DNA of 64,000 nucleotides. Origin: Megaustenia siamemsis (taxonomy: Eukaryota; Mollusca; Gastropoda; Stylommatophora; Ariophantidae). How positions within the stretch are numbered: position 1 is the first letter of the stretch; the number at the start of each line of letters is the position of its first letter. The position numbers and the translations under genes are program-made. The notes under the pieces were generated by a model. It was not told the DNA's origin, did no database searches, and was given only the letters and a program-made list of their open reading frames with translations. The stretch spans positions 40,171,736 through 40,235,735 of the forward strand of contig JAVIAB010000008.1 in assembly GCA_032433765.1 (NCBI GenBank), written 5' to 3'. Positions 1-64,000 of the stretch are shown here, piece by piece.

Positions 1-115
1 TGTCTGTCATATCTTTCTGTGTCTGTGTTTGCCTACCTGTCTGCCTGTCATGTATGTCTGTTTGTCATGTCTTTTTGTGTCTGTGTCTGCCTACCTGTCT
101 GCTAGTCTATCTGTA
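1..115. repeat. TGTCTG-type simple repeat at window start
   Basis: Degenerate TGTC/TGCC-rich tract, with phrases such as CTGCCTACCTGTCTG recurring about every 60 bp. It runs off the left edge. Confidence 0.6.
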
Positions 116-1860
116 AGAGAAAGAAAAGCGCCTCATATATTCTGCTATTGTACCTCATAGAATTAATGTGTTAGTGTCCAAGTTTTTGTTTCCACTGACA
201 TATCTTTGAGCAATGTGGCCAACACTACACAAGTTCTGTCTTTCTTCTAAAAAAAAAAATGTCGGTACCTATTTGAGACTTTGTAAATCTAGAAGGTGAC
301 CCTCGGGATCAAACTCAACCTTTTTTCCTTTTAAATGGAAGTAACAAGAGTAGCCGGTCCTTACTGCAGAAAGATAATCTTGAGCAAACATCTTCGAGGT
401 CTACAGAGATGTGGTTTTAAGGAAGAACTTTGAGAGGACAATGTACATGTAGATATAAAAAAAAAACATATGAACATTTAATGAAAGAAGTCAAGACAAA
501 ATGAAATATTGTCCCAAAAAAATATCTTTATCTCCATAAAATACGAAGTGGAAAAACTGGATCATTTTGTAGATGTTAGGCTGAAAAATGGACTATTTTT
601 TTATGTATTTCTTTTAGGGACGTGAGAAGTGATACATATTGGAATCACTCTTATAATGTGCCCTTTTTTGTGTGGAAAATGTAGTAGTGGATTCAAGGCA
701 TTGTCTCTCATCAATGTTGTGAAGTTTCTATGGCTGTACCTATCACCTCGTGTTTGATAAAAGTAGATGTGGGACAAAAGCTACCAACCTTTAACCATTC
801 GCTTGTATAATAACGTTGAAGTAGCAGGCAGACTGTCAGAGCAGTTTACAATAGAACTGTTTGACTATACATCCCATTTTAGCAATAACTTGGTTGTCAC
901 AAGAATGCCAGTTTCATTATATCTCTTTATAGTCGATTTCTCCCACACATTTTGAGAGCATTAGAGGCTAATTTAACCGAAGTATCAATATTGGAAAAAC
1001 CATCATGTAAAAACTCTTTTTTTTTTTAAATTCCCATTTTTTTTTTACATTTCGTTTCCTGAATACTGGTGGCAACCCAGATAGTTATCTTTTTAATGTT
1101 TAGTATAACTCTGTGAGTCATTTTTATGTCTGCATTAGCTCTCTGTGAAATCTTCGTAAGATTAGCGTGCGACCGGCCTTGATACGATGAGCCATAATGA
1201 AGACGTAGCACACACAACGATGGCAGCGCCCACAGGTTCCTGATTACTCTAGTGAATGCAGCCTACAACGAACGAAACACGATGCAAATTCCCTAAAAAG
1301 ATAAAACTGCGGCTGACTTGACGAAGCAGTTCACATTAATGAGTTGGAACATGTAAATAACTTGGGTCAAGCAATTCCAACAACGGTCATGAACAGCCCT
1401 CAATGTGACGTAAAGCGCAGATCAACTCTAGACGGTGGAAAGTCGCATTCACAACACGTGATTTATCAAAAAGGAATATTGCCGTACGTACGACACCGCT
1501 TCATCGGCGCAGATGTGTTAAGTAGAACATCATTTTGACCGTAACGCAGAAAAGTGCAATGGAGAGACTAAATTAATCAGGCCCCACATGCACTTTCCGC
1601 CGCGATCGAGGGAACGTGAACAAGTTCCACCATCTTGGAAACGGAAGTCTGTATAATATCTGCATTATCATAGGGAACACGATTTTCTCTTCAATCTCAT
1701 TTACTTTCAAAATCTTTAATTGTGAACAAAATACAAACATAAACTTCAACTGATGACATTAGGTAGTTTCATGTTTAAATAAAGAAAATGATGTCAAAAG
1801 AAGCTTAGAAATCTAGGAATTAACAAGCTTTTGTGAACTATGTCATCGGGGATTAACTTA
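116..1860. other. Unannotated AT-rich stretch
   Basis: Only short chance open frames are present, and I recognise no coding domain, RNA gene or ordered repeat. Homopolymer A and T runs are frequent. Confidence 0.5.
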
Positions 1861-1864
1861 ATTT

Positions 1865-2012
1865 GTCGAAAAAGCACATTCCCTGCTCGTCACACACTAG
1901 CGAAAGGAAGCTGGCTTCAGCACAGATAATCGAACTCCGTAGGACCGGCGATGACTTTGTCTCCCACCACGTTAGTCGTCTTTTACGACATGCGTGGCAG
2001 GTGACATTGGCG
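1865..2012 (+). repeat. Dispersed repeat R2, copy 1
   Basis: Shares an ordered series of blocks with 34181-34345: GAACTCCGTAG, ACCGGC, GATGACTTT or AGACCTTG, TTACGACATGCG and GGCAGGTG. It is not protein-like. Its right end passes directly into the 69-bp tandem array that follows, so the array seems to have grown from the end of R2. Confidence 0.6.
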
Positions 2013-2395
2013 CTTATTTCTTCTCTCCTGACAGTGGTCGTCCCTATAGCTATACGGGCGTGGCAGATAACATTGGCGCTTACCTTTTTTTTCCCCAGAC
2101 AGTGGTCAGGGCCCCAATAGCTATACGGGCGTGGTAGGTGACATTAGCTCTTATTTCTTCTCTCCTGACAGTGGTAGAGGGCCCCTATAGCTATACGGGC
2201 GTGGCAAGTGACATTAGCTCTTATTTCTTCTCTGCTGACAGTGGTCAGGGTCCCTATAGCTATACGGGAGTGACAAGTGACATTGGCTTCTATCTTCTCT
2301 TCCCTGAACGTGGTCACGGCCCCTATAGCTATACAGGCGTGACAAGTGACAGTGGCTCCTATCTTCTCCTCTCCTCTGATCGCGATTAGGGCCCC
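1988..2395. repeat. Minisatellite, unit about 69 bp, about 6 copies
   Basis: The block TATAGCTATACGGGCGTGG recurs near 2045, 2116, 2186, 2254 and 2323, each time followed by a GTGACATTgGC...CTTCTCTCCTGACAGTGGTC phrase. Spacing is 68-72 bp. Open frames on both strands here are a by-product of the repeat. Confidence 0.85.
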
Positions 2396-2634
2396 CATAC
2401 AAGCATGATTAATGCTTATTTTACAATCGTCGACCTGTTGCAGTTCATCTTCTCCTTGCCAATCGTCTTAACTCCAATCTGACTATAGGGCACTCACAAG
2501 AGATATCAATCCAATCCAGTCTGGATGGAGCATGGACATTCTGGTTAGAGCCTGCCAGCCGTTATCATGACATCATGTATGGTTCGTCGCTATATGTCCC
2601 CAATAGTCTGACTCTTCTTCGTTTGTCACGTGGT
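2396..2634. other. Short unannotated flank of the palindromic element
   Basis: No recognisable feature before the target duplication. Confidence 0.4.
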
Positions 2635-2640
2635 GTCCAT
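2635..2640. repeat. Left 6-bp target site duplication (GTCCAT)
   Basis: GTCCAT lies directly outside the left terminus and is repeated directly outside the right terminus at 15039-15044. A 6-bp duplication is the length known for Maverick/Polinton integration. Confidence 0.85.
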
Positions 2641-2700
2641 AGTAGTATACCAGGGTCCATTTGTTCGAATTTAGGCGCTAAATTAACAAAGATATATAGT

Positions 2701-2717
2701 AGGCGCGCGGCGCGCCT
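2701..2717. repeat. GC-only near-perfect palindrome near left terminus
   Basis: AGGCGCGCGGCGCGCCT can pair over 8 bases on each side of one central base. It lies 60 bp inside the terminus in otherwise AT-rich DNA and is mirrored at the other end. A role in replication or transposase binding is possible but not shown. Confidence 0.6.
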
Positions 2718-3107
2718 AATGTACTGTAGGCGCAGGGGGAGTTAACCGTGACCGCTGGTCCCAGTGACCCCGGAAGTGACCTGTTTATGTCTGGTGTATG
2801 CTGACTTTGGAGTTCTTGCTCGATAGTGATAGGTTAGTAGATTATACAACATCAATGAAAAACAATCAATATAAAACAGAAGACAAAGATATATTTTATT
2901 CTTTTATTATCTTAATAGGTGTATAACATACATTGATATTATATAACATTACAAAATACTCAGTACATTGAGTAAATATATAGTACAAGGATAACATTTA
3001 TTTATAGCTAGGTAGTTGCGCGTCTGCTTAGCTCTATGTCATAAATGAATCATAAGGGGTGATACTGTTAGAGATTCCTGGTTAGGCTAAGCTGGTAGTG
3101 TAAAGAG

Positions 3108-6100
3108 TTAAATATCTAAAGGCGTAGTCGAGACGTTATCATCAGCTACCTTTCTTTTTATATAGAAATAGGAAAGAGCATTTCTTGTTTGACTGTAGGA
3201 AAATATGGAATTATTTAAGACTTTGAAACCTACATTTTTCCCACCCTTGGCCTTTTGCGTGGCGAGAACCTCTAAAAACATATCTTTATCTAATTTGTTG
3301 TGTTGCTTGCTTAGCCCTTTACAACTGATTTTATCGTAATCCCCACTACAATGGTACGTCTTACTACATAAGCTAACAAGAGCTGTCCCTTCGTACTCTA
3401 GTTTAAAAAGCCCGGGCGTTCGTTTGGTGTACGCTTTAACATCCTTACAGCTTATACAGTTTGTCTTGCTAATATGTTCATCGCAAAACTCGGCAGGAAA
3501 CCAGTCTTTATATACGCTATTAAACTCATCCCGCAGACCTGACTTAACTATGTCCTCTAACTTAGGTGCACTTAAAGCCAAGTATAAACTATCAGTATCT
3601 GTTTCACATAACTGAAAGTTAGACCTATCCACAAACTTATCTAAGAACTCGAAATAAAAATCTAACATACGAAGTTTTGCATATTGATACACGAAGAAAC
3701 CGATTTGTAGGGGCAAGTCCCAAACAGTTTTCTTTTCTCCATCTCAATTTCAAAAAGAGCCTCCCCTACTTCAGTCATCTTTTTAAACCGGGAATTATTT
3801 ATCATTTTCGATATCTCATCCCCCTGAACATACGAGACAGCGCTATGATTGGCCTTATTGGTTAGAGTCTTCCCGTAGGCCGAGTTTCCAAGCAGTTTCA
3901 TCGTATCGCTTACTATAGATTGATTTTCGTCTAGATCACCAGCCCTCCTAGCGTCAGAAACCATTTCGCCAAACTTTTTAAAACAACTAGACGGTTGATA
4001 TTCTATCACTTGATAAATTTTTGTTACCTCTAGCCCATGATCTAAATACCATTTTAACAGTGGTGTTGCCAACAAAATTTTTTCTCCGACATAACTACCG
4101 ATTAGGGTGCGACGAGGGGTTGACAACAAGTTATGTTTGAGGGCATATTCACCCATAAACGGTCCAATATCGTCACGCGTGACATCAATATTTTTGAAAA
4201 TTGGAGTCATCTCACTGAAATGGTCCTTCAGGCGGTCGGGAACGTGTAGATCACATTCCACTAAACCAAAACACGTCCCATCTGAAACAGAAGTCAGAAT
4301 CTGTTTATCACTGAGAGGGAGCCCTTCTTTAGAGTAAGAGGGTCTAGCTCGAGGGATGGCTTTAGAAAGGAAAGCCCTAATGGTTGGGTCAGACTTTTTC
4401 AGAGCCTGCCACTCACATTCCCACATAACTTCTACTGGGACTTTTACCTCCTCGGTTAGGTAGGTGTGTATCTCACAGGTTTTTTCAAACAGCTCGAACA
4501 AGGGCTTATTATTAACAGGGTTTCTATCTTTATCTTTGGTGAGGGGACAGTCTTTGTGACCATGGTACAAACAACCATGAAAATTGTAGCCTCTTCTATT
4601 GGATTTATCCCACCCATCCACGGGGATGTTTCTATCACCTAACCGAAACTCCCTCCCGTTAAACTGAGTTTTCAACTCCACCCCTTTTTGGTGAGCGACC
4701 CACGTTAGCCACTCTCTACTTTGTTGGACATAATAGTTATCTTTTTCGACCCTAAACCCGGTCTCCATTCTTCTAATTATTGGATAATCTGTTGGCATTG
4801 GGTTCATCAGAGCCCAAAGATACAACGCGTTGGCATCGTAACCTTGGATGGCTTGACTACCTTTCCGCCCCTAATAAACGTTTTGCCTACCTCGTGATAC
4901 CTATGGAAAATTATAGAGGGACCCCCAACGATATTATCTCTAATCATTTTGTGTAGACTCGCCTGTTTGCTCGAACATAAACTAAACATTACACCACTAT
5001 CAACGGTCTTAAAAAGATACTTTAAACAAACACCCGGAACCGAAATGGCGTCTTTAAAACAGTCCACACCCCGATCCCCATAAAAACGAACCTGCTGCTC
5101 CAGGCTTCTAAAAAGGGGACTACATCTTTGTTGTTATACCACACCAAAAAGTCCCTAAGCGTGGTCATGTTATTGTCCTTCCAGACCTTTTTGCACAGGG
5201 CGTACTCCTCCTTGGAAATGTTGGAATTTTTTAACGACGAATAAAACGTTTCGTGTGGGGGTAGTTCTGTCTCGTCCAACTTTTGGGGGTCGTCTATATA
5301 TTCATAACAAAAGTAACCCTTTGTTTCACTAATCTTATAAGCCGCCAGATATTTACTATAGCTAAACCCGGGGGCTAGATAGTTTACTATATCTAAGAAT
5401 TTTAGATTCGGCGTTGCAATACACATAAAGTTATTGTTTCTTTTAACTATAAACTTGAACGGTTTTGCTACTTTGTAGTCTCCTTCCATTGTATCTTCCT
5501 CTTCTTCGATAACATCGGCATCTTCTTCCATACTATCGTCTTCTTCACCCACTTGCGCAGTGGCATCCATGAAGTGCCTTATCAAATAAGGTTTAATGAC
5601 GTTGATGTCATATTTCCCCGAGTTAAACCCTATCACTGGAAGCTCTTTTAAATACTCATCAAACCTAACTACTATCTTGTCTTTATTCAGTTCATGGAGT
5701 TGAGTAAAAATACTTTCAAACCGAGATCGCAATAACGAGTAGGCCTTATCAGCTATACTAGTAAGATAATCAACCATCTGACTAACTAAAACCTGCGGGT
5801 CACCCTTCGTTATGAAGCATTTTGGGGCCTCCCACCCTGGGACATTTGACGCTATAGAGCAGGAAAGGGGTACGTGTTTAGCTACAAAGGTAGTCGAGGG
5901 CGTCTCTTTGGGAACATTCCTACTATCAAAGTAACATTCATAATCGAATGTCGCCCTGAATGGGTAAATAAAACACTCTGGAGTACTGATCCCTTCAGCG
6001 CTGATCGCGTCCCATACACTTTCAGGTGAAGAGTAAACACCACCCTTATATGTCTCTACAGCCATATCCCCATTACAAGTTTTTTCGTGCCTATCCATAC

Positions 6101-7440
6101 GCCCAAACTTCTTACACAATTTTCCACATTTGCCACAAGAAAAGCTTTTACTAGACCTAGAAAGATCGTTTATATAAAAGAAGTGGTTTTTGTAAAGTAA
6201 AAGACGGAGAGTTTCGCTATAACTACTGCCACTTCTCAGGACAATACGCAAGGCTTGTTCAGAATCAAACTCAAAAATATCTATGTTTATTGAAAAAACA
6301 ATTTTCTAAGAGAGACATTTCAGCAAGAGTTACACCGGGAAAGCTACTTAACATTAGAGATGGGTTAAACTGTTTGAAAAGTAGTCTCGAAGCCTTCCTA
6401 AAATCTTTAACAGAGGCACCTCTATGGATAGCTAGACAACGGAAGAAGCAGAGATTATCATCGTAAACTTTAGATTTGGAGTCGTTTTGAAGGGTATTAA
6501 TACCGTGGTTAGAAGCAATGTAGGGTGGGATATCTAGCAGACACCCTATAGGATAATCTTGAAGTTTATAAACATAAACACTCGTACTGACTAATGCTTC
6601 TAAGGTATATTTGGTTGTCTCCCTGTTTTTATTTGCATACCCTAATATATCACTTTCATTTAAGCTATCAACAAACGTTTCAAAGTCATTTCTGTTGTTA
6701 ACTAACAAGGGTTTGTCTAACCCTGTCGCGTTATTCGAGCTGGCGTGAAAGTAACGCAGCCCCTGTGTCTCCCTATGTCTTAAAACTAGATGATGACTAT
6801 AATTCACCTTGAAACGCTTTTTCTGGGCTAGAAAAATTGGGTTTACAAGGGTCTTCCAATCTATAGGGGTATCAGGTTGTTGAAATATAGTGTACGTGTC
6901 CATGTATTTGTTCATACGTTCATGTGTTCTAATAGCTAACCAGTTGTTCTTATATATCTTCTTAATATCTTGAGGTAACTTATTTAAAGAGTCTATATCA
7001 TTAATAAGTCTTGTTCTCTTTGAGGGTTCTTGAGTCGAACTCTTTACTGCCCGCTTGCGTGAGGTTGTCGATACCAGGGGGCCTGCTGGCGTTGATCGTG
7101 TTGAGGTGTCCACAGCTGTGTCATGGCTAGCAAGATGTACGTGCAGATGGCTTGCCCCAGTAAAGCTTTGTTGACAGATATGGCAGATATGTGGGTTAGC
7201 ACTGGTCTCTTTCGAAGGTACGTGACCTGTTGACACAGGAGTTGGTGATGCAGGAACTGCTGATACAAAAGATACACGATGCTCTGTCTTGATATGTTTG
7301 GCAAGATTGTCAGCTCTATTATATACTCGTTCACAAACATCACATTTGTATTCCTGACACCCATGTACACTAGCAACGTGTCGTTTTAGGTCCCGGCTCC
7401 GGGTGAAAGTTTTGGAGCAGATATGACAAGTGTTAGACAT
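3108..7440 (-). pseudogene. DNA polymerase B of the Polinton-type element, left-arm copy, frameshifted
   Basis: This copy reads leftward from an ATG at 7440 to a stop at 3108, about 1,440 codons. In order it has two adjacent N-terminal C2H2 fingers and a third (CHICQQSFTG...), a low-similarity region, an OTU-like block (DDNLCFFRCLAIHRG and NHFFYI), another finger (CGKCGKLCKKF...), exonuclease motifs (FDYECYFD, FNSGKYDIN, YNNKDV), and polymerase motifs A (DANALYLWAL), B (LLGNSAYGK) and C (ETDTDSLYL). An insert between A and B contains FHGCLYHGH and WECEW. Compared with the right arm, the frame breaks near 6300, 5100, 4853 and 3735, mostly by single-base indels. All catalytic motifs survive as codons. 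The ATG directly follows a consensus splice acceptor, and an upstream open stretch to 7524 would lie in the intron. The copy is not functional as it stands, unless the indels are sequencing errors. Confidence 0.85.
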
Positions 7441-7690
7441 CTGTAGAAAAGAAATTGAAACATTACAACTAAAGAGTAACGAACAGTAAACATTACAAGA
7501 AAACAAAACAAGAAAAGTAAACAAGGAGAACTATTGAAATGAGATTACAAAAGTAACATGTGGATACTAAAAAACCAACTTATCGAAATAAGGTTACTAA
7601 AATAACACGTGGATACTAAACAACCAACTTATCGAAAATAGGTTACTAAAGTAACATACTATAACATTAAAGATCTAAGATAACACTTAC
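7441..7690 (-). other. Putative 5'-UTR intron, left arm
   Basis: The donor AAAAA|GTAAGT begins at 7690. A pyrimidine-rich acceptor ending CTACAG finishes at 7441, directly before the ATG. The interior holds two to three copies of a roughly 50-bp AT-rich repeat with GTTACTAAA and CCAACTTATCGAAA blocks. The arrangement is mirrored in the right arm. Confidence 0.6.
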
Positions 7691-7785
7691 TTTTTATGTG
7701 TTTGAAGGTACGAGACACATCAGTCGTCAACAACTATAAGCGAAAGTCTGATTACAAGCTTCACAGTCACGTTATATATACGCCA
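7691..7785 (-). promoter_or_regulatory. TATA-type promoter of the left polymerase copy
   Basis: TATATATAA lies at 7772-7780 on the minus strand. About 80 bases follow before the GTAAGT donor, consistent with a short non-coding first exon. RNA polymerase II use is inferred. Confidence 0.55.
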
Positions 7786-7930
7786 GAAAAACCGGAAGTG
7801 TTACTAAAAATAGAACTGACCGCTGATGCCATACCGGAAGTGTTACTAAAAATAGCTTTTGACTGCTGACGCGATGCCCGTGGAGTTTCTAAAAATAGAT
7901 TTTGACCTATGATGCAATACCAGGCAATTT
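7786..7930 (-). promoter_or_regulatory. Promoter-proximal repeats with CCGGAAGT boxes, left arm
   Basis: About three units of roughly 65 bp lie upstream of the TATA box. Each has a CCGGAAGTG or related block, then TTACTAAAAATAG, then a TGAC(C)GCTGATGC block. CCGGAAGT matches the ETS-family core. A similar GGAAGTGACC is found near the element terminus. Regulatory use is inference. Confidence 0.45.
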
Positions 7931-7939
7931 TATGATAGT

Positions 7940-8405
7940 TACGCCCCTTGACCCTTTATGAAGGGTACGCCAATGAAACTGTTAGAAATGGTAAATTTAC
8001 ACTCTAGGGTTACTCCAAACTTTACATTAGACATCCCCATAACAAAAATTTACTTAAAAGTCACTTTTATGGTTGTTACGCCCCTTGACCCTTTATGAGG
8101 GGACGCCCATGAAACTGTTACAAATAGTAAATGTACACTCTAAACTTACCCCAGATGTTATTTTAGACACCCCCATAGCAAGAATTTACATAAAAACAAC
8201 GTTTGAAATTTCTACCCATGTACCCATTTTTGACGGTTACGCCCATGAAACTGTTAAAAATAGTAAATTTAACATATAGACATACCCCAAACTTTATATT
8301 AAGCATCCCCATATCAAGAATTTACATAAAAACAACGTTTGAAATTACTACCCCTGTACCCTGTTTTGGCGGTTACGCCCATGAAATCGATAAAAAAATT
8401 GAAGT
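7940..8405. repeat. 136-bp tandem repeat, left arm (about 4 units)
   Basis: ACGCC(C/A)ATGAAAC blocks recur near 7969, 8106, 8241 and 8377. Each unit also contains TTACATAAAAACAACGTTTG-like and GTTACGCC blocks. Open frames of about 68 codons here arise from the repeat and are not called as genes. Confidence 0.85.
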
Positions 8406-8483
8406 TTAACCTATTGGCATACATCAAACATAATATGTGACACGCCCATGTATCAAATTTGCCTAAAAAATCAACCAAAAATT

Positions 8484-8657
8484 AGTAGTATAGATTGGCA
8501 CTTAGGATGGATAGACTATAAGGAAAAATGTAGACTCTCATATAAGGAAAAACGGCACCAAAAAATGTGCCTCGATGTACGGGTAGACTATTTATATAAG
8601 GATTTAGGTGCCTTCAAAGTCACATTTATCCGTCCTAAATGACATACTATACTACTA
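8484..8657. repeat. Central spacer bounded by inverted AGTAGTATA copies
   Basis: AGTAGTATAG starts at 8484 and CTATACTACT ends at 8657. These repeat the first nine bases of the outer termini in the same outward orientation. The 174-bp interior is only weakly self-complementary and has no homologue elsewhere in the window. It could be a tiny internal deletion derivative, an origin-like relic, or the loop of the original fold-back. Confidence 0.55.
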
Positions 8658-8744
8658 ATTTTTGGTTGATTTTTTAGGCAAATTTGATACATGGGCGTGT
8701 CACATATTATGTTTGATGTATGCCAATAGGTTAAACTTCAATTT

Positions 8745-9745
8745 TTTTATCGATTTCATGGGCGTAACCGCCAAAACTGGGTACAGGGGTAGTAATTTCA
8801 AAAGTTGTATTTATGTAAATTCTTGCTATGTGGATGCTTAATATAAAGTTTGTGCTATGTCTAGGTGTTAAATTTACTATTTTTAACAGTTTCATGGGCG
8901 TAACCGCCAAAAATAGGCAAGGGGGGTAGTAATTTCAAAAGTTGTTTTTATGTAAATTCTTGCTACGGAGATGCTTAATATAAAGTTTGGGGTATGTCTA
9001 GATGTTAATTTGACTATTTTTAACAGTTTCGTGGGCGTAACCGCCAAAAATGGGTAAGGGGTAGTAATTCCAAAAGTTGTTTTTTATGTAAATTCTTGAT
9101 ACAGGGATGACTAAAGTGAAGTTTGGGGTATGTCTAGGTGTTAAATTTCAATTTTTTATTGATTTCATGGGCGTAACCACCAAAAATGGGTACAGGGGTA
9201 GTAATTTCAAAAGTGATTTTTATGTAAATTCTTGATATGGGGATGCTTAATATAAAGTTTGGGTATGTCTAGAGGTTAAATTTACTATTTTTAACAGTTT
9301 CATGGGCGTAACCGCCAAAAATGGGTACAGGGGTAGTAATTTCAAACGTTGTTTTTATGTAAATTCTTGATATGGGGATGCTTAATATAAAGTTTGGGGT
9401 ATGTCTATATGTTAAATTTACTATTTTTAACAGTTTCATGGGCGTAACCGTCAAAAATGGGTACATGGGTAGAAATTTCAAACGTTGTTTTTATGTAAAT
9501 TCTTGCTATGGGGGTGTCTAAAATAACATCTGGGGTAAGTTTAGAGTGTACATTTACTATTTGTAACAGTTTCATGGGCGTCCCCTCATAAAGGGTCAAG
9601 GGGCGTAACAACCATAAAAGTGACTTTTAAGTAAATTTTTGTTATGGGGATGTCTAATGTAAAGTTTGGAGTAACCCTAGAGTGTAAATTTACCATTTCT
9701 AACAGTTTCATTGGCGTACACTTCATAAAGGGTCAAGGGGCGTAA
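8745..9745. repeat. 136-bp tandem repeat, right arm (about 8 units)
   Basis: TTTCATGGGCGTAACCGCC blocks recur near 8756, 8893, 9028, 9165, 9298, 9435, 9571 and 9706, a 136-bp period. The right arm has twice the left-arm copy number, which accounts for the whole length difference between the arms. Confidence 0.88.
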
Positions 9746-9754
9746 CTATCATAA

Positions 9755-9898
9755 AATTGCCTGGTATTGCATCATAGGTCAAAATCTATTTTTAGAAACT
9801 CCACGGGCATCGCGTCAGCAGTCAAAAGCTATTTTAGTAACACTTCCGGTATTGCATCAGCGGTCAGTTCTATTTTTAGTAACACTTCCGGTTTTTCT
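9755..9898 (+). promoter_or_regulatory. Promoter-proximal repeats with CCGGAAGT boxes, right arm
   Basis: Mirror image of 7786-7930: CACTTCCGG blocks spaced about 55-65 bp, alternating with CTATTTTTAG(T/A)AAC blocks, directly upstream of the TATA box. Confidence 0.45.
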
Positions 9899-9992
9899 GG
9901 CGTATATATAACGTGACTGTGAAGCTTGTAATCAGACTTTCGCTTATAGTTGTTGACGACTGATGTGTCTCGTACCTTCAAACACATAAAAA
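9899..9992 (+). promoter_or_regulatory. TATA-type promoter and first exon of the right polymerase copy
   Basis: TATATATAA at 9903-9911, followed about 80 bases later by the donor AAAAA|GTAAGT at 9993. Transcription would start near 9935, which is inferred from spacing only. Confidence 0.55.
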
Positions 9993-10243
9993 GTAAGTGT
10001 TATCTTAGATCTTTAATGTTATAGTATGTTACTTTAGTAACCTATTTTCGATAAGTTGGTTGTTTAGTATCCACGTGTTATTTTAGTAACCTTATTTCGA
10101 TAAGTTGGTTTTTTAGTATCCACATGTTACTTTTGTAACCTCATTTCGATAGTTCTCCTTGTTTACTTTTCTTGTTTTGTTTTCTTGTAATGTTTACTGT
10201 TCATTACTCTTTAGTTGTAATGTTTCAATTTCTTTTCTACAGA
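9993..10243 (+). other. Putative 5'-UTR intron, right arm
   Basis: The GTAAGT donor at 9993 and the TTCTTTTCTACAG acceptor at 10243 bracket 251 bp. The polymerase ATG follows immediately at 10244. The same arrangement is present in the left arm. Confidence 0.6.
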
Positions 10244-13200
10244 TGTCTAACACTTGTCATATCTGCTCCAAAACTTTCACCCGGAGCCGGGACCTAAAAC
10301 GACACGTTGCTAGTGTACATGGGTGTCAGGAATACAAATGTGATGTTTGTGAACGAGTATATAATAGAGCTGACAATCTTGCCAAACATATCAAGACAGA
10401 GCATCGTGTATCTTTTGTATCAGCAGTTCCTGCATCACCAACTCCTGTGTCAACAGGTCACGTATCTTCGAAAGAGACCAGTGCTAACCCACATATCTGC
10501 CATATCTGTCAACAAAGCTTTACTGGGGCAAGCCATCTGCACGTACATCTTGCTAGCCATGACACAGCTGTGGACACCTCAACACGATCAACGCCAGCAG
10601 GCCCCTGGTATCGACAACCTCACGCAAGCGGGCAGTAAAGAGTTCGACTCAAGAACCCTCAAAGAGAACAAGACTTATTAATGATATAGACTCTTTAAAT
10701 AAGTTACCTCAAGATATTAAGAAGATATATGAACAACTGGTTAGCTATTAGAACACATGAACGTATGAACAAATACATGGACACGTACACATATTTCATC
10801 AACCTGATACCCCTATAGATTGGAAGACCCTTGTAAACCCAATTTTTCTAGCCCAGAAAAAGCGTTTCAAGGTGAATTATAGTCATCATCTAGTTTTAAG
10901 ACATAGGGAGACACAGGGGCTGCGTTACTTTCACGCCAGCTCGAATAACGCGACAGGGTTAGACAAACCCTTGTTAGTTAACAACAGAAATGACTTTGAA
11001 ACGTTTGTTGATAGCTTAAATGAAAGTGATATATTAGGGTATGCAAATAAAAACAGGGAGACAACCAAATATACCTTAGAAGCATTAGTCAGTACGAGTG
11101 TTTATGTTTATAAACTTCAAGATTATCCTATAGGGTGTCTGCTAGATATCCCACCCTACATTGCTTCTAACCACGGTATTAATACCCTTCAAAACGACTC
11201 CAAATCTAAAGTTTACGATGATAATCTCTGCTTCTTCCGTTGTCTAGCTATCCATAGAGGTGCCTCTGTTAAAGATTTTAGGAAGGCTTCGAGACTACTT
11301 TTCAAACAGTTTAACCCATCTCTAATGTTAAGTAGCTTCCCGGTGTAACTCTTGCTGAAATGTCTCTCTTAGAAAATTGTTTTTCAATAAACATAGATAT
11401 TTTTGAGTTTGATTCTGAACAAGCCTTGCGTATTGTCCTGAGAAGTGGCAGTAGTTATAGCGAAACTCTCCGTCTTTTACTTTACAAAAACCACTTCTTT
11501 TATATAAACGATCTTTCTAGGTCTAGTAAAAGCTTTTCTTGTGGCAAATGTGGAAAATTGTGGAAGAAGTTTGGGCGTATGGATAGGCACGAAAAAACTT
11601 GTAATGGGGATATGGCTGTAGAGACATATAAGGGTGGTGTTTACTCTTCACCTGAAAGTGTATGGGACGCGATCAGCGCTGAAGGGATCAGTACTCCAGA
11701 GTGTTTTATTTATCCATTCAGGGCGACATTCGATTATGAATGTTACTTTGATAGTAGGAATGTTCCCAAAGAGACGCCGTCGACTACCTTTGTAGCTAAA
11801 CACGTACCCCTTTCCTGCTCTATAGCGTCAAATGTCCCAGGGTGGGAGGCCCCAAAATGCTTCATAACGAAGGGTGACCCGCAGGTTTTAGTTAGTCAGA
11901 TGGTTGATTATCTTACTAGTATAGCTGATAAGGCCTACTCGTTATTGCGATCTCGGTTTGAAAGTATTTTTACTCAACTCCATGAACTGAATAAAGACAA
12001 GATAGTAGTTAGGTTTGATGAGTATTTAAAAGAGCTTCCAGTGATAGGGTTTAACTCGGGGAAATATGACATCAACGTCATTAAACCTTATTTGATAAGG
12101 CACTTCATGGATGCCACTGCGCAAGTGGGTGAAGAAGACGATAGTATGGAAGAAGATGCCGATGTTATCGAAGAAGAGGAAGATACAATGGAAGGAGACT
12201 ACAAAGTAGCAAAACCGTTCAAGTTTATAGTTAAAAGAAACAATAACTTTATGTGTATTGCAACGCCGAATCTAAAATTCTTAGATATAGTAAACTATCT
12301 AGCCCCCGGGTTTAGCTATAGTAAATATCTGGCGGCTTATAAGATTAGTGAAACAAAGGGTTACTTTTGTTATGAATATATAGACGACCCCCAAAAGTTG
12401 GACGAGACAGAACTACCCCCACACGAAACGTTTTATTCGTCGTTAAAAAATTCCAACATTTCCAAGGAGTACGCCCTGTGCAAAAAGGTCTGGAAGGACA
12501 ATAACATGACCACACTTAGGGACTTTTTGGTGTGGTATAACAACAAAGATGTAGTCCCCTTTCTAGAAGCCTTGGAGCAGCAGGTTCGTTTTTATGGGGA
12601 TCGGGGTGTGGACTGTTTTAAAGACGCCATTTCGGTTCCGGGTGTTTGTTTAAAGTATCTTTTTAAGACCGTTGATAGTGGTGTAATGTTTAGTTTATGT
12701 TCGAGCAAACAGGCGAGTCTACACAAAATGATTAGAGATAATATCGTTGGGGGTCCCTCTATAATTTTCCATAGGTATCACGAGGTAGGCAAAACGTTTA
12801 TTAGGGGCGGAAAGGTAGTCAAAGCCATCCAAGGTTACGATGCCAACGCGTTGTATCTTTGGGCTCTGATGAACCCAATGCCAACAGATTATCCAATTAT
12901 TAGAAAAATGGAGACCGGGTTTAGGGTCGAAAAAGATAACTATTATGTCCAACAAAGTAGAGAGTGGCTAACGTGGGTCGCTCACCAAAAAGAGGTGGAG
13001 TTGAAAACTCAGTTTAACGGGAGGGAGTTTCGGTTAGGTGATAGAAACATCCCCGTGGATGGGTGGGATAAATCCAATAGAAGAGGCTACAATTTTCATG
13101 GTTGTTTGTACCATGGTCACAAAGACTGTCCCCTCACCAAAGATAAAGATAGAAACCCTGTTAATAATAAGCCCTTGTTCGAGCTGTTTGAAAAAACCTG

Positions 13201-14570
13201 TGAGATACACACCTACCTAACCGAGGAGGTAAAAGTCCCAGTAGAAGTTATGTGGGAATGTGAGTGGCAGGCTCTGAAAAAGTCTGACCCAACCATTAGG
13301 GCTTTCCTTTCTAAAGCCATCCCTCGAGCTAGACCCTCTTACTCTAAAGAAGGGCTCCCTCTCAGTGATAAACAGATTCTGACTTCTGTTTCAGATGGGA
13401 CGTGTTTTGGTTTAGTGGAATGTGATCTACACGTTCCCGACCGCCTGAAGGACCATTTCAGTGAGATGACTCCAATTTTCAAAAAATATTGATGTCACGC
13501 GTGACGATATTGGACCGTTTATGGGTGAATATGCCCTCAAACATAACTTGTTGTCAACCCCTCGTCGCACCCTAATCGGTAGTTATGTCGGAGAAAAAAT
13601 TTTGTTGGCAACACCACTGTTAAAATGGTATTTAGATCATGGGCTAGAGGTAACAAAAATTTATCAAGTGATAGAATATCAACCGTCTAGTTGTTTTAAA
13701 AAGTTTGGCGAAATGGTTTCTGACGCTAGGAGGGCTGGTGATCTAGACGAAAATCAATCTATAGTAAGCGATACGATGAAACTGCTTGGAAACTCGGCCT
13801 ACGGGAAGACTCTAACCAATAAGGCCAATCATAGCGCTGTCTCGTATGTTCAGGAGGATGAGATATCGAAAATGATAAATAATTCCCGGTTTAAAAAGAT
13901 GACTGAAATAGGGGAGGCTCTTTTTGAAATTGAGATGGAGGAAAAGAAAACTCTTTGGGACTTGCCCCTACAAATCGGTTTCTTCGTGTATCAATATGCA
14001 AAACTTCGTATGTTAGATTTTTATTTCGAGTTCTTAGATAAGTTTGTGGATAGGTCTAACTTTCAGTTATGTGAAACAGATACTGATAGTTTATACTTGG
14101 CTTTAAGTGCACCTAAGTTAGAGGACATAGTTAAGTCAGGTCTGCGGGATGAGTTTAATAGCGTATATAAAGACTGGTTTCCTGCCGAGTTTTGCGATGA
14201 ACATATTAGCAAGACAAACTGTATAAGCTGTAAGGATGTTAAAGCGTACACCAAACGAACGCCCGGGCTTTTTAAACTAGAGTACGAAGGGACAGCTCTT
14301 GTTAGCTTATGTAGTAAGACGTACCATTGTAGTGGGGATTACGATAAAATCAGTTGTAAAGGGCTAAGCAAGCAACACAACAAATTAGATAAAGATATGT
14401 TTTTAGAGGTTCTCGCCACGCAAAAGGCCAAGGGTGGGAAAAATGTAGGTTTCAAAGTCTTAAATAATTCCATATTTTCCTACAGTCAAACAAGAAATGC
14501 TCTTTCCTATTTCTATATAAAAAGAAAGGTAGCTGATGATAACGTCTCGACTACGCCTTTAGATATTTAA
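10244..14570 (+). pseudogene. DNA polymerase B of the Polinton-type element, right-arm copy, frameshifted
   Basis: Mirror copy of the left-arm gene, from ATG 10244 to a stop at 14570. Approximate positions: fingers 10254-10405 and 10492-10563; OTU-like motifs 11218-11262 and 11489; further finger 11533-11602; exonuclease I near 11732 (FDYECYFD), II near 12047 (FNSGKYDIN) and III near 12540 (YNNKDV); an acidic Asp/Glu tract near 12135-12205; polymerase A near 12835 (DANALYLWAL), B near 13780 (LLGNSAYGK) and C near 14080 (ETDTDSLYL). The Vsr-like insert is at about 13050-13270. The frame breaks near 10605, 10727, 10785, 11340 and 13485. The longest uninterrupted part, 11360-13492, spans the exonuclease and motif A. 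The family makes protein-primed replication polymerases of linear DNAs. None of the breaks coincides with those of the left arm. Confidence 0.87.
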
Positions 14571-14675
14571 CTCTTTACACTACCAGCTTAGCCTAACCAG
14601 GAATCTCTAACAGTATCACCCCTTATGATTCATTTATGACATAGAGCTAAGCAGACGCGCAACTACCTAGCTATA

Positions 14676-14681
14676 AATAAA
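14676..14681 (+). promoter_or_regulatory. Polyadenylation signal AATAAA after the right polymerase copy
   Basis: AATAAA lies about 105 bases after the stop codon, with further AATAAA-like words near 14770. The left arm has the mirrored signals. Use is inferred. Confidence 0.4.
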
Positions 14682-14960
14682 TGTTATCCTTGTACTATAT
14701 ATTTACTCAATGTACTGAGTATTTTGTAATGTTATATAATATCAATGTATGTTATACACCTATTGAGATAATAAAAGAATAAAATATATCTTTGTCTTCT
14801 GTTTTATATTGATTGTTTTTCATTGATGTTGTATAATCTACTGACCTATCACTATCGAGCAAGAACTCCAAAGTCAGCATACACCAGACATAAACAGGTC
14901 ACTTCCGGGGTCACTGGGACCAGCGGTCACGGTTAACTCCCCCTGCGCCTACAGTACATT

Positions 14961-14977
14961 AGGCGCGCCGCGCGCCT
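14961..14977. repeat. GC-only near-perfect palindrome near right terminus
   Basis: AGGCGCGCCGCGCGCCT is the mirror of the element at 2701-2717 and lies about 60 bp inside the right terminus. Confidence 0.6.
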
Positions 14978-15038
14978 ACTATATATCTTTGTTAATTTAG
15001 CGCCTAAATTCGACCCATATGGACCCTGGTATACTACT

Positions 15039-15044
15039 GTCCAT
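15039..15044. repeat. Right 6-bp target site duplication (GTCCAT)
   Basis: Direct repeat of 2635-2640, directly outside the terminal GGTATACTACT. Confidence 0.85.
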
Positions 15045-15117
15045 GTTAATGCTAGGTGCGGTGCGTTCCATTTTTTTTATGTAACCTGGTCATGTTCAAC
15101 GTCTTCTTTTCACTTCT

Positions 15118-15340
15118 TGATTGCTGTCAGGCATTAGCCTGACCTTCTGGCGACTTCTTTGTTTATAATGTCTTGATCCCAACGGATGTTTAGAATCTTC
15201 TTAAGACATCGGCTTTCGAATACTCTAATTCGACTTTCTATCTTATGGTTTATTCTCCACGTTTCTGCTGTATATGAGAGTATAGATCACACATTGGACT
15301 TATATATTCTAAGTTTAGACCTGAGATGGAGACTAGTTGA
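15118..15340 (-). pseudogene. LINE reverse-transcriptase C-terminal fragment
   Basis: Minus-strand reading gives phrases typical of LINE C-termini: LSYTAETWRIN, VFESRCLKKILNIRWDQD and INKEVARRSG. It is truncated at both ends with a stop near the upstream end. The family is different from A-E below. Confidence 0.7.
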
Positions 15341-15344
15341 ACTC

Positions 15345-15835
15345 TAGATGTTTCTAAATCTATTAAATGCCCGGGCTGACATGCGTAATCCAGCATAGAT
15401 CTCTTTCAATAGTACAGTTACTAATTCTTTTGTTTATTGTTTCGACATCATTTTGTGTTGTTTTATTTTATTTATTCGAAGGGAGTAAGAAAGTTACTGT
15501 ATGTGCTTTTATTTCATTGAAGGCGGTTGCACTCGTCACCTGTGCAGCCGAAAATGGCTTCTACGAAGGTCGACCTGGCTAATGCCATATCCAAAACATG
15601 GGCATATCCGATACCAGTTTGCAGATACTGGTGTAGTCACTGACCGTTTCGGTTGCTTTATTTGTTTTCAGATTGTTTTTATTCCCTCGAGAGAACTGTA
15701 GTGAAGAAGGGACTTAAGAAAGGCTTCTTTTTCTGTAGAAATCGTTTGGAGTCGTCGCCAGGGCAGTAGAAAAGGCATGTAAGGAGGTCATACACACGTT
15801 GGGAGATGCGCTGACGTTCCGTTCAACGGAAATGG
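15345..15835. other. Unannotated stretch
   Basis: No domain or ordered repeat recognised; only short chance open frames. Confidence 0.4.
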
Positions 15836-15839
15836 AGAC

Positions 15840-15995
15840 TAAAATAATCTGAATCCTTGAATAGGATAGGGTAGACTAAGATATGACAGGATATAATAAC
15901 ATAATATAGGAGAGGATACAATAGGATGGAAAGGGGTAAGATAAGATAGGAAAGAATAAGATAGGATAGGATAAGATACGATTAGATAGGACACA
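15840..15995. repeat. Degenerate GGATA/AGATA-rich simple repeat
   Basis: Imperfect runs of ATAGGATAGG and AAGATAGGA, strongly purine-biased on the plus strand. Confidence 0.75.
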
Positions 15996-16845
15996 ATATT
16001 ATAATATTTTATCTTGGAAAGAACAGAATGTTCTGCTAAGTGCTGACCACATTGCACAATAATTTTCTGATAATAAAACAAGTATGGGACTAACACAGTT
16101 TCTCTTCTGTTATGCATCTGATTTAAAAAGAAAGTTATGACACCAGCTCGTGAACTTGATGTCGTCACATTGTGAAGTCAGAGCTCCAACTGTTTCCTTT
16201 AAAACTGTAATACTGGACTAATTGGAGACTATGTGCTTTGTGGACTAATTTTATAAAGATAAAATATGTTTATGATTTTGTGCGAACGAAAGTCTTACAG
16301 TGCACATCAACCACATACATACACTATCCCTAATGTGGAACTGTGACATCTATTTTTAGGTTAATTACTTTGATTTCCCTTGTCCGCGCAACCCCATGTA
16401 TTTGTATTGTTTCCTTATCTTGTTATTTCCACCCACATATCACTAGAGGGCTCATGTGCATTTTCATGTACCGAAAATACGCGCCTACTTATGCAAATGA
16501 TGGTAAACGGTGTTCAGTTGGATAGTTTGTTGTATTTTGTTTTCTCTTATTATTTGGTTGTGTCCTTGACAAAGAGCCAACGAAACAGGCAGGGGGCGAC
16601 TTGTGGCGTAATCTGGATTAACAAAAATTGTTCAGTTATATGTGGTTGTGCTCTTTTTTTAGTCTGTACAAGCATGTACTATTTTGCTCAAGGTTTACAG
16701 TTCCAACTTTATTTAACGTCCCTGCGTTGATTTGTGGCTTCTGTCGAGTTTATCTTTTCTTTAGAGCCCATTGCTTGACAGCACATGTGATAATCTTTGG
16801 ACCCATCCGAGAGTTTGCCTTTATTTTTCTATACACAGCTGACTG
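15996..16845. other. Unannotated stretch
   Basis: Short overlapping open frames only; no recognisable domain. Confidence 0.4.
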
Positions 16846-16889
16846 CTATTTCCCCATCAGTGAACCAGAACTGACAAAGATCCATACCA

Positions 16890-17055
16890 CTCTATCATAG
16901 TTAGACTGGGCACAGACTAAACAGTTTGCTGGAACGAGTATGTATCGACAAGAAATGGCAATCCGGTTCCCAAAAATGTTGAGCTGAAGTCGGATATGCT
17001 GGGGAGGAAACGCAATAATCGTAGCTTGCAAACCACAAATCAGCGCAGCTACGCC
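16890..17055 (+). repeat. Dispersed repeat R1, diverged copy
   Basis: Shares blocks with 58098-58400 in order: AAAAATGT, GCTGAAGTCG, TGCTGGG/TGTTGGG, GCAAACCACAAATC and CGCAG. It is much more diverged than the other R1 copies. Confidence 0.5.
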
Positions 17056-17344
17056 AATTTAACGTTCTTGTAATGACGAACGATAAAGAGAAGTAGTCGC
17101 GTAGTAACCTAAACAAAAATTGAACATAACACTATCATCGCTTCATTTGTAAAACGTATATCAGCATTGTAATCTCTTTCTTGATACCCGCATTGGTAAA
17201 GCTGCTATAACCTTCGCCCAGCTTTCTATGTGCGTTTGACAAAGCAGCAAACTGATAACAAATACAAAGGCCGCATTTTACAAAGCCTGTACCATTAGTA
17301 TTTTTTTTTATATGGCAGCGAATCAAAGACAATTCATGCAAAGT

Positions 17345-17800
17345 AGGAGAGAGAAGAGAAATCTAAATGTATTCTATATGCGACGTCTGCGCCGTATTCT
17401 TGGTATCCCCAGGCAAGACAAAGTGACAAACGTTTGAGGTCCTCATTCACACAAGTCTCCCGAACATCTATACGCTGTTCAAAGAACGTAGATTACGCTG
17501 GCTAAGGCCACTTAACCGTATAAAAGATGGCCGCCTACTTGAAGCTATACTCTATGGACAATTAGCAAAAGATGGCAAAAGAACTAGGGATGGTCCAAAT
17601 CTCCGATTTATAGACGTGTGTAAGCGAGACATGAAGACACTAGACATAAACCCTGCAGCCTTGGATGACATAGCTGCAGACCGCAATCTTTAGAAACACT
17701 CTAAAGCAGCAACTCAAACAAGAAGCAGACAGATTCATAGAAAAAGTGAATACACGGAAAGAAAAGAAAAACATAACATATTTAGGTTATTGTGTGAGTT
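17345..17800 (+). pseudogene. LINE family D, C-terminal fragment
   Basis: Degenerate coding sequence with motifs MRRLRRILGI, DKVTNV, RWPP and DMKTLDINPAALDD-like, then a C-terminal QEADRFIEKVNT followed by a Lys/Arg-rich end. Several frameshifts and stops. The same family is at 21842-22095 and 40200-40660. This is the C-terminal region of a non-LTR retrotransposon reverse transcriptase, 5'-truncated. Confidence 0.7.
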
Positions 17801-17819
17801 ATTGAGTTATTTGCGGGTC

Positions 17820-18260
17820 ATCATCATCGCACTCAGGACATGTCTATAAGTGCTCAGATCTCCTCCTCAGCAAGTCTCGATGTGTCCAGCTACTGACGAC
17901 TCCAGTTCTGTGTTGGTTGATAAGTCTTCTTGGACTGGACCGCTGTGCACACGGCTGCCAGAGAAAAATGGATTAACACACAAAATTCAGTTCCTAGTCT
18001 CTAGGGACTTCGTCATAGTTGAAAGCTGGCGAACTCAACAACAACAACAATATACCCAATAAGTTTCTAATTTCTGACTGTGCCCATCTTAACTTCCATC
18101 TCTTTCATCTGAAAGAGTGACGTGGACTCATGGTTGTCGAAGTCCTGTGCCATTCCCACATCTCAAAGGGCATTCATGATATCCATTTCTATGATCGGTG
18201 CAAAATCCCTGGTCAGCTATGACTGAGAAGGGAACTAATCTCTTTCATCACGAACAAAAA
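17820..18260 (+). repeat. Dispersed repeat R5, copy 1 (interrupted by R6)
   Basis: Starts at GGGTCATCATCATCGCA and has CTCCTCAGcAAGTCTCGA, GACGACTCCAGTTCTGTG, then CATCTCTTTCATC and GACGTGGACTCATGGTTG blocks shared with 28640-28860 and 50640-50970. The join expected after GATAAGTCTTCT is split by a separate repeat at about 17925-18060. No coding function recognised. Confidence 0.6.
17925..18060 (+). repeat. SINE-like repeat R6 with CAA tail, inserted in R5
   Basis: Matches 30390-30560 and 34505-34670 (both reverse) through CAGAGAAAAA, TTCAGTT(C/T)CTAG, CTAGGGAC and GAAAGCTGGCGAACTC. It ends in a (CAA)n tract; the other copies end in A-runs. It behaves like a short retroposon. Confidence 0.55.
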
Positions 18261-18740
18261 TCTTGGCTCATCGTCTTAATTCCAAAGCGCATGCGAGAGC
18301 CGCTAATTCCATGTTATAAAGTTGTTTTCTATCATCTCAATAAATGTATAAATAATACCTCCTGCCATCTAAATTGAGTTTAAAAAAAAACACAGCAGAA
18401 TTAATTCAGTTAAAGTCAGGTCAGGGATAAGAAAAATTCGAATAAATCACAAATCTATGTAATCTATACCTTTTGAGATGATGAAATTGTCTTCATATTT
18501 TTAAGTAAAATCTAAGTTCTATAATAATATCATTACATTATTGTTATTTCACGTAAGAAGTTCTATAGGTCGAACTCGACGATTCTGATCTTGATAGATG
18601 AATACGTCTAATGTGCGTGGACTCATTTTGTTTCCACTGTTACTATTTTATTTGTCGCCCCTCTTTCTGTTATGTATAAATTCTCTCCCTTCATGTCTCT
18701 TTAATATTTAGTCTCCTGCATTTTTTTTTTTTATTCTTCT
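18261..18740. other. Unannotated AT-rich stretch
   Basis: Nothing recognised apart from A/T homopolymers. Confidence 0.4.
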
Positions 18741-18742
18741 TT

Positions 18743-18843
18743 CCACGATGTATATATATATATATAAAATATTAAAGAGCCCCCGTCACGCCAAGTGACG
18801 CAGTTCACTAACCACTGAGCTATTACGGCTCCCACGATGTATA
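18743..18843 (-). mobile_element. SINE1, internally deleted copy with target duplication
   Basis: Only the 3' end (CCCCCGTCACGCCAAGTG) and the 5' tRNA-like end (CACTGAGCTATTACGGCTCC) remain, joined directly. They are flanked by CCACGATGTATA at 18743-18754 and 18832-18843. Confidence 0.75.
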
Positions 18844-19215
18844 GAGTTCCTACAAAAATAGATGTACACTTTTAGCACTGTATAAACACCGAAGCTGTTG
18901 TATGGCCATACAATAAATATATGTAGTAACGAAGTATGAGGATGAAACTGAATAATCGCATTTCGTTGTTGCTTTGACTATCCTTCACATGTCCGCTGAA
19001 ACAAGATGGCCGTGAATCATAGGTACGTGGTGTCTGATTGAACCAGCGAAAATAAACGTACTTCGGGCGTATACAAACATTATAGAACAAATACGACAAA
19101 GCACTATCAGCAATGAATAGAGCAAAAAAACTTACAACACGGAGTATTTGTATCAAAGAACAAAGTCCCCAGAAGCCACCAGTGTAACAAGAACAAGTGG
19201 ATCGTGTTCGTGCCG

Positions 19216-19583
19216 CGTACAAACGTAGCCCAAACATAGCCCAAACATAGCCCAAACGTAGCGCAAACATAGCCCAAACATAGCCCAAACGTAGCCCAAA
19301 CGTAGCCCAAACGTAGCCCATACGTAGCGCAAACATAGCCCAAACGTAGCCCAAACATAGCCCAAACATAGCCCAAACGTAGCCCAAACATAGCCCAAGC
19401 ATAGCCCAAACATAGCCCAAACGTAGCCCAAACATAGCGCAAACATAGCCCAAACATAGCCCAAACATAGCCCAAACGTAGCCCAAACATAGCCCAAACA
19501 TAGCCCAAACTTAGCCCAAACGTAGCCCAAACATAGCCCAAACATAGCCCAAACGTAGCCCAAACGTAGCCCAAACATAGCCA
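19216..19583. repeat. 11-bp minisatellite, about 33 units
   Basis: Unit TAGCCCAAACR. Because 11 is not divisible by 3 and the unit lacks minus-strand stops, all three minus frames stay open through the array and encode the same FGLCLGYVWAM-type peptide. These frames are not called as genes. Confidence 0.92.
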
Positions 19584-20640
19584 CAACATCAGTGAGTTTA
19601 GAATTGCAAATGTCCAACCAAACGCTAGGAAATATTTAGAGGAAATGGTAGAAACTGGCGCCTTGCAAAAATGAACAAAATGAATTTTTAAGAAAAAAGA
19701 AAAAAAGAAAGAAATCGGAACCGATGCCGACAATGTTAAACATTTAGAGGCTCCAAAGAGTTTTCAATGAATCGGATTATCATATTAATATCTGTCATGT
19801 TACAAAGCGTCCACATATAGAACATCGTTAACTTGCTCATACAATATTCATGACATTCATTAATTAAAATGTGTATTGCCTATATATGTATATATCACTT
19901 TTGTTCGTTTTCCTACGTTATGTATGTCTTTCTCTCTCTCTCTGTCTGTCTGGTTCTTTCTTCCATTTTGGTATCTTTATTGTCACTTTCTCCAATGTGT
20001 TTGTATTCTCTTTATCTTTTCCATTGCCCATATTTATTTTCATCTTTCCACTATATATCCCCGCTCTTGTATTTTCTTCTCACCATTTTGTTTACACCCC
20101 CTCTCGTCTATTTTCCCCTCTCGCCATTTCACTTACTCCCAGCTCTGTTTCCACTCCACCATCACAATATTTCTACTCATGCATATAAACAAGCAGTGCA
20201 AAATCGCCTGATTACGATTATTCCTTTTTTGCGACGCCAAAGCGCGACAGCAACAATAAACAGCAACCCACGGCTGCTGTTATTTATAGACACTGACTAA
20301 AACCACCCACAATACTCAAGTACACCCAACCCTAATACTTCGAGTCAGATGATCACAAAATCTAATTACGTAATTGATTATTGCGGGGATATCCTTCGTT
20401 TAATACGAAACTAATATAAACATTCTGTGAAATTAATATATAGATTAATGACAGTTTGTCAAGTATTACTTTTTTAAATATTTCTAGCAAGAAAATATGA
20501 TATTGCTGTTTGAATGCTTGTTAGATGAGAATGTATTAAAGTGCGTAACTTATCTCCCTTGTGCGAAATTATGAGTCTATATATAGATCATGGCTCTTCA
20601 ATATTTTAAACTTAACACCACTAGTGTATATTTCGTGAGG
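19584..20640. other. Unannotated stretch, pyrimidine-rich at 19920-20160
   Basis: Contains CT/TC-rich tracts that keep several overlapping plus frames open; no protein family recognised. Confidence 0.45.
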
Positions 20641-20643
20641 TGT

Positions 20644-20860
20644 TTCATCATCATCATCATCATCATCATCAAGTACCGGGCCCGCTGGCATAGATGATCA
20701 TGTCTCTGCACAACTTTAGATCTCGACAGTTATTTATCATTTCCGTTGTTGACATTCTGCCAAGCCATTCTCTTAAGCTGTCTGGTGTGTTTTATCTTTG
20801 CTTCCCTCTATCTCTTCGTCCCTCGATTTTTCCAGTTGTCACAATATATTCCATTAGTGA
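20644..20860 (-). pseudogene. LINE family B, 3' end with (GAT)n tail
   Basis: Reads on the minus strand and ends in ...GGCCCGGTACTTGATGATG with a (TGA)n tail at 20644-20670. The coding part matches other family B copies (RRSTTEMINNCRD-like). 5'-truncated. Confidence 0.75.
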
Positions 20861-21309
20861 GGAGTTTAGTTTTGTGTAATCCACAAACTATCCTCATTGC
20901 TCAACGGGTAACTCCAAATTTCTTAGATCCTCTCCTCAGCGCGTTCCCCAATATGAAGTACACTAGTCACACATCAGAGATAGTACTGAAGATGGTTGCG
21001 GGGTAAAGGTTCATTACTTCTCACTATTATTTAAATAGAAACATGAAAAGACACATCACCTTCATTACCAACTTATTATTAATTGAGATCACATTTTATT
21101 TCAAGAAGGCGGAGCTACGGTACAGCTGTGGCTAGTGAATATGTTTGTTGAGAATAAGAGACCAGGAATGACCACAATCGACGGCTACTAGGTTCACTGA
21201 GCCTTCAGTGGGTACTGGATTTGCATTTTTAAAAGAAAGTTGGCACCAGCATATAACTGACCATAAAACACAAAATATGCCTTAATGTTCAACAGAAATA
21301 TGAGCATAA
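20861..21309. other. Unannotated stretch
   Basis: No recognisable domain or repeat. Confidence 0.4.
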
Positions 21310-21852
21310 GAAAGATGGCCAGCCGCGACAGCTCAGTGGTTAGTGAACTGGACTACAAAGAACAAGGGGTAGGGTTCGATTCCAACTGACGGCTTCCGGG
21401 TTTAAAAAAAAAAAGTAAAGTACCCCCGTCACGTCAAGTGACGGCGTATAGGGAATATGATGTTAGTGACCATACATTTTACAGATCTTCAGCACATGAT
21501 TTTTGGGGTAATGTGGTCGGTATTACGCCCGTGTCGCTTTACTTTCCCAGAAAAAATCCGGTACCCATTTAAGGCTAGGTGAACCCGGAAGCCGTCGGTT
21601 GGGATCGAACCCTACCCCTTGTCCTTTGTAGTCCAGTTCACTAACCACTGAGCTATCGCCGGGTTTACCCAGCCTTAAATGGGTACCGGCTTTTTTTTCT
21701 GGGAAAGTACGGGCGTAATACCGACCACATTACCGCAAAAATCATGTGCTGAAGGTCAGTACAATTGATGGTCACTAACAACATATTTCCCTATACTCCA
21801 CTTGGTGTGACGGGGGCTGTTTACTTTTTTTTTATTTTTGTGAAAGATGGCC
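21310..21852 (+). mobile_element. SINE1 copy split by a second SINE1, with outer target duplication
   Basis: Plus-strand head at 21321-21403 and body at 21659-21838, flanked by GAAAGATGGCC (21310-21320 and 21842-21852). The insertion appears to be in LINE D, which continues at 21842. The head has the A-box (AGCTCAGTGGTTAG) and the B-box (GGTTCGATTCC). Confidence 0.8.
21404..21658 (-). mobile_element. SINE1, full-length, nested in another SINE1
   Basis: Complete reverse-oriented copy. It is flanked by CCGGGTTT at 21396-21403 and 21659-21666, sequence that belongs to the outer SINE, so it inserted later. It begins with the tRNA-like head at 21658 and ends in a T-tract (A-run on the plus strand). 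Confidence 0.82.
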
Positions 21853-22095
21853 GCATACCAAAAAATATACTTTAAGTAAAATTAGCAGATGGCAAAAGAG
21901 CTAGGGAGTGCCGAAAACTTCAATTTACAAACGTGTGTAAAGGGGACATGAAGACTTTGAACACGAATCCTGCAACATGGGAAGAAATAGACCGTTATCT
22001 TTGGAAACAGACTCAAAAACTCAGTCTCAAACAAGAAGCAGACAGATTCATAGAGAGTGGGTACTCACGACGGAAGAAAAGAAAAAATAATATTT
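21842..22095 (+). pseudogene. LINE family D, C-terminal fragment
   Basis: Contains KDGR/IPK-like, DMKTLNTNPATWEEI and QEADRFIESG phrases and a Lys/Arg-rich end. It is frameshifted and its upstream part is separated by the SINE pair. Confidence 0.65.
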
Positions 22096-22460
22096 TCCTA
22101 TGGGCGCTGTAAAACCCACAGTCAACTAAAACTGACGGAGGGAACAGGCAAATAATTGCAATGCTGCGGTAAAGCTGGTAGCGAGGAGCCAGTGGTGGGG
22201 TGTACTAAACACTCTAAAGTATGGCGACAGCTTTACAAGGAAGGAACACAACACAATAATGACGTTTCGGCCTGTGGTCTTCTTCAGAATACAAGGACAA
22301 CAACAACAAACGGTGAAGCACAATTATCTATAATTTCATGTTAGATGATCAAGTGGAGGGTGAGGAAAGTAGGATGTTGAAAAAAGAAAGGAGAGGGAAG
22401 AGAGAAATGAAAAAAAAAAAAAACAGACGGAGGCAACTATCTGACACCATGTTAGCTATA
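22096..22460. other. Unannotated stretch
   Basis: Includes GACGTTTCGGCC...CTTCTTCAG near 22261, a phrase often seen in invertebrate dispersed repeats, but nothing that fixes a family. Confidence 0.35.
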
Positions 22461-22461
22461 T

Positions 22462-22750
22462 GTGACTTGTTGGATTTATTTCTTCTTCTTCCTTTTCTTC
22501 ATTCCCTCCTTCATTATAACCTTCATTGTCTTCCCCTCCTTCTTCGTCCTCTTCTTTTTTTTTTTGTTTTTCCTTCATCTTTGTTTTTCCTTCATCTTTG
22601 TTTTCGTCATCTTTTTGTTGTTCTTCATTCTCTTCCTCCGCTCCTTCTTTCTCTTCTTCTTGTTCTTTTCCTTTTTCATTGTCATCGTCTTCTTCGTCTT
22701 CTCCTTCGTTTTCTTTTTTCAATTTCATCGTCCTTTTTTTCTTCATCAAG
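22462..22750. repeat. Pyrimidine-rich TTC/CTT tract
   Basis: About 290 bp of imperfect TTC/CTT and TTTTC. It holds open frames in five of six directions (Glu/Lys-rich on the minus strand), typical of triplet-like low complexity. Confidence 0.85.
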
Positions 22751-22854
22751 TTTTCGATCTAGCTATTGTAACAAATTGTAATATAAACATGCAAGCTCTT
22801 GAAAATAATGTATTTACATAAGTTGTTAAATTTAGTATTTCAGTCCAGTGAATT

Positions 22855-23312
22855 GATCACAAACGAGTTCTTAAATGTTATGTAGAGTCAGTCTTAACAT
22901 ATGGTTGTGAATCATTGACAATAGGACAACAGACAAGAAAATCACTGAAGTCTGTAGAAATGTGGTTTTACAGAAGAATGTTGAGAATACAATGGACAGC
23001 TAAGAAGAGTAATGAAAACGTTCTGAAAGAGGCCAAAGCAAAAAGAGAGCTAATTTCCAATATTAGGAAGAAACAATCATCATTTTTTGGCCATGTCATG
23101 AGAAGAGAACAACTGGAATATATTGTAACAACTGGGAAAATTGAGGGACGAAGAGATAGAGGGAAGTAATGAGAAAAAATTACCAGACAGCTTAAGAGAA
23201 TGGCTTGGCAGAAGGTCAACAACAGAAATGATAAATAACTGTCGTGATCGAAAGTTGTGGAGAGACATGATCACCTACGCCAGCAGGCTTGGTACTTGAT
23301 GATGATAATATA
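22855..23312 (+). pseudogene. LINE family B, reverse-transcriptase C-terminus and 3' tail
   Basis: Plus-strand reading has LTYGCESLTI, VEMWFYRRMLRIQWT, SFFGHVMRREQLEYIV and a stop after RRDRGK. A frameshift follows, then LAEGQQQK-type sequence and a GGTACTTGATGATGATAATA tail. Best-preserved copy of family B here. 5'-truncated and inactive. Confidence 0.8.
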
Positions 23313-23324
23313 TATAAAATACCA

Positions 23325-24245
23325 GAATTAAGGAAAATATAACAGGAATCATGAAAAAAGGAACCCAATCAGAAACAGAAAGAAAACACGTAGCTGAAAA
23401 ACACATACACGATACCTACCCACGGGACTCTTGGTCCCACATATACACAGATGGCTCTGCTACAAATGCCACCAGAAATTGAGGGGGTGGTGTGTTCTTG
23501 ACCCTGAATAACTAGGACGAGATCACCAAGTCAATAGCTACTGGGAAATTCTCAAACAACTTTAAAGCAGAAACTGAGGCCATCAGAGATGCTGCAACAC
23601 TGGCTACTCAACACAAAAATAACATGCACAATAAATTGGTGATTCTGACTGATGCACTGTCAGTATTATCAGCTCTAAAAAGCCCCAAGAACAATGAACT
23701 AGATGACTTGAGAACAACCCTGGACCAACTATGCAATAACTTCCAGAGAGTAGTCATTCAGTGGATACCATAACACTGTAATATACACGGGAACGAACGC
23801 GCAGACAAATTAGCTAAAGAGGGAGGGAGACTACCACAAGAGAACCATCCGCTCAGTTATGATGAAGCCAAATCTATCATCAAAGGTCAGTACCATGAAA
23901 AATGGAAACGAGAGCACCCAGAGCATAAGGAGAGGGACGGATACCACCAACTATCAAGGAGGGAACAAGTCATCATACTTCGCCTACGCACTGGCCACAA
24001 TAGAATGAGAAATCACATGTTCACCAACTTCAAAATAGGTACAACCAGCCTATGCCACTGTACACTGGACAATATGACTACAAAACATGTTCTACAGGAT
24101 TGCCCCCAGTACACAGACCTGAGAAGAGCAATGTGGTCCACATCCACCTCCTTGGAAGAGAAACTATATGGGGCAATCGAATCACTTAAACAGACAGCTG
24201 ACTTCATGAGAGAGTCTGGAATTCTACTCTGATTGAGTCTTGATC
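23325..24245 (+). pseudogene. RNase H region of an I-type non-LTR retrotransposon
   Basis: Reading has HIYTDGSATNAT (first RNase H Asp), a Glu-containing NFKAETEAIRDA, ILTDALSVLSAL (third acidic residue) and VIQWIPxHCNIHGNERADKLAKEGG (His and final Asp). Next come a downstream LRTGHNRM segment and a Cys/His knuckle-like CHCTLDNMTTKHVLQDCP, ending at a stop near 24232. At least three in-frame stops occur early. RNase H with this tail is typical of I/Nimbus-like elements. Confidence 0.8.
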
Positions 24246-24249
24246 GCAG

Positions 24250-25185
24250 AGAGAGATATATATGTAAACATGCAACATTTAAAACCATGCCAAATTTTGT
24301 CTCTCTGCCTCTAAATTGATAAAAAGCTTTCGGACTGAAAGAGTTAACAAACTGTTGATAATTATGGAACTGAGAAGCGTTCTCTGTGCATTAGAAGTCG
24401 TCATATGCCACATTGAGCAATGACTTCTTTGCGTGCAGTGTTATATGAGATCACAAGCTATTTGTTGTGTACACGCGCATAAGAATAATCTTCGTTGCCA
24501 TTATCTGTTATGTACAACAACATATAATATAATAATAAATTAAATATATTATACATTACAATATAATGTTATATTTGATACTATATTTGTAGTTAAATTA
24601 TTTTATTGCTAACGTCTACAATAATGCATAAAAAAAACACATACATAATTTTGTCATGTAATCTGAGGCTTTCACACAGCACGAATGCCACTTTACATAC
24701 TGCCATAAGACACTTCATACAACTAAAGCAATCTTGGAAAACTGTTTACAATTAAATAAGAAGATATACATTATCATAAGTCACTTCACCAAATTAAGGA
24801 CAATATACATACTATGTTAAATGTTCACATACAAGACAGTAAAACAAACAAAAAAAATTGTTGGTCTAATTAAATCCTATCTCTCCTATTGCCTGTTAGT
24901 TAATCTTTTAACCGGAATCTACGTAAAATCTGACCACCGTCCTTTCCGGAATTCTTTCCGCTATTTGTTAGATTGGTTACTGGTTATGGAAGGCTTCGGC
25001 ATCACTGCAAACGAATTAAAATCCATAATTAAAGTTAGAGCTGTTTCGTTGTGTATTCTGACTTGGATTATTGCGTTTAATGTGTTTAGTTTAATTGCTA
25101 TACCTTATTAAGGCTTCTGTCAAAACATTGTAGTTTGTCTTGTTTTTCTGTTAGTCTAGCTGCTCAATACCAGTGTACGTTTATT
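24250..25185. other. Unannotated AT-rich stretch
   Basis: No recognisable domain; a 96-codon open frame at 24821-25111 has no motif I can identify. Confidence 0.45.
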
Positions 25186-25189
25186 TTAT

Positions 25190-26160
25190 AAAGAATGGAA
25201 CCTAAACATAAAGAATGGAACTCTAAGTATAAAGAATGGAACTATAACCATACAGAATAGAACTCTGACTATAAAGAATGGAACTCTAAGCATAAAGAAT
25301 AGAACTCTGACTATAAAGAATGGAACTATAACCATAAAGAATAGAACTCTGACTATAAAGAATGGAACTATAACCATAAAGAATAGAACTCTGACTATAA
25401 AGAATGGAACTATAACCATAAAGAATAGAACTCTGACTATAAAGAATGGAACTCTAAGTATAAAGAATGGAACTCTGACTATAAAGAATGGAACTCTAAT
25501 TATAAAGAATAGAACTCTGACTATAAAGAATGGAACTCTAAGTATAAAGAATGGAACTCTGACTATAAAGAATGGAACTCTAATTATAAAGAATAGAACT
25601 CTGACTATAAAGAATGGAACTCTAAGTATAAAGAATGGAACTCTGACTATAAAGAATGGAACTATAACTATAAAGAATAGAACTCTGACTATAAAGAATG
25701 GAACTATAACCATAAAGAATGGATCTCTGTGCATACAGAATGGAGCACTGAGCTTAAAGAATGGAACTCTAAGCATAAAGAATGGATCTCTGTGCATACA
25801 GAATGGAGCACTGAGCTTAAAGAATGGAACTCTAAGCATAAAGAATGGAACTCTGTGCATACAGAATGGAGCACTGAGCTTAAAGAATGGAACTCTAAGC
25901 ATAAAGAATGGAACTCTAAGCATAAAGAATGGATCTCTATGCATAAAGAATGGAGCACTGAGCTTAAAGAATGGAACTCTAAGCATAAAGAATGGATCTC
26001 TGTGCATAAAGAATGGAGCACTGAGCTTAAAGAATGGAACTCTAACCATAAAGAATGGATCTCTATGCATAAAGAATGGAGCACTGAGCTTAAAGAATGG
26101 AACTCTAAGCATAAAGAATGGATCTCTGTGCATACAGAATGGAACTCTAAGCATTAGTCT
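25190..26160. repeat. 21-bp minisatellite with 63-bp higher-order unit, about 46 units
   Basis: Basic unit AAAGAATGGAACTCTAAGCAT. From about 25705 the array is organised in 63-bp blocks (ATCTCTGTGCAT, GAGCACTGAGCTT and AACTCTAAGCAT variants). The 21-bp period keeps frames open on both strands (322 codons on minus, 142 on plus). No codon or motif evidence supports a protein. Confidence 0.92.
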
Positions 26161-26204
26161 GTAACACCATGAATAAAGAATGGCATAATTCCCTTCTATT
26201 ACAT

Positions 26205-26765
26205 ATTCAAACTCATTAGCACAAACACAAAACTTAGGCTATTCAAATCAAATGTACTATCAACCCTTACGTATGCGTGTGAAAGCTGGAAAACAACAAG
26301 AGATATAGAAACAAAGTTGAACGCATTCGAAAATAAATGTCTAAGGAAAATACTTGGTATAGAATGGAACGAATTCAAAACAAACGAGGAAATTAGAGAA
26401 ATCGCCAATCAACCACTAATATCTTCAGTAATAAAGAAAAGACGATGGTCATACGTTGGACATGTGATGAGAAGAGATAATAATCGAATAGCAAAGCAAG
26501 CCCTCATATGGGAAACAACAGGTAAAAGAAAAAGAGGAAGACCCAGGGAGACACTGAGAAGAACATTGATGAGAGAGGCAAGAGCAGCAGGAATCGGCTC
26601 CCTCAATGAGATAGAACTGCTTGCACAGAACAGAGACAGATGGCGAGATTTGATAAAATATCTTTAAAAGAAAACTGCTAGAACAAAATTCATATAGGAG
26701 AAGGTGTATCTTGGTCTACGCCCTATGGGCCGGTTACGGCTCGAAAGGTCAATAGAATAGAATTA
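26205..26765 (+). pseudogene. LINE family C, reverse-transcriptase C-terminus and 3' UTR
   Basis: Reads STLTYACESWKT, AFENKCLRKILGIEWNEF, RRWSYVGHVMRRDN, RGRPRETLRRTL and ends DRWRDLIKYL at 26667. The 3' UTR contains GGGCCGGTTACGGCTCGAAA and ends in an AATAGA-type repeat. The last 270 bases are almost identical to 55500-55760 reversed, so this family was active recently. 5'-truncated. Confidence 0.82.
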
Positions 26766-27530
26766 CATATTCGCGCTCTATATTTCTATCTTTTTATCGT
26801 ATATGTTTTGATCTTCCCATTTCTCTTTGTTTCTGTTCCTTTTATCTCTCTTTTTTTCTTTCTCTTCCGTTTTTTCTCTCTTACCAACAACCCTCATCTT
26901 CATGCACACTATCTCTTCTCCAAGGCACCCTTGCCATGCCGGTCACGTGCCGAGACCAACCTGGCCAAACTACACTCCAGCCTACTTTAAGTGCTGCACA
27001 AACCACCAGGCCAGGAACACTGTATCGTACGACTGACCCGCCCTTCATTCTCAACCGCCATTGTCAAACATCAGCCATTCTAGTGGGCGTTGTAATGGCT
27101 AACAATAAAGTACGTTCTCCCCTGAATCTCTGTTTACGACCTCTCAGGTAGTTGTTTTTCATCTTCCCCGTGATATCAAATGTTGTAAATACGATATTAA
27201 TATTACGTGGGAACCACGTTTCATACGTTCCTTCGAATATCATTGATAGATAGCATAACGAATACAAATATTTTACGGAGAACAGAAAATAATGGCAAGT
27301 AAGGATATATTTTAAAAAATGCCGTACTTTCAGAAAATATTTTGTCTTAATGAATTCGAATACCTGTGAAAATTTAGATAAAAATGTCAAGGCTGCAATA
27401 CAGTTCTCAAACCCAGCATTACAAGGGTTCATTCAGAATATGTTGACTTTAACAACGTATGTAAACAGGAAGTATCTACACCATACCTTCTCCAATCAAA
27501 TCTGACAAAAATGAAAGTAGTGATAGCAGG
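26766..27530. other. Unannotated stretch
   Basis: Pyrimidine-rich at its start; nothing else recognised. Confidence 0.4.
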
Positions 27531-27533
27531 AGC

Positions 27534-27712
27534 TGGAGTAGGATAAGGCACGTGTTCTTATGATATCCAGAAACTATCAGAACGGCAATGTCTTACCAGG
27601 AGGAAGAGAAATGAGAGGCAGGGCAGAGAGAACCAAATGGAGAAGCGTGGAGATAGAGTTGCAATGCATGGGCCACACTTAGGTCACTCATATAGAGTGA
27701 CCAAGGCACGTT
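27534..27712 (+). repeat. Dispersed or duplicated repeat, copy 1 of a flanking pair
   Basis: About 170 bp beginning GGATAAGGCACGTGTTCTTA, repeated in the same orientation at 28283-28460 with scattered differences. The two copies bracket a LINE A fragment. Confidence 0.7.
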
Positions 27713-27715
27713 TTT

Positions 27716-28282
27716 TCTTCTACCTTTCAGCTCCCTGTGGAGCATAGGTCTTCAACAAACACTTTCCAAGTTGTTCTGTTTTTTGTCATTCTTTTAAGAT
27801 CATTCCATGTCTTCCCCATCATCTTCATCTCTGCTTCTGTCTATCTTCTCCAAGAATTTCTTGGTTTTCCTCTTTCTCTTTTCCCCTTGGGATTCCAAAA
27901 CAGGACCTGTTGTGTAATACTCTCGTTTGACTTCTGCAGTGTGTGTCCTATCCAGCGTCATCCTCTTCGCTGAATCTCTTTATCCACTGGTATTTGACTG
28001 GTACATTTCCATAATTCTATGTTAGGGATTTTGTCCTGCCATTTCCATCCTTTTATTCTCCGTAAGCATCCATTAATGAAAGTCTGTATCTTCATGATTG
28101 TTAATTTTGTTGTTCTCCATGTTTCACTGTCATATAATAGGACTGACTTAACATTGAAGTTGGAAATTTTTATTTTTGTATTTAACCTAATTTCTTTGGA
28201 CTTCCATATGTTTCCCAGTGCAACAAAAGCTCCTCTTGCTTTTGATATCCTTATTTTGGTATCATATTCTGTTACTCCATCT
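27716..28282 (-). pseudogene. LINE family A, reverse-transcriptase C-terminus and 3' end
   Basis: Minus-strand reading includes ARGAFVALGNIWKS, DSETWRTTK, CLRRIKGW, WRWIGHTL, GKRERGRPRNSWRR and TTWKVFVEDLCSTGS. It starts at the (GAA)n-type tail near 27716. Truncated and frameshifted. The 29975 and 62307 copies share the same 3' end. Confidence 0.75.
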
Positions 28283-28460
28283 TAGGATAAGGCACGTGTT
28301 CTTACGATATCCAGAAACTATCAGAACTGCAATGTCCTACCTGGAGGAGGAGTGATGAAAGGCCGAGCAGAGAGAACCAAATGGAGAAGTGTGGAGGTAG
28401 AGTTGCATAGCATGGGCCACACTTAGGTCACTCGTATAGAGTGATCAGTGACACGAGAAA
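28283..28460 (+). repeat. Dispersed or duplicated repeat, copy 2 of a flanking pair
   Basis: Same orientation as 27534-27712; shares ATATCCAGAAACTATCAGAA and GGGCCACACTTAGGTCACTC blocks. Confidence 0.7.
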
Positions 28461-28639
28461 AGTTAGATTTTTTTATTCCACTCTGCAGATGTCACAAATT
28501 ATGTTGATCATTGATTGGTGTACTTACCAAGCTTCAAGAACAAAGAAAGGAATTAGAAACAAAAAAAAGATTCCTTTCATTTGAACATGACAATATCTGA
28601 CTCTATATTCCAGTTGTTTTCATTGTATGTACTTGTATA

Positions 28640-28860
28640 TAGTCCACGTCACTTCTTCGGATGAAAGAGATGGAAGTTAAGATGGGCACATCCAGAAACG
28701 AGAAACTTAGTGGTCGTGTAAGAAGACTTATCAATCAACACAGAACTGGAGTCGTCAGTCGCTCGACACTTCGAGACTTCCTGAGGAGGGGATCTGAGCA
28801 CCTATGGACATGTTCGGAATGCAATGATGATGACCCGCTAATAACTCAATAACTTGTATA
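28640..28860 (-). repeat. Dispersed repeat R5, uninterrupted copy
   Basis: Reverse copy of the 17820 repeat. GACGACTCCAGTTCTGTG and CATCTCTTTCATC blocks are joined without the R6 insertion, showing the uninterrupted structure. Confidence 0.6.
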
Positions 28861-29282
28861 TAATTATGTTGTTTGGTTAGCTGTAGCGCTACATCACACG
28901 GCGGTTAATATCTTGAGACTATCTGATTCTATTTTTAATGCACCAGAACTATATCAAGAATTATTTGTATTTTGGCATTTTTGTCATACAATTTCAAGTA
29001 CTATTTTTCTACTTCCAGGTGTCGTCATATTTTATATGTTTTGTATGTAGTTACGTGTGTATTTTTTATATTTAATTAAACAAATAAATATACTATAAAC
29101 ATTTATTGAGACATGTTACCTTATTATATTTAACTATTTCCGTACGTTTCGCCGCAGAGTGCGTCACTCGCAATTTGATTAATGTGAACTGTCATCAAAC
29201 CATAGTCTTGTTTATATGTCTTGTATCATCTTTTATTGGTGCAATCTAGCATCTTGTTAAGTTATCTAAAAATGCATATATA
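28861..29282. other. Unannotated AT-rich stretch
   Basis: Nothing recognised. Confidence 0.4.
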
Positions 29283-29410
29283 ATAAGCACATGATTTTTG
29301 GGATAATGTGGTCGGTATTACGCCCGTGCCGCTTTACTTTCCCAGAAAAAATCCGGTACCCATTTAAGGCTGGGTGAACTCGGAAGCCGTCGGTTCGGAT
29401 CGAAACCTAC
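29283..29410 (-). mobile_element. SINE1 fragment lacking its 5' and 3' ends
   Basis: Covers the middle (ATGATTTTTGGGATAATGTG, CCGGTACCCATTTAAGGCTG) up to the B-box region. It stops abruptly at 29410, where LINE B sequence begins without a gap. Confidence 0.75.
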
Positions 29411-29718
29411 CATGGACAGCTAAGAAGAGTAATGAAATTGTTCTGAAAGAGGCCAAAGCAGAAAAGAGAGCTAATCTCCAATATTAGGAAGAAATAATTA
29501 TTTTTTGGCCATTCAATGAGAAGGGAACAGCTGGAATATATTGTAACAAATGGAAAATTTGAGGAATGAAGAGATATAGGGAAGCAAAGAGAAAAGATAC
29601 TAGACAGTTTAAGAGAATAGCTTGACAGAAGGTCAACAACAGAAATGATAAATAAATGTTGAGATCGAAAGTTGTGGAGATACATGCTTACCTACGCCAG
29701 CAGGCACTTGATGATATC
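29411..29718 (+). pseudogene. LINE family B 3' end fused to SINE1
   Basis: Begins ATGGACAGCTAAGAAGAGTA, as in the 22990 copy, and ends GGCACTTGATGAT. Frameshifted. The upstream neighbour is a truncated reverse SINE1 with no target duplication between them. Confidence 0.7.
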
Positions 29719-29974
29719 TTTACTGAGCCTTGACATAAACTTATCATCCCTTAAAAATCTAAGAATAATCACAAAACTTAATCATATTTCTAAATAAATA
29801 TAAATATTTATATACATTCTAAATCTATTCCACTTTCCCACAATTACCAGCACTAATTCGGATGATTCGCGCGTGCGCTGCCGGGGCCCGAAAAAGGAGT
29901 AAAGAATAGTGGCGCTGTACCCAACCAGACATGTTCGTAAGAGGCGAGAAAGGAGGGTTGGGCATGGGACTGGC

Positions 29975-30268
29975 TATCCCATACTGTAACACATATAAGC
30001 CGAAAAAAACTTCACAAACATGGACAAGTTAAATAAAAGAATAAAAGCAAATCTGCCATCCAGGAAAGATAAAGGCTCTCTGTCTAAGAGACGTATGACG
30101 CAAGCCGGAGAAAGATGTAAGGAGACCGGGTTAGCACGAATTCTTGGAGAAGACAGATAAAAGCAGAGCAGGAATGATCTTAAAAGAATGGCTAAAAACA
30201 AAACGACTTGGAAAGTGTTTGTTGAAGACCTATGCTCCACAGGGAGCTAAAAATGTAGAAGAAGAAGA
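29975..30268 (+). pseudogene. LINE family A, 3' end with (GAA)n tail
   Basis: Contains TTWKVFVEDLCSTGS-equivalent codons followed by AGAAGAAGAAGAA at about 30256. Strongly 5'-truncated and frameshifted. Confidence 0.7.
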
Positions 30269-30389
30269 ATTCGGATGATTCCACTGGCACGGGCTGTTGA
30301 GCAATTGTTGATTGTAATTCGTGTGCAGTGATACCAGGGCCTTCCATAACCATAATCAGCACTCAATTTAGAAAGTTTAATATGCTATT

Positions 30390-30560
30390 TTTTTTTTTTT
30401 TGCGTTCGCCAGCTTTCACATCCGGAGAGGTCCCTAGAATCTAGAAACTGAATTGTGAGTGTTACTCTGTTTTTCCCTGGCAGCCGTATGCACAGAGGTC
30501 CCTCATCGCACAGGCAGATAACTCCGACTTTGGAGGTCATCATCCTGGAAGACCGCATCG
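30390..30560 (-). repeat. SINE-like repeat R6
   Basis: The T-run at 30390-30402 is the reversed A-tail. It is followed by GCGTTCGCCAGCTTTCA, AGAAACTGAATT and CCTGGCAGCCGTATGCACAG, matching 17925-18060 and 34505-34670. Confidence 0.6.
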
Positions 30561-31425
30561 AAGGTTGGCTACCATTGAGCGCCATTCCCCTCTGTCTCTT
30601 GCTTTGATGGTGCAGGTTATCGTAGGCTGACTTGTCCATCTTCTGATGTTACTAGCCATTGTTAGTGTAGGTCTGCCGCTGCCTCTTTTACCTTGTATTT
30701 TCCCTTCTAAGATTACTTTTAGTAGTCTACTGTGTCTTTTAACATGTCCCCATTTGTCTATTTTTAATTGTGTTTAGTAGTTCTCTTTTCATTTTTAATT
30801 GGTTTAACACTTCATCGTTTATTTTATTTTCTTTCCATCCAATTCTACCTATTCTTCTATAACTCCATATTTCAAAGGCTTCAATTTTCTGTTCTGTTTT
30901 CTTGTATAATGTCCATATTTCTGCACCATACAGGAATGTTGAGAAGATATAACATGTTTCTATTCTTAGTTTTAGCCCTGATGTTATTTGTTTTGTTGTT
31001 AGTATGTTCTTCATGATATTGAAATTACTTTTTGCCATTCCTATTCTTTTGTTTATTTCGGTTGTACATTTTCCATCACTGGTTATAGTATGTCCAAGGT
31101 AGTTGTAAAGGAGCCGCGATAGCTCAGTGGTTAGTGAACTGGACTACAAAGGACAAGACGTAGGGTTTGATCCCAACCGACGGCTTCCGGGTTCACCCAG
31201 CCTTAATTGGGTACCGGATTTTTTTCTGGGAAAGTAAAACGGCACGGGCGTAATACCGACCACATTACCCTAAAAATCATGTGCTGAAGGTCTGTAAATC
31301 CCTATACGCCACTTGGTGTGACGGGGGTACTTTATTATTTTTTGTTATGGTAGTTGTAGCTTTGAACTGTCTCCAGATCTATTTCTTCAACTTTGATATC
31401 CATTTGTAAATGTTAAATTTAGACT
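30560..31425 (-). pseudogene. LINE family E, C-terminal part, interrupted by SINE1
   Basis: Minus-strand reading has YNYLGHTITSDG, NKRIGMAKSNFNIMK, TSGLKLRIETCYIFSTFLYG and IWSYRRIGRIGW, with a stop near 30739 followed by a diverged end. The codons for YNYLGH at 31098-31107 are duplicated around an inserted SINE1. A second copy is at 38690-39200. Confidence 0.78.
31098..31358 (+). mobile_element. SINE1, full-length, inserted in LINE E
   Basis: Body at 31108-31348 with the target duplication GGTAGTTGTA on both sides (31098-31107 and 31349-31358). The head AGCCGCGATAGCTCAGTGG and B-box-like GGTTTGATCCC are intact. It ends with GTGACGGGGGTACTTTATT and a T-rich tail. Confidence 0.88.
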
Positions 31426-31639
31426 AAACACCCCACATTCATCTCTAATCTATATCCTCATGTATTACCATTTATCTATTGTTCTTCCTACACGTGCTAA
31501 CGGAATGCATGGCATTGTTACCGCACAGTGCATCCGCTTTTACATATGTTCGGCTTTGCTTCTCAACCCTTTGGTTTCCCTAAACTTTCCTACAAGACAT
31601 CATTTGATTGTCGTCTCTCCTATGAAGGCTAACTCACTG

Positions 31640-31930
31640 TCCGCCATTTCACTACCGTGTCAGTATCACATATCCTTTCTCTTAAACGTACTGTCCCTCG
31701 CTTCTCCACCGTGTCAGTATCAAATATCCTTTCTCTTAAGTGTACTGTCCCTCCCTTCTCTAACGTGGCAGTATCACATATCCTTTCTCTTAAGTGTACT
31801 GTCCCTCCCTTCTCTAACGTGGCAGTATCACATATCCTTTCTCTTAAGTGAACTGTCCTTCCCTTCTCTAACGTGGCAGTATCAAATATCCTTTTTCTTC
31901 AATGTACTGCCCTTCAATTCTCTACTGTAT
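31640..31930. repeat. 54-bp minisatellite, about 5-6 units
   Basis: The unit contains GTGGCAGTATCACATATCC, TTTCTCTTAAG and TACTGTCCCTC. Overlapping plus frames are repeat by-products. Diverged extensions continue to about 32020. Confidence 0.85.
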
Positions 31931-32079
31931 TTGTATTAAATATCCTCTTTTCTTAAATGGAATGTCCACCATTTCTCTACTATATTTGCATAAAATACCC
32001 CGTCTCTCAAATGTACTGTCAGTCAACACTAACAAGGATTCCTACGCAGAATTATTAATATTACATATATTATTTCCAT

Positions 32080-32695
32080 TAATCTAAAACAAGGTAGAGG
32101 AATTCAAATACCTAGGCACTTTAGTGACGAACAACAATTCTCAAACAACACAGATAGGCGCAAGATGCATCAAAGCTTGTCAAATCGTTGGACAGCTATC
32201 ACCAATATTGTCCATCAAGGAGATAACACTAGAGGCAAAATGGGCACTATAGAATACAATCTTTATCCCAACATTGTGCTACCAATGACAGACCTGGACC
32301 ATAGATGCAAGAACAATAAGAAAAATAACCTCTACTGAGATTAAATGTGTTACGAATGACAGAGAAAAGCCTGAGAGACAAGATCTGAAATGAAGAGCTG
32401 GTGAAAAAAGCTAGGAATAAGCCCCGCCATATATTCTATAAAGAAACAAAAGATAAAATTATTTGGCGACGTGACAAGGCAGAGTGATCAAAACACAACA
32501 CAACGAGCCTTCAATAAGAGTTGCGAGAACACCAGACCCAAGTGTCGATCACGAAAAAGATGGATCGATGGAATATTAGAAGCGTTAGGAAACATAACAA
32601 CAGCAGAAGCGAACAGAAGAGCGAAAGATCACAAATTATATCTTCCCTCGACGTTGAAAGGCAAATGAGGAAGGAAAGAAGGAGAAGAAGAATCT
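32080..32695 (+). pseudogene. LINE family G, reverse-transcriptase C-terminal fragment
   Basis: Reads VEEFKYLGTLVTNNN, then IFIPTLCYQ, QTWTIDARTIRKI and, after frameshifts, KLFGDVTRQSDQN, RKRWIDGILEAL and a stop at 32668. A typical non-LTR tail (thumb and C-terminal region) with several stops. Confidence 0.7.
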
Positions 32696-32841
32696 ATTTT
32701 ACACCAGAAGAGCACGGTGACTTTGTTGTTAGGGCACACGCCTGCCGACCGGAAGGTTCTAAGTTAAAATTCCAGTTGAGACCCCAAAAAGATGTCGAAC
32801 ATAAAAACCTTCGGGGTCCACCCAGTCTCTTTAAATCTTAC

Positions 32842-32888
32842 CAGAGAGAGAGAGAGAGAGAGAGCGAGAGAGCGAGAGAGAGCGAGAT
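32842..32888. repeat. (GA)n microsatellite
   Basis: GAGAGAG run with a few GCGAGA interruptions. Confidence 0.9.
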
Positions 32889-32889
32889 G

Positions 32890-33335
32890 TTATGTTAAGA
32901 TAGGATCATCATACCAGCACTCTGGACACACCCATAGGGCTCCAGTCTTCTCCAAATGTACATCAACACACAGCGACTAATTGTGCCATTTCGGTAATCT
33001 CATTCGTCAAGATTATGGCTCTGTTCTGGCAGCTCAGATTTTCACTCTCAGTTCACACAGTCTACGTCTAGACAGCAATGTATTCTGTCAAAGTTATTTG
33101 TTATACTTATCTCCCGTAGATTGTTACATTTTTCCAGATAATCTCTGAGAAAACTCATCGAGAAAAGAACTGGCCACCTCGACTCATGAAGTAAAATTAA
33201 GTCATTAACACTTCCTCTATCCAGCGTCAATTGCTATATGAATACCTTTACCTTTTTCTACTTCATTGTGAAAACTCCCAAATTAAAAATGTCACTCGAT
33301 TTATAAAAAAAAATGTGCATCAAAACTGCAAATCA
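32890..33335. other. Unannotated stretch
   Basis: Nothing recognised. Confidence 0.4.
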
Positions 33336-33339
33336 TAGC

Positions 33340-33560
33340 CATCTAAATAGATTTACAAAGGCCTACGGACTAAGAGGAAATTCCCGGAAAATCTCAAAAC
33401 CAGCGTGACGTTTTCAACTTTGCGTTCGGGGGCGATTGTGGGTAGAGTGACGTCACCCGCCTATAAAACCTAAAGCTGAAAACGTCACGTTAATTGGAGG
33501 GTTTTCCGGTTTTATTTTCTGCCCGCAGGCGTAATAAACCTATAAATGGTATGTACAGAG
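33340..33560. mobile_element. MITE-like inverted-repeat element
   Basis: GGAAAATCTCAAAACCAGCG and TGACGTTTTCAACTTT on the left pair with AAAGCTGAAAACGTCACGTT and GGAGGGTTTTCC on the right. A copy at 61645-61800 has the same arms. Outer edges are near TTTACAAAGGCCTA and AATAAACCTATAAAT. No coding capacity. Confidence 0.6.
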
Positions 33561-33878
33561 TTTGGTCTAAAATTATCCACAGACAGCCAATTAAAAATGT
33601 GTACCCGATCTTCTATTAAAAATAACTAAATCGCCCTACAACTGTTTGTGTTTGTCACACAATGTGGCGCTATTGTAGAATCATTATCAGATGGACAGTA
33701 AAGTGATAATTTCGCAAACATGTGACTCCCGAGGGGAAATAAACAAACAGTGAAACTTGTTCTTTAGGTTTGTCGATTTCTCACATTGCAGTCGAGTGAT
33801 TGCAGAGAATTAACATAACTCTCTGGAGAGAAGAAAATGAACAGTGTTTGCAGCTTGTCAACACTGGGGTGGAGAATT
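33561..33878. other. Unannotated stretch
   Basis: Nothing recognised. Confidence 0.4.
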
Positions 33879-33879
33879 G

Positions 33880-34115
33880 GCGAGAGAAATCAATAGCTAG
33901 GTGGGAAAGACAGAACAAGAGAAGGAAACAAGAGAAAGAAGGAAGAGAAGGAAACAATAGAAAGAAACAAGAGAAAGAAAAGCGAGAAGAAACGAGAAAA
34001 CAAAAACAAGAGAAAGAAATAAAAGAAAAAATAGCGAGGAAAAAAAACAAGAGAAAAAAACAAAAGAAAGAAACAAAATAAGAGTAAAAAACAAGAGAAA
34101 GAAAGGAGTTTAGTC
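33880..34115. repeat. Purine-rich GAAA/AACAAGAG tract
   Basis: Imperfect AAACAAGAGAAAGA-type repeats, almost without pyrimidines on the plus strand. Long Lys/Glu/Arg or Phe/Leu/Ser frames result from the composition. Confidence 0.85.
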
Positions 34116-34180
34116 GACGGGTAATCTTCATTGTACAACAGACAACTCAATAGTGTTCAGAGTCCTTTCTGTGGACGTTC

Positions 34181-34345
34181 CCGGTATGAAGCACGCCAGC
34201 CAATCACTACTGAAAGCACAGTCGATGACTTTACCTCACGAGCACGAACTCCGTAGCACCGGCAAAGACCTTGACCCAAACCTCGCCAATTACGACATGC
34301 GTATGGCAGGTGCCAGTGGCTGTATTCTTGTATTCCGCTGATCAT
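34181..34345 (+). repeat. Dispersed repeat R2, copy 2 (no array)
   Basis: Matches 1865-2012 block by block and ends with ACGACATGCGTATGGCAGGT. Here the terminal part is single, whereas copy 1 continues into about six tandem units. Confidence 0.6.
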
Positions 34346-34504
34346 GACATGAGCCCAGGTAGCTACACCGGCCGGCGAGAAAGGAGTAAGAGAAAGCACT
34401 AAAGGTATTTGAGATGTTACAGTAGCACTCTCTAAGCATTCGTGAAATCATAATCAAATGATGTAGGTTCTTAACGAAGAGCTTATTATATCGGTACCAG
34501 GAAC

Positions 34505-34670
34505 GAAGTTTTTTTTTGTTTTTTTTTATTTTTTGCGTCCGCCAGCTTTCATCTCTGACTAAGGTCCCTAGAGACTAGAAACTGAATTTTGCATGTTAAT
34601 CAGTTTTTTTTTCTGGCATGTCCCTCGCCGCACAGGCAGATAATTCCGTCTTTGGAGGTAGAAACGAAGT
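34505..34670 (-). repeat. SINE-like repeat R6
   Basis: T-rich start at 34509-34535 (reversed A-tail), then GCGTCCGCCAGCTTTCA, AGAAACTGAATTTTG, GCACAGGCAGATAATTCCG and TTTGGAGG, as in the 30390 copy. Confidence 0.6.
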
Positions 34671-34711
34671 TAATAAAATGGCGTGGGCGTGTCACAAGAT
34701 CACCATAGTAA

Positions 34712-34947
34712 ACGTAAAGTACCCCCGTCACGCCAAGTGGCGTATAGGGATTATGGTGTTAGTGACCATAAATTTTACAGAACTTCACCACATGATTTTT
34801 GGGGTAATGTGGTCGCTTTACTTTTCCAGAAAAAAAAACCCGGTACCCATTTAAGGCTGGGTGAACCGGAAGCCGTCGGTTGGGATCGAACCCTACCTCT
34901 TGTCCTTTGTTGTCCAGTTCACTAACCACTGAGCTATCGCGGCTCCC
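34712..34947 (-). mobile_element. SINE1, nearly full-length
   Basis: Head at 34947 (GGGAGCCGCGATAGCTCAGT on the minus strand) through B-box to the CCCCCGTCACGCCAAGTGGC end. About 20 bases around the GGTATTACGCCC block are deleted. Possible imperfect target duplication CACAAG(A/G)(T/C)CACC. Confidence 0.85.
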
Positions 34948-34950
34948 ACA

Positions 34951-35290
34951 AGGCCACCGTACCACAACTGTTTTACACGGATCAATGAAAGACGGAATGT
35001 GCAGAGGTAGAATGAAAGAAGAAAATGCTTTAATGTCATCAAGGAATCATTCATCATGCTGGTTCTACAAAGACTCCAAATGGATCTTTCATGAAGGCTT
35101 TAATCACAAGTAGCATTAGTGTTAACGTAAAAATGACACTTTAAGTCTAGTTCTATCAGAGTGATATTTCACCCCCCCCCCCTTTCCACTCTTTAATTGT
35201 CTTGACCTACGTGTCTTGGCACATGGTCACGGACAACGTGCGCGTGTGTGTCTGTGCGTGTATGTGTCTTAATTTAAATAAAAATCGCTT
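34951..35290. other. Unannotated stretch with a poly-C run
   Basis: A run of 13 C at about 35172-35184 and a GTGTGTGC-type patch near 35240; no gene recognised. Confidence 0.4.
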
Positions 35291-35291
35291 C

Positions 35292-35326
35292 TAGTTCACT
35301 AACCACTACTTTACCGCAGCTCCGTG
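35292..35326 (-). mobile_element. SINE1 head relic
   Basis: AGTTCACTAACCACT and GCAGCTCCG correspond to the reversed tRNA-like 5' end, with a small substitution block. Confidence 0.55.
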
Positions 35327-35499
35327 TGTAATTTAGAATAGCCTAAGTCAGGTATATGGAATCTGCGATATTGTGAAGTGGTTGTTGATGCTCGACAACG
35401 CCTTAAGGGAGTACGGGCTATTCACTGTATTGTTGTTGTTTTGTTAGTGTAAACAATACACAGCTGTTTGTTTTCACCTCAAAGTGGCATCTTAGTTAT

Positions 35500-36080
35500 A
35501 TGCCACCGAGGCAGCAGCTCAATCTGCACACATCTAAAATCATCCACCGAGGAATCTGCTCAATCCGCACACATCTAAAATCATCCACCAAGGAATCTGC
35601 TCAATCCGCACACATCTAAAAATCATCCACCGAGGCAGTAGCTCAATCCGCACACATTAAAATAATTCACCGAGGCAGCAGCTCAATCTGCGCACATCTA
35701 AAATCATCCACCGAGGCAGCAGCTCAATCTGCACACATATAAAATCATCTACCGAGTAATCTGCTCATTCTGCACACATCTAAAATCTTCCACCGAGGAA
35801 TTTGCTTTATCTAAAATCAGCCACTGAAGAATCTGCTTTATCTAAAATCAGCCACTGAAGAATCTGCTTTATCTAAAATCAGCCAATGAAGAATCTGCTT
35901 TATCTAAAATCAGCCACTGAAGAATCTGCTTTATCTAAAATCAGCCACTGAAGAATCTGCTTAATCTAAAATCTTCCACCGAGGGATCTGCTCAATCTGC
36001 ACACATCTAAAATCATCCACCAAGGAATCTGCTTTATCTTAATTCATCCACTGAGGCAGCAACTCAATCTGTCTACAACT
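35500..36080. repeat. Minisatellite, units of about 40 bp and 31 bp
   Basis: The first part repeats CACCGAGG(C/A)A...GCTCAATC(C/T)GCACACATCTAAAATCATC. From 35790 to 35965 a shortened 31-bp unit (GAATCTGCTTTATCTAAAAT) is repeated about five times, before the longer unit returns. Confidence 0.85.
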
Positions 36081-37735
36081 ACTTCACGCGGACATTAGCT
36101 CAATTTGTCCACAACTAGAAACCACCACGGAGACATCAGCACACTTTGGGGGCATCACCTTAATCTCTCCCCAAAAAAAAACATCAACAGAGTATCAGCT
36201 CAATCTAACCACAACTAAAAGCATCAACAGAGTATCAGCTCAATCTATCCACAACTAAAAGCATCAACAGAGTATCAGCTCAATCTCTCCCCAACTAAAA
36301 GCATCAACAGAGTATCAGCTCAATCTATACACAACTAAAAGCCTTAACAGAGTACCAACTCAATCTCTCCCCAACTAAAAGCAACAGAGTATCAGCTCAA
36401 TCTATACACAACTAAAAGCCTTAACAGAGTATCAGCTCAATCTCTCCCCAACTAAAAGCATCAACAGAGTATCAGCTCAATCTCTCCCCAACTAAAAGCA
36501 TCAACAGAGTATCAACTCAATCTCTCCCCAACTAAAAGCCTCAACAGAGTATCAGCTCAATCTCTCCACAACTAAAAGCCTCAACAGAGTATCAGCTCAA
36601 TCTCTTCACAACTAAAAGCCTCAACAGAGTATCAGCTCAATCTATCCACAACTAAAAGCATCAACAGAGTATCAGCTCAATATATCCACAACTAAAAGCC
36701 TCAACACAGTATCAGCTCAATCTATCTACAACTAAAAGCACCAACAGTATCAGCTCAATCTATACACAACTAAAAGCATCAACAGAGTATCAGCTCAATC
36801 TATCTACAACTAAAAGCATCAACAGAGTATCAGCTCAATCTCTCCACAACTAAAAGCATCAACAGAGTATCAGTTCAATTTCTCCACAACTAAAAGCATC
36901 AACAGAGTATCAGCTCAGTCTATCTACAACTAAAAGCATCAACAGAGTATCAGCTCAGTCTATCTACAACTAAAAGCATCAACAGAGTATCAGCTCAATC
37001 TATCTACAACTAAAAGCCTCAACAGAGTAGCAGCTCAATCTCTCCACAACTAAAAGCATCAACAGAGTATCAGCTCAGTCTATCTACAACTAAAAGCATC
37101 AACAGAGTATCAGCTCAGTCTAGCCACAGCTAAAAGCATCAACAGAGTATCAGCTCAATCTATCTACAACTAAAAGCATCAATAGAGTATCAGCTCAGTC
37201 TATCTACATTTAAAAGCATCAACAGAGTATCAGCACAATCTATCTACAACTAAAAGCATCAACAGAGTATCAGCTCAATCTGTCTACAACTAAAAGCATC
37301 AACAGAGTATCAGCTCAATCTCTCCACAACTAAAAGCATCAACAGAGTATCAGCTCAGTCTATCTACAACTAAAAGCATCAACAGAGTATCAGCTCAATC
37401 TATCCACAACTAAAAGCATCAACAGAGTATCAGCTCAATCTATCCACAACTAAAAGCAGCAACAGAGTATCACCTCAATCTATCTACAACTAAAAGCATC
37501 AACAGAGTATCAGCTCACTCTATCTACAACTAAAAGCATCAACAGATATCAGCTCAGTCTATCTACAACTAAAAGCATCAACAGAGTATCAGCTCAATCT
37601 ATCCACAACTAAAAGCATCAACAGAGTATCAGCTCAATCTCTCCACAACTAAAAGCATCAACAGAGTATCAGCTCAATCTATCCACAACTAAAAGCATCA
37701 ACAGAGTATCAGCTCAATCTATCTACAACTAAAAA
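36080..37735. repeat. 40-bp minisatellite, about 39 units
   Basis: Unit AACAGAGTATCAGCTCAATC followed by TATCCACAACTAAAAGCATC, with little variation. It follows the preceding array without a break and shares the GCTCAATC phrase, so the two probably have a common origin. Confidence 0.93.
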
Positions 37736-38225
37736 TGAGGTGCATGCCCTCAATTACAGCCTAGAAGACACAGTAATAAGCTGAACAGAGAGCGCCCCAT
37801 TAACAACTGTCAAAAACACAACCAACCAAAAGTAAATTAGCATTAAAAACTCTGGATTCTCTCACATCGCAATGTTGAAGTTTAATAACATTCTTCAACT
37901 AAGACGTTAAACTATGTCCGGAATCATTCTTGAATTAAACACAATTGGAGTGCATTGTTGGTAAACGACCAACAAAATATGTAACCGATTGACAGAAATT
38001 GTCACATATTAGCGGTATTGGCCGTTGCTGGCAGTTGTGGGCTGTCTAGCTGAACATAAAACACGCATTGACTTCTGTGCGCTCAAAGTGATAAATATCA
38101 AGCCTGAGTCATGTGTTCCAAGTCAACACCCGAGTCAGGAACAGAGGAAACTTTGCGTAGTAGAAGTGTAACAAGGGAGAGAACTGAAGTATTTGGCCTC
38201 CTTTTTGCGCATTATACACAAATCT
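37736..38225. other. Unannotated stretch
   Basis: No domain or repeat recognised. Confidence 0.4.
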
Positions 38226-38227
38226 TT

Positions 38228-38460
38228 AACATCATCATCAAGTACCGGGCCCGCTGGCGTAGGTGATCATGTCTGTCCACAACTTTCGATCACGACAGTT
38301 ATTCTTCATATCTCTTGTGGACCTTCTGCCAAGCCAATCTCTTAAGCTGTCTGGTATCTTTTCTATTTGCTTCCCTCTATCTCTTCATCCTTCAATTTTC
38401 CCACTTGTTACAATATATTTCAGCTGTTCTCTTCTCATTACATGGCCCAAACAATGATGA
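38228..38460 (-). pseudogene. LINE family B, 3' end with (GAT)n tail
   Basis: Reverse orientation. The CATCATCATCAAGTACCGGG start is the reversed tail. The coding portion carries CHVMRREQLKYIV-like and NNCRDRKLW-like codons. Short, frameshifted copy. Confidence 0.75.
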
Positions 38461-38689
38461 TTGTTTTAACAAGTAACATCAAAACCTCATCTCTTGGCGT
38501 CTATAAACTTATCACTTCAAAATGTATCTATTATAAGTCCATGATTCCAAAAGTTTACAATGGGTCTGTTATTCCAAAACGTACCTATGAGAATATTATT
38601 CTAAAACATACCTACGTCTATAGTTCTAAAATTTATATATAAATCTATCACTTCAATACTTATCAATAATCGTTATCACTGAGTGTCGT

Positions 38690-39135
38690 CTCCGCATTGA
38701 AGATTGGCTACCATGGAGCGCCATTCCGCTGTCTCTTGCTCTGATATGACAGGATATTATAGGCTGACTTGTCCATCTTTTAATGCCACATGTACATGTT
38801 AGATTTTGTCTGCCTCTGTCTCTTTTACCTTGTACTTTGCCTCCAAAGATTACTTTTAGTAGGTTGTTGTTTATTTTAACATGCCCCAAAATTCAAATCT
38901 CATTTGTTTTGTTTCATTTGTTTTATAGTTCTCTTTTCATTTTTAGTTCTTGTACGATTTCATCGTTTGTTTTCTTTTCTTTCCATCTTCTTCAATTTTC
39001 TTTTCCGTTTTCGTGTCTATTGTCCATGTTTCTGCAGCATACAGAAATGTCGAGAAGACATAACATTTTGCTATTCTTAGTTTTAGCCCCGATGTTATTT
39101 GTTTTGATGTTAGCATATTTTTCATGGCAATAATC
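38690..39135 (-). pseudogene. LINE family E, C-terminal fragment
   Basis: Minus-strand reading includes MKNMLTSKQITSGLKLRIAK, YVFSTFLYAAETWTI and TKTEKKIEE, matching 30739-31038. Frameshifted, with the same downstream end (GGCTACCATGGAGCGCCATT). Confidence 0.75.
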
Positions 39136-39139
39136 CCAA

Positions 39140-39295
39140 CACTTGTCTCTAAATCTATAATCCCTAAACATATTATTCTTGAGACAAGCAATATAATTTA
39201 AAATCCCTAAACAGTATTCTTAAGACAAACTATATAATTTATAATCCATAAACATAGTATGGCCAAGACAAACTATATAATCTGTAATCCCACAA
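39140..39295. repeat. Short tandem repeat, unit about 45 bp, 3-4 copies
   Basis: AATCC(C/A)TAAACATA and AAGACAAACTATATAAT phrases recur three to four times. Confidence 0.6.
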
Positions 39296-39885
39296 GTTCA
39301 ACATCTTGTATCTCACCTCAGATCGACACTACCCACTCTGTCTCAACAAACTTTTCCTTCCTACTCACTGGTTTTCTTCAACTTATCTTTAACGTCTACA
39401 ACGCTTTTGTCCCCGCATTGAACACAACGTTAGTTCATTATAAGCTGTTTCACAATCTACACTCTTAAATTAGCTTCAAAACAGAAATAATTGACCATTG
39501 ACATGACCAAAGGTGTAGATTTAGCAATATTATACCAGTAAGTGTAGAGTCAACAAAAGGGTATTGCGACCAATAAAGAGGTGTGAGGTTTGAGAGTAGA
39601 AGGTAATGGAAAGTTGAGAGAAAGAGGAAAAGAGAAAGGGAAGAGATTATATGAAAATCGTCAACGCACACTTTTATGTTCCAATCCTAGCAATTAACGT
39701 TATGATCATTATTCATGAGGATTTGTTATCTGCAGCTAGTTGTTTTCAAAGTTATCATTTACTTACGATGTAATAGCAAATCATCAATCTTTGACAGTAC
39801 TATTTTCATTATCGTTTTATGTTATAACAAAAATCTTATATAATTATATACCCCTTTTTATATTCTTTGAGGAAATATCAACATC
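39296..39885. other. Unannotated stretch
   Basis: Nothing recognised. Confidence 0.4.
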
Positions 39886-39886
39886 C

Positions 39887-40179
39887 ATTCATGTTCATCG
39901 GGAGCCGCGATAGCTCAGTGGTTAGTGAACTGGACTACAAAGGACAAGGGGTAAGTTCGACTCAACCGACGGCGTCCGGGTTCACCCAGTCTTAAAATGG
40001 GTACCGGATTTTTTTTCTGGGAAAGTAAAGCAGCACGGGCGTAATACCGACCACATCACCCTAAAAATCATGTGCTGAAGGTCTGTAAAATATAGGGTCA
40101 CTAACGTCATATTTCCCTATACGCCACTTGGTGTGACGGGGGTACTTTACTTTTTCATATATTATTATTCATGTTCATC
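39887..40179 (+). mobile_element. SINE1, full-length with 13-bp target duplication
   Basis: Body at 39900-40166, flanked by ATTCATGTTCATC at 39887-39899 and 40167-40179. A-box and tRNA-like acceptor pairing (GGAGCCG with the CGGCGTC region) are visible. The 3' end is ACGCCACTTGGTGTGACGGG followed by TACTTTACTTTTT. Confidence 0.9.
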
Positions 40180-40199
40180 ACAACACCTGTATAAGTCAT

Positions 40200-40660
40200 C
40201 TCAGTACCCAGCGAATCATGGACAACTTATGCAAAGCAATATAGAAGACTAAATGCAGTCCATATGCGATGCCAGTGCCGTATTTTTGGTATCATCTGGA
40301 AGGACAAAGTGTCAAACGTGGATCTACTCACTCGCACAGGCCTACCGAACATCTACACGCTGCTCAAACAACGTTGGCTACGCTAGTTTGGTCACTTACA
40401 CCGTATGAAATATGGTCGCATACCAAAAGATATACTTTATGGACAACTAACAGATAGAAAAAGAACAAAGGGAGCCCCCATAACTTCAATTTATACACGT
40501 GTGTAAACGTGACATGGAAACCGAACATAAACCCTGTACTTTGGGAAGCAATAGCTGCAGACCGCAGTCTTTCGAAACACACGCTGAAGCTCCAACTCGA
40601 ACAAGAAGCAAACACTCATAGAAAAAGAAATAATACACGGTGGAAGTAAATGAAAAATAA
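40200..40660 (+). pseudogene. LINE family D, C-terminal fragment
   Basis: Reads SWTTYAKQYRRLNAVHMRCQCRIFGI, then DKVSNV-like, GLPNIYTLLKQRWL-like, IPKDILYGQLTD-like, and ends with a QEAN and Arg/Lys-rich segment. Multiple frameshifts. Most complete D copy here. Confidence 0.72.
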
Positions 40661-40685
40661 CATTTCCTTAGAGGCAGCAAAATAT

Positions 40686-40935
40686 GTAAAGAGCCCCCGT
40701 CAAGCCAAGTGGCGAATAGGGAATATGGTGTTAGTGACCATAAATTGTACAGACCTTCAGCGCATGATTTTTGGGGTAATGTGGTCGGTATTACGCCCGT
40801 GCCGCTTTACTTCCCCAGAAAAAATCCGGTACCCATTTAAATCTGGGTAAACCCGGAAGCCGTCGGTTGGGATCGAACCCTACCCCTTGTCCTTTGTAGT
40901 CCAGTTCACTAATACTGAGCTATCGCGGCTCATAG
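40686..40935 (-). mobile_element. SINE1, full-length
   Basis: Runs from GAGCCGCGATAGCTCAGTAT at 40935 (minus strand) to AGAGCCCCCGTCAAGCC at 40690. B-box GGTTCGATCCC intact. No clear target duplication. Confidence 0.85.
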
Positions 40936-40973
40936 TTAATTAATACACCACTTTAAATAATTCAAGAACACGT

Positions 40974-41008
40974 TAACATCATTGCAGCCCTTCAGTGAAT
41001 TTATTCTA
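40974..41008. repeat. Left remnant of the 43-bp minisatellite
   Basis: GCAGCCCTTCAGTGAATTTATTCTA is the end of one repeat unit. It stops at the TA target of Sailor-1 and resumes at 43125. Confidence 0.8.
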
Positions 41009-43122
41009 TAGTCCGTTCAGAAATTCATAATCACACCTGAATTAGTTTTGCGTGATAACCGCTTGTTATTTTGGTTTCAAAGTTTGCATGCAATCTTAGA
41101 ATGTTGATGACGTTATAGAAATATTTTTTTGCTCTGAGAAATTTGATCTAATTTAAAAGTTTTCTTCTTTAGGCTATATTAAATTCACCCTGTTCGAATT
41201 TGCCACAATTTTAGGATATATACATTAATTTGGTGCGGTCGTTCACGTAAAATAGTTTGGCTATTGCAGAAACACTAACTTCAGGAAAATCCCGTGCACA
41301 AAACTGAATTGTTATTGAATGACATGACGCACCACGGCCTTGTCATTAATTACCGAAGGGAAGGCGTATCTTTATTAATTTTGTGAAGACTCAGTAGACA
41401 ATTTGTTGACTTTAAATACCAACATTTATATCTAAATTACAATGAGTTTGAAATGCAAATTTATAACTATGCAAAAGGTTACTGTTTTATTATATCAGCA
41501 CTTCCTTAGGGAATCCAAGATGGGGCATTTATATTGTGATATTCATGACCCGGAGAGCACGAACGCAACTCGCACTTGGTCGTAATAGATCGTCATTTTC
41601 TCGTTGGATTAAACAAGACTCAGAGTGCACTCATGTCAATCAAGGAAGGAAAAGGAAAGTCGACAGCTTTGACATGGATGTCATAAAACGTGAGATATTG
41701 AAAATGTTTGCTAATAATGTACTTGTTACTTTCAGGAATTTGAAATTAAAATTGCATGCAGACTGCAATATTGACATTTCTAAAAGTACTCTATGGAAGA
41801 TTGTGCGAGGAGCCGGCTTCACTTTCAGAAAAACTGTTGGGGGCAGGAATATTATTTGTGAAAAACCACACTTGGTCATTGCTAGAAGCAAATACCTGAG
41901 ACAGATTCGTGAGCGGCGGAGTGAACGGTATGATATTGTATATTTGGACGAATCATGGGTCAACGCACACCACACCTATGCTAAAGAATGGCAGTCAGTA
42001 AATGGCAAACTCAAAAGAACAATTCCGAGCAGCAAAGGCCGGCGCATTATATTAACGCATGCTGGAAGCACTGAAAACGGCCTTGTCCATGATGCGGGAC
42101 TTATTTTCCAATCAAAAAGTACCGACGGTAGGGACTACCATACTGAAATGAATGGAAACATTTTCAGGCACTGGTTGGAGAACGATCTTTTACCAATCCT
42201 GACAGACCTTCATGCATAGTCATGGATAATGCATCATACCACAATGTCGTATCAGAGGAAGACAAAGTGTCTACTGCATTAAATACAAAAGAGCAAATTA
42301 GGACATGGCTTGCAAATGAAAATGTCAAATTTGACGACACATATTTAAAACCCGAATTGTTACAACTTGTGAAGAATACGATTAAGAAAAAGGTGTATCA
42401 TGTTGACAAAATCATTGAGAAATACGGCCACACCTCTCTTCGACTCCCTGCATATCATGCGCACCTTATCCAATCGAACTTGTCTTGGCTCACGTCAAAG
42501 GACAAGTTGCAGAACAGGACAGGACGTTTAAAATGTGTGATGTTGAAGTTCTGACACGCGAGTCTCTCTCAAAAATAGACATTCCGTTCTGGAAGAAGTG
42601 TGTTGAACATGTGCTGCGGGTGGAAGATGAGTACTGGAAACGAGATGGATTACTTTTTGTCCAGCCAGTAATGATTATCAACCTCTTGGAATCGTCAGAT
42701 TCGGAATGATTAAAATTAAGATGAATTCAATTCCAGCTGCAGTTAGGACGTCCTGGGGTCTAATGGTGACAAAAGGACAAGACTAATTGTAACCAATTGA
42801 ATTCATGTTTGCAAATACACATAACCAACAACACCCACAATTAAGCACTATGTAGATACGCCGCTGACAAGAACTGCAGTCAACTGGAAAATTTAACACG
42901 ATTACTGTAAACTCTAAAATTTGAATCAACTTGTGTGATATCGTCATAAAAGATCAAAGGAATTCGCTGATGTGCAAAATCTGTTGTGTTTGTGGAATAA
43001 AAAATATCAAAATCTTTGCGTCATCAATATTCTAAGATTGCATGCAAAATGTGAAAGCAAAATAACAAGCGATTGTCACGCAAAACTAATTCAGGTGTGA
43101 TTATGAATTTCTGAACGGACTA
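41009..43122 (+). mobile_element. Tc1/mariner-superfamily transposon, Sailor-like (element 1)
   Basis: Terminal inverted repeats of about 105 bp begin TAGTCCGTTCAGAAATTCAT, and the right end is its reverse complement with few mismatches. TA duplication at 41007-41008 and 43123-43124. It carries one broken transposase and sits inside a 43-bp minisatellite unit, splitting TTATTC|TA|GCAATC. Confidence 0.9.
41442..42709 (+). pseudogene. Transposase of element 1, DDE type, frameshifted
   Basis: Starts MSLKCKF at 41442 and ends LLESSDSE at 42709, about 422 codons. An N-terminal helix-turn-helix region (SFSRWI, DISKSTLWKIVRGAGFTFRK) precedes the catalytic domain: first Asp in YLDESWVNAHH, second in VMDNASYHNV, Glu in a PIEL segment. 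The second Asp to Glu spacing is about 83 residues, as judged from the relative in element 2. Tc1/mariner enzymes with such a long gap are known as DD82E/Sailor. The frame shifts near 41575, 42215 and 42470. The enzyme would be nuclear and act on the terminal repeats. Confidence 0.85.
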
Positions 43123-43124
43123 TA

Positions 43125-43466
43125 GCAATCGTTCAGGCGATCCCAGCCCTCCAATAAATTTATTCTACCAATCTTTCAGGCGATTCCAGCCCTCCAATGA
43201 ATTTATTCTAGCAATCTTTCAGGCGATCCCAGCCCTCCAATGAATTTATTCTACCAATCTTTCAGGCGATCCCAGCCGTCTAGTGAATTTATTCTACCAA
43301 TCTTTCAGGCGATCCCAGCCCTCTAGTGAATTTATTCTAGCAATCTTTCAGGCCATCCCAGCCCTCAAGTGAATTTATTCCAGCAATCTTTCAGGCGATC
43401 CCAGCCGTCTAGTGAATTTATTCTTGCAATCTTTCAGACAATCCCAGCCTTCCAGTGAATTTATTC
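43125..43466. repeat. 43-bp minisatellite, block between the two transposons (about 8 units)
   Basis: Unit GCAATCTTTCAGGCGATCCC plus AGCCCTCTAGTGAATTTATT plus CTA. Continues after element 2. Confidence 0.93.
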
Positions 43467-43468
43467 TA

Positions 43469-45571
43469 TAGCTCGTTTCAAATCACTTGCCCAACTTCAA
43501 AACGCTATTGCTCAGAAACCGTTTGTTAAAGACTGTTGAAATTTTCCAAATGTTATTAGAATGCAAAAGACCCTTTAAATGTATATTTAACAAATATCTT
43601 GCAGCTGCAGTTTTCTTAAAGCGGCGAATTTCTTTGATGTTTGTCAAAATTGTAAATTGTGAACCCCTAAATAATAGAAATTACCGTAGTTGCTGGTCTA
43701 TGATTAATTTTCACTAGGTAAATGCGTGGCCGTAATGGGGAAATAACTGAATAAGGAAAAACACCAGGAGAATTATTGTCTTCTCAGTTCGAGGACGGAC
43801 GATAATATCAAGGTATACCTGTATGTCCAATTTTCATAGTTGTGTGGTCCTGAAAAGGACCGTTTGTTGAACTAATTTAAGGTAATATAGGGGCCAACAT
43901 TGTGGGGGCTATATACTTTCATTCTGAATGAGACGAGTCTAAAAGATTAATAACTGTTTGGGGTTGAACATTCAACAAACCATCATTTTTCCAATATTCC
44001 TCTTCCTGTTTTAAGACGTGATCTTCACATTTAGCCCAATAATCTTTGTCTATATTTAATAAAGCGAGATTAGCAAGAGTCTTTACATCGCTTATTTTGA
44101 ATGTTGTATTTTCATCTGCCACTTGTCCTTTTAATTTTGCCCAGATTAGTTCTATTGGATTTAAATGAGCATGGTAAGGTGGCAGCCTCAAACTTATATG
44201 ACCGTGCTCTTGGATAATCTTATCTATTTGAAAAATCTTTGTCCTTTGTTTTTGCTTTACTAGAGATAGTAATTCAGGTTTTAAGTACATGTTATTAAAT
44301 TGTATGTGCTCCTTTGTGAGCCATATCTTAATAGCATCTTTTGTACTGGATGACGTCGGGACTTTATCTTCAAGTGCAACAATGTTGTGGTACGCTGCAT
44401 TGTCCATTATTAGGCAAGATGGTCGATCTAGTGATGGTAGAACAGAATTTTCAATCCAATGTCTAAATATGTGACCATTCATCTCAGAGTGATAATCCCG
44501 ATTGTCTATGGATTTTGAAAGAAAAATGAGCTCTGCATTCTGTATTAGTCCATGTTATCGACTACCTGTATGAGCAATTATCAAGCGCTGTCCTTTGCTG
44601 CTAGGTATTAATCTCTTAATCTTTCCATCTGATGACTGCCATTCCCTTTGGTTAGTGTGGTGAGCATTGATCCATGTTTCATCCAAGTACACAATATCAT
44701 AACCTTGCTTGCGCACCTCTTTTACTTCACGTAAGTACTTGCTTCTCATGACTACTATATGTGGCTTCTCACAGATGATGTTTCGTCCATTGTAATACTT
44801 TCTGAATGTAAAGCCTGCAGCTCTCACATTCCTCCATAATTTAGACTTTGATATTTCAATACTGTTGTTCTTTTTCAGCGAAATTTTTAATTTTCTTATT
44901 GTAACAGTTTCATTCATACCCAACATTTTGCGAATTTCACTTCTAATAAGTTCACTGTCGAAATTATCCAACATTTTTGCTCTTCCTTGTGATTTTGTAT
45001 ATTTTGAACATTGATCGTCACGTGCTTGAATCCAGCGATTAAATGACCGTTTAGATAAATCCAAAATGTGTCTTGTCCTATTCTCAGGGTTTTCTAAAGA
45101 ATGAAATAATCTTCCTCGTTTAGCCTCTTTGCAAAAATAGTCATACATTTTTATTGCGATGTTTTGTAAACTGCAGAATTTCATTTTAAGACTCATGATA
45201 AATGTTATTGTTCCACGTCTCCACCTATGAATGAACGGAAATGGAACACATAATTTCTCAAGTGTCTAATTGTGTCACAAAGCCACGGCGAAAGCGTGCA
45301 AAAACGTCAATTTGACCGTGTATGGATTTTTACTCGCTATTTTCAACTTAAAATACTGTAAACATTAAGTTTTGACTACATCAATGGGTCGTTATAAATT
45401 TATATAAATCAAATAAGCAACAATAATAGCCAAATGTTTTTTTTTTAATGAAATTAATTCCCTGTTGGGTTCTAATCATTATAACTATACATGCAAATTT
45501 TGATCAACTAACAAAAAGCGGTTAAAAAGATATTGATTTTAAAAGTTGGGCACGAGTTATGAAACAAGCTA
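43469..45571 (-). mobile_element. Tc1/mariner-superfamily transposon, Sailor-like (element 2)
   Basis: Imperfect terminal inverted repeats of about 60 bp begin TAGCTCGTTTCA on the left and TAGCTTGTTTCA on the right (reverse complement), with a shared GTGCCCAACTT/TTGCCCAACTT block. TA duplication at 43467-43468 and 45572-45573. Inserted at the same phase of the 43-bp repeat as element 1 but in opposite orientation. The termini and coding sequence differ clearly, so it is a separate family. Confidence 0.9.
43919..45196 (-). pseudogene. Transposase of element 2, DDE type, one internal stop
   Basis: About 425 codons from ATG 45196 to a stop at 43919. A single in-frame TAA lies at about 44557-44555; otherwise the frame is open. 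It has an N-terminal helix-turn-helix (SFNRWIQA; EISKSKLWRNVRAAGFTFRK), first catalytic Asp in YLDETWINAHH, second in LIMDNAAYHN and Glu in HLNPIELIWAKLKG. I count 83 residues between the second Asp and the Glu. About half the residues match element 1 by eye. It could still make a peptide ending before the second Asp, so it would be inactive. Loss appears recent. Confidence 0.88.
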
Positions 45572-45573
45572 TA

Positions 45574-46800
45574 GCAATCTTTCAGGCGATCCCAGCCCTC
45601 TAGTGCATTTATTCTAGCAATCTTTCAGGCCATCCCAGCCCTCTAGTTAGTTTATTCTAGCAATCTTTCAGACAATCCCAGCCTTCCAGTGAATTTATTC
45701 TAGCAATCTTTCAGGCGATCCCAGCCCTCTAGTGAATTTATTCCAGCAATCTTTCAGGCGATCCCAGCCGTCTAGTGAATTTATTGTAGCAATCTTTCAG
45801 GCAATCCCAGCCTTCCAGTGAATTTATTCTACCAATCTTTCAGGCGATCCCAGTCCTCTAGTGAATTTATTCCAGCAATCTTTCAGGCGATCACAGCCCT
45901 CCAACGAATTTTTTCTAGCAATTTTTCAGGCGATCCCAGCCGTCTAGTGAATTTATTCTAGCAATCTTTCTGGCGATCCCAGCCGTCTAGTGAATTTATT
46001 CTAGCAATCTTTCTGGCGATCCCAGCCCTCTAGTGAATTTATTCTAGCAATCTTTCTGGCGATCCCAGCCTTCCAATGAATTTATTCTAGCAATCTTTCT
46101 GGCGATCCCAGCCTTCCAATGAGTTTATTCTAGCAATCTTTCTGGCAATCCCAGCCCTCCAGTGAATTTATTCTAGCAATCTTTCAGGCAATCCCAGCCT
46201 TCCAGTGAATTTATTCCAGCAATATATCAGGCGATCCCAGCCGTCTGTTGAATTTATTCTAGCAATCTTTCTGGCAATCCCAGCCCTCCAGTGAATTTAT
46301 TCTAGCAATCTTTCAGGCAATCCCAGCCTTCCAGTGAATTTATTCCAGCAATATTTCAGGCGATCCCAGCCGTCTGTTGAATTTATTCTAGCAATCTTTC
46401 AGGCGATCCCAGCCCTCTAGTGAATTTATTCTAGCAATCTTTCTGCCATCCCAGCCCTCTAGTGAATTTATTCTAGCAATCTTTCAGGCGATCCCAGCCC
46501 TCTAGTGAATTTATTCTAGCAATCTTTCAGGCGATCCAAGCCCTCTATTGAATTTATTCGAGCAATCTTTCTGGCAATCCCAGCTCTCCAATGAATTTAT
46601 TCTAGCAATCTCTTAGGCGATCCCAGCCTTCCAAATGAATTTATTCCAGCAATCTTTCAGGCGATCCCATCCCTCTATTGAATTTATTCTAGCAATCTTT
46701 CAGGCAATCCCAGCCTTCCAGTAAATTTATTCTAGCAATCTTTCAGGCAATCCCAGCTCTCCAGTGAATTTATTTTGAATTTATTCTAGCAACCATTCAA
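45574..46800. repeat. 43-bp minisatellite, main block (about 28 units)
   Basis: Same unit as 43125-43466 with variants (CTTTCTGGCGATC, CCTTCCAGTG, CCGTCTAGTG). With the other blocks the array totals about 36 units over about 1.6 kb of repeat DNA. Confidence 0.93.
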
Positions 46801-47013
46801 GGGATGCCAGCCCTATTAAGTAATTCCTAGATCCTTCAACCCGTTCCAGCCCTCTCTATGCCATCCTATTTCTCCAGCTCTCTATTCCCGCACCCTATTA
46901 AGTAATTGCAGAACACGTATGTTTGTTCAAAAGCTTTTTAACTTCTATCTATCACATCCGGGTTCACAATAAAGTCATACGTTTCTTCGCACCATACAAT
47001 ATTAGGCTGAATA

Positions 47014-47890
47014 GAGCACATTCATTAACTCTAGCAGTCTGTATTAAGCTAAGAAAGAACACATTAATTAACTCTAGCAGTCTGTATTAAGCTAAGAAAG
47101 AACACATTAATTAACTCCAGCAGTCTGTATTAAGCTAAGAAAGAACACATTAATTAACTCCAGCAGTCTGTATTAAGCTAAGAAAGAACACATTAATTAA
47201 CTCTAGCAGTCTGTATTAAGCTAAGAAAGAACACATTAATTAACTCCAGCAGTCTGTATTAAGCTAATAAAGAACACATTAATTAACTCTAGCAGTCTGT
47301 ATTAAGCTAAGAAAGAACACATTAATTAACTCTAGCAGTCTGTATTAAGCTAAGAAAGAACACATTAATTAACTCTAGCAGTCTGTATTAAGCTGAGAAA
47401 GAATACATTAATTAACTCCAGCAGTCTGTATTAAACTAAGAAAAAACACATTAATTAACTCTAGCAGTCTGTATTAAGCTAAGAAAGAACACATTAATTA
47501 ACTCTAGCAGTCTGTATTAAGCTGAGAAATAATACATTAATTAACTCCAGCAGTCTGTATTAAACTAAGAAAAAACACATTAATTAACTCTAGCAGTCTG
47601 TATTAAGCTGAGAAATAATACATCAATTAACTCTAGCAGTCTGTATTAAGCTGAGAAAGAACACATTAATTAACTCTAGCAGTCTGTATTAATCTGAGAA
47701 AGAACAAATTAATTAACTCTAGCAGTCTGTATTAAGCTGAGAAATAATACATTAATTAACTCTAGCAGTCTGTATTAAGCTGAGAAAATACACATTAATT
47801 AACTCCAGCAGTCTGTATTAATCTGAGAAAGAACAAATTAATTAACTCCAGCAGTCTGTATTAATCTGAGAAAGAACACATTAACTAACT
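47014..47890. repeat. Second 43-bp minisatellite, about 20 units
   Basis: Unit ACACATTAATTAACTCTAGC plus AGTCTGTATTAAGCTAAGAA plus AGA. Unrelated in sequence to the 43-bp array 200 bp upstream, although the period is the same. Confidence 0.93.
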
Positions 47891-48478
47891 CCATGTCAAG
47901 AATTATGCAATCCCCAGTACTGTTTTACAGAGCCTCATCTCCATCAGATTTCCCACATCTCTCTTTAACATTCTTAGTTCCCTTCAAGCAATCCTATCTC
48001 ATTCCGTTTTATAAAATGAGTGTTCCTTTGATAAGACTCCCATGTCTCTTGCATACATTATTCTCCCCTCCCTACATTTATTGATACGTAATACCAGCGC
48101 GACTCAAATAGCCTCAGCACCAGTGTAGACTATCTCATAATCAATCATTTTAGCATTCATTTGGACACAATCAATCAGTATGCCAGATCATAATCGTCTT
48201 AGACAATTGGACAAGCGCCTGGTTTCCTTTCTAGAAACTCACAGGGCGATTTAGGAACCACTGATCTAGCAGATGCGTCGAAACGTTGAACTCTGGATCA
48301 TTTTCTCGTTTCCTTGCTGATTTAATTGTTTATTTTGCGCGCCAAATTGTCGTATTTTTATAGCGCGGATATTTTGTAACATGCACATAATTTTGTTGTC
48401 ATTGTGTCTTCTCTCTACATGCTGCAACATTTTGTTTGTTTCCGAATGTGGGAGTTATAGAGTACCTTACAGAGGAGA
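47891..48478. other. Unannotated stretch
   Basis: No domain or repeat recognised. Confidence 0.4.
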
Positions 48479-48479
48479 G

Positions 48480-49060
48480 GACACGGCTAAAACTGGAGAG
48501 GACACCTTGTGAAAACAGGATAGGACACAGCTAAAACAGGAGAGGGCACTTTGTGAAAACAGGATAGGACACAGCTAAAACAGGAGAGGACACTCAGTGA
48601 AAACACGAGAGGACACCCAGTGAAAACAAGAGAGGACACAACCAGTGAAAACACGAGAGGACACCCAGTGAAAACAAGAGAGGACACAACCAGTGAAAAC
48701 ATGAGAGGAAACCTAGAGGACACAGATAGAACAAGAAAGGACACACAGGAAACAGGAAAAGACACATAGACGACACAGATAGAACAAGAAAGGACACAAA
48801 GAAAACAGGAAAGGACACATAGACGACACAGATAGAACAAGAAAGGACACAAAGAAAACAGGAAAGGACACATATACGACACAGATAGAACAAAAAAGGA
48901 CACAAAGAAAACAGGAAAGGACACAAAAGAAAAAGAAGAGGTCACACGCAGATAAAACAGGGAAGGACACATGGTTAACATGAGAGGATACATCAAATAT
49001 GAGATGATACACAGTGAAAACAGGAGAGAACACACAGAATAAACGAGAGATAAAGCGAAG
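48480..49060. repeat. Purine-rich minisatellite (GAGAGGACAC units)
   Basis: AACA(G/C)GAGAGGACAC and AACAAGAAAGGACACA phrases are arranged in 18-20, 30, 36 and 57-bp blocks. Long Cys/Phe/Leu-rich minus frames follow from the repeat. Confidence 0.88.
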
Positions 49061-49500
49061 GATTAATATAAACAAGATGAGCAGAGAATTTTATAAACAA
49101 GAAACGATTGGTACAGCAGAGAAACGTTTACTCAGGGAACTGAAAGTAGTTTAACTGTGCGTGTATTCGTGCGCGTCTGATTTTGTGTGTGAGTGAGTGT
49201 CAGTGTAGCCGTATGCAATAGAGTTTGTTATGGAACATGAGACCCTTTGAAGCAGGGCAAGATAAATAAAAACATTAATGTTTGGCTTGGCGGAATAACA
49301 AAACAAATTCAACATCAAACAGTTTGTAGAAGAGAACTAGACCAGTCATAACATAAATAAATGCAACAAATCAATCGTAGTTTGAACTATAACTTTGCGT
49401 TGTGTTTTTTTACCCCTTTCTATTGCTTTAAGTAAATCCTTTGCTGGAGTTTGTTATTTTGCTGATCAAACAGACTTGAAATTTATGTTTCTGTGTGTTT
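49061..49500. other. Unannotated stretch
   Basis: Nothing recognised. Confidence 0.4.
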
Positions 49501-49509
49501 TATAACAAT

Positions 49510-49935
49510 AACAATTATTTTTGTAATTTAACCTGGAAATAATATTTCTTAAACAATTACCTGTTTTTGTAATTTAACCTGAAAATAATATTTCTTAAAC
49601 AATTACCTGTTTTTGTAATTTAACCTGGAAATAATATTTCTTAAACAATTACCTGTTTTTGTAATTTAACCTGGAAATAATATTTCTTAAACAATTATCT
49701 ATTTTCGTAATTTAACATGGAAATAATATTTCTTAAACAATTATCTATTTTTGTAATTTAATCTGGAAATAATATTTCTTAAACAATTACCTGTTTTTGT
49801 AATTTAACCTGGAGATAATATTTCTTAAACAATTATCTATTTTTGTAATTTAACCTGGAAATAATATTTCTAAAATAATTACCTATTTTTGTAACTTAAC
49901 CCAGAAATAATATTTCTTAAACAATTACCTATTTT
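49510..49935. repeat. 46-bp minisatellite, about 9 units
   Basis: Unit AACAATTACCTGTTTTTGTA plus ATTTAACCTGGAAATAATAT plus TTCTTA. Confidence 0.92.
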
Positions 49936-50137
49936 TCTTAATCTTAAATGTCAAGGTGCGGGAGTGGAGTATTTTACATGCTCAACTTTAACACAGGACC
50001 CCTCTTTAGAATGATTTGGGTACTCCATCACATCGACCTTTAGACTAGTAATCATCATCTTCCAGTTGGATGTCCTATACAGAGCGGTGTACTCATCACA
50101 GCATGTCTGAAGGAATCTATGTCTCCTGGCAAATATA

Positions 50138-50434
50138 TCCACTCCCTCTTTTAGTAATAAAAGAAAGTAAAAAGCCCCGTCACGCCAAGTGGCGTATATG
50201 GAATATGGTGTTAGTGACCATAAATTTTACAGACATAATTTCTAGCACATGCTTTTTGGGGTAATGTGGTCGATATTACTCCCGTGCCGCTTTACTTTCT
50301 CAGAAAAAAATCCGGTACCCATTTAAGGCTGGCTGAACCCGGACGGCCTCGGTTGGGATCGAAACCTAACCCTTGTCCTTTGTAGTCCAGTTCACTAACC
50401 ACTGAGCTATCGCGGTTCCCTCCACTCCCTCTTT
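50138..50434 (-). mobile_element. SINE1, full-length with 14-bp target duplication
   Basis: Body at 50152-50420, flanked by TCCACTCCCTCTTT (50138-50151 and 50421-50434). Head near 50420, 3' end AAAAAGCCCCGTCACGCC near 50170. Confidence 0.9.
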
Positions 50435-50639
50435 GTTGAGTCTAAAATCATCTCATATCTTGAAATCGCCTTCATCTTGTATCACTTAAACGGGAGGAGA
50501 AAAAAAAAAGGGGAGGGGGTGAGAGAGTTTATCTATCGCTACAAAATGTGGTTCAAATAAATGCTTTTCATAATAAATGAATATAAGACGAACGTTACAA
50601 TAACAAAGGTCTAAATTGAGTTACTTGTAGTGTATGATC

Positions 50640-50970
50640 ATTGCACTCCGAAACATCTCCACATGTGATCAGATCCAATCCCCTGTCCTACAGTGTCCAG
50701 CGACAGACAACTCCAGCTCTGTCTTGGTTGGTATGTCCTCTTATGTGCGCACTAAATCTCTTGTTTCTTTTTGTGCCTATGTTAACGCCCATCTCTTTCA
50801 TCCGAAGGATTGACGTGGACTCATGGTTGTCGAAGTCCTGTGTCCTACCCGCATCTCGAAGGGCATTGATGAGTCCGAGCCATCTCGACGACAGCACAGC
50901 TAGCCATCCTGTCCGTTCTTTCATGTCCCTGTTCTCCTGCGTGACCGACGACGTTGACAAAGGTACCTCT
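50640..50970 (+). repeat. Dispersed repeat R5, copy 3
   Basis: Carries the GTGTCCAGCGACAGACAACT block, then CATCTCTTTCATCCGAAGGA, GACGTGGACTCATGGTTGTC and CGAAGGGCATTGATGAGTCC. It extends further downstream than the other copies. Confidence 0.6.
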
Positions 50971-51002
50971 ACATATCATTGACTTCTGCAATGACTCAAG
51001 CC

Positions 51003-51276
51003 ACAAAGCCCGCGGGAGCCGCGATAGCTTAGTGGTTAGTGAACTGGACTACAAAGGACAAGAGGTAGGATTCGATCCCAACCGACGGCTTCCGGTTCAC
51101 CTACCCTTTAATGGGTACCAGATTTTTTTCCTGGGAAAGTAAAGCGGCACGGGCGTAATACTGACCACATTACCCCAAAAATCATGTGCCGAAGGTCTGT
51201 AAAATGTATGATCACTAACACCATATTCCCTATACACTTGTGACGGGGCTACTTTATTTTATACTTACAAAACCCG
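51003..51276 (+). mobile_element. SINE1, full-length
   Basis: Body at 51013-51266 with a probable 10-bp target duplication ACAAAGCCCG / ACAAAACCCG. A short deletion removes the ACGCCACTTG hairpin arm near the 3' end. Confidence 0.85.
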
Positions 51277-51289
51277 TATCCACTTTTCT

Positions 51290-51600
51290 TATCATGCTTA
51301 TTGAATCACTTAGTGTACAGGCGTGGGTCCAACAAGAATTCCCTGGTCTCTGCCATCACTTCCAATGTGATCCTACTCGTGGTCATAACGTACGCACCAC
51401 TGTCTTCTTTGACTGTTCTGCCTGCAAAGCGTGCTGTAAACACCCATGCACTCCTTTGGTGTAATATTACAGATCCATCTATATAGATGACTGCGTCTTC
51501 CTCGTCGGTGTGTTGTCCCAGATGAGAACGCTTACTACCGCATCGACCTCGCTTGGGTTATGTCTCCTAAGTTTCCTGTCGAGTGTGACAATACTCGAGA
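51290..51600 (-). pseudogene. RNase H fragment of a non-LTR retrotransposon
   Basis: Minus-strand reading has VIYIDGSVILHQRSAWVF (RNase H Asp motif), FAGRTVKEDSGAYVMTTS and ITLEVMAETREFL (Glu motif). The part with the remaining catalytic residues is missing. A different family from the RNase H at 23325. Confidence 0.75.
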
Positions 51601-52000
51601 ATGTGCCCCGTAATAATGTAGTCGCCGTATCCACTCCTTGCCAGTGTTGATATTAGTAAGCCCACAGGCATTTTTGATGACATCTTCTACGCGGTCCACC
51701 TATAATTTGCCTCATTTTAGCCTGGTCTATATGTGGTCTAAATATGAAACTCTCAAGAGTCTAGTATCTAATCTTAAATACTCTTTTCGTTTATTTCCTC
51801 GTTTGTCTTTAGTTTTAGCTCCGTCTGCATAAAAAAAAAAAATAATAGAAATACCAAACTGTTGTGACATCAGAGAAATATGACAGTAATGGCCAAAGAA
51901 GAAGTTCTTTTCTAATGTTAACAGTGGGATTATAAGTTCTTGAAAATAGTGAAGAGACTTTAAATGATATTTGACCAGTGTTATGTTAGTTCGTTGTTGC
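51601..52000. other. Unannotated stretch
   Basis: Possibly the degenerate upstream part of the preceding retrotransposon; no motif identified. Confidence 0.35.
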
Positions 52001-52837
52001 TTTATAGAAGGTGTAAAAAAAAAAAAAGTAAAGTAAAGAGCCCCGTCACGCCAAGTGGTGTATAGGAAATATGGTGTTAGTGACCCGTCACGCCAAGTGG
52101 TGTATAGGGAATATGGTGTTAGTGACCCGTCACGCCAAGTGGTGTATAGGGAATATGATGTTAGTGACCCGTCACGCCAAGTGGTGTATAGGGAATATGG
52201 TGTTAGTGACCCGTCACGCCAAGTGGTGTATAGGGAATATGATGTTAGTGACCCGTCACGCCAAGTGGTGTATAGGGAATATGGTGTTAGTGACCCGTCA
52301 TGCCAAGTGGTGTATAGGGAATATGGTGTTAGTGACCCGTCATGCCAAGTGGTGTATAGGGAATATGGTGTTAGTGACCCGTCATGCCAAGTGGTGTATA
52401 GGGAATATGGTGTTAGTGACCCGTCACGCCAAGTGGTGTATAGGGAATATGGTGTTAGTGACCCGTCATGCCAAGTGGTGTATAGGGAATATGGTGTTAG
52501 TGACCCGTCACGCCAAGTGGTGTAAAGGGAATATGGTGTTAGTGACCCGTCACGCCAAGTGGTGTAAAGGGAATATGGTGTTAGTGACCCGTCATGCCAA
52601 GTGGTGTATAGGGAATATGATGTTAGTGACCAATATTTTTACCGACCGTCAGTCCACGATTTTTGGGATAATGTGGTCGGTAATACGCCAGTGCTGCTTT
52701 ATTTTCTCATAAAAAACCTGTACCCATTTAAGGCTGGGTGAACATGAAACTGTCGGATGGGATCGAACCTTACCTCTTGTCCTTTGTAATCCAGTTCACT
52801 AACCACTGAACTATCGCGACTTCCTTTATAGAAGGTG
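52001..52837 (-). mobile_element. SINE1 with an internally expanded 42-bp array and target duplication
   Basis: Body at 52014-52824, flanked by TTTATAGAAGGTG (52001-52013 and 52825-52837). The tRNA head is at 52824 and the middle at 52630-52740. The 3' domain is repeated about 14 times. The element is otherwise an ordinary SINE1, showing that the expansion happened after insertion. Confidence 0.9.
52044..52631. repeat. 42-bp minisatellite inside SINE1, about 14 units
   Basis: Unit CGTCACGCCAAGTGGTGTAT plus AGGGAATATGGTGTTAGTGA plus CC, exactly the sequence that occurs once in every other SINE1. The period is 14 codons, so two plus frames stay open (156 and 213 codons). They are not genes. 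Confidence 0.95.
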
Positions 52838-53380
52838 AAGCGTACAAAAATACTGGGACTAAATTCACTGCCCTCAGACCGTGAGTAGTTATGACACGGG
52901 CCGTTAGTAACATAACTCCCACTGTATGAGTGAGCAGTTTTGTGAAAATGACTATTCTGTGTCTTACGGAAGTGACGCAAATGCATGCCTTTTTAAAATA
53001 ACCACTTGTTCGACCCACTCGCGATTCAAAGCGTGGCAGGTTTCCGTGTGTATCACACTTGCATAAAATTATTTGTTTCAAGTTTGGAAAAGCGACTACA
53101 GAGTCCATGAAGTGATTAATATCTTTTTTTGTGAAAACGCTATCTATCATCCGTTACAAGCCATGTTAGTGTGTGTTTTGTTTTTTGTTTTGGGAGCATG
53201 GGTAGAAAACCGGTGAATGATGACGAGCGGCTAGATCGACCAGTGTTCTGTTTAAATGCAGAAATTATTGAGAAAGTGCGTCACATTATCTGTGAAGATC
53301 GTCATTAAAGCGTTGATAGAGTGAGAGCGTATGTGGGAGGCGAAGACGCAGTTCACAACAGCGGAGCTGGAAGTTGTCAG
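52838..53380. other. Unannotated stretch
   Basis: No domain recognised. Confidence 0.4.
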
Positions 53381-53384
53381 CGAC

Positions 53385-53690
53385 CCACATATGATGGCTT
53401 GCGCCAGGATCGGTGAACCAGACACTGCTCCATCTCTCTGTGCTGCCTCTAGTAACAGACTAACCTGTTTAGTCTGGCCAAGCGAGTAGAGATTGAAGAG
53501 GGAAACGGGTACTCGAAAATGTCATAGTGAAGTCGCATGTGTAGGGCCGAAAGGCGCAAATATCACAGTTATACTGCAAACCACAACACAACGCAGACAC
53601 GCCCACTATTGTCCTTATAAGGGCGGATGACGAAGAGGTGTACTCCTTTAGTCATCGGATGAATGAAAGCAAGCATGCAGTGCGCTTGTG
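53385..53690 (+). repeat. Dispersed repeat R1
   Basis: GGCTTGCGCCAGGATCGGTG, CTCTAGTAACAGACTAACCT, GGGCCGAAAGGCGCA, CACAACACAACGCAGACAC and AAGGGCGGATGA blocks are shared with 58098-58400 and the reverse copy at 62786-63125. Family unknown. Confidence 0.75.
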
Positions 53691-54150
53691 GTAATAAGTT
53701 AAAAAAGTCGCAGAATTTAAGAGGATGCCATGATGCGACGCGGTCGCTTTAGACTGTTCATTCTAGGCGCTGACCAACAGCTGCAACGACACTACATTTC
53801 CACAGTGTTGATAACGCATGCTGCCACTTTAACTTTCTTTCAAATATCTGAACCGGTGACATGACATGAATCGAAGCCTACGAAACAAACCAAACGACAA
53901 CCAAGCCACTGGAAAAGTACGCAATCATTTCAATCAAAGTAAGGGAAATAAGTCAAGAGCAACATTAAGTGCATGTTTATTTTATTGTTGTTTTTTTTTC
54001 TTTTGATTATCAAAAGTGAATTGTTGACAAGGAATGTGTATCTCAGGATCCAACAGTTAAGTCTCCTTTTTATGTTGACATCTCAAGACGTCTATGAGAG
54101 AAGAAAGGAACAAAACATTATCCAGGCATCCAAAAAAAAAAAAAAATTAA
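53691..54150. other. Unannotated stretch
   Basis: Nothing recognised. Confidence 0.4.
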
Positions 54151-54157
54151 TCCGCAG

Positions 54158-54690
54158 TCTCTTCCTGGCTTTACTCGCCCCTGATCTCTAGGTAGTGAGA
54201 TCCGATGTCTAGACCTTTCTGTGTAGTAAGATCCGATGTCTAGACCTCTCTGGGTAGTAAGATCCGATGTCTAGACCTCTCTGGGTAGTGAGATCCGATA
54301 TCTAGACCTCTCTGGGTAGTGAGATCCGGTGTCTTGCCCTCTCTGGGTAGTGAGATCCGATGTCTAGCCCTCTCTAGGTAGTGAGATCCGATGTCTAGAC
54401 CTCTCTGTGTAGTGAGATCCGATGTCTAGACCTCTCTGGGTAGTAAGATCCGATGTCTAGACCTCTCTGGGTAGTGAGATCCGATATCTAGACCTCTCTT
54501 GGTAGTGAGATCCTATGTCTAGCCCTCTCTTGGTGGTGAGATCCTATGTCTAGACCTCTCTGATAACGGTAAAAAACAGTAGGTCATGTGTGCAATTGCG
54601 CATGTTAAAGAACCCTTGGAATTTAAAAATAGAAAAAAGTAGACCAAAAGTGGCCGCTGTCCAGGCAAAATTGTAAGAAAAATTATCTAC
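54158..54690 (+). mobile_element. SINE2 copy without head, carrying an expanded array
   Basis: Starts CCTGGCTTTACTCGCCCCTG and, after the array, continues with AACGGTAAAAAACAGTAGGT, GTGTGCAATTGCGCATGTTA and AAGAACCCTTGGAATT. The same order is found at 54940-55170. Confidence 0.6.
54185..54565. repeat. 32-bp minisatellite inside SINE2, about 12 units
   Basis: Unit GTAGTGAGATCCGATGTCTA plus GACCTCTCTGGG. The other SINE2 has a single diverged version (GGGTAGTAGGATCAGATGTC). Confidence 0.92.
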
Positions 54691-54844
54691 TCACACTGAT
54701 GGGACCCAGGGCGTGCTATGGAGTTCGTGCACGAGGGTCGGGGTTCCCCTCGGGCATTCTCGATATTTCGAGGGGACAATCTAAGCACCCATGTGTTCGT
54801 CCGGTGTGCAGTGATAATGATTCTAATATAATATAGAGTCTTCA

Positions 54845-55175
54845 CTACGACCGGAGGAAAGGGTGATCTAGAGGTAAGACGCCAACCCCTGGGCAAGCAG
54901 GTCCCGGGTTCGATTCCTACCATAGGCGAAGGAATTTTAAAAAAAATAAAACTGAACCCGTGGTTTATTCGTGGCTTTAACCCCCCCCCCCTCCCCCTAG
55001 TCTCTGGGTAGTAGGATCAGATGTCTAATCATCTCGGATAGAGACGAAAAATAGGAGGTCCCGTGTGTATTCCGTGCACGTTAAAAACTCTTGGCAGTTG
55101 GAAATCGAAAGGAAAAGGCCAAAAATGAGCACTGCGTTGCACGGGCTGAATTAATAGGAAAAATCTACCCAAAAC
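54845..55175 (+). mobile_element. SINE2, copy with tRNA-like head
   Basis: tRNA-like head with a GGGTGATCTAGAGGTAAGAC A-box region and a GGTTCGATTCC B-box at about 54907-54925. Next come an A-rich linker, TGGCTTTAACCC, a C-run, GGGTAGTAGGATCAGATGTC and a TGCACGTTAAAAACTCTTGG domain. A different family from SINE1. Confidence 0.6.
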
Positions 55176-55344
55176 GTTCAAACTCTCGACGATAAAAACT
55201 ATGAGAGTACCTCTGAAATAGGAGAAAGTTTGTCTGAATGGCGGGGGACACTTGAACAATATGGCTGATTGCATGGAAAATAGGAAAAAGTGATACTCAC
55301 GCAATATTCACTCCCTCGGGACTTCGCTACAGATATAAAGCTGG

Positions 55345-55425
55345 TTTATTCTATCTATCTGTCTATTGACCTTTCTAGCCGTAGCCGGCCCATAGGGAGT
55401 TGACCAAGATCTATCTATCTATCTA
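55345..55425 (-). pseudogene. LINE family C, 3'-UTR remnants with TATC tails
   Basis: Two consecutive CTATCTATCTATTGACCTTT units are each followed by GAGCCGTA(G/A)CCGGCCCATA, the reversed 3' UTR of family C. The outer one is only about 45 bp. Confidence 0.65.
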
Positions 55426-55762
55426 TTGACCTTTCGAGCCGTAACCGGCCCATAGGGCGAAGACCAATATACACCTTCTCCTATATGAATTTTTGTTCTA
55501 GCAGTTTTCTTTTAAAGATATTTTATCAAATCTCGCCATCTGTCTCTGTTCTGTGCAAGCAGTTCTATCTCATTGAGGGAGCCGATTCCTGCTGCTCTTG
55601 CCTCTCTCATCAATGTTCTTCTCAGTGTCTCCCTAGGTCTTCCTCTTTTTCTTTTACCTGTTGTTTCCCATATGAGGGCTTGCTTTGCTATTCGATTATT
55701 ATCTCTTCTCATCACATGTCCAACGTATGACCATCGTCTTTTCTTTATTACTGAAGATATTA
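55425..55762 (-). pseudogene. LINE family C, near-identical recent copy
   Basis: Minus-strand reading of VMRRDNNRIAKQALIWETTG through DRWRDLIKYL is residue-identical to the 26400-26667 copy where they overlap. 5'-truncated at about 55762. Confidence 0.85.
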
Positions 55763-55985
55763 ACCAAGATGTTGACCAAGATACTCCTTCTCTTATCTGA
55801 ATTTTTGTCTAGTAGTCTTCAATTCTTTTAAAGATATTTTATCAAATCTCGCCATTTGTCTCTGTTCTGTGCAAGCAGCTCTATCTCATTGAGGGAGTCG
55901 ACTCTTGCTGCTCATGCCTTTCTCATCAATGTTCTTCTCAGTTGTCTCTCTGGGTCTTCCTTTCTTCCTCTGGTTTAATGCAAAC
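55763..55985 (-). pseudogene. LINE family C, older diverged copy
   Basis: Repeats the same terminal coding region (RDKWRDLIKYL-like) with several differences and frameshifts. Lies directly behind the recent copy in the same orientation. Confidence 0.7.
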
Positions 55986-56585
55986 AAATAAATAAATATG
56001 ACCATCCCATGCCATCATCCAGACTCGAGTGTTTCTGACCAGTAACAGCATGCCTGCACGCCACAACCTCACTAATCTCCTGAATTTAATGCAATTGTTT
56101 TTTTGTTTTTTTTTAAATAAAAATGAACATAAATTGGAGAAAATAAAATTCAAATAGTGGAGAAAATTCAAGCAGAGTGACAGCCCTTGCTCGATTCGCT
56201 GGAAGAGAATCGCTACCAACAACGCTTTCGACAGTAGCAGAACCGTTGTTATGGACGCCATCATTCTCAAGAGAACTGCTTTAAGGATGATGGTGAACTC
56301 CAACATCTAGAATATGTCATTGATCCTTCAATTATCTGGAGTCCCGGTATTTGTTGAAGGTACCTCGTTAGTGTACTCATAGCCACGATGGGAATTAAAA
56401 CAAATGGCGTATTGTCTGAATTATTTACATAATTTTAAAACATTTGTGACAGAGAGATCGTGGGCGACAAAAATAGAAGATACTAGATAGTTCAGTGGTG
56501 TGACACAGTCAACATTAAATAACAGAATTAATATGAGGCACTGTTGGATAGAGGTTTGTGGAAGAGCGAGGTCGCCTACGCCACC
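55986..56585. other. Unannotated stretch
   Basis: An open frame at 55938-56306 (minus) has no identifiable motif and overlaps the LINE C relic; not called as a gene. Confidence 0.4.
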
Positions 56586-56589
56586 TGGT

Positions 56590-57165
56590 ATGACACCGGT
56601 GATGATGTTAATGATGATGATAATGATAGTGATAAAAATGAAGACGATTAAGGTGATGATGATCAATGTTAATGACGATTGTTAATAATGATTGATGATG
56701 ATGGCAGTTGATAATGGTGATGATGATGATGATGATGATGATTGATGATGATGATTGATGATGATGGTGATGATGATGATTACGGTTGATGATGATGATA
56801 ATTGATGATGATTGATGATGGTGATGATGATGATTACGGTTGATGATGATGATGATTGATGATGGTGATGATGATGATTGATGATGATGATTGATGATGG
56901 TGATGATGATGATTACGGTTGATGATGATGGTTGATGATGACTGATGATGGTGATTGATGATGGTGATGATAATGATTACGGTTGATGATGATGGTGATG
57001 ATGATGATTACGGTTGATGATGATGATTGATGATGATGGTTGATGATGATTGATGATGATGATTGATGATGATTGATGATGGTGATGATCGATAATGGTG
57101 ATGATGATGATACTGATTGATGGTGATAATGGTTGATGATGATGATGATGATGATGATTGTTTTC
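56590..57165. repeat. GAT-rich imperfect microsatellite, about 570 bp
   Basis: (GAT)n interrupted by GGTGAT, TTGATGAT and a recurring TACGGTTGATGATGATG of about 60-90 bp periodicity. His/Ile-rich minus frames are composition artefacts. Confidence 0.92.
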
Positions 57166-57570
57166 CGTTGTCGCTCGCACAGCATCTGCCTCAGTGAGTA
57201 TAATCTTCACAGATTCCCTATTTGCTGGATCCATCGTGTACCAAGCCTCCCACGCCCACGTACTTCAGAAACTTTGCTCTCAGTTATTGATCATCATTCA
57301 AGGTCATAACGCTTTATGTAACCAGAATATGTGTGTTCCTGTACTAAAACTTCATATCGTCTCAAACTTAATTTATTAGTTTCCGCTTCATTTCATTTTG
57401 TATACAGTCAGGGAAGGAAATGTTATTTCGCGTGACACCGGAGTAACATTTTATTGGTTTGTCCTTAACGCCAGAGTTTATGATACGCTTTTACATTGAT
57501 TATTAATATTTTTTTCTAAAATTAAAAAAAAAAAATCAAGATAAACTATTTTTCAAAAGAAATGGTTTGA
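57166..57570. other. Unannotated stretch
   Basis: Nothing recognised. Confidence 0.4.
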
Positions 57571-57571
57571 G

Positions 57572-58085
57572 TCATCATCATCATCATCATCATCATGTGC
57601 CGTACCGGCTGGCGTTGGCGATCATGTCCTTCCACAATCTTCTATCCACAGTGCATTGTATGAGTTCTGTTGTTGACTGTTTTCCATGCCATGACACCAA
57701 ACTATCTAGTATTTTCTCTATTTATCGTCCGCGATCTATCTTTCCTTTTATTTTGCCAGTTGTAACCAAGTATTTCAACTTTCCTCTTCTCATGATGTAC
57801 CCAAAAAATGTTGATTGCTTCTTTCTGATGTTTTTTAAGAGCTCCCTTTTTGTGTTGGCCTCTTTGAGAACTTTCTCACTGGTCTCTTTAGCTGTCTCGG
57901 GAACTTTCAACATTCTTCTAAGAAATCCCATCTCTGTGGCCTCCAATCGTCTTTTCATTTGTTTGTCTATTGTCCATGATTCGCTCCCATAGGTCAGAAT
58001 TGGTTCTATACAGCATCGATGAACTCTCTTTCTCATTTCTATTGACATAGATTTGCTTGGTTTGAGTAGCTGTAAAGAAAGGATA
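57572..58085 (-). pseudogene. LINE family B relative, C-terminal part with (GAT)n tail
   Basis: Minus-strand reading has MRKRVHRCCIEPILTYGSES, TIDKQMKRRLEATEMGFLRR, TFFGYIMRRGKLKYLVTTGK and a (TGA)n tail at 57572-57598. It is a subfamily diverged from the 22855 copy. Confidence 0.8.
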
Positions 58086-58097
58086 AACAGTTGTCTA

Positions 58098-58405
58098 CAT
58101 GGCTTGCGCCAGGATCGGTGAACCAGAACCATCCAGACCCTGCTCCACCTCTCCGCCGTGCCTCTAGTAACAGACTAACCTGTCTAGTCTGGACAAGCAA
58201 GCAGGGATCGAATAGGGAAGACAACCCGATACTCAAAAATGTCGTGCTGAAGTCGAATGTGTTGGGCCGAAAGGCGCATAAATCACAGTTATACTGCAAA
58301 TCACAACACAACGCAGACACTTAACGTCCTTTTAAGGGCGGATGATGAAGAGGAATAATCTAGAATACTCTATAATACTTTAGTCATCGGGCAAACGCAA
58401 GCAAG
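58098..58405 (+). repeat. Dispersed repeat R1
   Basis: Best-preserved R1: starts GGCTTGCGCCAGGATCGGTG, passes through TGTTGGGCCGAAAGGCGCA and ends near AAGGGCGGATGATGAAGAGG. Adjacent to LINE B in the opposite orientation. Confidence 0.75.
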
Positions 58406-58730
58406 AAAAAAGAAATGATTCAGTGTGATTAAGGACTATGAATATCAGTAAATAAATCAATCAATCGATATACCATCTTTTTTTCATATTTGATGTTATC
58501 AACTATTCCTGTCTTGAAGAGATGCCATGAGAATTGGAAAGCAAACTATCAATTTGGAAATAGCTGGCTAAGGAAAATGAATGTCCACTAAGAAACATTG
58601 AAAATAATACTGATAAGAGCGATAAAGACAACGGGCATCCACTACCTTATTGAGCTTGAAGGCTCGCCCAGAGAACAGGTAATTGGGGTAAAAGGTCGCG
58701 CGATTCCTGCGTAAAGTCTGATACTGGCAG
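58406..58730. other. Unannotated stretch
   Basis: Nothing recognised. Confidence 0.4.
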
Positions 58731-58734
58731 GGTA

Positions 58735-58850
58735 ATAGAATAATATTAGGATAATAGAAGGATAATAGAAGGATAATAGAAGGATAATAGAAGGATAATA
58801 GAATAATATTAGGAGGACAATAGAATGGTAATAGAAGGATAATGAAAGGG
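58735..58850. repeat. Short tandem repeat (AGGATAATAGAA)
   Basis: About nine imperfect 12-bp units. Confidence 0.85.
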
Positions 58851-59435
58851 ATCATTCAAACGTAAAGAGTTCTTTTTTATTTTTTGCTCCATGTGTCAAT
58901 TTTGGGCTCGAGTAGAACACGATGACTAACATTCAAGCACAAAAATACATTTTTGAGACACTATCGAAATAGAGATTTGAAGAAATTCTGTAGCAGAATG
59001 AAAGATCAAAATTTTAAGAAGTAGAATTTTTAAACCGAAAATTATATGATAACGTGTAGTCTGAAATTTAGGTATATAGTGAAGTTAGGGATAATGTAAG
59101 GAGAACTGAGAGAACCATCGTATGTGTGTGGAAAGTGACATTCACGGGATGATTGGTGAACTGTTTGTTTGGGTGAGTAGAGATGGGGAAAGTCTCGTGG
59201 TTATGGGGACTGGTGAGAAGCACGGAGGAGTGAATAGACTTAAGGGAAGTGCTAGGTGAGATAGAGGCGATGACATAAAGAGAATTAATTGGCTGGGAAT
59301 TACTTAGGTAGTGGTTGATTGGCTGAGGTACTAGATACTTAAGCCTGGGCAGAGGGTGTCCAGACAGAGAGAAGACACGTGTAAACTCAGGAATATGGAA
59401 AATGGCCACGCCGCTAGGGCGTTGGGCCCTTGTTG
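58851..59435. other. Unannotated stretch
   Basis: Nothing recognised. Confidence 0.4.
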
Positions 59436-59439
59436 CAGT

Positions 59440-59700
59440 AATTGAGCAAACACTCTTTGTTATTTAGGAGTGGGTAGGATGGAGTTTCAAAACAGGAGGA
59501 ACTTAGATAGAAACAAAGTAAATAGGGAGAAGACAGTGGTATTTAAGTTAGGCTCTTGTGACAGTACCCGAGGAGAAGCTCTTTGTTAGTTAGGAGTGGG
59601 TAGGATGGAGCTTCAGTAAGAATAGATACGAGATGGAAACTAAGTAAGTAGGACGACACAGTAGAGCTAAGTCGATCGAGCAAACTCTCTTTTAGTGAAA
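59440..59700 (+). repeat. Two-copy tandem repeat of about 125 bp
   Basis: GAGCAAAC(A)CTCTTTGTTA / GAGAAGCTCTTTGTTAGTTA followed by GGAGTGGGTAGGATGGAG occur twice. A third partial GAGCAAACTCTCTTTTAGTG follows. It might belong to an LTR, but no paired LTR or primer site was found. Confidence 0.6.
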
Positions 59701-60033
59701 CGTCATTTTAGTGTTTTAGGAGAGAATCTTGAGAGTGATTACCAGAGTCAGGGGGTAAATGATATTTCCTTAGCATGTTCATTGATACCCGAGCGGCGAT
59801 GTCAGGCCATTGAGCTTTGTATATTGATGCCTTTCTGTTTGTTGAACTATGCCAATAAAGGCTTACTATTCTTTTATATGAGAGACTTGCGTGTAGAAAC
59901 TATTTCATGTAGACTCTGTGATGTATCCAACATGATAAACGAATCTGACACAACACGAAGTACGTCAATTTCACAGTCTATACACCAACGACTGAGCACT
60001 GTCATCGAAGAAGAGAGCGAGCGCCCAAGGTGA
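59695..60033 (+). CDS. Possible small open reading frame, 112 codons, unrecognised
   Basis: The frame starts MKRHFSVLGE and ends EEESERPR. It lies in single-copy-looking DNA rather than low-complexity sequence, with a Cys/Leu-rich middle (LMPFCLLNYANKGLLFF). It has no motif I recognise, no clear splice signals and an AATAAA inside it at about 59853, which argues against it. It may be a chance frame or part of a retroelement. Confidence 0.15.
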   Translation: MKRHFSVLGENLESDYQSQGVNDISLACSLIPERRCQAIELCILMPFCLLNYANKGLLFFYMRDLRVETISCRLCDVSNMINESDTTRSTSISQSIHQRLSTVIEEESERPR

Positions 60034-60059
60034 GATTAAAACCAAAGAACATCTACGTT

Positions 60060-60435
60060 TAGAGGACGGGCACAGTGAGCCCTGTGCATATTAGAGCTCT
60101 CCGCTACAGTGGGAGACCTCTCACGACATTAAATTATTTACAAACGGGTTGGCATAAACTGACAACAAAATATGAGAACCGCTGTGGAAACAGATTGAGG
60201 TTATGAACAAAAAAAACATTGACTTAAGCAGGGAAAAAATTATTGAATTATGGGGGAAGATAAAGCCACGATTTTGAAGTCGCTAGTGGAGTCGTTTGGT
60301 GACTTGAAGAGTCGAGGATTCTCCTCCCATATGTGGTGAAGCTTTTTAATTTACGTTATTGTTATTGTAATTGTTGTTATTAAATAACTCAATAGCTCAC
60401 ATGTCATTATTGTGGATCCAGCAGATTATGGATCC
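60060..60435. other. Unannotated stretch
   Basis: Nothing recognised. Confidence 0.4.
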
Positions 60436-60464
60436 TCGTCCTTTGACACCACACCTTTAGGTTG

Positions 60465-60545
60465 CTAGTGTGTATGCTGAAGTGACTGTAGATCTCCTGT
60501 TCTGCTAGTGTGTATGCTGAAGTGACTGTAGATCTCCTGCTCTAA
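60465..60545. repeat. Direct duplication of about 40 bp
   Basis: TGCTAGTGTGTATGCTGAAG plus TGACTGTAGATCTCCTG occurs twice in a row just before the 29-bp array. Confidence 0.85.
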
Positions 60546-60554
60546 TGCTCACAG

Positions 60555-61572
60555 CCATAAGAAGCATTGAAACAAGTTAACAGCCAAAGGTAAAACTGAG
60601 ACACGTTAACAGCCAACGGTAACACTGAGACAAGTTAACAGCCAAAGGTAAAACTGAAACAAGTTAACAGCCAAAGGTAAAACTGAGACAAGTTAACAGC
60701 CAAAGGTAAAACTGAAACAAGTTAACAGCCAAAGGTAAAACTGAGACAAGTTAACAGCCAATGGTAACACTGAGACAAGTTAACAGCCAATGGTAACACT
60801 GAGACAAGTTAGCAGCCAATGGTAACACTGAGACTAGTTAACAGCCAATGGTAACACTGAGACAAGTTATAACAGCCAGAAGAAGCATTGAGACAAGTTA
60901 ACAGCCAATGGTAACACTGAGACAAGTTAACAGCCAATGGTAACACTGAGACAAGTTAACAGCCAATGGTAACACTGAGACAAGTTAACAGCCAATGGTA
61001 ACACTGAGACTAGTTAACAGCCAATGGTAACACTGAGACAAGTTACAACAGCCAGAAGAAGCATTGAGACAAGTTAACAGCCAAAGGTAACACTGAGACA
61101 CGTCAACAGACAGATGAAACATTGAGATAAGTTAACAGAAAGAAGTAACACTGAGACACGTCAACAGACAGATGAAACATTGAGATAAGTTAACAGAAAG
61201 AAGTAACACTGAGACAAGTTAACAGAAAGAAGTAACACTGAGACAAGTCAACAGACAGAAGTAACATTGAAACAAGTTAACAGAAAGAAGTAACATTGAA
61301 ACAAGTTAACAGAAAGAGGTAACATTGAAACAAGTCAACAGCCAGAAGTAACATTGAAACAAGTTAACAGAAAGAAGTAACATTGAAACAAGTCAACAGC
61401 CAGAAGTAACATTGAAACAAGTTAACAGCCAGAAGAAACATTGAGACAAGTTAACAGACTGAAGAAACATTGACACAAGTTAACAGACTGAAGAAACATT
61501 GACACAAGTTAACAGACTGAAGAAACATTGACACAAGTTAACAGACTGAAGAAACATTGAGACAGTTAACAG
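60555..61572. repeat. 29-bp minisatellite, about 35 units
   Basis: Unit GACAAGTTAACAGCCAATGG plus TAACACTGA. Gradients of variants run along the array: AAAGG, then AATGG, then AGAAG, then ACTGAAGAA. A higher-order block bounded by CAGAAGAAGCATTGAGAC is repeated at about 60865 and 61045. Confidence 0.93.
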
Positions 61573-61644
61573 CCACCAACTCCAAGATATTTTCCCCTAA
61601 ACAGGGTTCGACCATAGCCATCTATATATTTCCATGTACAGAAA

Positions 61645-61800
61645 ATAAAACTGGAAAACCCTCCAACTAATGTGACGTTATCAGCTATAGAAGCTATACA
61701 TGGCTGACGTTACCCCACAACCGCTCCTGCAAAGCTGAAAAAGTCACGTTAATTGAAGATTTTCCGGGGATTTCGTGTCAACAAATAGGTTTCTATGGAA
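61645..61800. mobile_element. MITE-like element, second copy, interrupted by SINE1
   Basis: GGAAAACCCTCCAACTAATG and TGACGTTATCAGCTA on the left pair with AGCTGAAAAAGTCACGTTAA and GATTTTCC on the right. The outer edge AATAGGTTTCT reappears as AATAGGCCTCTGTAAATCTA after the SINE at about 62058. Confidence 0.6.
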
Positions 61801-62056
61801 ACCACGATTGCTCAGTGGTTAGTGAACTTGACTACAAAGGACAAGAGGTAGGGTTCGATCATGTCCTACGACTTCCGGGTTCACCCAGCCTTAAATGGGC
61901 ACCGGATTTATTTCTGGGAATGTAAAGCGGCATGGGCATAATACCGGCCATATTACCCCAAAAATAATGTGCCGAAGGTCTATATAAATTATGGTTGCTA
62001 AAACCATATTCCCTATACGCCATTGGCGTATCATGGCTCTTCACTTTTTTTGTTGT
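61799..62056 (+). mobile_element. SINE1, diverged full-length copy
   Basis: Head ACCACGATTGCTCAGTGGTT, B-box GGTTCGATC, middle and CCCTATACGCCA...GGCGTATCATGG end. Probable target duplication AATAGG(T/C)(T/C)TCT inside the MITE. More substitutions than the other copies. Confidence 0.8.
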
Positions 62057-62306
62057 TATTAATAGGCCTCTGTAAATCTATAGATGTTTGTGGCGTATCA
62101 CGCTAGTTCGCTAATTTCTTACTGGTTTTAGACCGAACTCCTCTTTGGTTCTAGTCATACTCGTGAAACTAACCATAAGTTTAACATAATGGGATAACTT
62201 CCAACTGAATTTTACTGGCTTCAGTCACAAGAAAATATAGCCGCTCATCTCCGTATCTTCATCTATGTGCAGTAATTCGATTGCTTCGATCCAATTAAAT
62301 AAAGTT

Positions 62307-62545
62307 ATCTTCTTCTTCTTCTACCTCTCAGCTCCCTGTGCAGCATAGGTCCTCAACAAAACACTTTCCAAGCCGTTCTGTTTCTTGCCATTCTTTTAAG
62401 AACATTCTATATCTTCCCCATCATCTTCATCTCTGCTCCTTTCTGTCTTTTCCAAGAATGTTTTGGTCTTCCTCTTTGTCCTTTTCCTTGGGGTTTCCAA
62501 AAAGAAGTCTGTTGTGTAATACGCTCAGTTAGCTTCCGCAATTAC
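62307..62545 (-). pseudogene. LINE family A, 3' end with (GAA)n tail
   Basis: CTTCTTCTTCTTCTACCTCT at the start is the reversed tail. The coding part matches the 27716 copy through FLETPKE/RGRPKTFLEK-like codons. 5'-truncated near 62545. Confidence 0.75.
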
Positions 62546-62785
62546 AGAGATAGCGTGCATATTAATTTAAATGACACACATTTATACATATGTGTTACCT
62601 GACAGATTTTATAATTTAAAAACAAATAGACTTTACAGTCAAACATCTTCCATTGCTAACAAAAAGTAGCCGCCTGATGTATTCATACCATCAAACATTG
62701 ATTCCCAACAAGGTCACAGAGTCTAAGATGCGGTGGATTGCGCAACCTCAGCTGTCTCTACTTTTCCCTAAGAGCGTAAGTGAGT

Positions 62786-63125
62786 TCATCCGATGATTAA
62801 ACGTATGGTCGATCTCCTGTTTAGATCTGGGCCACTAATCACGAAGCAGACAAGATTATCTCTATTCGTCATCCACATTTGAAATGACTTTAAATGGGCG
62901 TTAATGTGTTGTGCGTTGCTGTTTACAGTATCAACTGTGATATACGCACCTTTCGGCCCAACACATCCGTCTTCAGCATGACATTTTTGAGTTCCGGGTT
63001 GCCTTCCTTTTCTACCCATACTCACTTGGCAAGATTAAACTGGTTAGTCTGTTGCTTGAGACATTACCGCGAGGTGGAGTAGGGTCTGGATGGTTCTCGT
63101 TCTATGATTCTGCAAGCCATCAACT
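62786..63125 (-). repeat. Dispersed repeat R1, reverse copy
   Basis: Reverse-oriented CACCTTTCGGCCCAACACA, GGTTAGTCTGTTGC and GGTGGAGTAGGGTCTGGATG blocks correspond to the plus copies at 53385 and 58098. Confidence 0.7.
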
Positions 63126-63159
63126 ATGAGCCGCTGATAACTTCCAGCTCTGTTTACTG

Positions 63160-64000
63160 CACGGGGGGGGGGGGGGGGGGGGGGAAAGCGACAACTTTCA
63201 GCTTTGTTGTTGTACGGGAGCTGTCAACTTCCAGCTTTGTTGTTGTACAGGGGGGTTGTCAACTTTCAGCTTTGTTGTTGTACGGGAGCTGTCAACTTCC
63301 AGCTTTGTTGTTGTACAGGGGGTTGTCAACTTTCAGCTTTGTTGTTGTACGGGAGCTGTCAACTTCCAGCTTTGTTGTTGTACAGGGGGGTTGTCAACTT
63401 TCAGCTTTGTTGTTGTACGGGAGCTGTCAACTTTCAGCTTTGTTGTTGTACAGGGGGGTTGTCAACTTTCAGCTTTGTTGTTGTACAGGGGGTTGTCAAC
63501 TTTCAGCTTTGTTGTTGTACAGGAGGGTTGTCAACTTTCAGCTTTGTTGTTGTACAGGGGGGTTGTCAACTTTCAGCTTTGTTGTTGTACAGGGGGGTTG
63601 TCAACTTTCAGCTTTGTTGTTGTACATGGGAGCTGTCAACTTTCAGCTTTGTTGTTGTACAGGGGGTTGTCAACTTTCAGCTTTGTTGTTGTACATGGGA
63701 GCTGTCAACTTTCAGCTTTGTTGTTGTACAGGGGCTGTCAACTTTCAGCTTTGTTGTTGTACATGGGAGCTGTCAACTTTCAGCTTTGTTGTTGTACAGG
63801 GGCTGTCAACTTTCAGCTTTGTTGTTGTACATGGGAGCTGTCAACTTTCAGCTTTGTTGTTGTACGGGGGCTGTCAACTTTCAGCTTTGTTGTTGTACAG
63901 GGGGGTTGTCAACTTTCAGCTTTGTTGTTGTACAGGAGCTGTCAACTTTCAGCTTTGTTGTTGTACATGGGAGCTGTCAACTTCCAGCTTTGTTGTTGTA
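63160..64000. repeat. 34-bp minisatellite running off the window end, about 24 units
   Basis: Unit GTCAACTTTCAGCTTTGTTG plus TTGTACAGGGGGGT, with GGGAGCT variants. Preceded by a run of about 20 G at 63165-63184, which may be an expansion of the unit's own G-tract. Confidence 0.93.

What the first reader, a model, noticed from the sequence alone, without database searches (positions are those of the whole stretch)
2641..15038. Palindromic 'snap-back' Polinton: two polymerase ends joined head to head and integrated as one unit
Seen: a 12.4-kb inverted repeat with exact AGTAGTATACC ends, a 6-bp flanking duplication GTCCAT, and one DNA polymerase B gene per arm but none of the other Polinton core genes. 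Established: Mavericks/Polintons make 6-bp duplications and encode a protein-primed family B polymerase, and linear DNAs replicated by protein priming (adenovirus is the known case) can form palindromic defective genomes that duplicate one end. Inference: this is such a defective replication product of a Polinton, integrated by an integrase supplied in trans. If it recurs in the genome, it is evidence that Polintons replicate as free linear DNA before integration.
Basis: partly seen in the sequence, partly recalled or inferred. Interest (0 to 1): 0.88.

Follow-up and report, generated by a model that had tools for sequence, protein, structure and literature searches.

The report
Double-headed palindromic Polinton transposon family
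The 12-kb mirror-image sequence is real and belongs to a family of jumping genes in this genome that carry the same polymerase gene in each half and no other recognised gene, which suggests that they copy themselves as free, hairpin-forming linear DNA and borrow other elements' machinery to insert.

Summary
The palindrome is real: window 2641-15038, arms 99.6% identical outside the central array, 6-bp duplication GTCCAT, Polinton-type ends (AGT)2//(ACT)2, one broken PolB gene per arm, no other Polinton gene. It is not a one-off. Of 35 further insertions examined in the same 2.59-Gb genome, 33 are palindromic (18 read at both ends, all with a perfect 6-bp duplication; 15 judged by one probe each). 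A capped search scored 116 PolB hits: 52 form 26 outward-facing pairs, none another orientation. The nearest other lineage usually differs by 4-6%, the two arms of one element by 0-0.7%. None of 48 arm differences recurs in another element; frame-changing indels are arm-private 15 to 1. PolB shows purifying selection (median dN/dS 0.175). The arm-loop border is a Polinton-terminus motif in 12 of 12 aligned centres, and 10 loops are homologous. So this is an established palindromic Polinton derivative whose arms are re-equalised at or before insertion, most simply through a hairpin replication intermediate. Integrase is probably borrowed: 113 Polinton-type integrase hits exist, none within 25 kb of the 116. 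How the palindrome arose, and whether it is ever re-made, stay open.

The parts
2635..2640 (.). left target-site duplication GTCCAT
   Evidence: 18 of 18 other copies read at both ends also have a 6-bp duplication
15039..15044 (.). right target-site duplication GTCCAT
2641..8492 (+). left arm, from outer end AGTAGTATACC to inner terminus motif
8648..15038 (-). right arm, inverted copy, about 545 bp longer in the 136-bp array
8484..8492 (+). inner Polinton-terminus motif AGTAGTATA, left side of centre
8648..8656 (-). inner Polinton-terminus motif AGTAGTATA, right side of centre
8493..8647 (.). central loop between the inner motifs (strictly non-palindromic 8514-8626); part of it matches the terminal repeat of a full-length Polinton of the same genome (90% over 100 bp)
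3108..7524 (-). left PolB gene, broken into four frames, reads outward: zinc fingers (Pfam); terminal-protein and OTU-like regions, exonuclease, Vsr-like insert and palm by comparison with relatives
10159..14570 (+). right PolB gene, broken into four frames at other places than the left one, reads outward
7951..8436 (+). 136-bp tandem array, left arm (about 3.5 units)
8754..9718 (-). 136-bp tandem array, right arm (about 7 units)
7532..7656 (+). 49-bp repeats upstream of the left PolB
10026..10151 (-). 49-bp repeats upstream of the right PolB

Best explanation
It is one old copy of an established family of palindromic Polinton derivatives. Shown: two identical outer ends, one PolB gene per arm reading outward, a central loop with Polinton-terminus motifs at its borders, a 6-bp duplication at every site read at both ends, arms alike within an element though different between lineages, purifying selection on PolB, no integrase or other Polinton gene in the element. 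Inferred: the element is copied into linear DNA with terminal protein on its 5' ends; a displaced single strand folds into a 6-kb hairpin whose base is a ready double-stranded origin; PolB starts there and copies round the loop; mismatch correction in the hairpin, or fold-back copying of one arm, makes both arms equal; the duplex palindrome is then inserted by an integrase supplied by full-length Polintons. The family probably began when a PolB-side Polinton end was duplicated by fold-back synthesis.
For: Copies: 35 further insertions; 18 palindromic with matching 6-bp duplications, 15 of 15 more with the inverted arm at the expected distance, 2 exceptions. Two of the 36 ends read have a third ACT before an intact duplication, as jumping-back at protein-primed ends would allow. 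Arms: 0-0.7% apart in 17 elements, nearest other lineage mostly 4-6%; 48 arm differences in 15 elements, 0 also split in another element, 11 of 15 pairs of arms are sisters in the tree. Frame-changing indels in part of PolB: 15 in one arm only, 1 in both. Junction: 12 of 12 aligned centres have AGTAGT[A/G]TA on both borders; 6 of 7 loops tested match the terminal repeat of a full Polinton of the same genome. Selection: median dN/dS 0.175, dS 0.103, 105 pairs. Copy number: 116 scored PolB hits, 26 divergent pairs, none convergent or same-strand. Helpers: 113 integrase hits, 112 without a stop, 39 of them with a putative capsid frame 2.6-2.9 kb downstream; a 14,502-bp Polinton with duplication TACATG.
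Against: No extrachromosomal DNA, protein-linked end or transcript was seen. Outer ends share little beyond AGTAGTATA with the one full Polinton read (14-18 of 30 bases), so use of its integrase is a guess. No terminal-protein match was found: the 417-aa frame matched only zinc fingers in the 50 rows shown; models are weak (mean pLDDT 67 and 55) and no PDB match reached E 0.001. In L009, L011 and L012 the other arm is not closer than an arm of another element, and L011, L012, L015 and L016 do not pair in the tree. Loops of L009 and L011 show no homology to the window's. The window's two arms differ at 5 synonymous and 6 non-synonymous positions, too few to show relaxed selection after insertion. 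Lists are capped; 64 of the 116 PolB hits have no partner in the list and were not tested, apart from copies met. Nine of 20 long stretches gave no intact centre.
Confidence: 0.7

Rival explanations
1. The palindromes are made anew, again and again, by fold-back during replication of full-length Polintons at one hot spot, and each is a dead end.
For: Arms nearly equal at insertion. Full-length Polintons seem abundant. Arms copy the PolB-side half of a Polinton with the same orientation.
Against: None of the 36 insertions looks like a full Polinton, 15 of them judged by a 1.4-kb probe only. None of 116 PolB hits lies within 25 kb of any of 96 putative capsid hits or 113 integrase hits (all lists capped). 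The one full Polinton read has PolB at 72% over its best 742 bp. Ten of 12 aligned loops are homologous, with the same border.
Confidence: 0.13
2. The palindrome is inherited with two independent arms, and ordinary chromosomal gene conversion between the arms keeps them alike after insertion.
For: Long inverted repeats do convert each other (general knowledge). One frame-changing indel is in both arms of L028.
Against: 15 of 16 frame-changing indels in the compared part are in one arm only. The window's arms carry many unshared differences.
Confidence: 0.12
3. A single, fortuitous defective element or tail-to-tail double insertion.
For: Nothing beyond the single copy in the window.
Against: Many copies of the same form with their own duplications. 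No 6-bp direct duplication at the inner borders.
Confidence: 0.02
4. Assembly or fold-back read artefact.
For: L022 shows a flank duplicated in inverted order, as such artefacts do.
Against: Different flanks with matching 6-bp duplications in the window and 18 of 18 others; private arm differences.
Confidence: 0.02

Closest known systems
Maverick/Polinton, group I (PolB with Vsr-like insert)
   Same: PolB family, 6-bp duplications, (AGT)2//(ACT)2 ends (PMC8097293 section 7; PMC10328495 passage on the VSR insertion)
   Different: No integrase, ATPase, protease or capsid genes; 12.4 kb; terminal repeats make up nearly the whole element instead of 46-1,447 bp in intact vertebrate Mavericks; both halves carry PolB
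Palindromic defective adenovirus genomes (recalled, no paper read)
   Same: Protein-primed linear DNA, one end duplicated head to head
   Different: Those are by-products; this is an amplified, selected, chromosomally inserted family
Parvovirus rolling-hairpin replication (abstract starts seen in the listing only)
   Same: Hairpin intermediates
   Different: No nickase gene seen here; the hairpin would span a 6-kb arm and start from a protein primer
KolobokP composite-like transposons (PMC9587614, passages)
   Same: Unusual long terminal repeats in mollusc transposons
   Different: Direct repeats, DDD/E transposase, no PolB

Membership tests
Polinton/Maverick | protein-primed family B polymerase | tested here: met
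   Family B by homology: DNA_pol_B_2 on the C-terminal piece, below Pfam's cut-off (21.9 of 25.8 bits), above it for relatives P0003 and P0020, none for P0001; 58% identity over 99% to P0001, 46% to a Littorina protein; relative of the PolB of L062, a contig with other Polinton genes. Protein priming itself is inferred.
Polinton/Maverick | 6-bp target-site duplication | tested here: met
   window plus 18 of 18 copies, two of them after one extra ACT
Polinton/Maverick | (AGT)2//(ACT)2 or (AG)3//(CT)3 ends | tested here: met
   window and 19 of 20 near ends read AGTAGT, L014 reads AGAAGT; 18 of 18 far ends ACTACT; motif as described in PMC8097293 section 7
Polinton/Maverick | retroviral-type integrase | tested here: not met
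   the frames of 100 aa or more in the element are PolB pieces and two overlapping frames; 0 of 113 integrase hits within 25 kb of 116 PolB hits
Polinton/Maverick | ATPase, protease, capsid genes | tested here: not met
   0 of 116 PolB hits within 25 kb of a putative capsid hit
Polinton/Maverick | short terminal inverted repeats round a unique interior | tested here: not met
   about 380-bp repeats in the full Polinton of the same genome
group I Mavericks | Vsr-like insertion in PolB | tested here: inconclusive
   relative P0001 matches Vsr 1vsr by Foldseek, probability 0.98 but E 0.27 on a weak model; block between palm motifs in the alignment
Protein-primed replicon | protein covalently linked to 5' ends | not testable with these tools
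   needs biochemistry

The most novel reading that the evidence does not exclude
A self-maintaining class of double-headed transposon: a capsid-less and integrase-less Polinton lineage that lives as a near-perfect palindrome, replicates as a free linear molecule by protein-primed synthesis through a 6-kb hairpin, copies or corrects one arm from the other in every cycle (which purges one-armed lesions), and parasitises the integrase of full-length Polintons.
Probability: 0.45. Interest if true: 0.92.

Novelty: new variant of a known kind. Interest (0 to 1): 0.86.

Why it matters
As far as I recall, free linear replication of Polintons is inferred from gene content, not from its products. A family in which both arms of a copy are alike while copies differ from each other records such a step in the genome. 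Arm-equalisation also gives a simple reason why a palindrome could be favoured: a broken arm can be restored from the other before insertion. It makes testable the idea of a satellite that parasitises Polintons. Seven library searches for palindromic, snap-back, head-to-head, long-repeat or non-autonomous Polintons and for octopus or mollusc cases listed no such family (25 of 44, 21 of 21, 0, 30 of 49, 4 of 4, 7 of 7 and 10 of 33 papers listed; titles, abstract starts and, for a few, passages seen). That library lacks most subscription papers.

Tried and rejected
IMG/VR scans with the 710-aa piece and with an alignment found no relative. Rfam and tRNA scans were empty. PDB sequence searches gave none for the C-terminal piece and only weak zinc-finger matches for the 710-aa piece. 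Structure models were too weak to settle domains. A solo form (L025) was considered as the ancestral monomer and rejected: its junction lies inside the loop and it keeps 88 bp of the second end (87 of 88 identical), so it is most likely a deletion derivative. The back-to-back pair of putative capsid genes at C8:47.24 Mb is not a simple palindrome: 1.2 kb between them shows no inverted match and one integrase hit lies there. L063 matched over 64 residues only. The 437-aa frame of L062 that I take for the major capsid protein, from its size and place, matches no Pfam or NCBIfam family and no PDB sequence; it has 2,773 relatives, and the named ones among the 120 listed are hypothetical or uncharacterised proteins, many of tubeworms. 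I could not test whether the central loop also exists as a free mini-element, nor whether full Polintons share the palindromes' outer ends, because those searches did not complete.

Choices before counts: one search used 38 rows (17 elements with both arms) and 36 rows (15 elements with both arms), rows too short being left out; one search used 15 of 22 rows for the pairs, leaving out six near-identical subfamily members and the window's left arm, and 6 of the 22 rows hold 1 or 2 in-frame stops; centres: 11 of 20 fetched copies plus the window had both inner flanks; one search tested 7 of these 12 loops, L009's without a match; searches used all 116, 96 and 113 listed hits. The 36 insertions are the distinct places among the 41 matches.
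Full report
OBSERVATION. Window 2641-15038 is an inverted repeat of two arms of about 6 kb. Outside the central arrays 5,301 aligned bases hold 21 substitutions, 13 of them transitions, and about a dozen short indels (positions). The ends are identical for 20 bases, begin AGTAGT, and are flanked by GTCCAT on both sides. The 2-kb flanks share only chance-length matches, so a fold-back read, which would repeat the flank, is excluded. The frames of 100 aa or more in the arms are pieces of one PolB gene per arm, reading from the centre outward, and two frames that overlap them. The two PolB copies are broken at different places; from the borders of the matches to P0001 no break is shared, and in the part compared the left arm has 1 frame-changing indel, the right 4, none in both.

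POLYMERASE. The 710-aa piece finds 1,953 relatives among 7,991 scored candidates, among them Littorina and Nucella proteins, best identity 58%. The gene has N-terminal C2H2 fingers. In relatives I read an OTU-like block, exonuclease motifs, a block like Vsr endonuclease between palm motifs A and B, and motifs B and C (motif names recalled). Foldseek on a weak model of P0001 lists viral polymerases, viral OTU proteases and Vsr, none with E below 0.001; the window's 417-aa N-terminal frame matched only zinc fingers in the 50 rows shown, so the terminal-protein region is not confirmed here. A Vsr-like insertion marks group I Mavericks (PMC10328495, passage). Terminal-protein and OTU domains in polinton PolBs are described in PMC11071308 (abstract, sections 6 and 7, and passages).

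RECURRENCE. The first 3 kb of the left arm has 41 scored matches in the genome, a capped list, which make 36 distinct insertions including the window. Twenty were fetched as 10-kb stretches. Eighteen are palindromes whose longest paired stretches match at 98.4-99.75%; for L017, 15.8 kb with an altered centre, the pair covers only 0.9 kb. Their far ends were read apart (L009's from L002): 18 of 18 end in ACTACT, 16 followed directly by the same 6 bp as the near end and 2 (L018, L026) by one more ACT and then the same 6 bp. L022 has a truncated second arm, and its flank is itself inverted-duplicated. L025 keeps one arm, the loop and 88 bp of the other end, with its duplication. For the other 15 insertions a 1.4-kb probe 8.3-9.7 kb in from the end was read: 15 of 15 hold arm sequence in inverted order; their far ends were not read. 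So 34 of 36 are palindromic. The C-terminal PolB piece gave 116 scored hits (a cap; 8,824 candidates), 96-100% identical, 32 of them in open frames of 1,400 aa or more, so intact frames exist. They hold 26 divergent pairs 8.3-12.7 kb apart and no convergent or same-strand pair within 20 kb; 64 of 116 have no partner in the capped list.

ARMS. In 17 elements with both arms the arms differ by 0-0.7% over 0.7-1.6 kb; the nearest other lineage is mostly 4-6% away, apart from young subfamilies (L009/L011/L012, L014/L015/L016/L018, L027/L028). In L009, L011 and L012 an arm of another element is as close as the own partner, or closer. In 15 elements with both arms, 48 arm differences were found and none is also split between the arms of another element; 202 informative columns separate elements while agreeing within them; 11 of 15 pairs of arms are sisters in the tree, and the other four (L011, L012, L015, L016) sit on branches of almost no length. 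If arms were inherited separately, arm-specific differences should be shared by relatives. Frame-changing indels in the compared part of PolB: 15 in one arm, 1 in both. The equalisation therefore comes mostly before or at insertion. Over 105 pairs of 15 lineages, which are not independent, the median dS is 0.103, dN 0.019, ratio 0.175; the window's own arms differ at 5 synonymous and 6 non-synonymous positions.

CENTRE. In 12 aligned centres (window plus 11) the arms run inward to AGTAGT[A/G]TA and then give way to a loop; loop plus motifs is 139-195 bp. AGTAGTATA occurs exactly four times in the window, at the outer ends and these two places. Ten of the 12 loops are homologous; those of L009 and L011 share only the border and the inner arm. 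So for most lineages the junction looks inherited. A full-length Polinton in the same genome (C51:95.54 Mb) was found from a putative capsid gene and read in five separate pieces: 14,502 bp, duplication TACATG, terminal repeats of about 380 bp, PolB with its C-terminus toward its own end, matching the arm at 72% over 742 bp and otherwise mainly at protein level. Its terminal repeat matches 6 of 7 loops tested: 90% over 100 bp for the window, ending 20 bp short of the terminus, and 84% over 120 bp up to the last base for L027; L009's loop gave no match. Of the first 30 bases of that terminus, L028's inner end has all 30; seven elements, L028 included, have 21 or more on at least one side; the window has 20 and 17; L009, L011, L021 and L023 have 13-16, no better than the palindromes' outer ends with 14-18. 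Two readings stay open: the centre is an old terminus whose 3' end folded back on an inner copy of the motif and primed the second arm, or a Polinton-derived mini-element was caught at the dyad. The sequence next to the inner motifs is symmetrical and gives no 6-bp direct duplication, which speaks mildly for the first.

HELPERS. L062, a contig of a tubeworm-symbiont MAG and probably host DNA (its 437-aa frame has relatives in Lamellibrachia and Ridgeia), holds a related PolB with an rve plus chromo integrase above Pfam's cut-offs, an ATPase with an Adeno_IVa2 match just above and a Pox_A32 match below the cut-off, and a Peptidase_C5-like protease below it; the presumed capsid frames match no Pfam family, and the 437-aa one no NCBIfam family or PDB sequence. 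With its integrase the own genome gives 113 scored hits, 112 without a stop; 39 have a hit to the 437-aa frame 2.6-2.9 kb downstream on the same strand, and none lies within 25 kb of the 116 PolB hits. With the 437-aa frame: 96 scored hits, 95 without a stop, none within 25 kb of the 116. So integrase is available in trans. In L062 PolB points inward, unlike here; gene order differs between lineages, and I use only the own-genome Polinton for orientation.

MECHANISM. Shown: the structure, its recurrence, nearly equal arms at insertion, selection on PolB, absence of integrase. Inferred: protein-primed linear replication, a hairpin intermediate, mismatch correction or fold-back copying, integrase in trans. 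Ends with a third ACT fit the jumping-back that PMC8097293 discusses for Maverick end motifs (section 7 and passages), but slippage after insertion would also do.

LIMITS. Hit lists are capped; one full Polinton only was read at both ends; no reads, RNA or free DNA could be examined; no call names the species.

Noticed in passing
G000 C8:47235124 (-) and 47240207 (+): Two putative Polinton capsid genes with equal scores lie back to back 3.8 kb apart, the only pair within 25 kb among 96 hits, with one integrase hit between them; a rearranged or joined Polinton pair.
   Followed up: partly
G000, places: 95 of 96 putative capsid hits and 112 of 113 integrase hits have no stop codon: full-length Polintons seem numerous and recently active in this genome.
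   Followed up: partly
L018 and L026, far ends: A third ACT repeat at one end of each, followed by an intact 6-bp duplication.
   Followed up: yes
L022:1-1972 and 6529-8501: Second arm truncated and the outside flank repeated in inverted order: a rearrangement or an assembly fault.
   Followed up: partly
L017:7293-9129: Extra sequence and a 100-base N gap at the centre of a 15.8-kb copy.
   Followed up: no
window 41536-42219 and 43919-45196: Damaged frames that look like Tc1/mariner-type transposase (recognised from memory, not tested).
   Followed up: no
window 1992-2392: About six 66-71-bp tandem units just outside the left end of the element.
   Followed up: no
window 18872-19733, 25186-26157, 52055-52712: Minisatellite-like repeats that give long, periodic open frames.
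   Followed up: no
L062 (QGON01000029.1): A bacterial symbiont genome record contains what looks like an animal Polinton, i.e. host contamination in a public MAG.
   Followed up: partly
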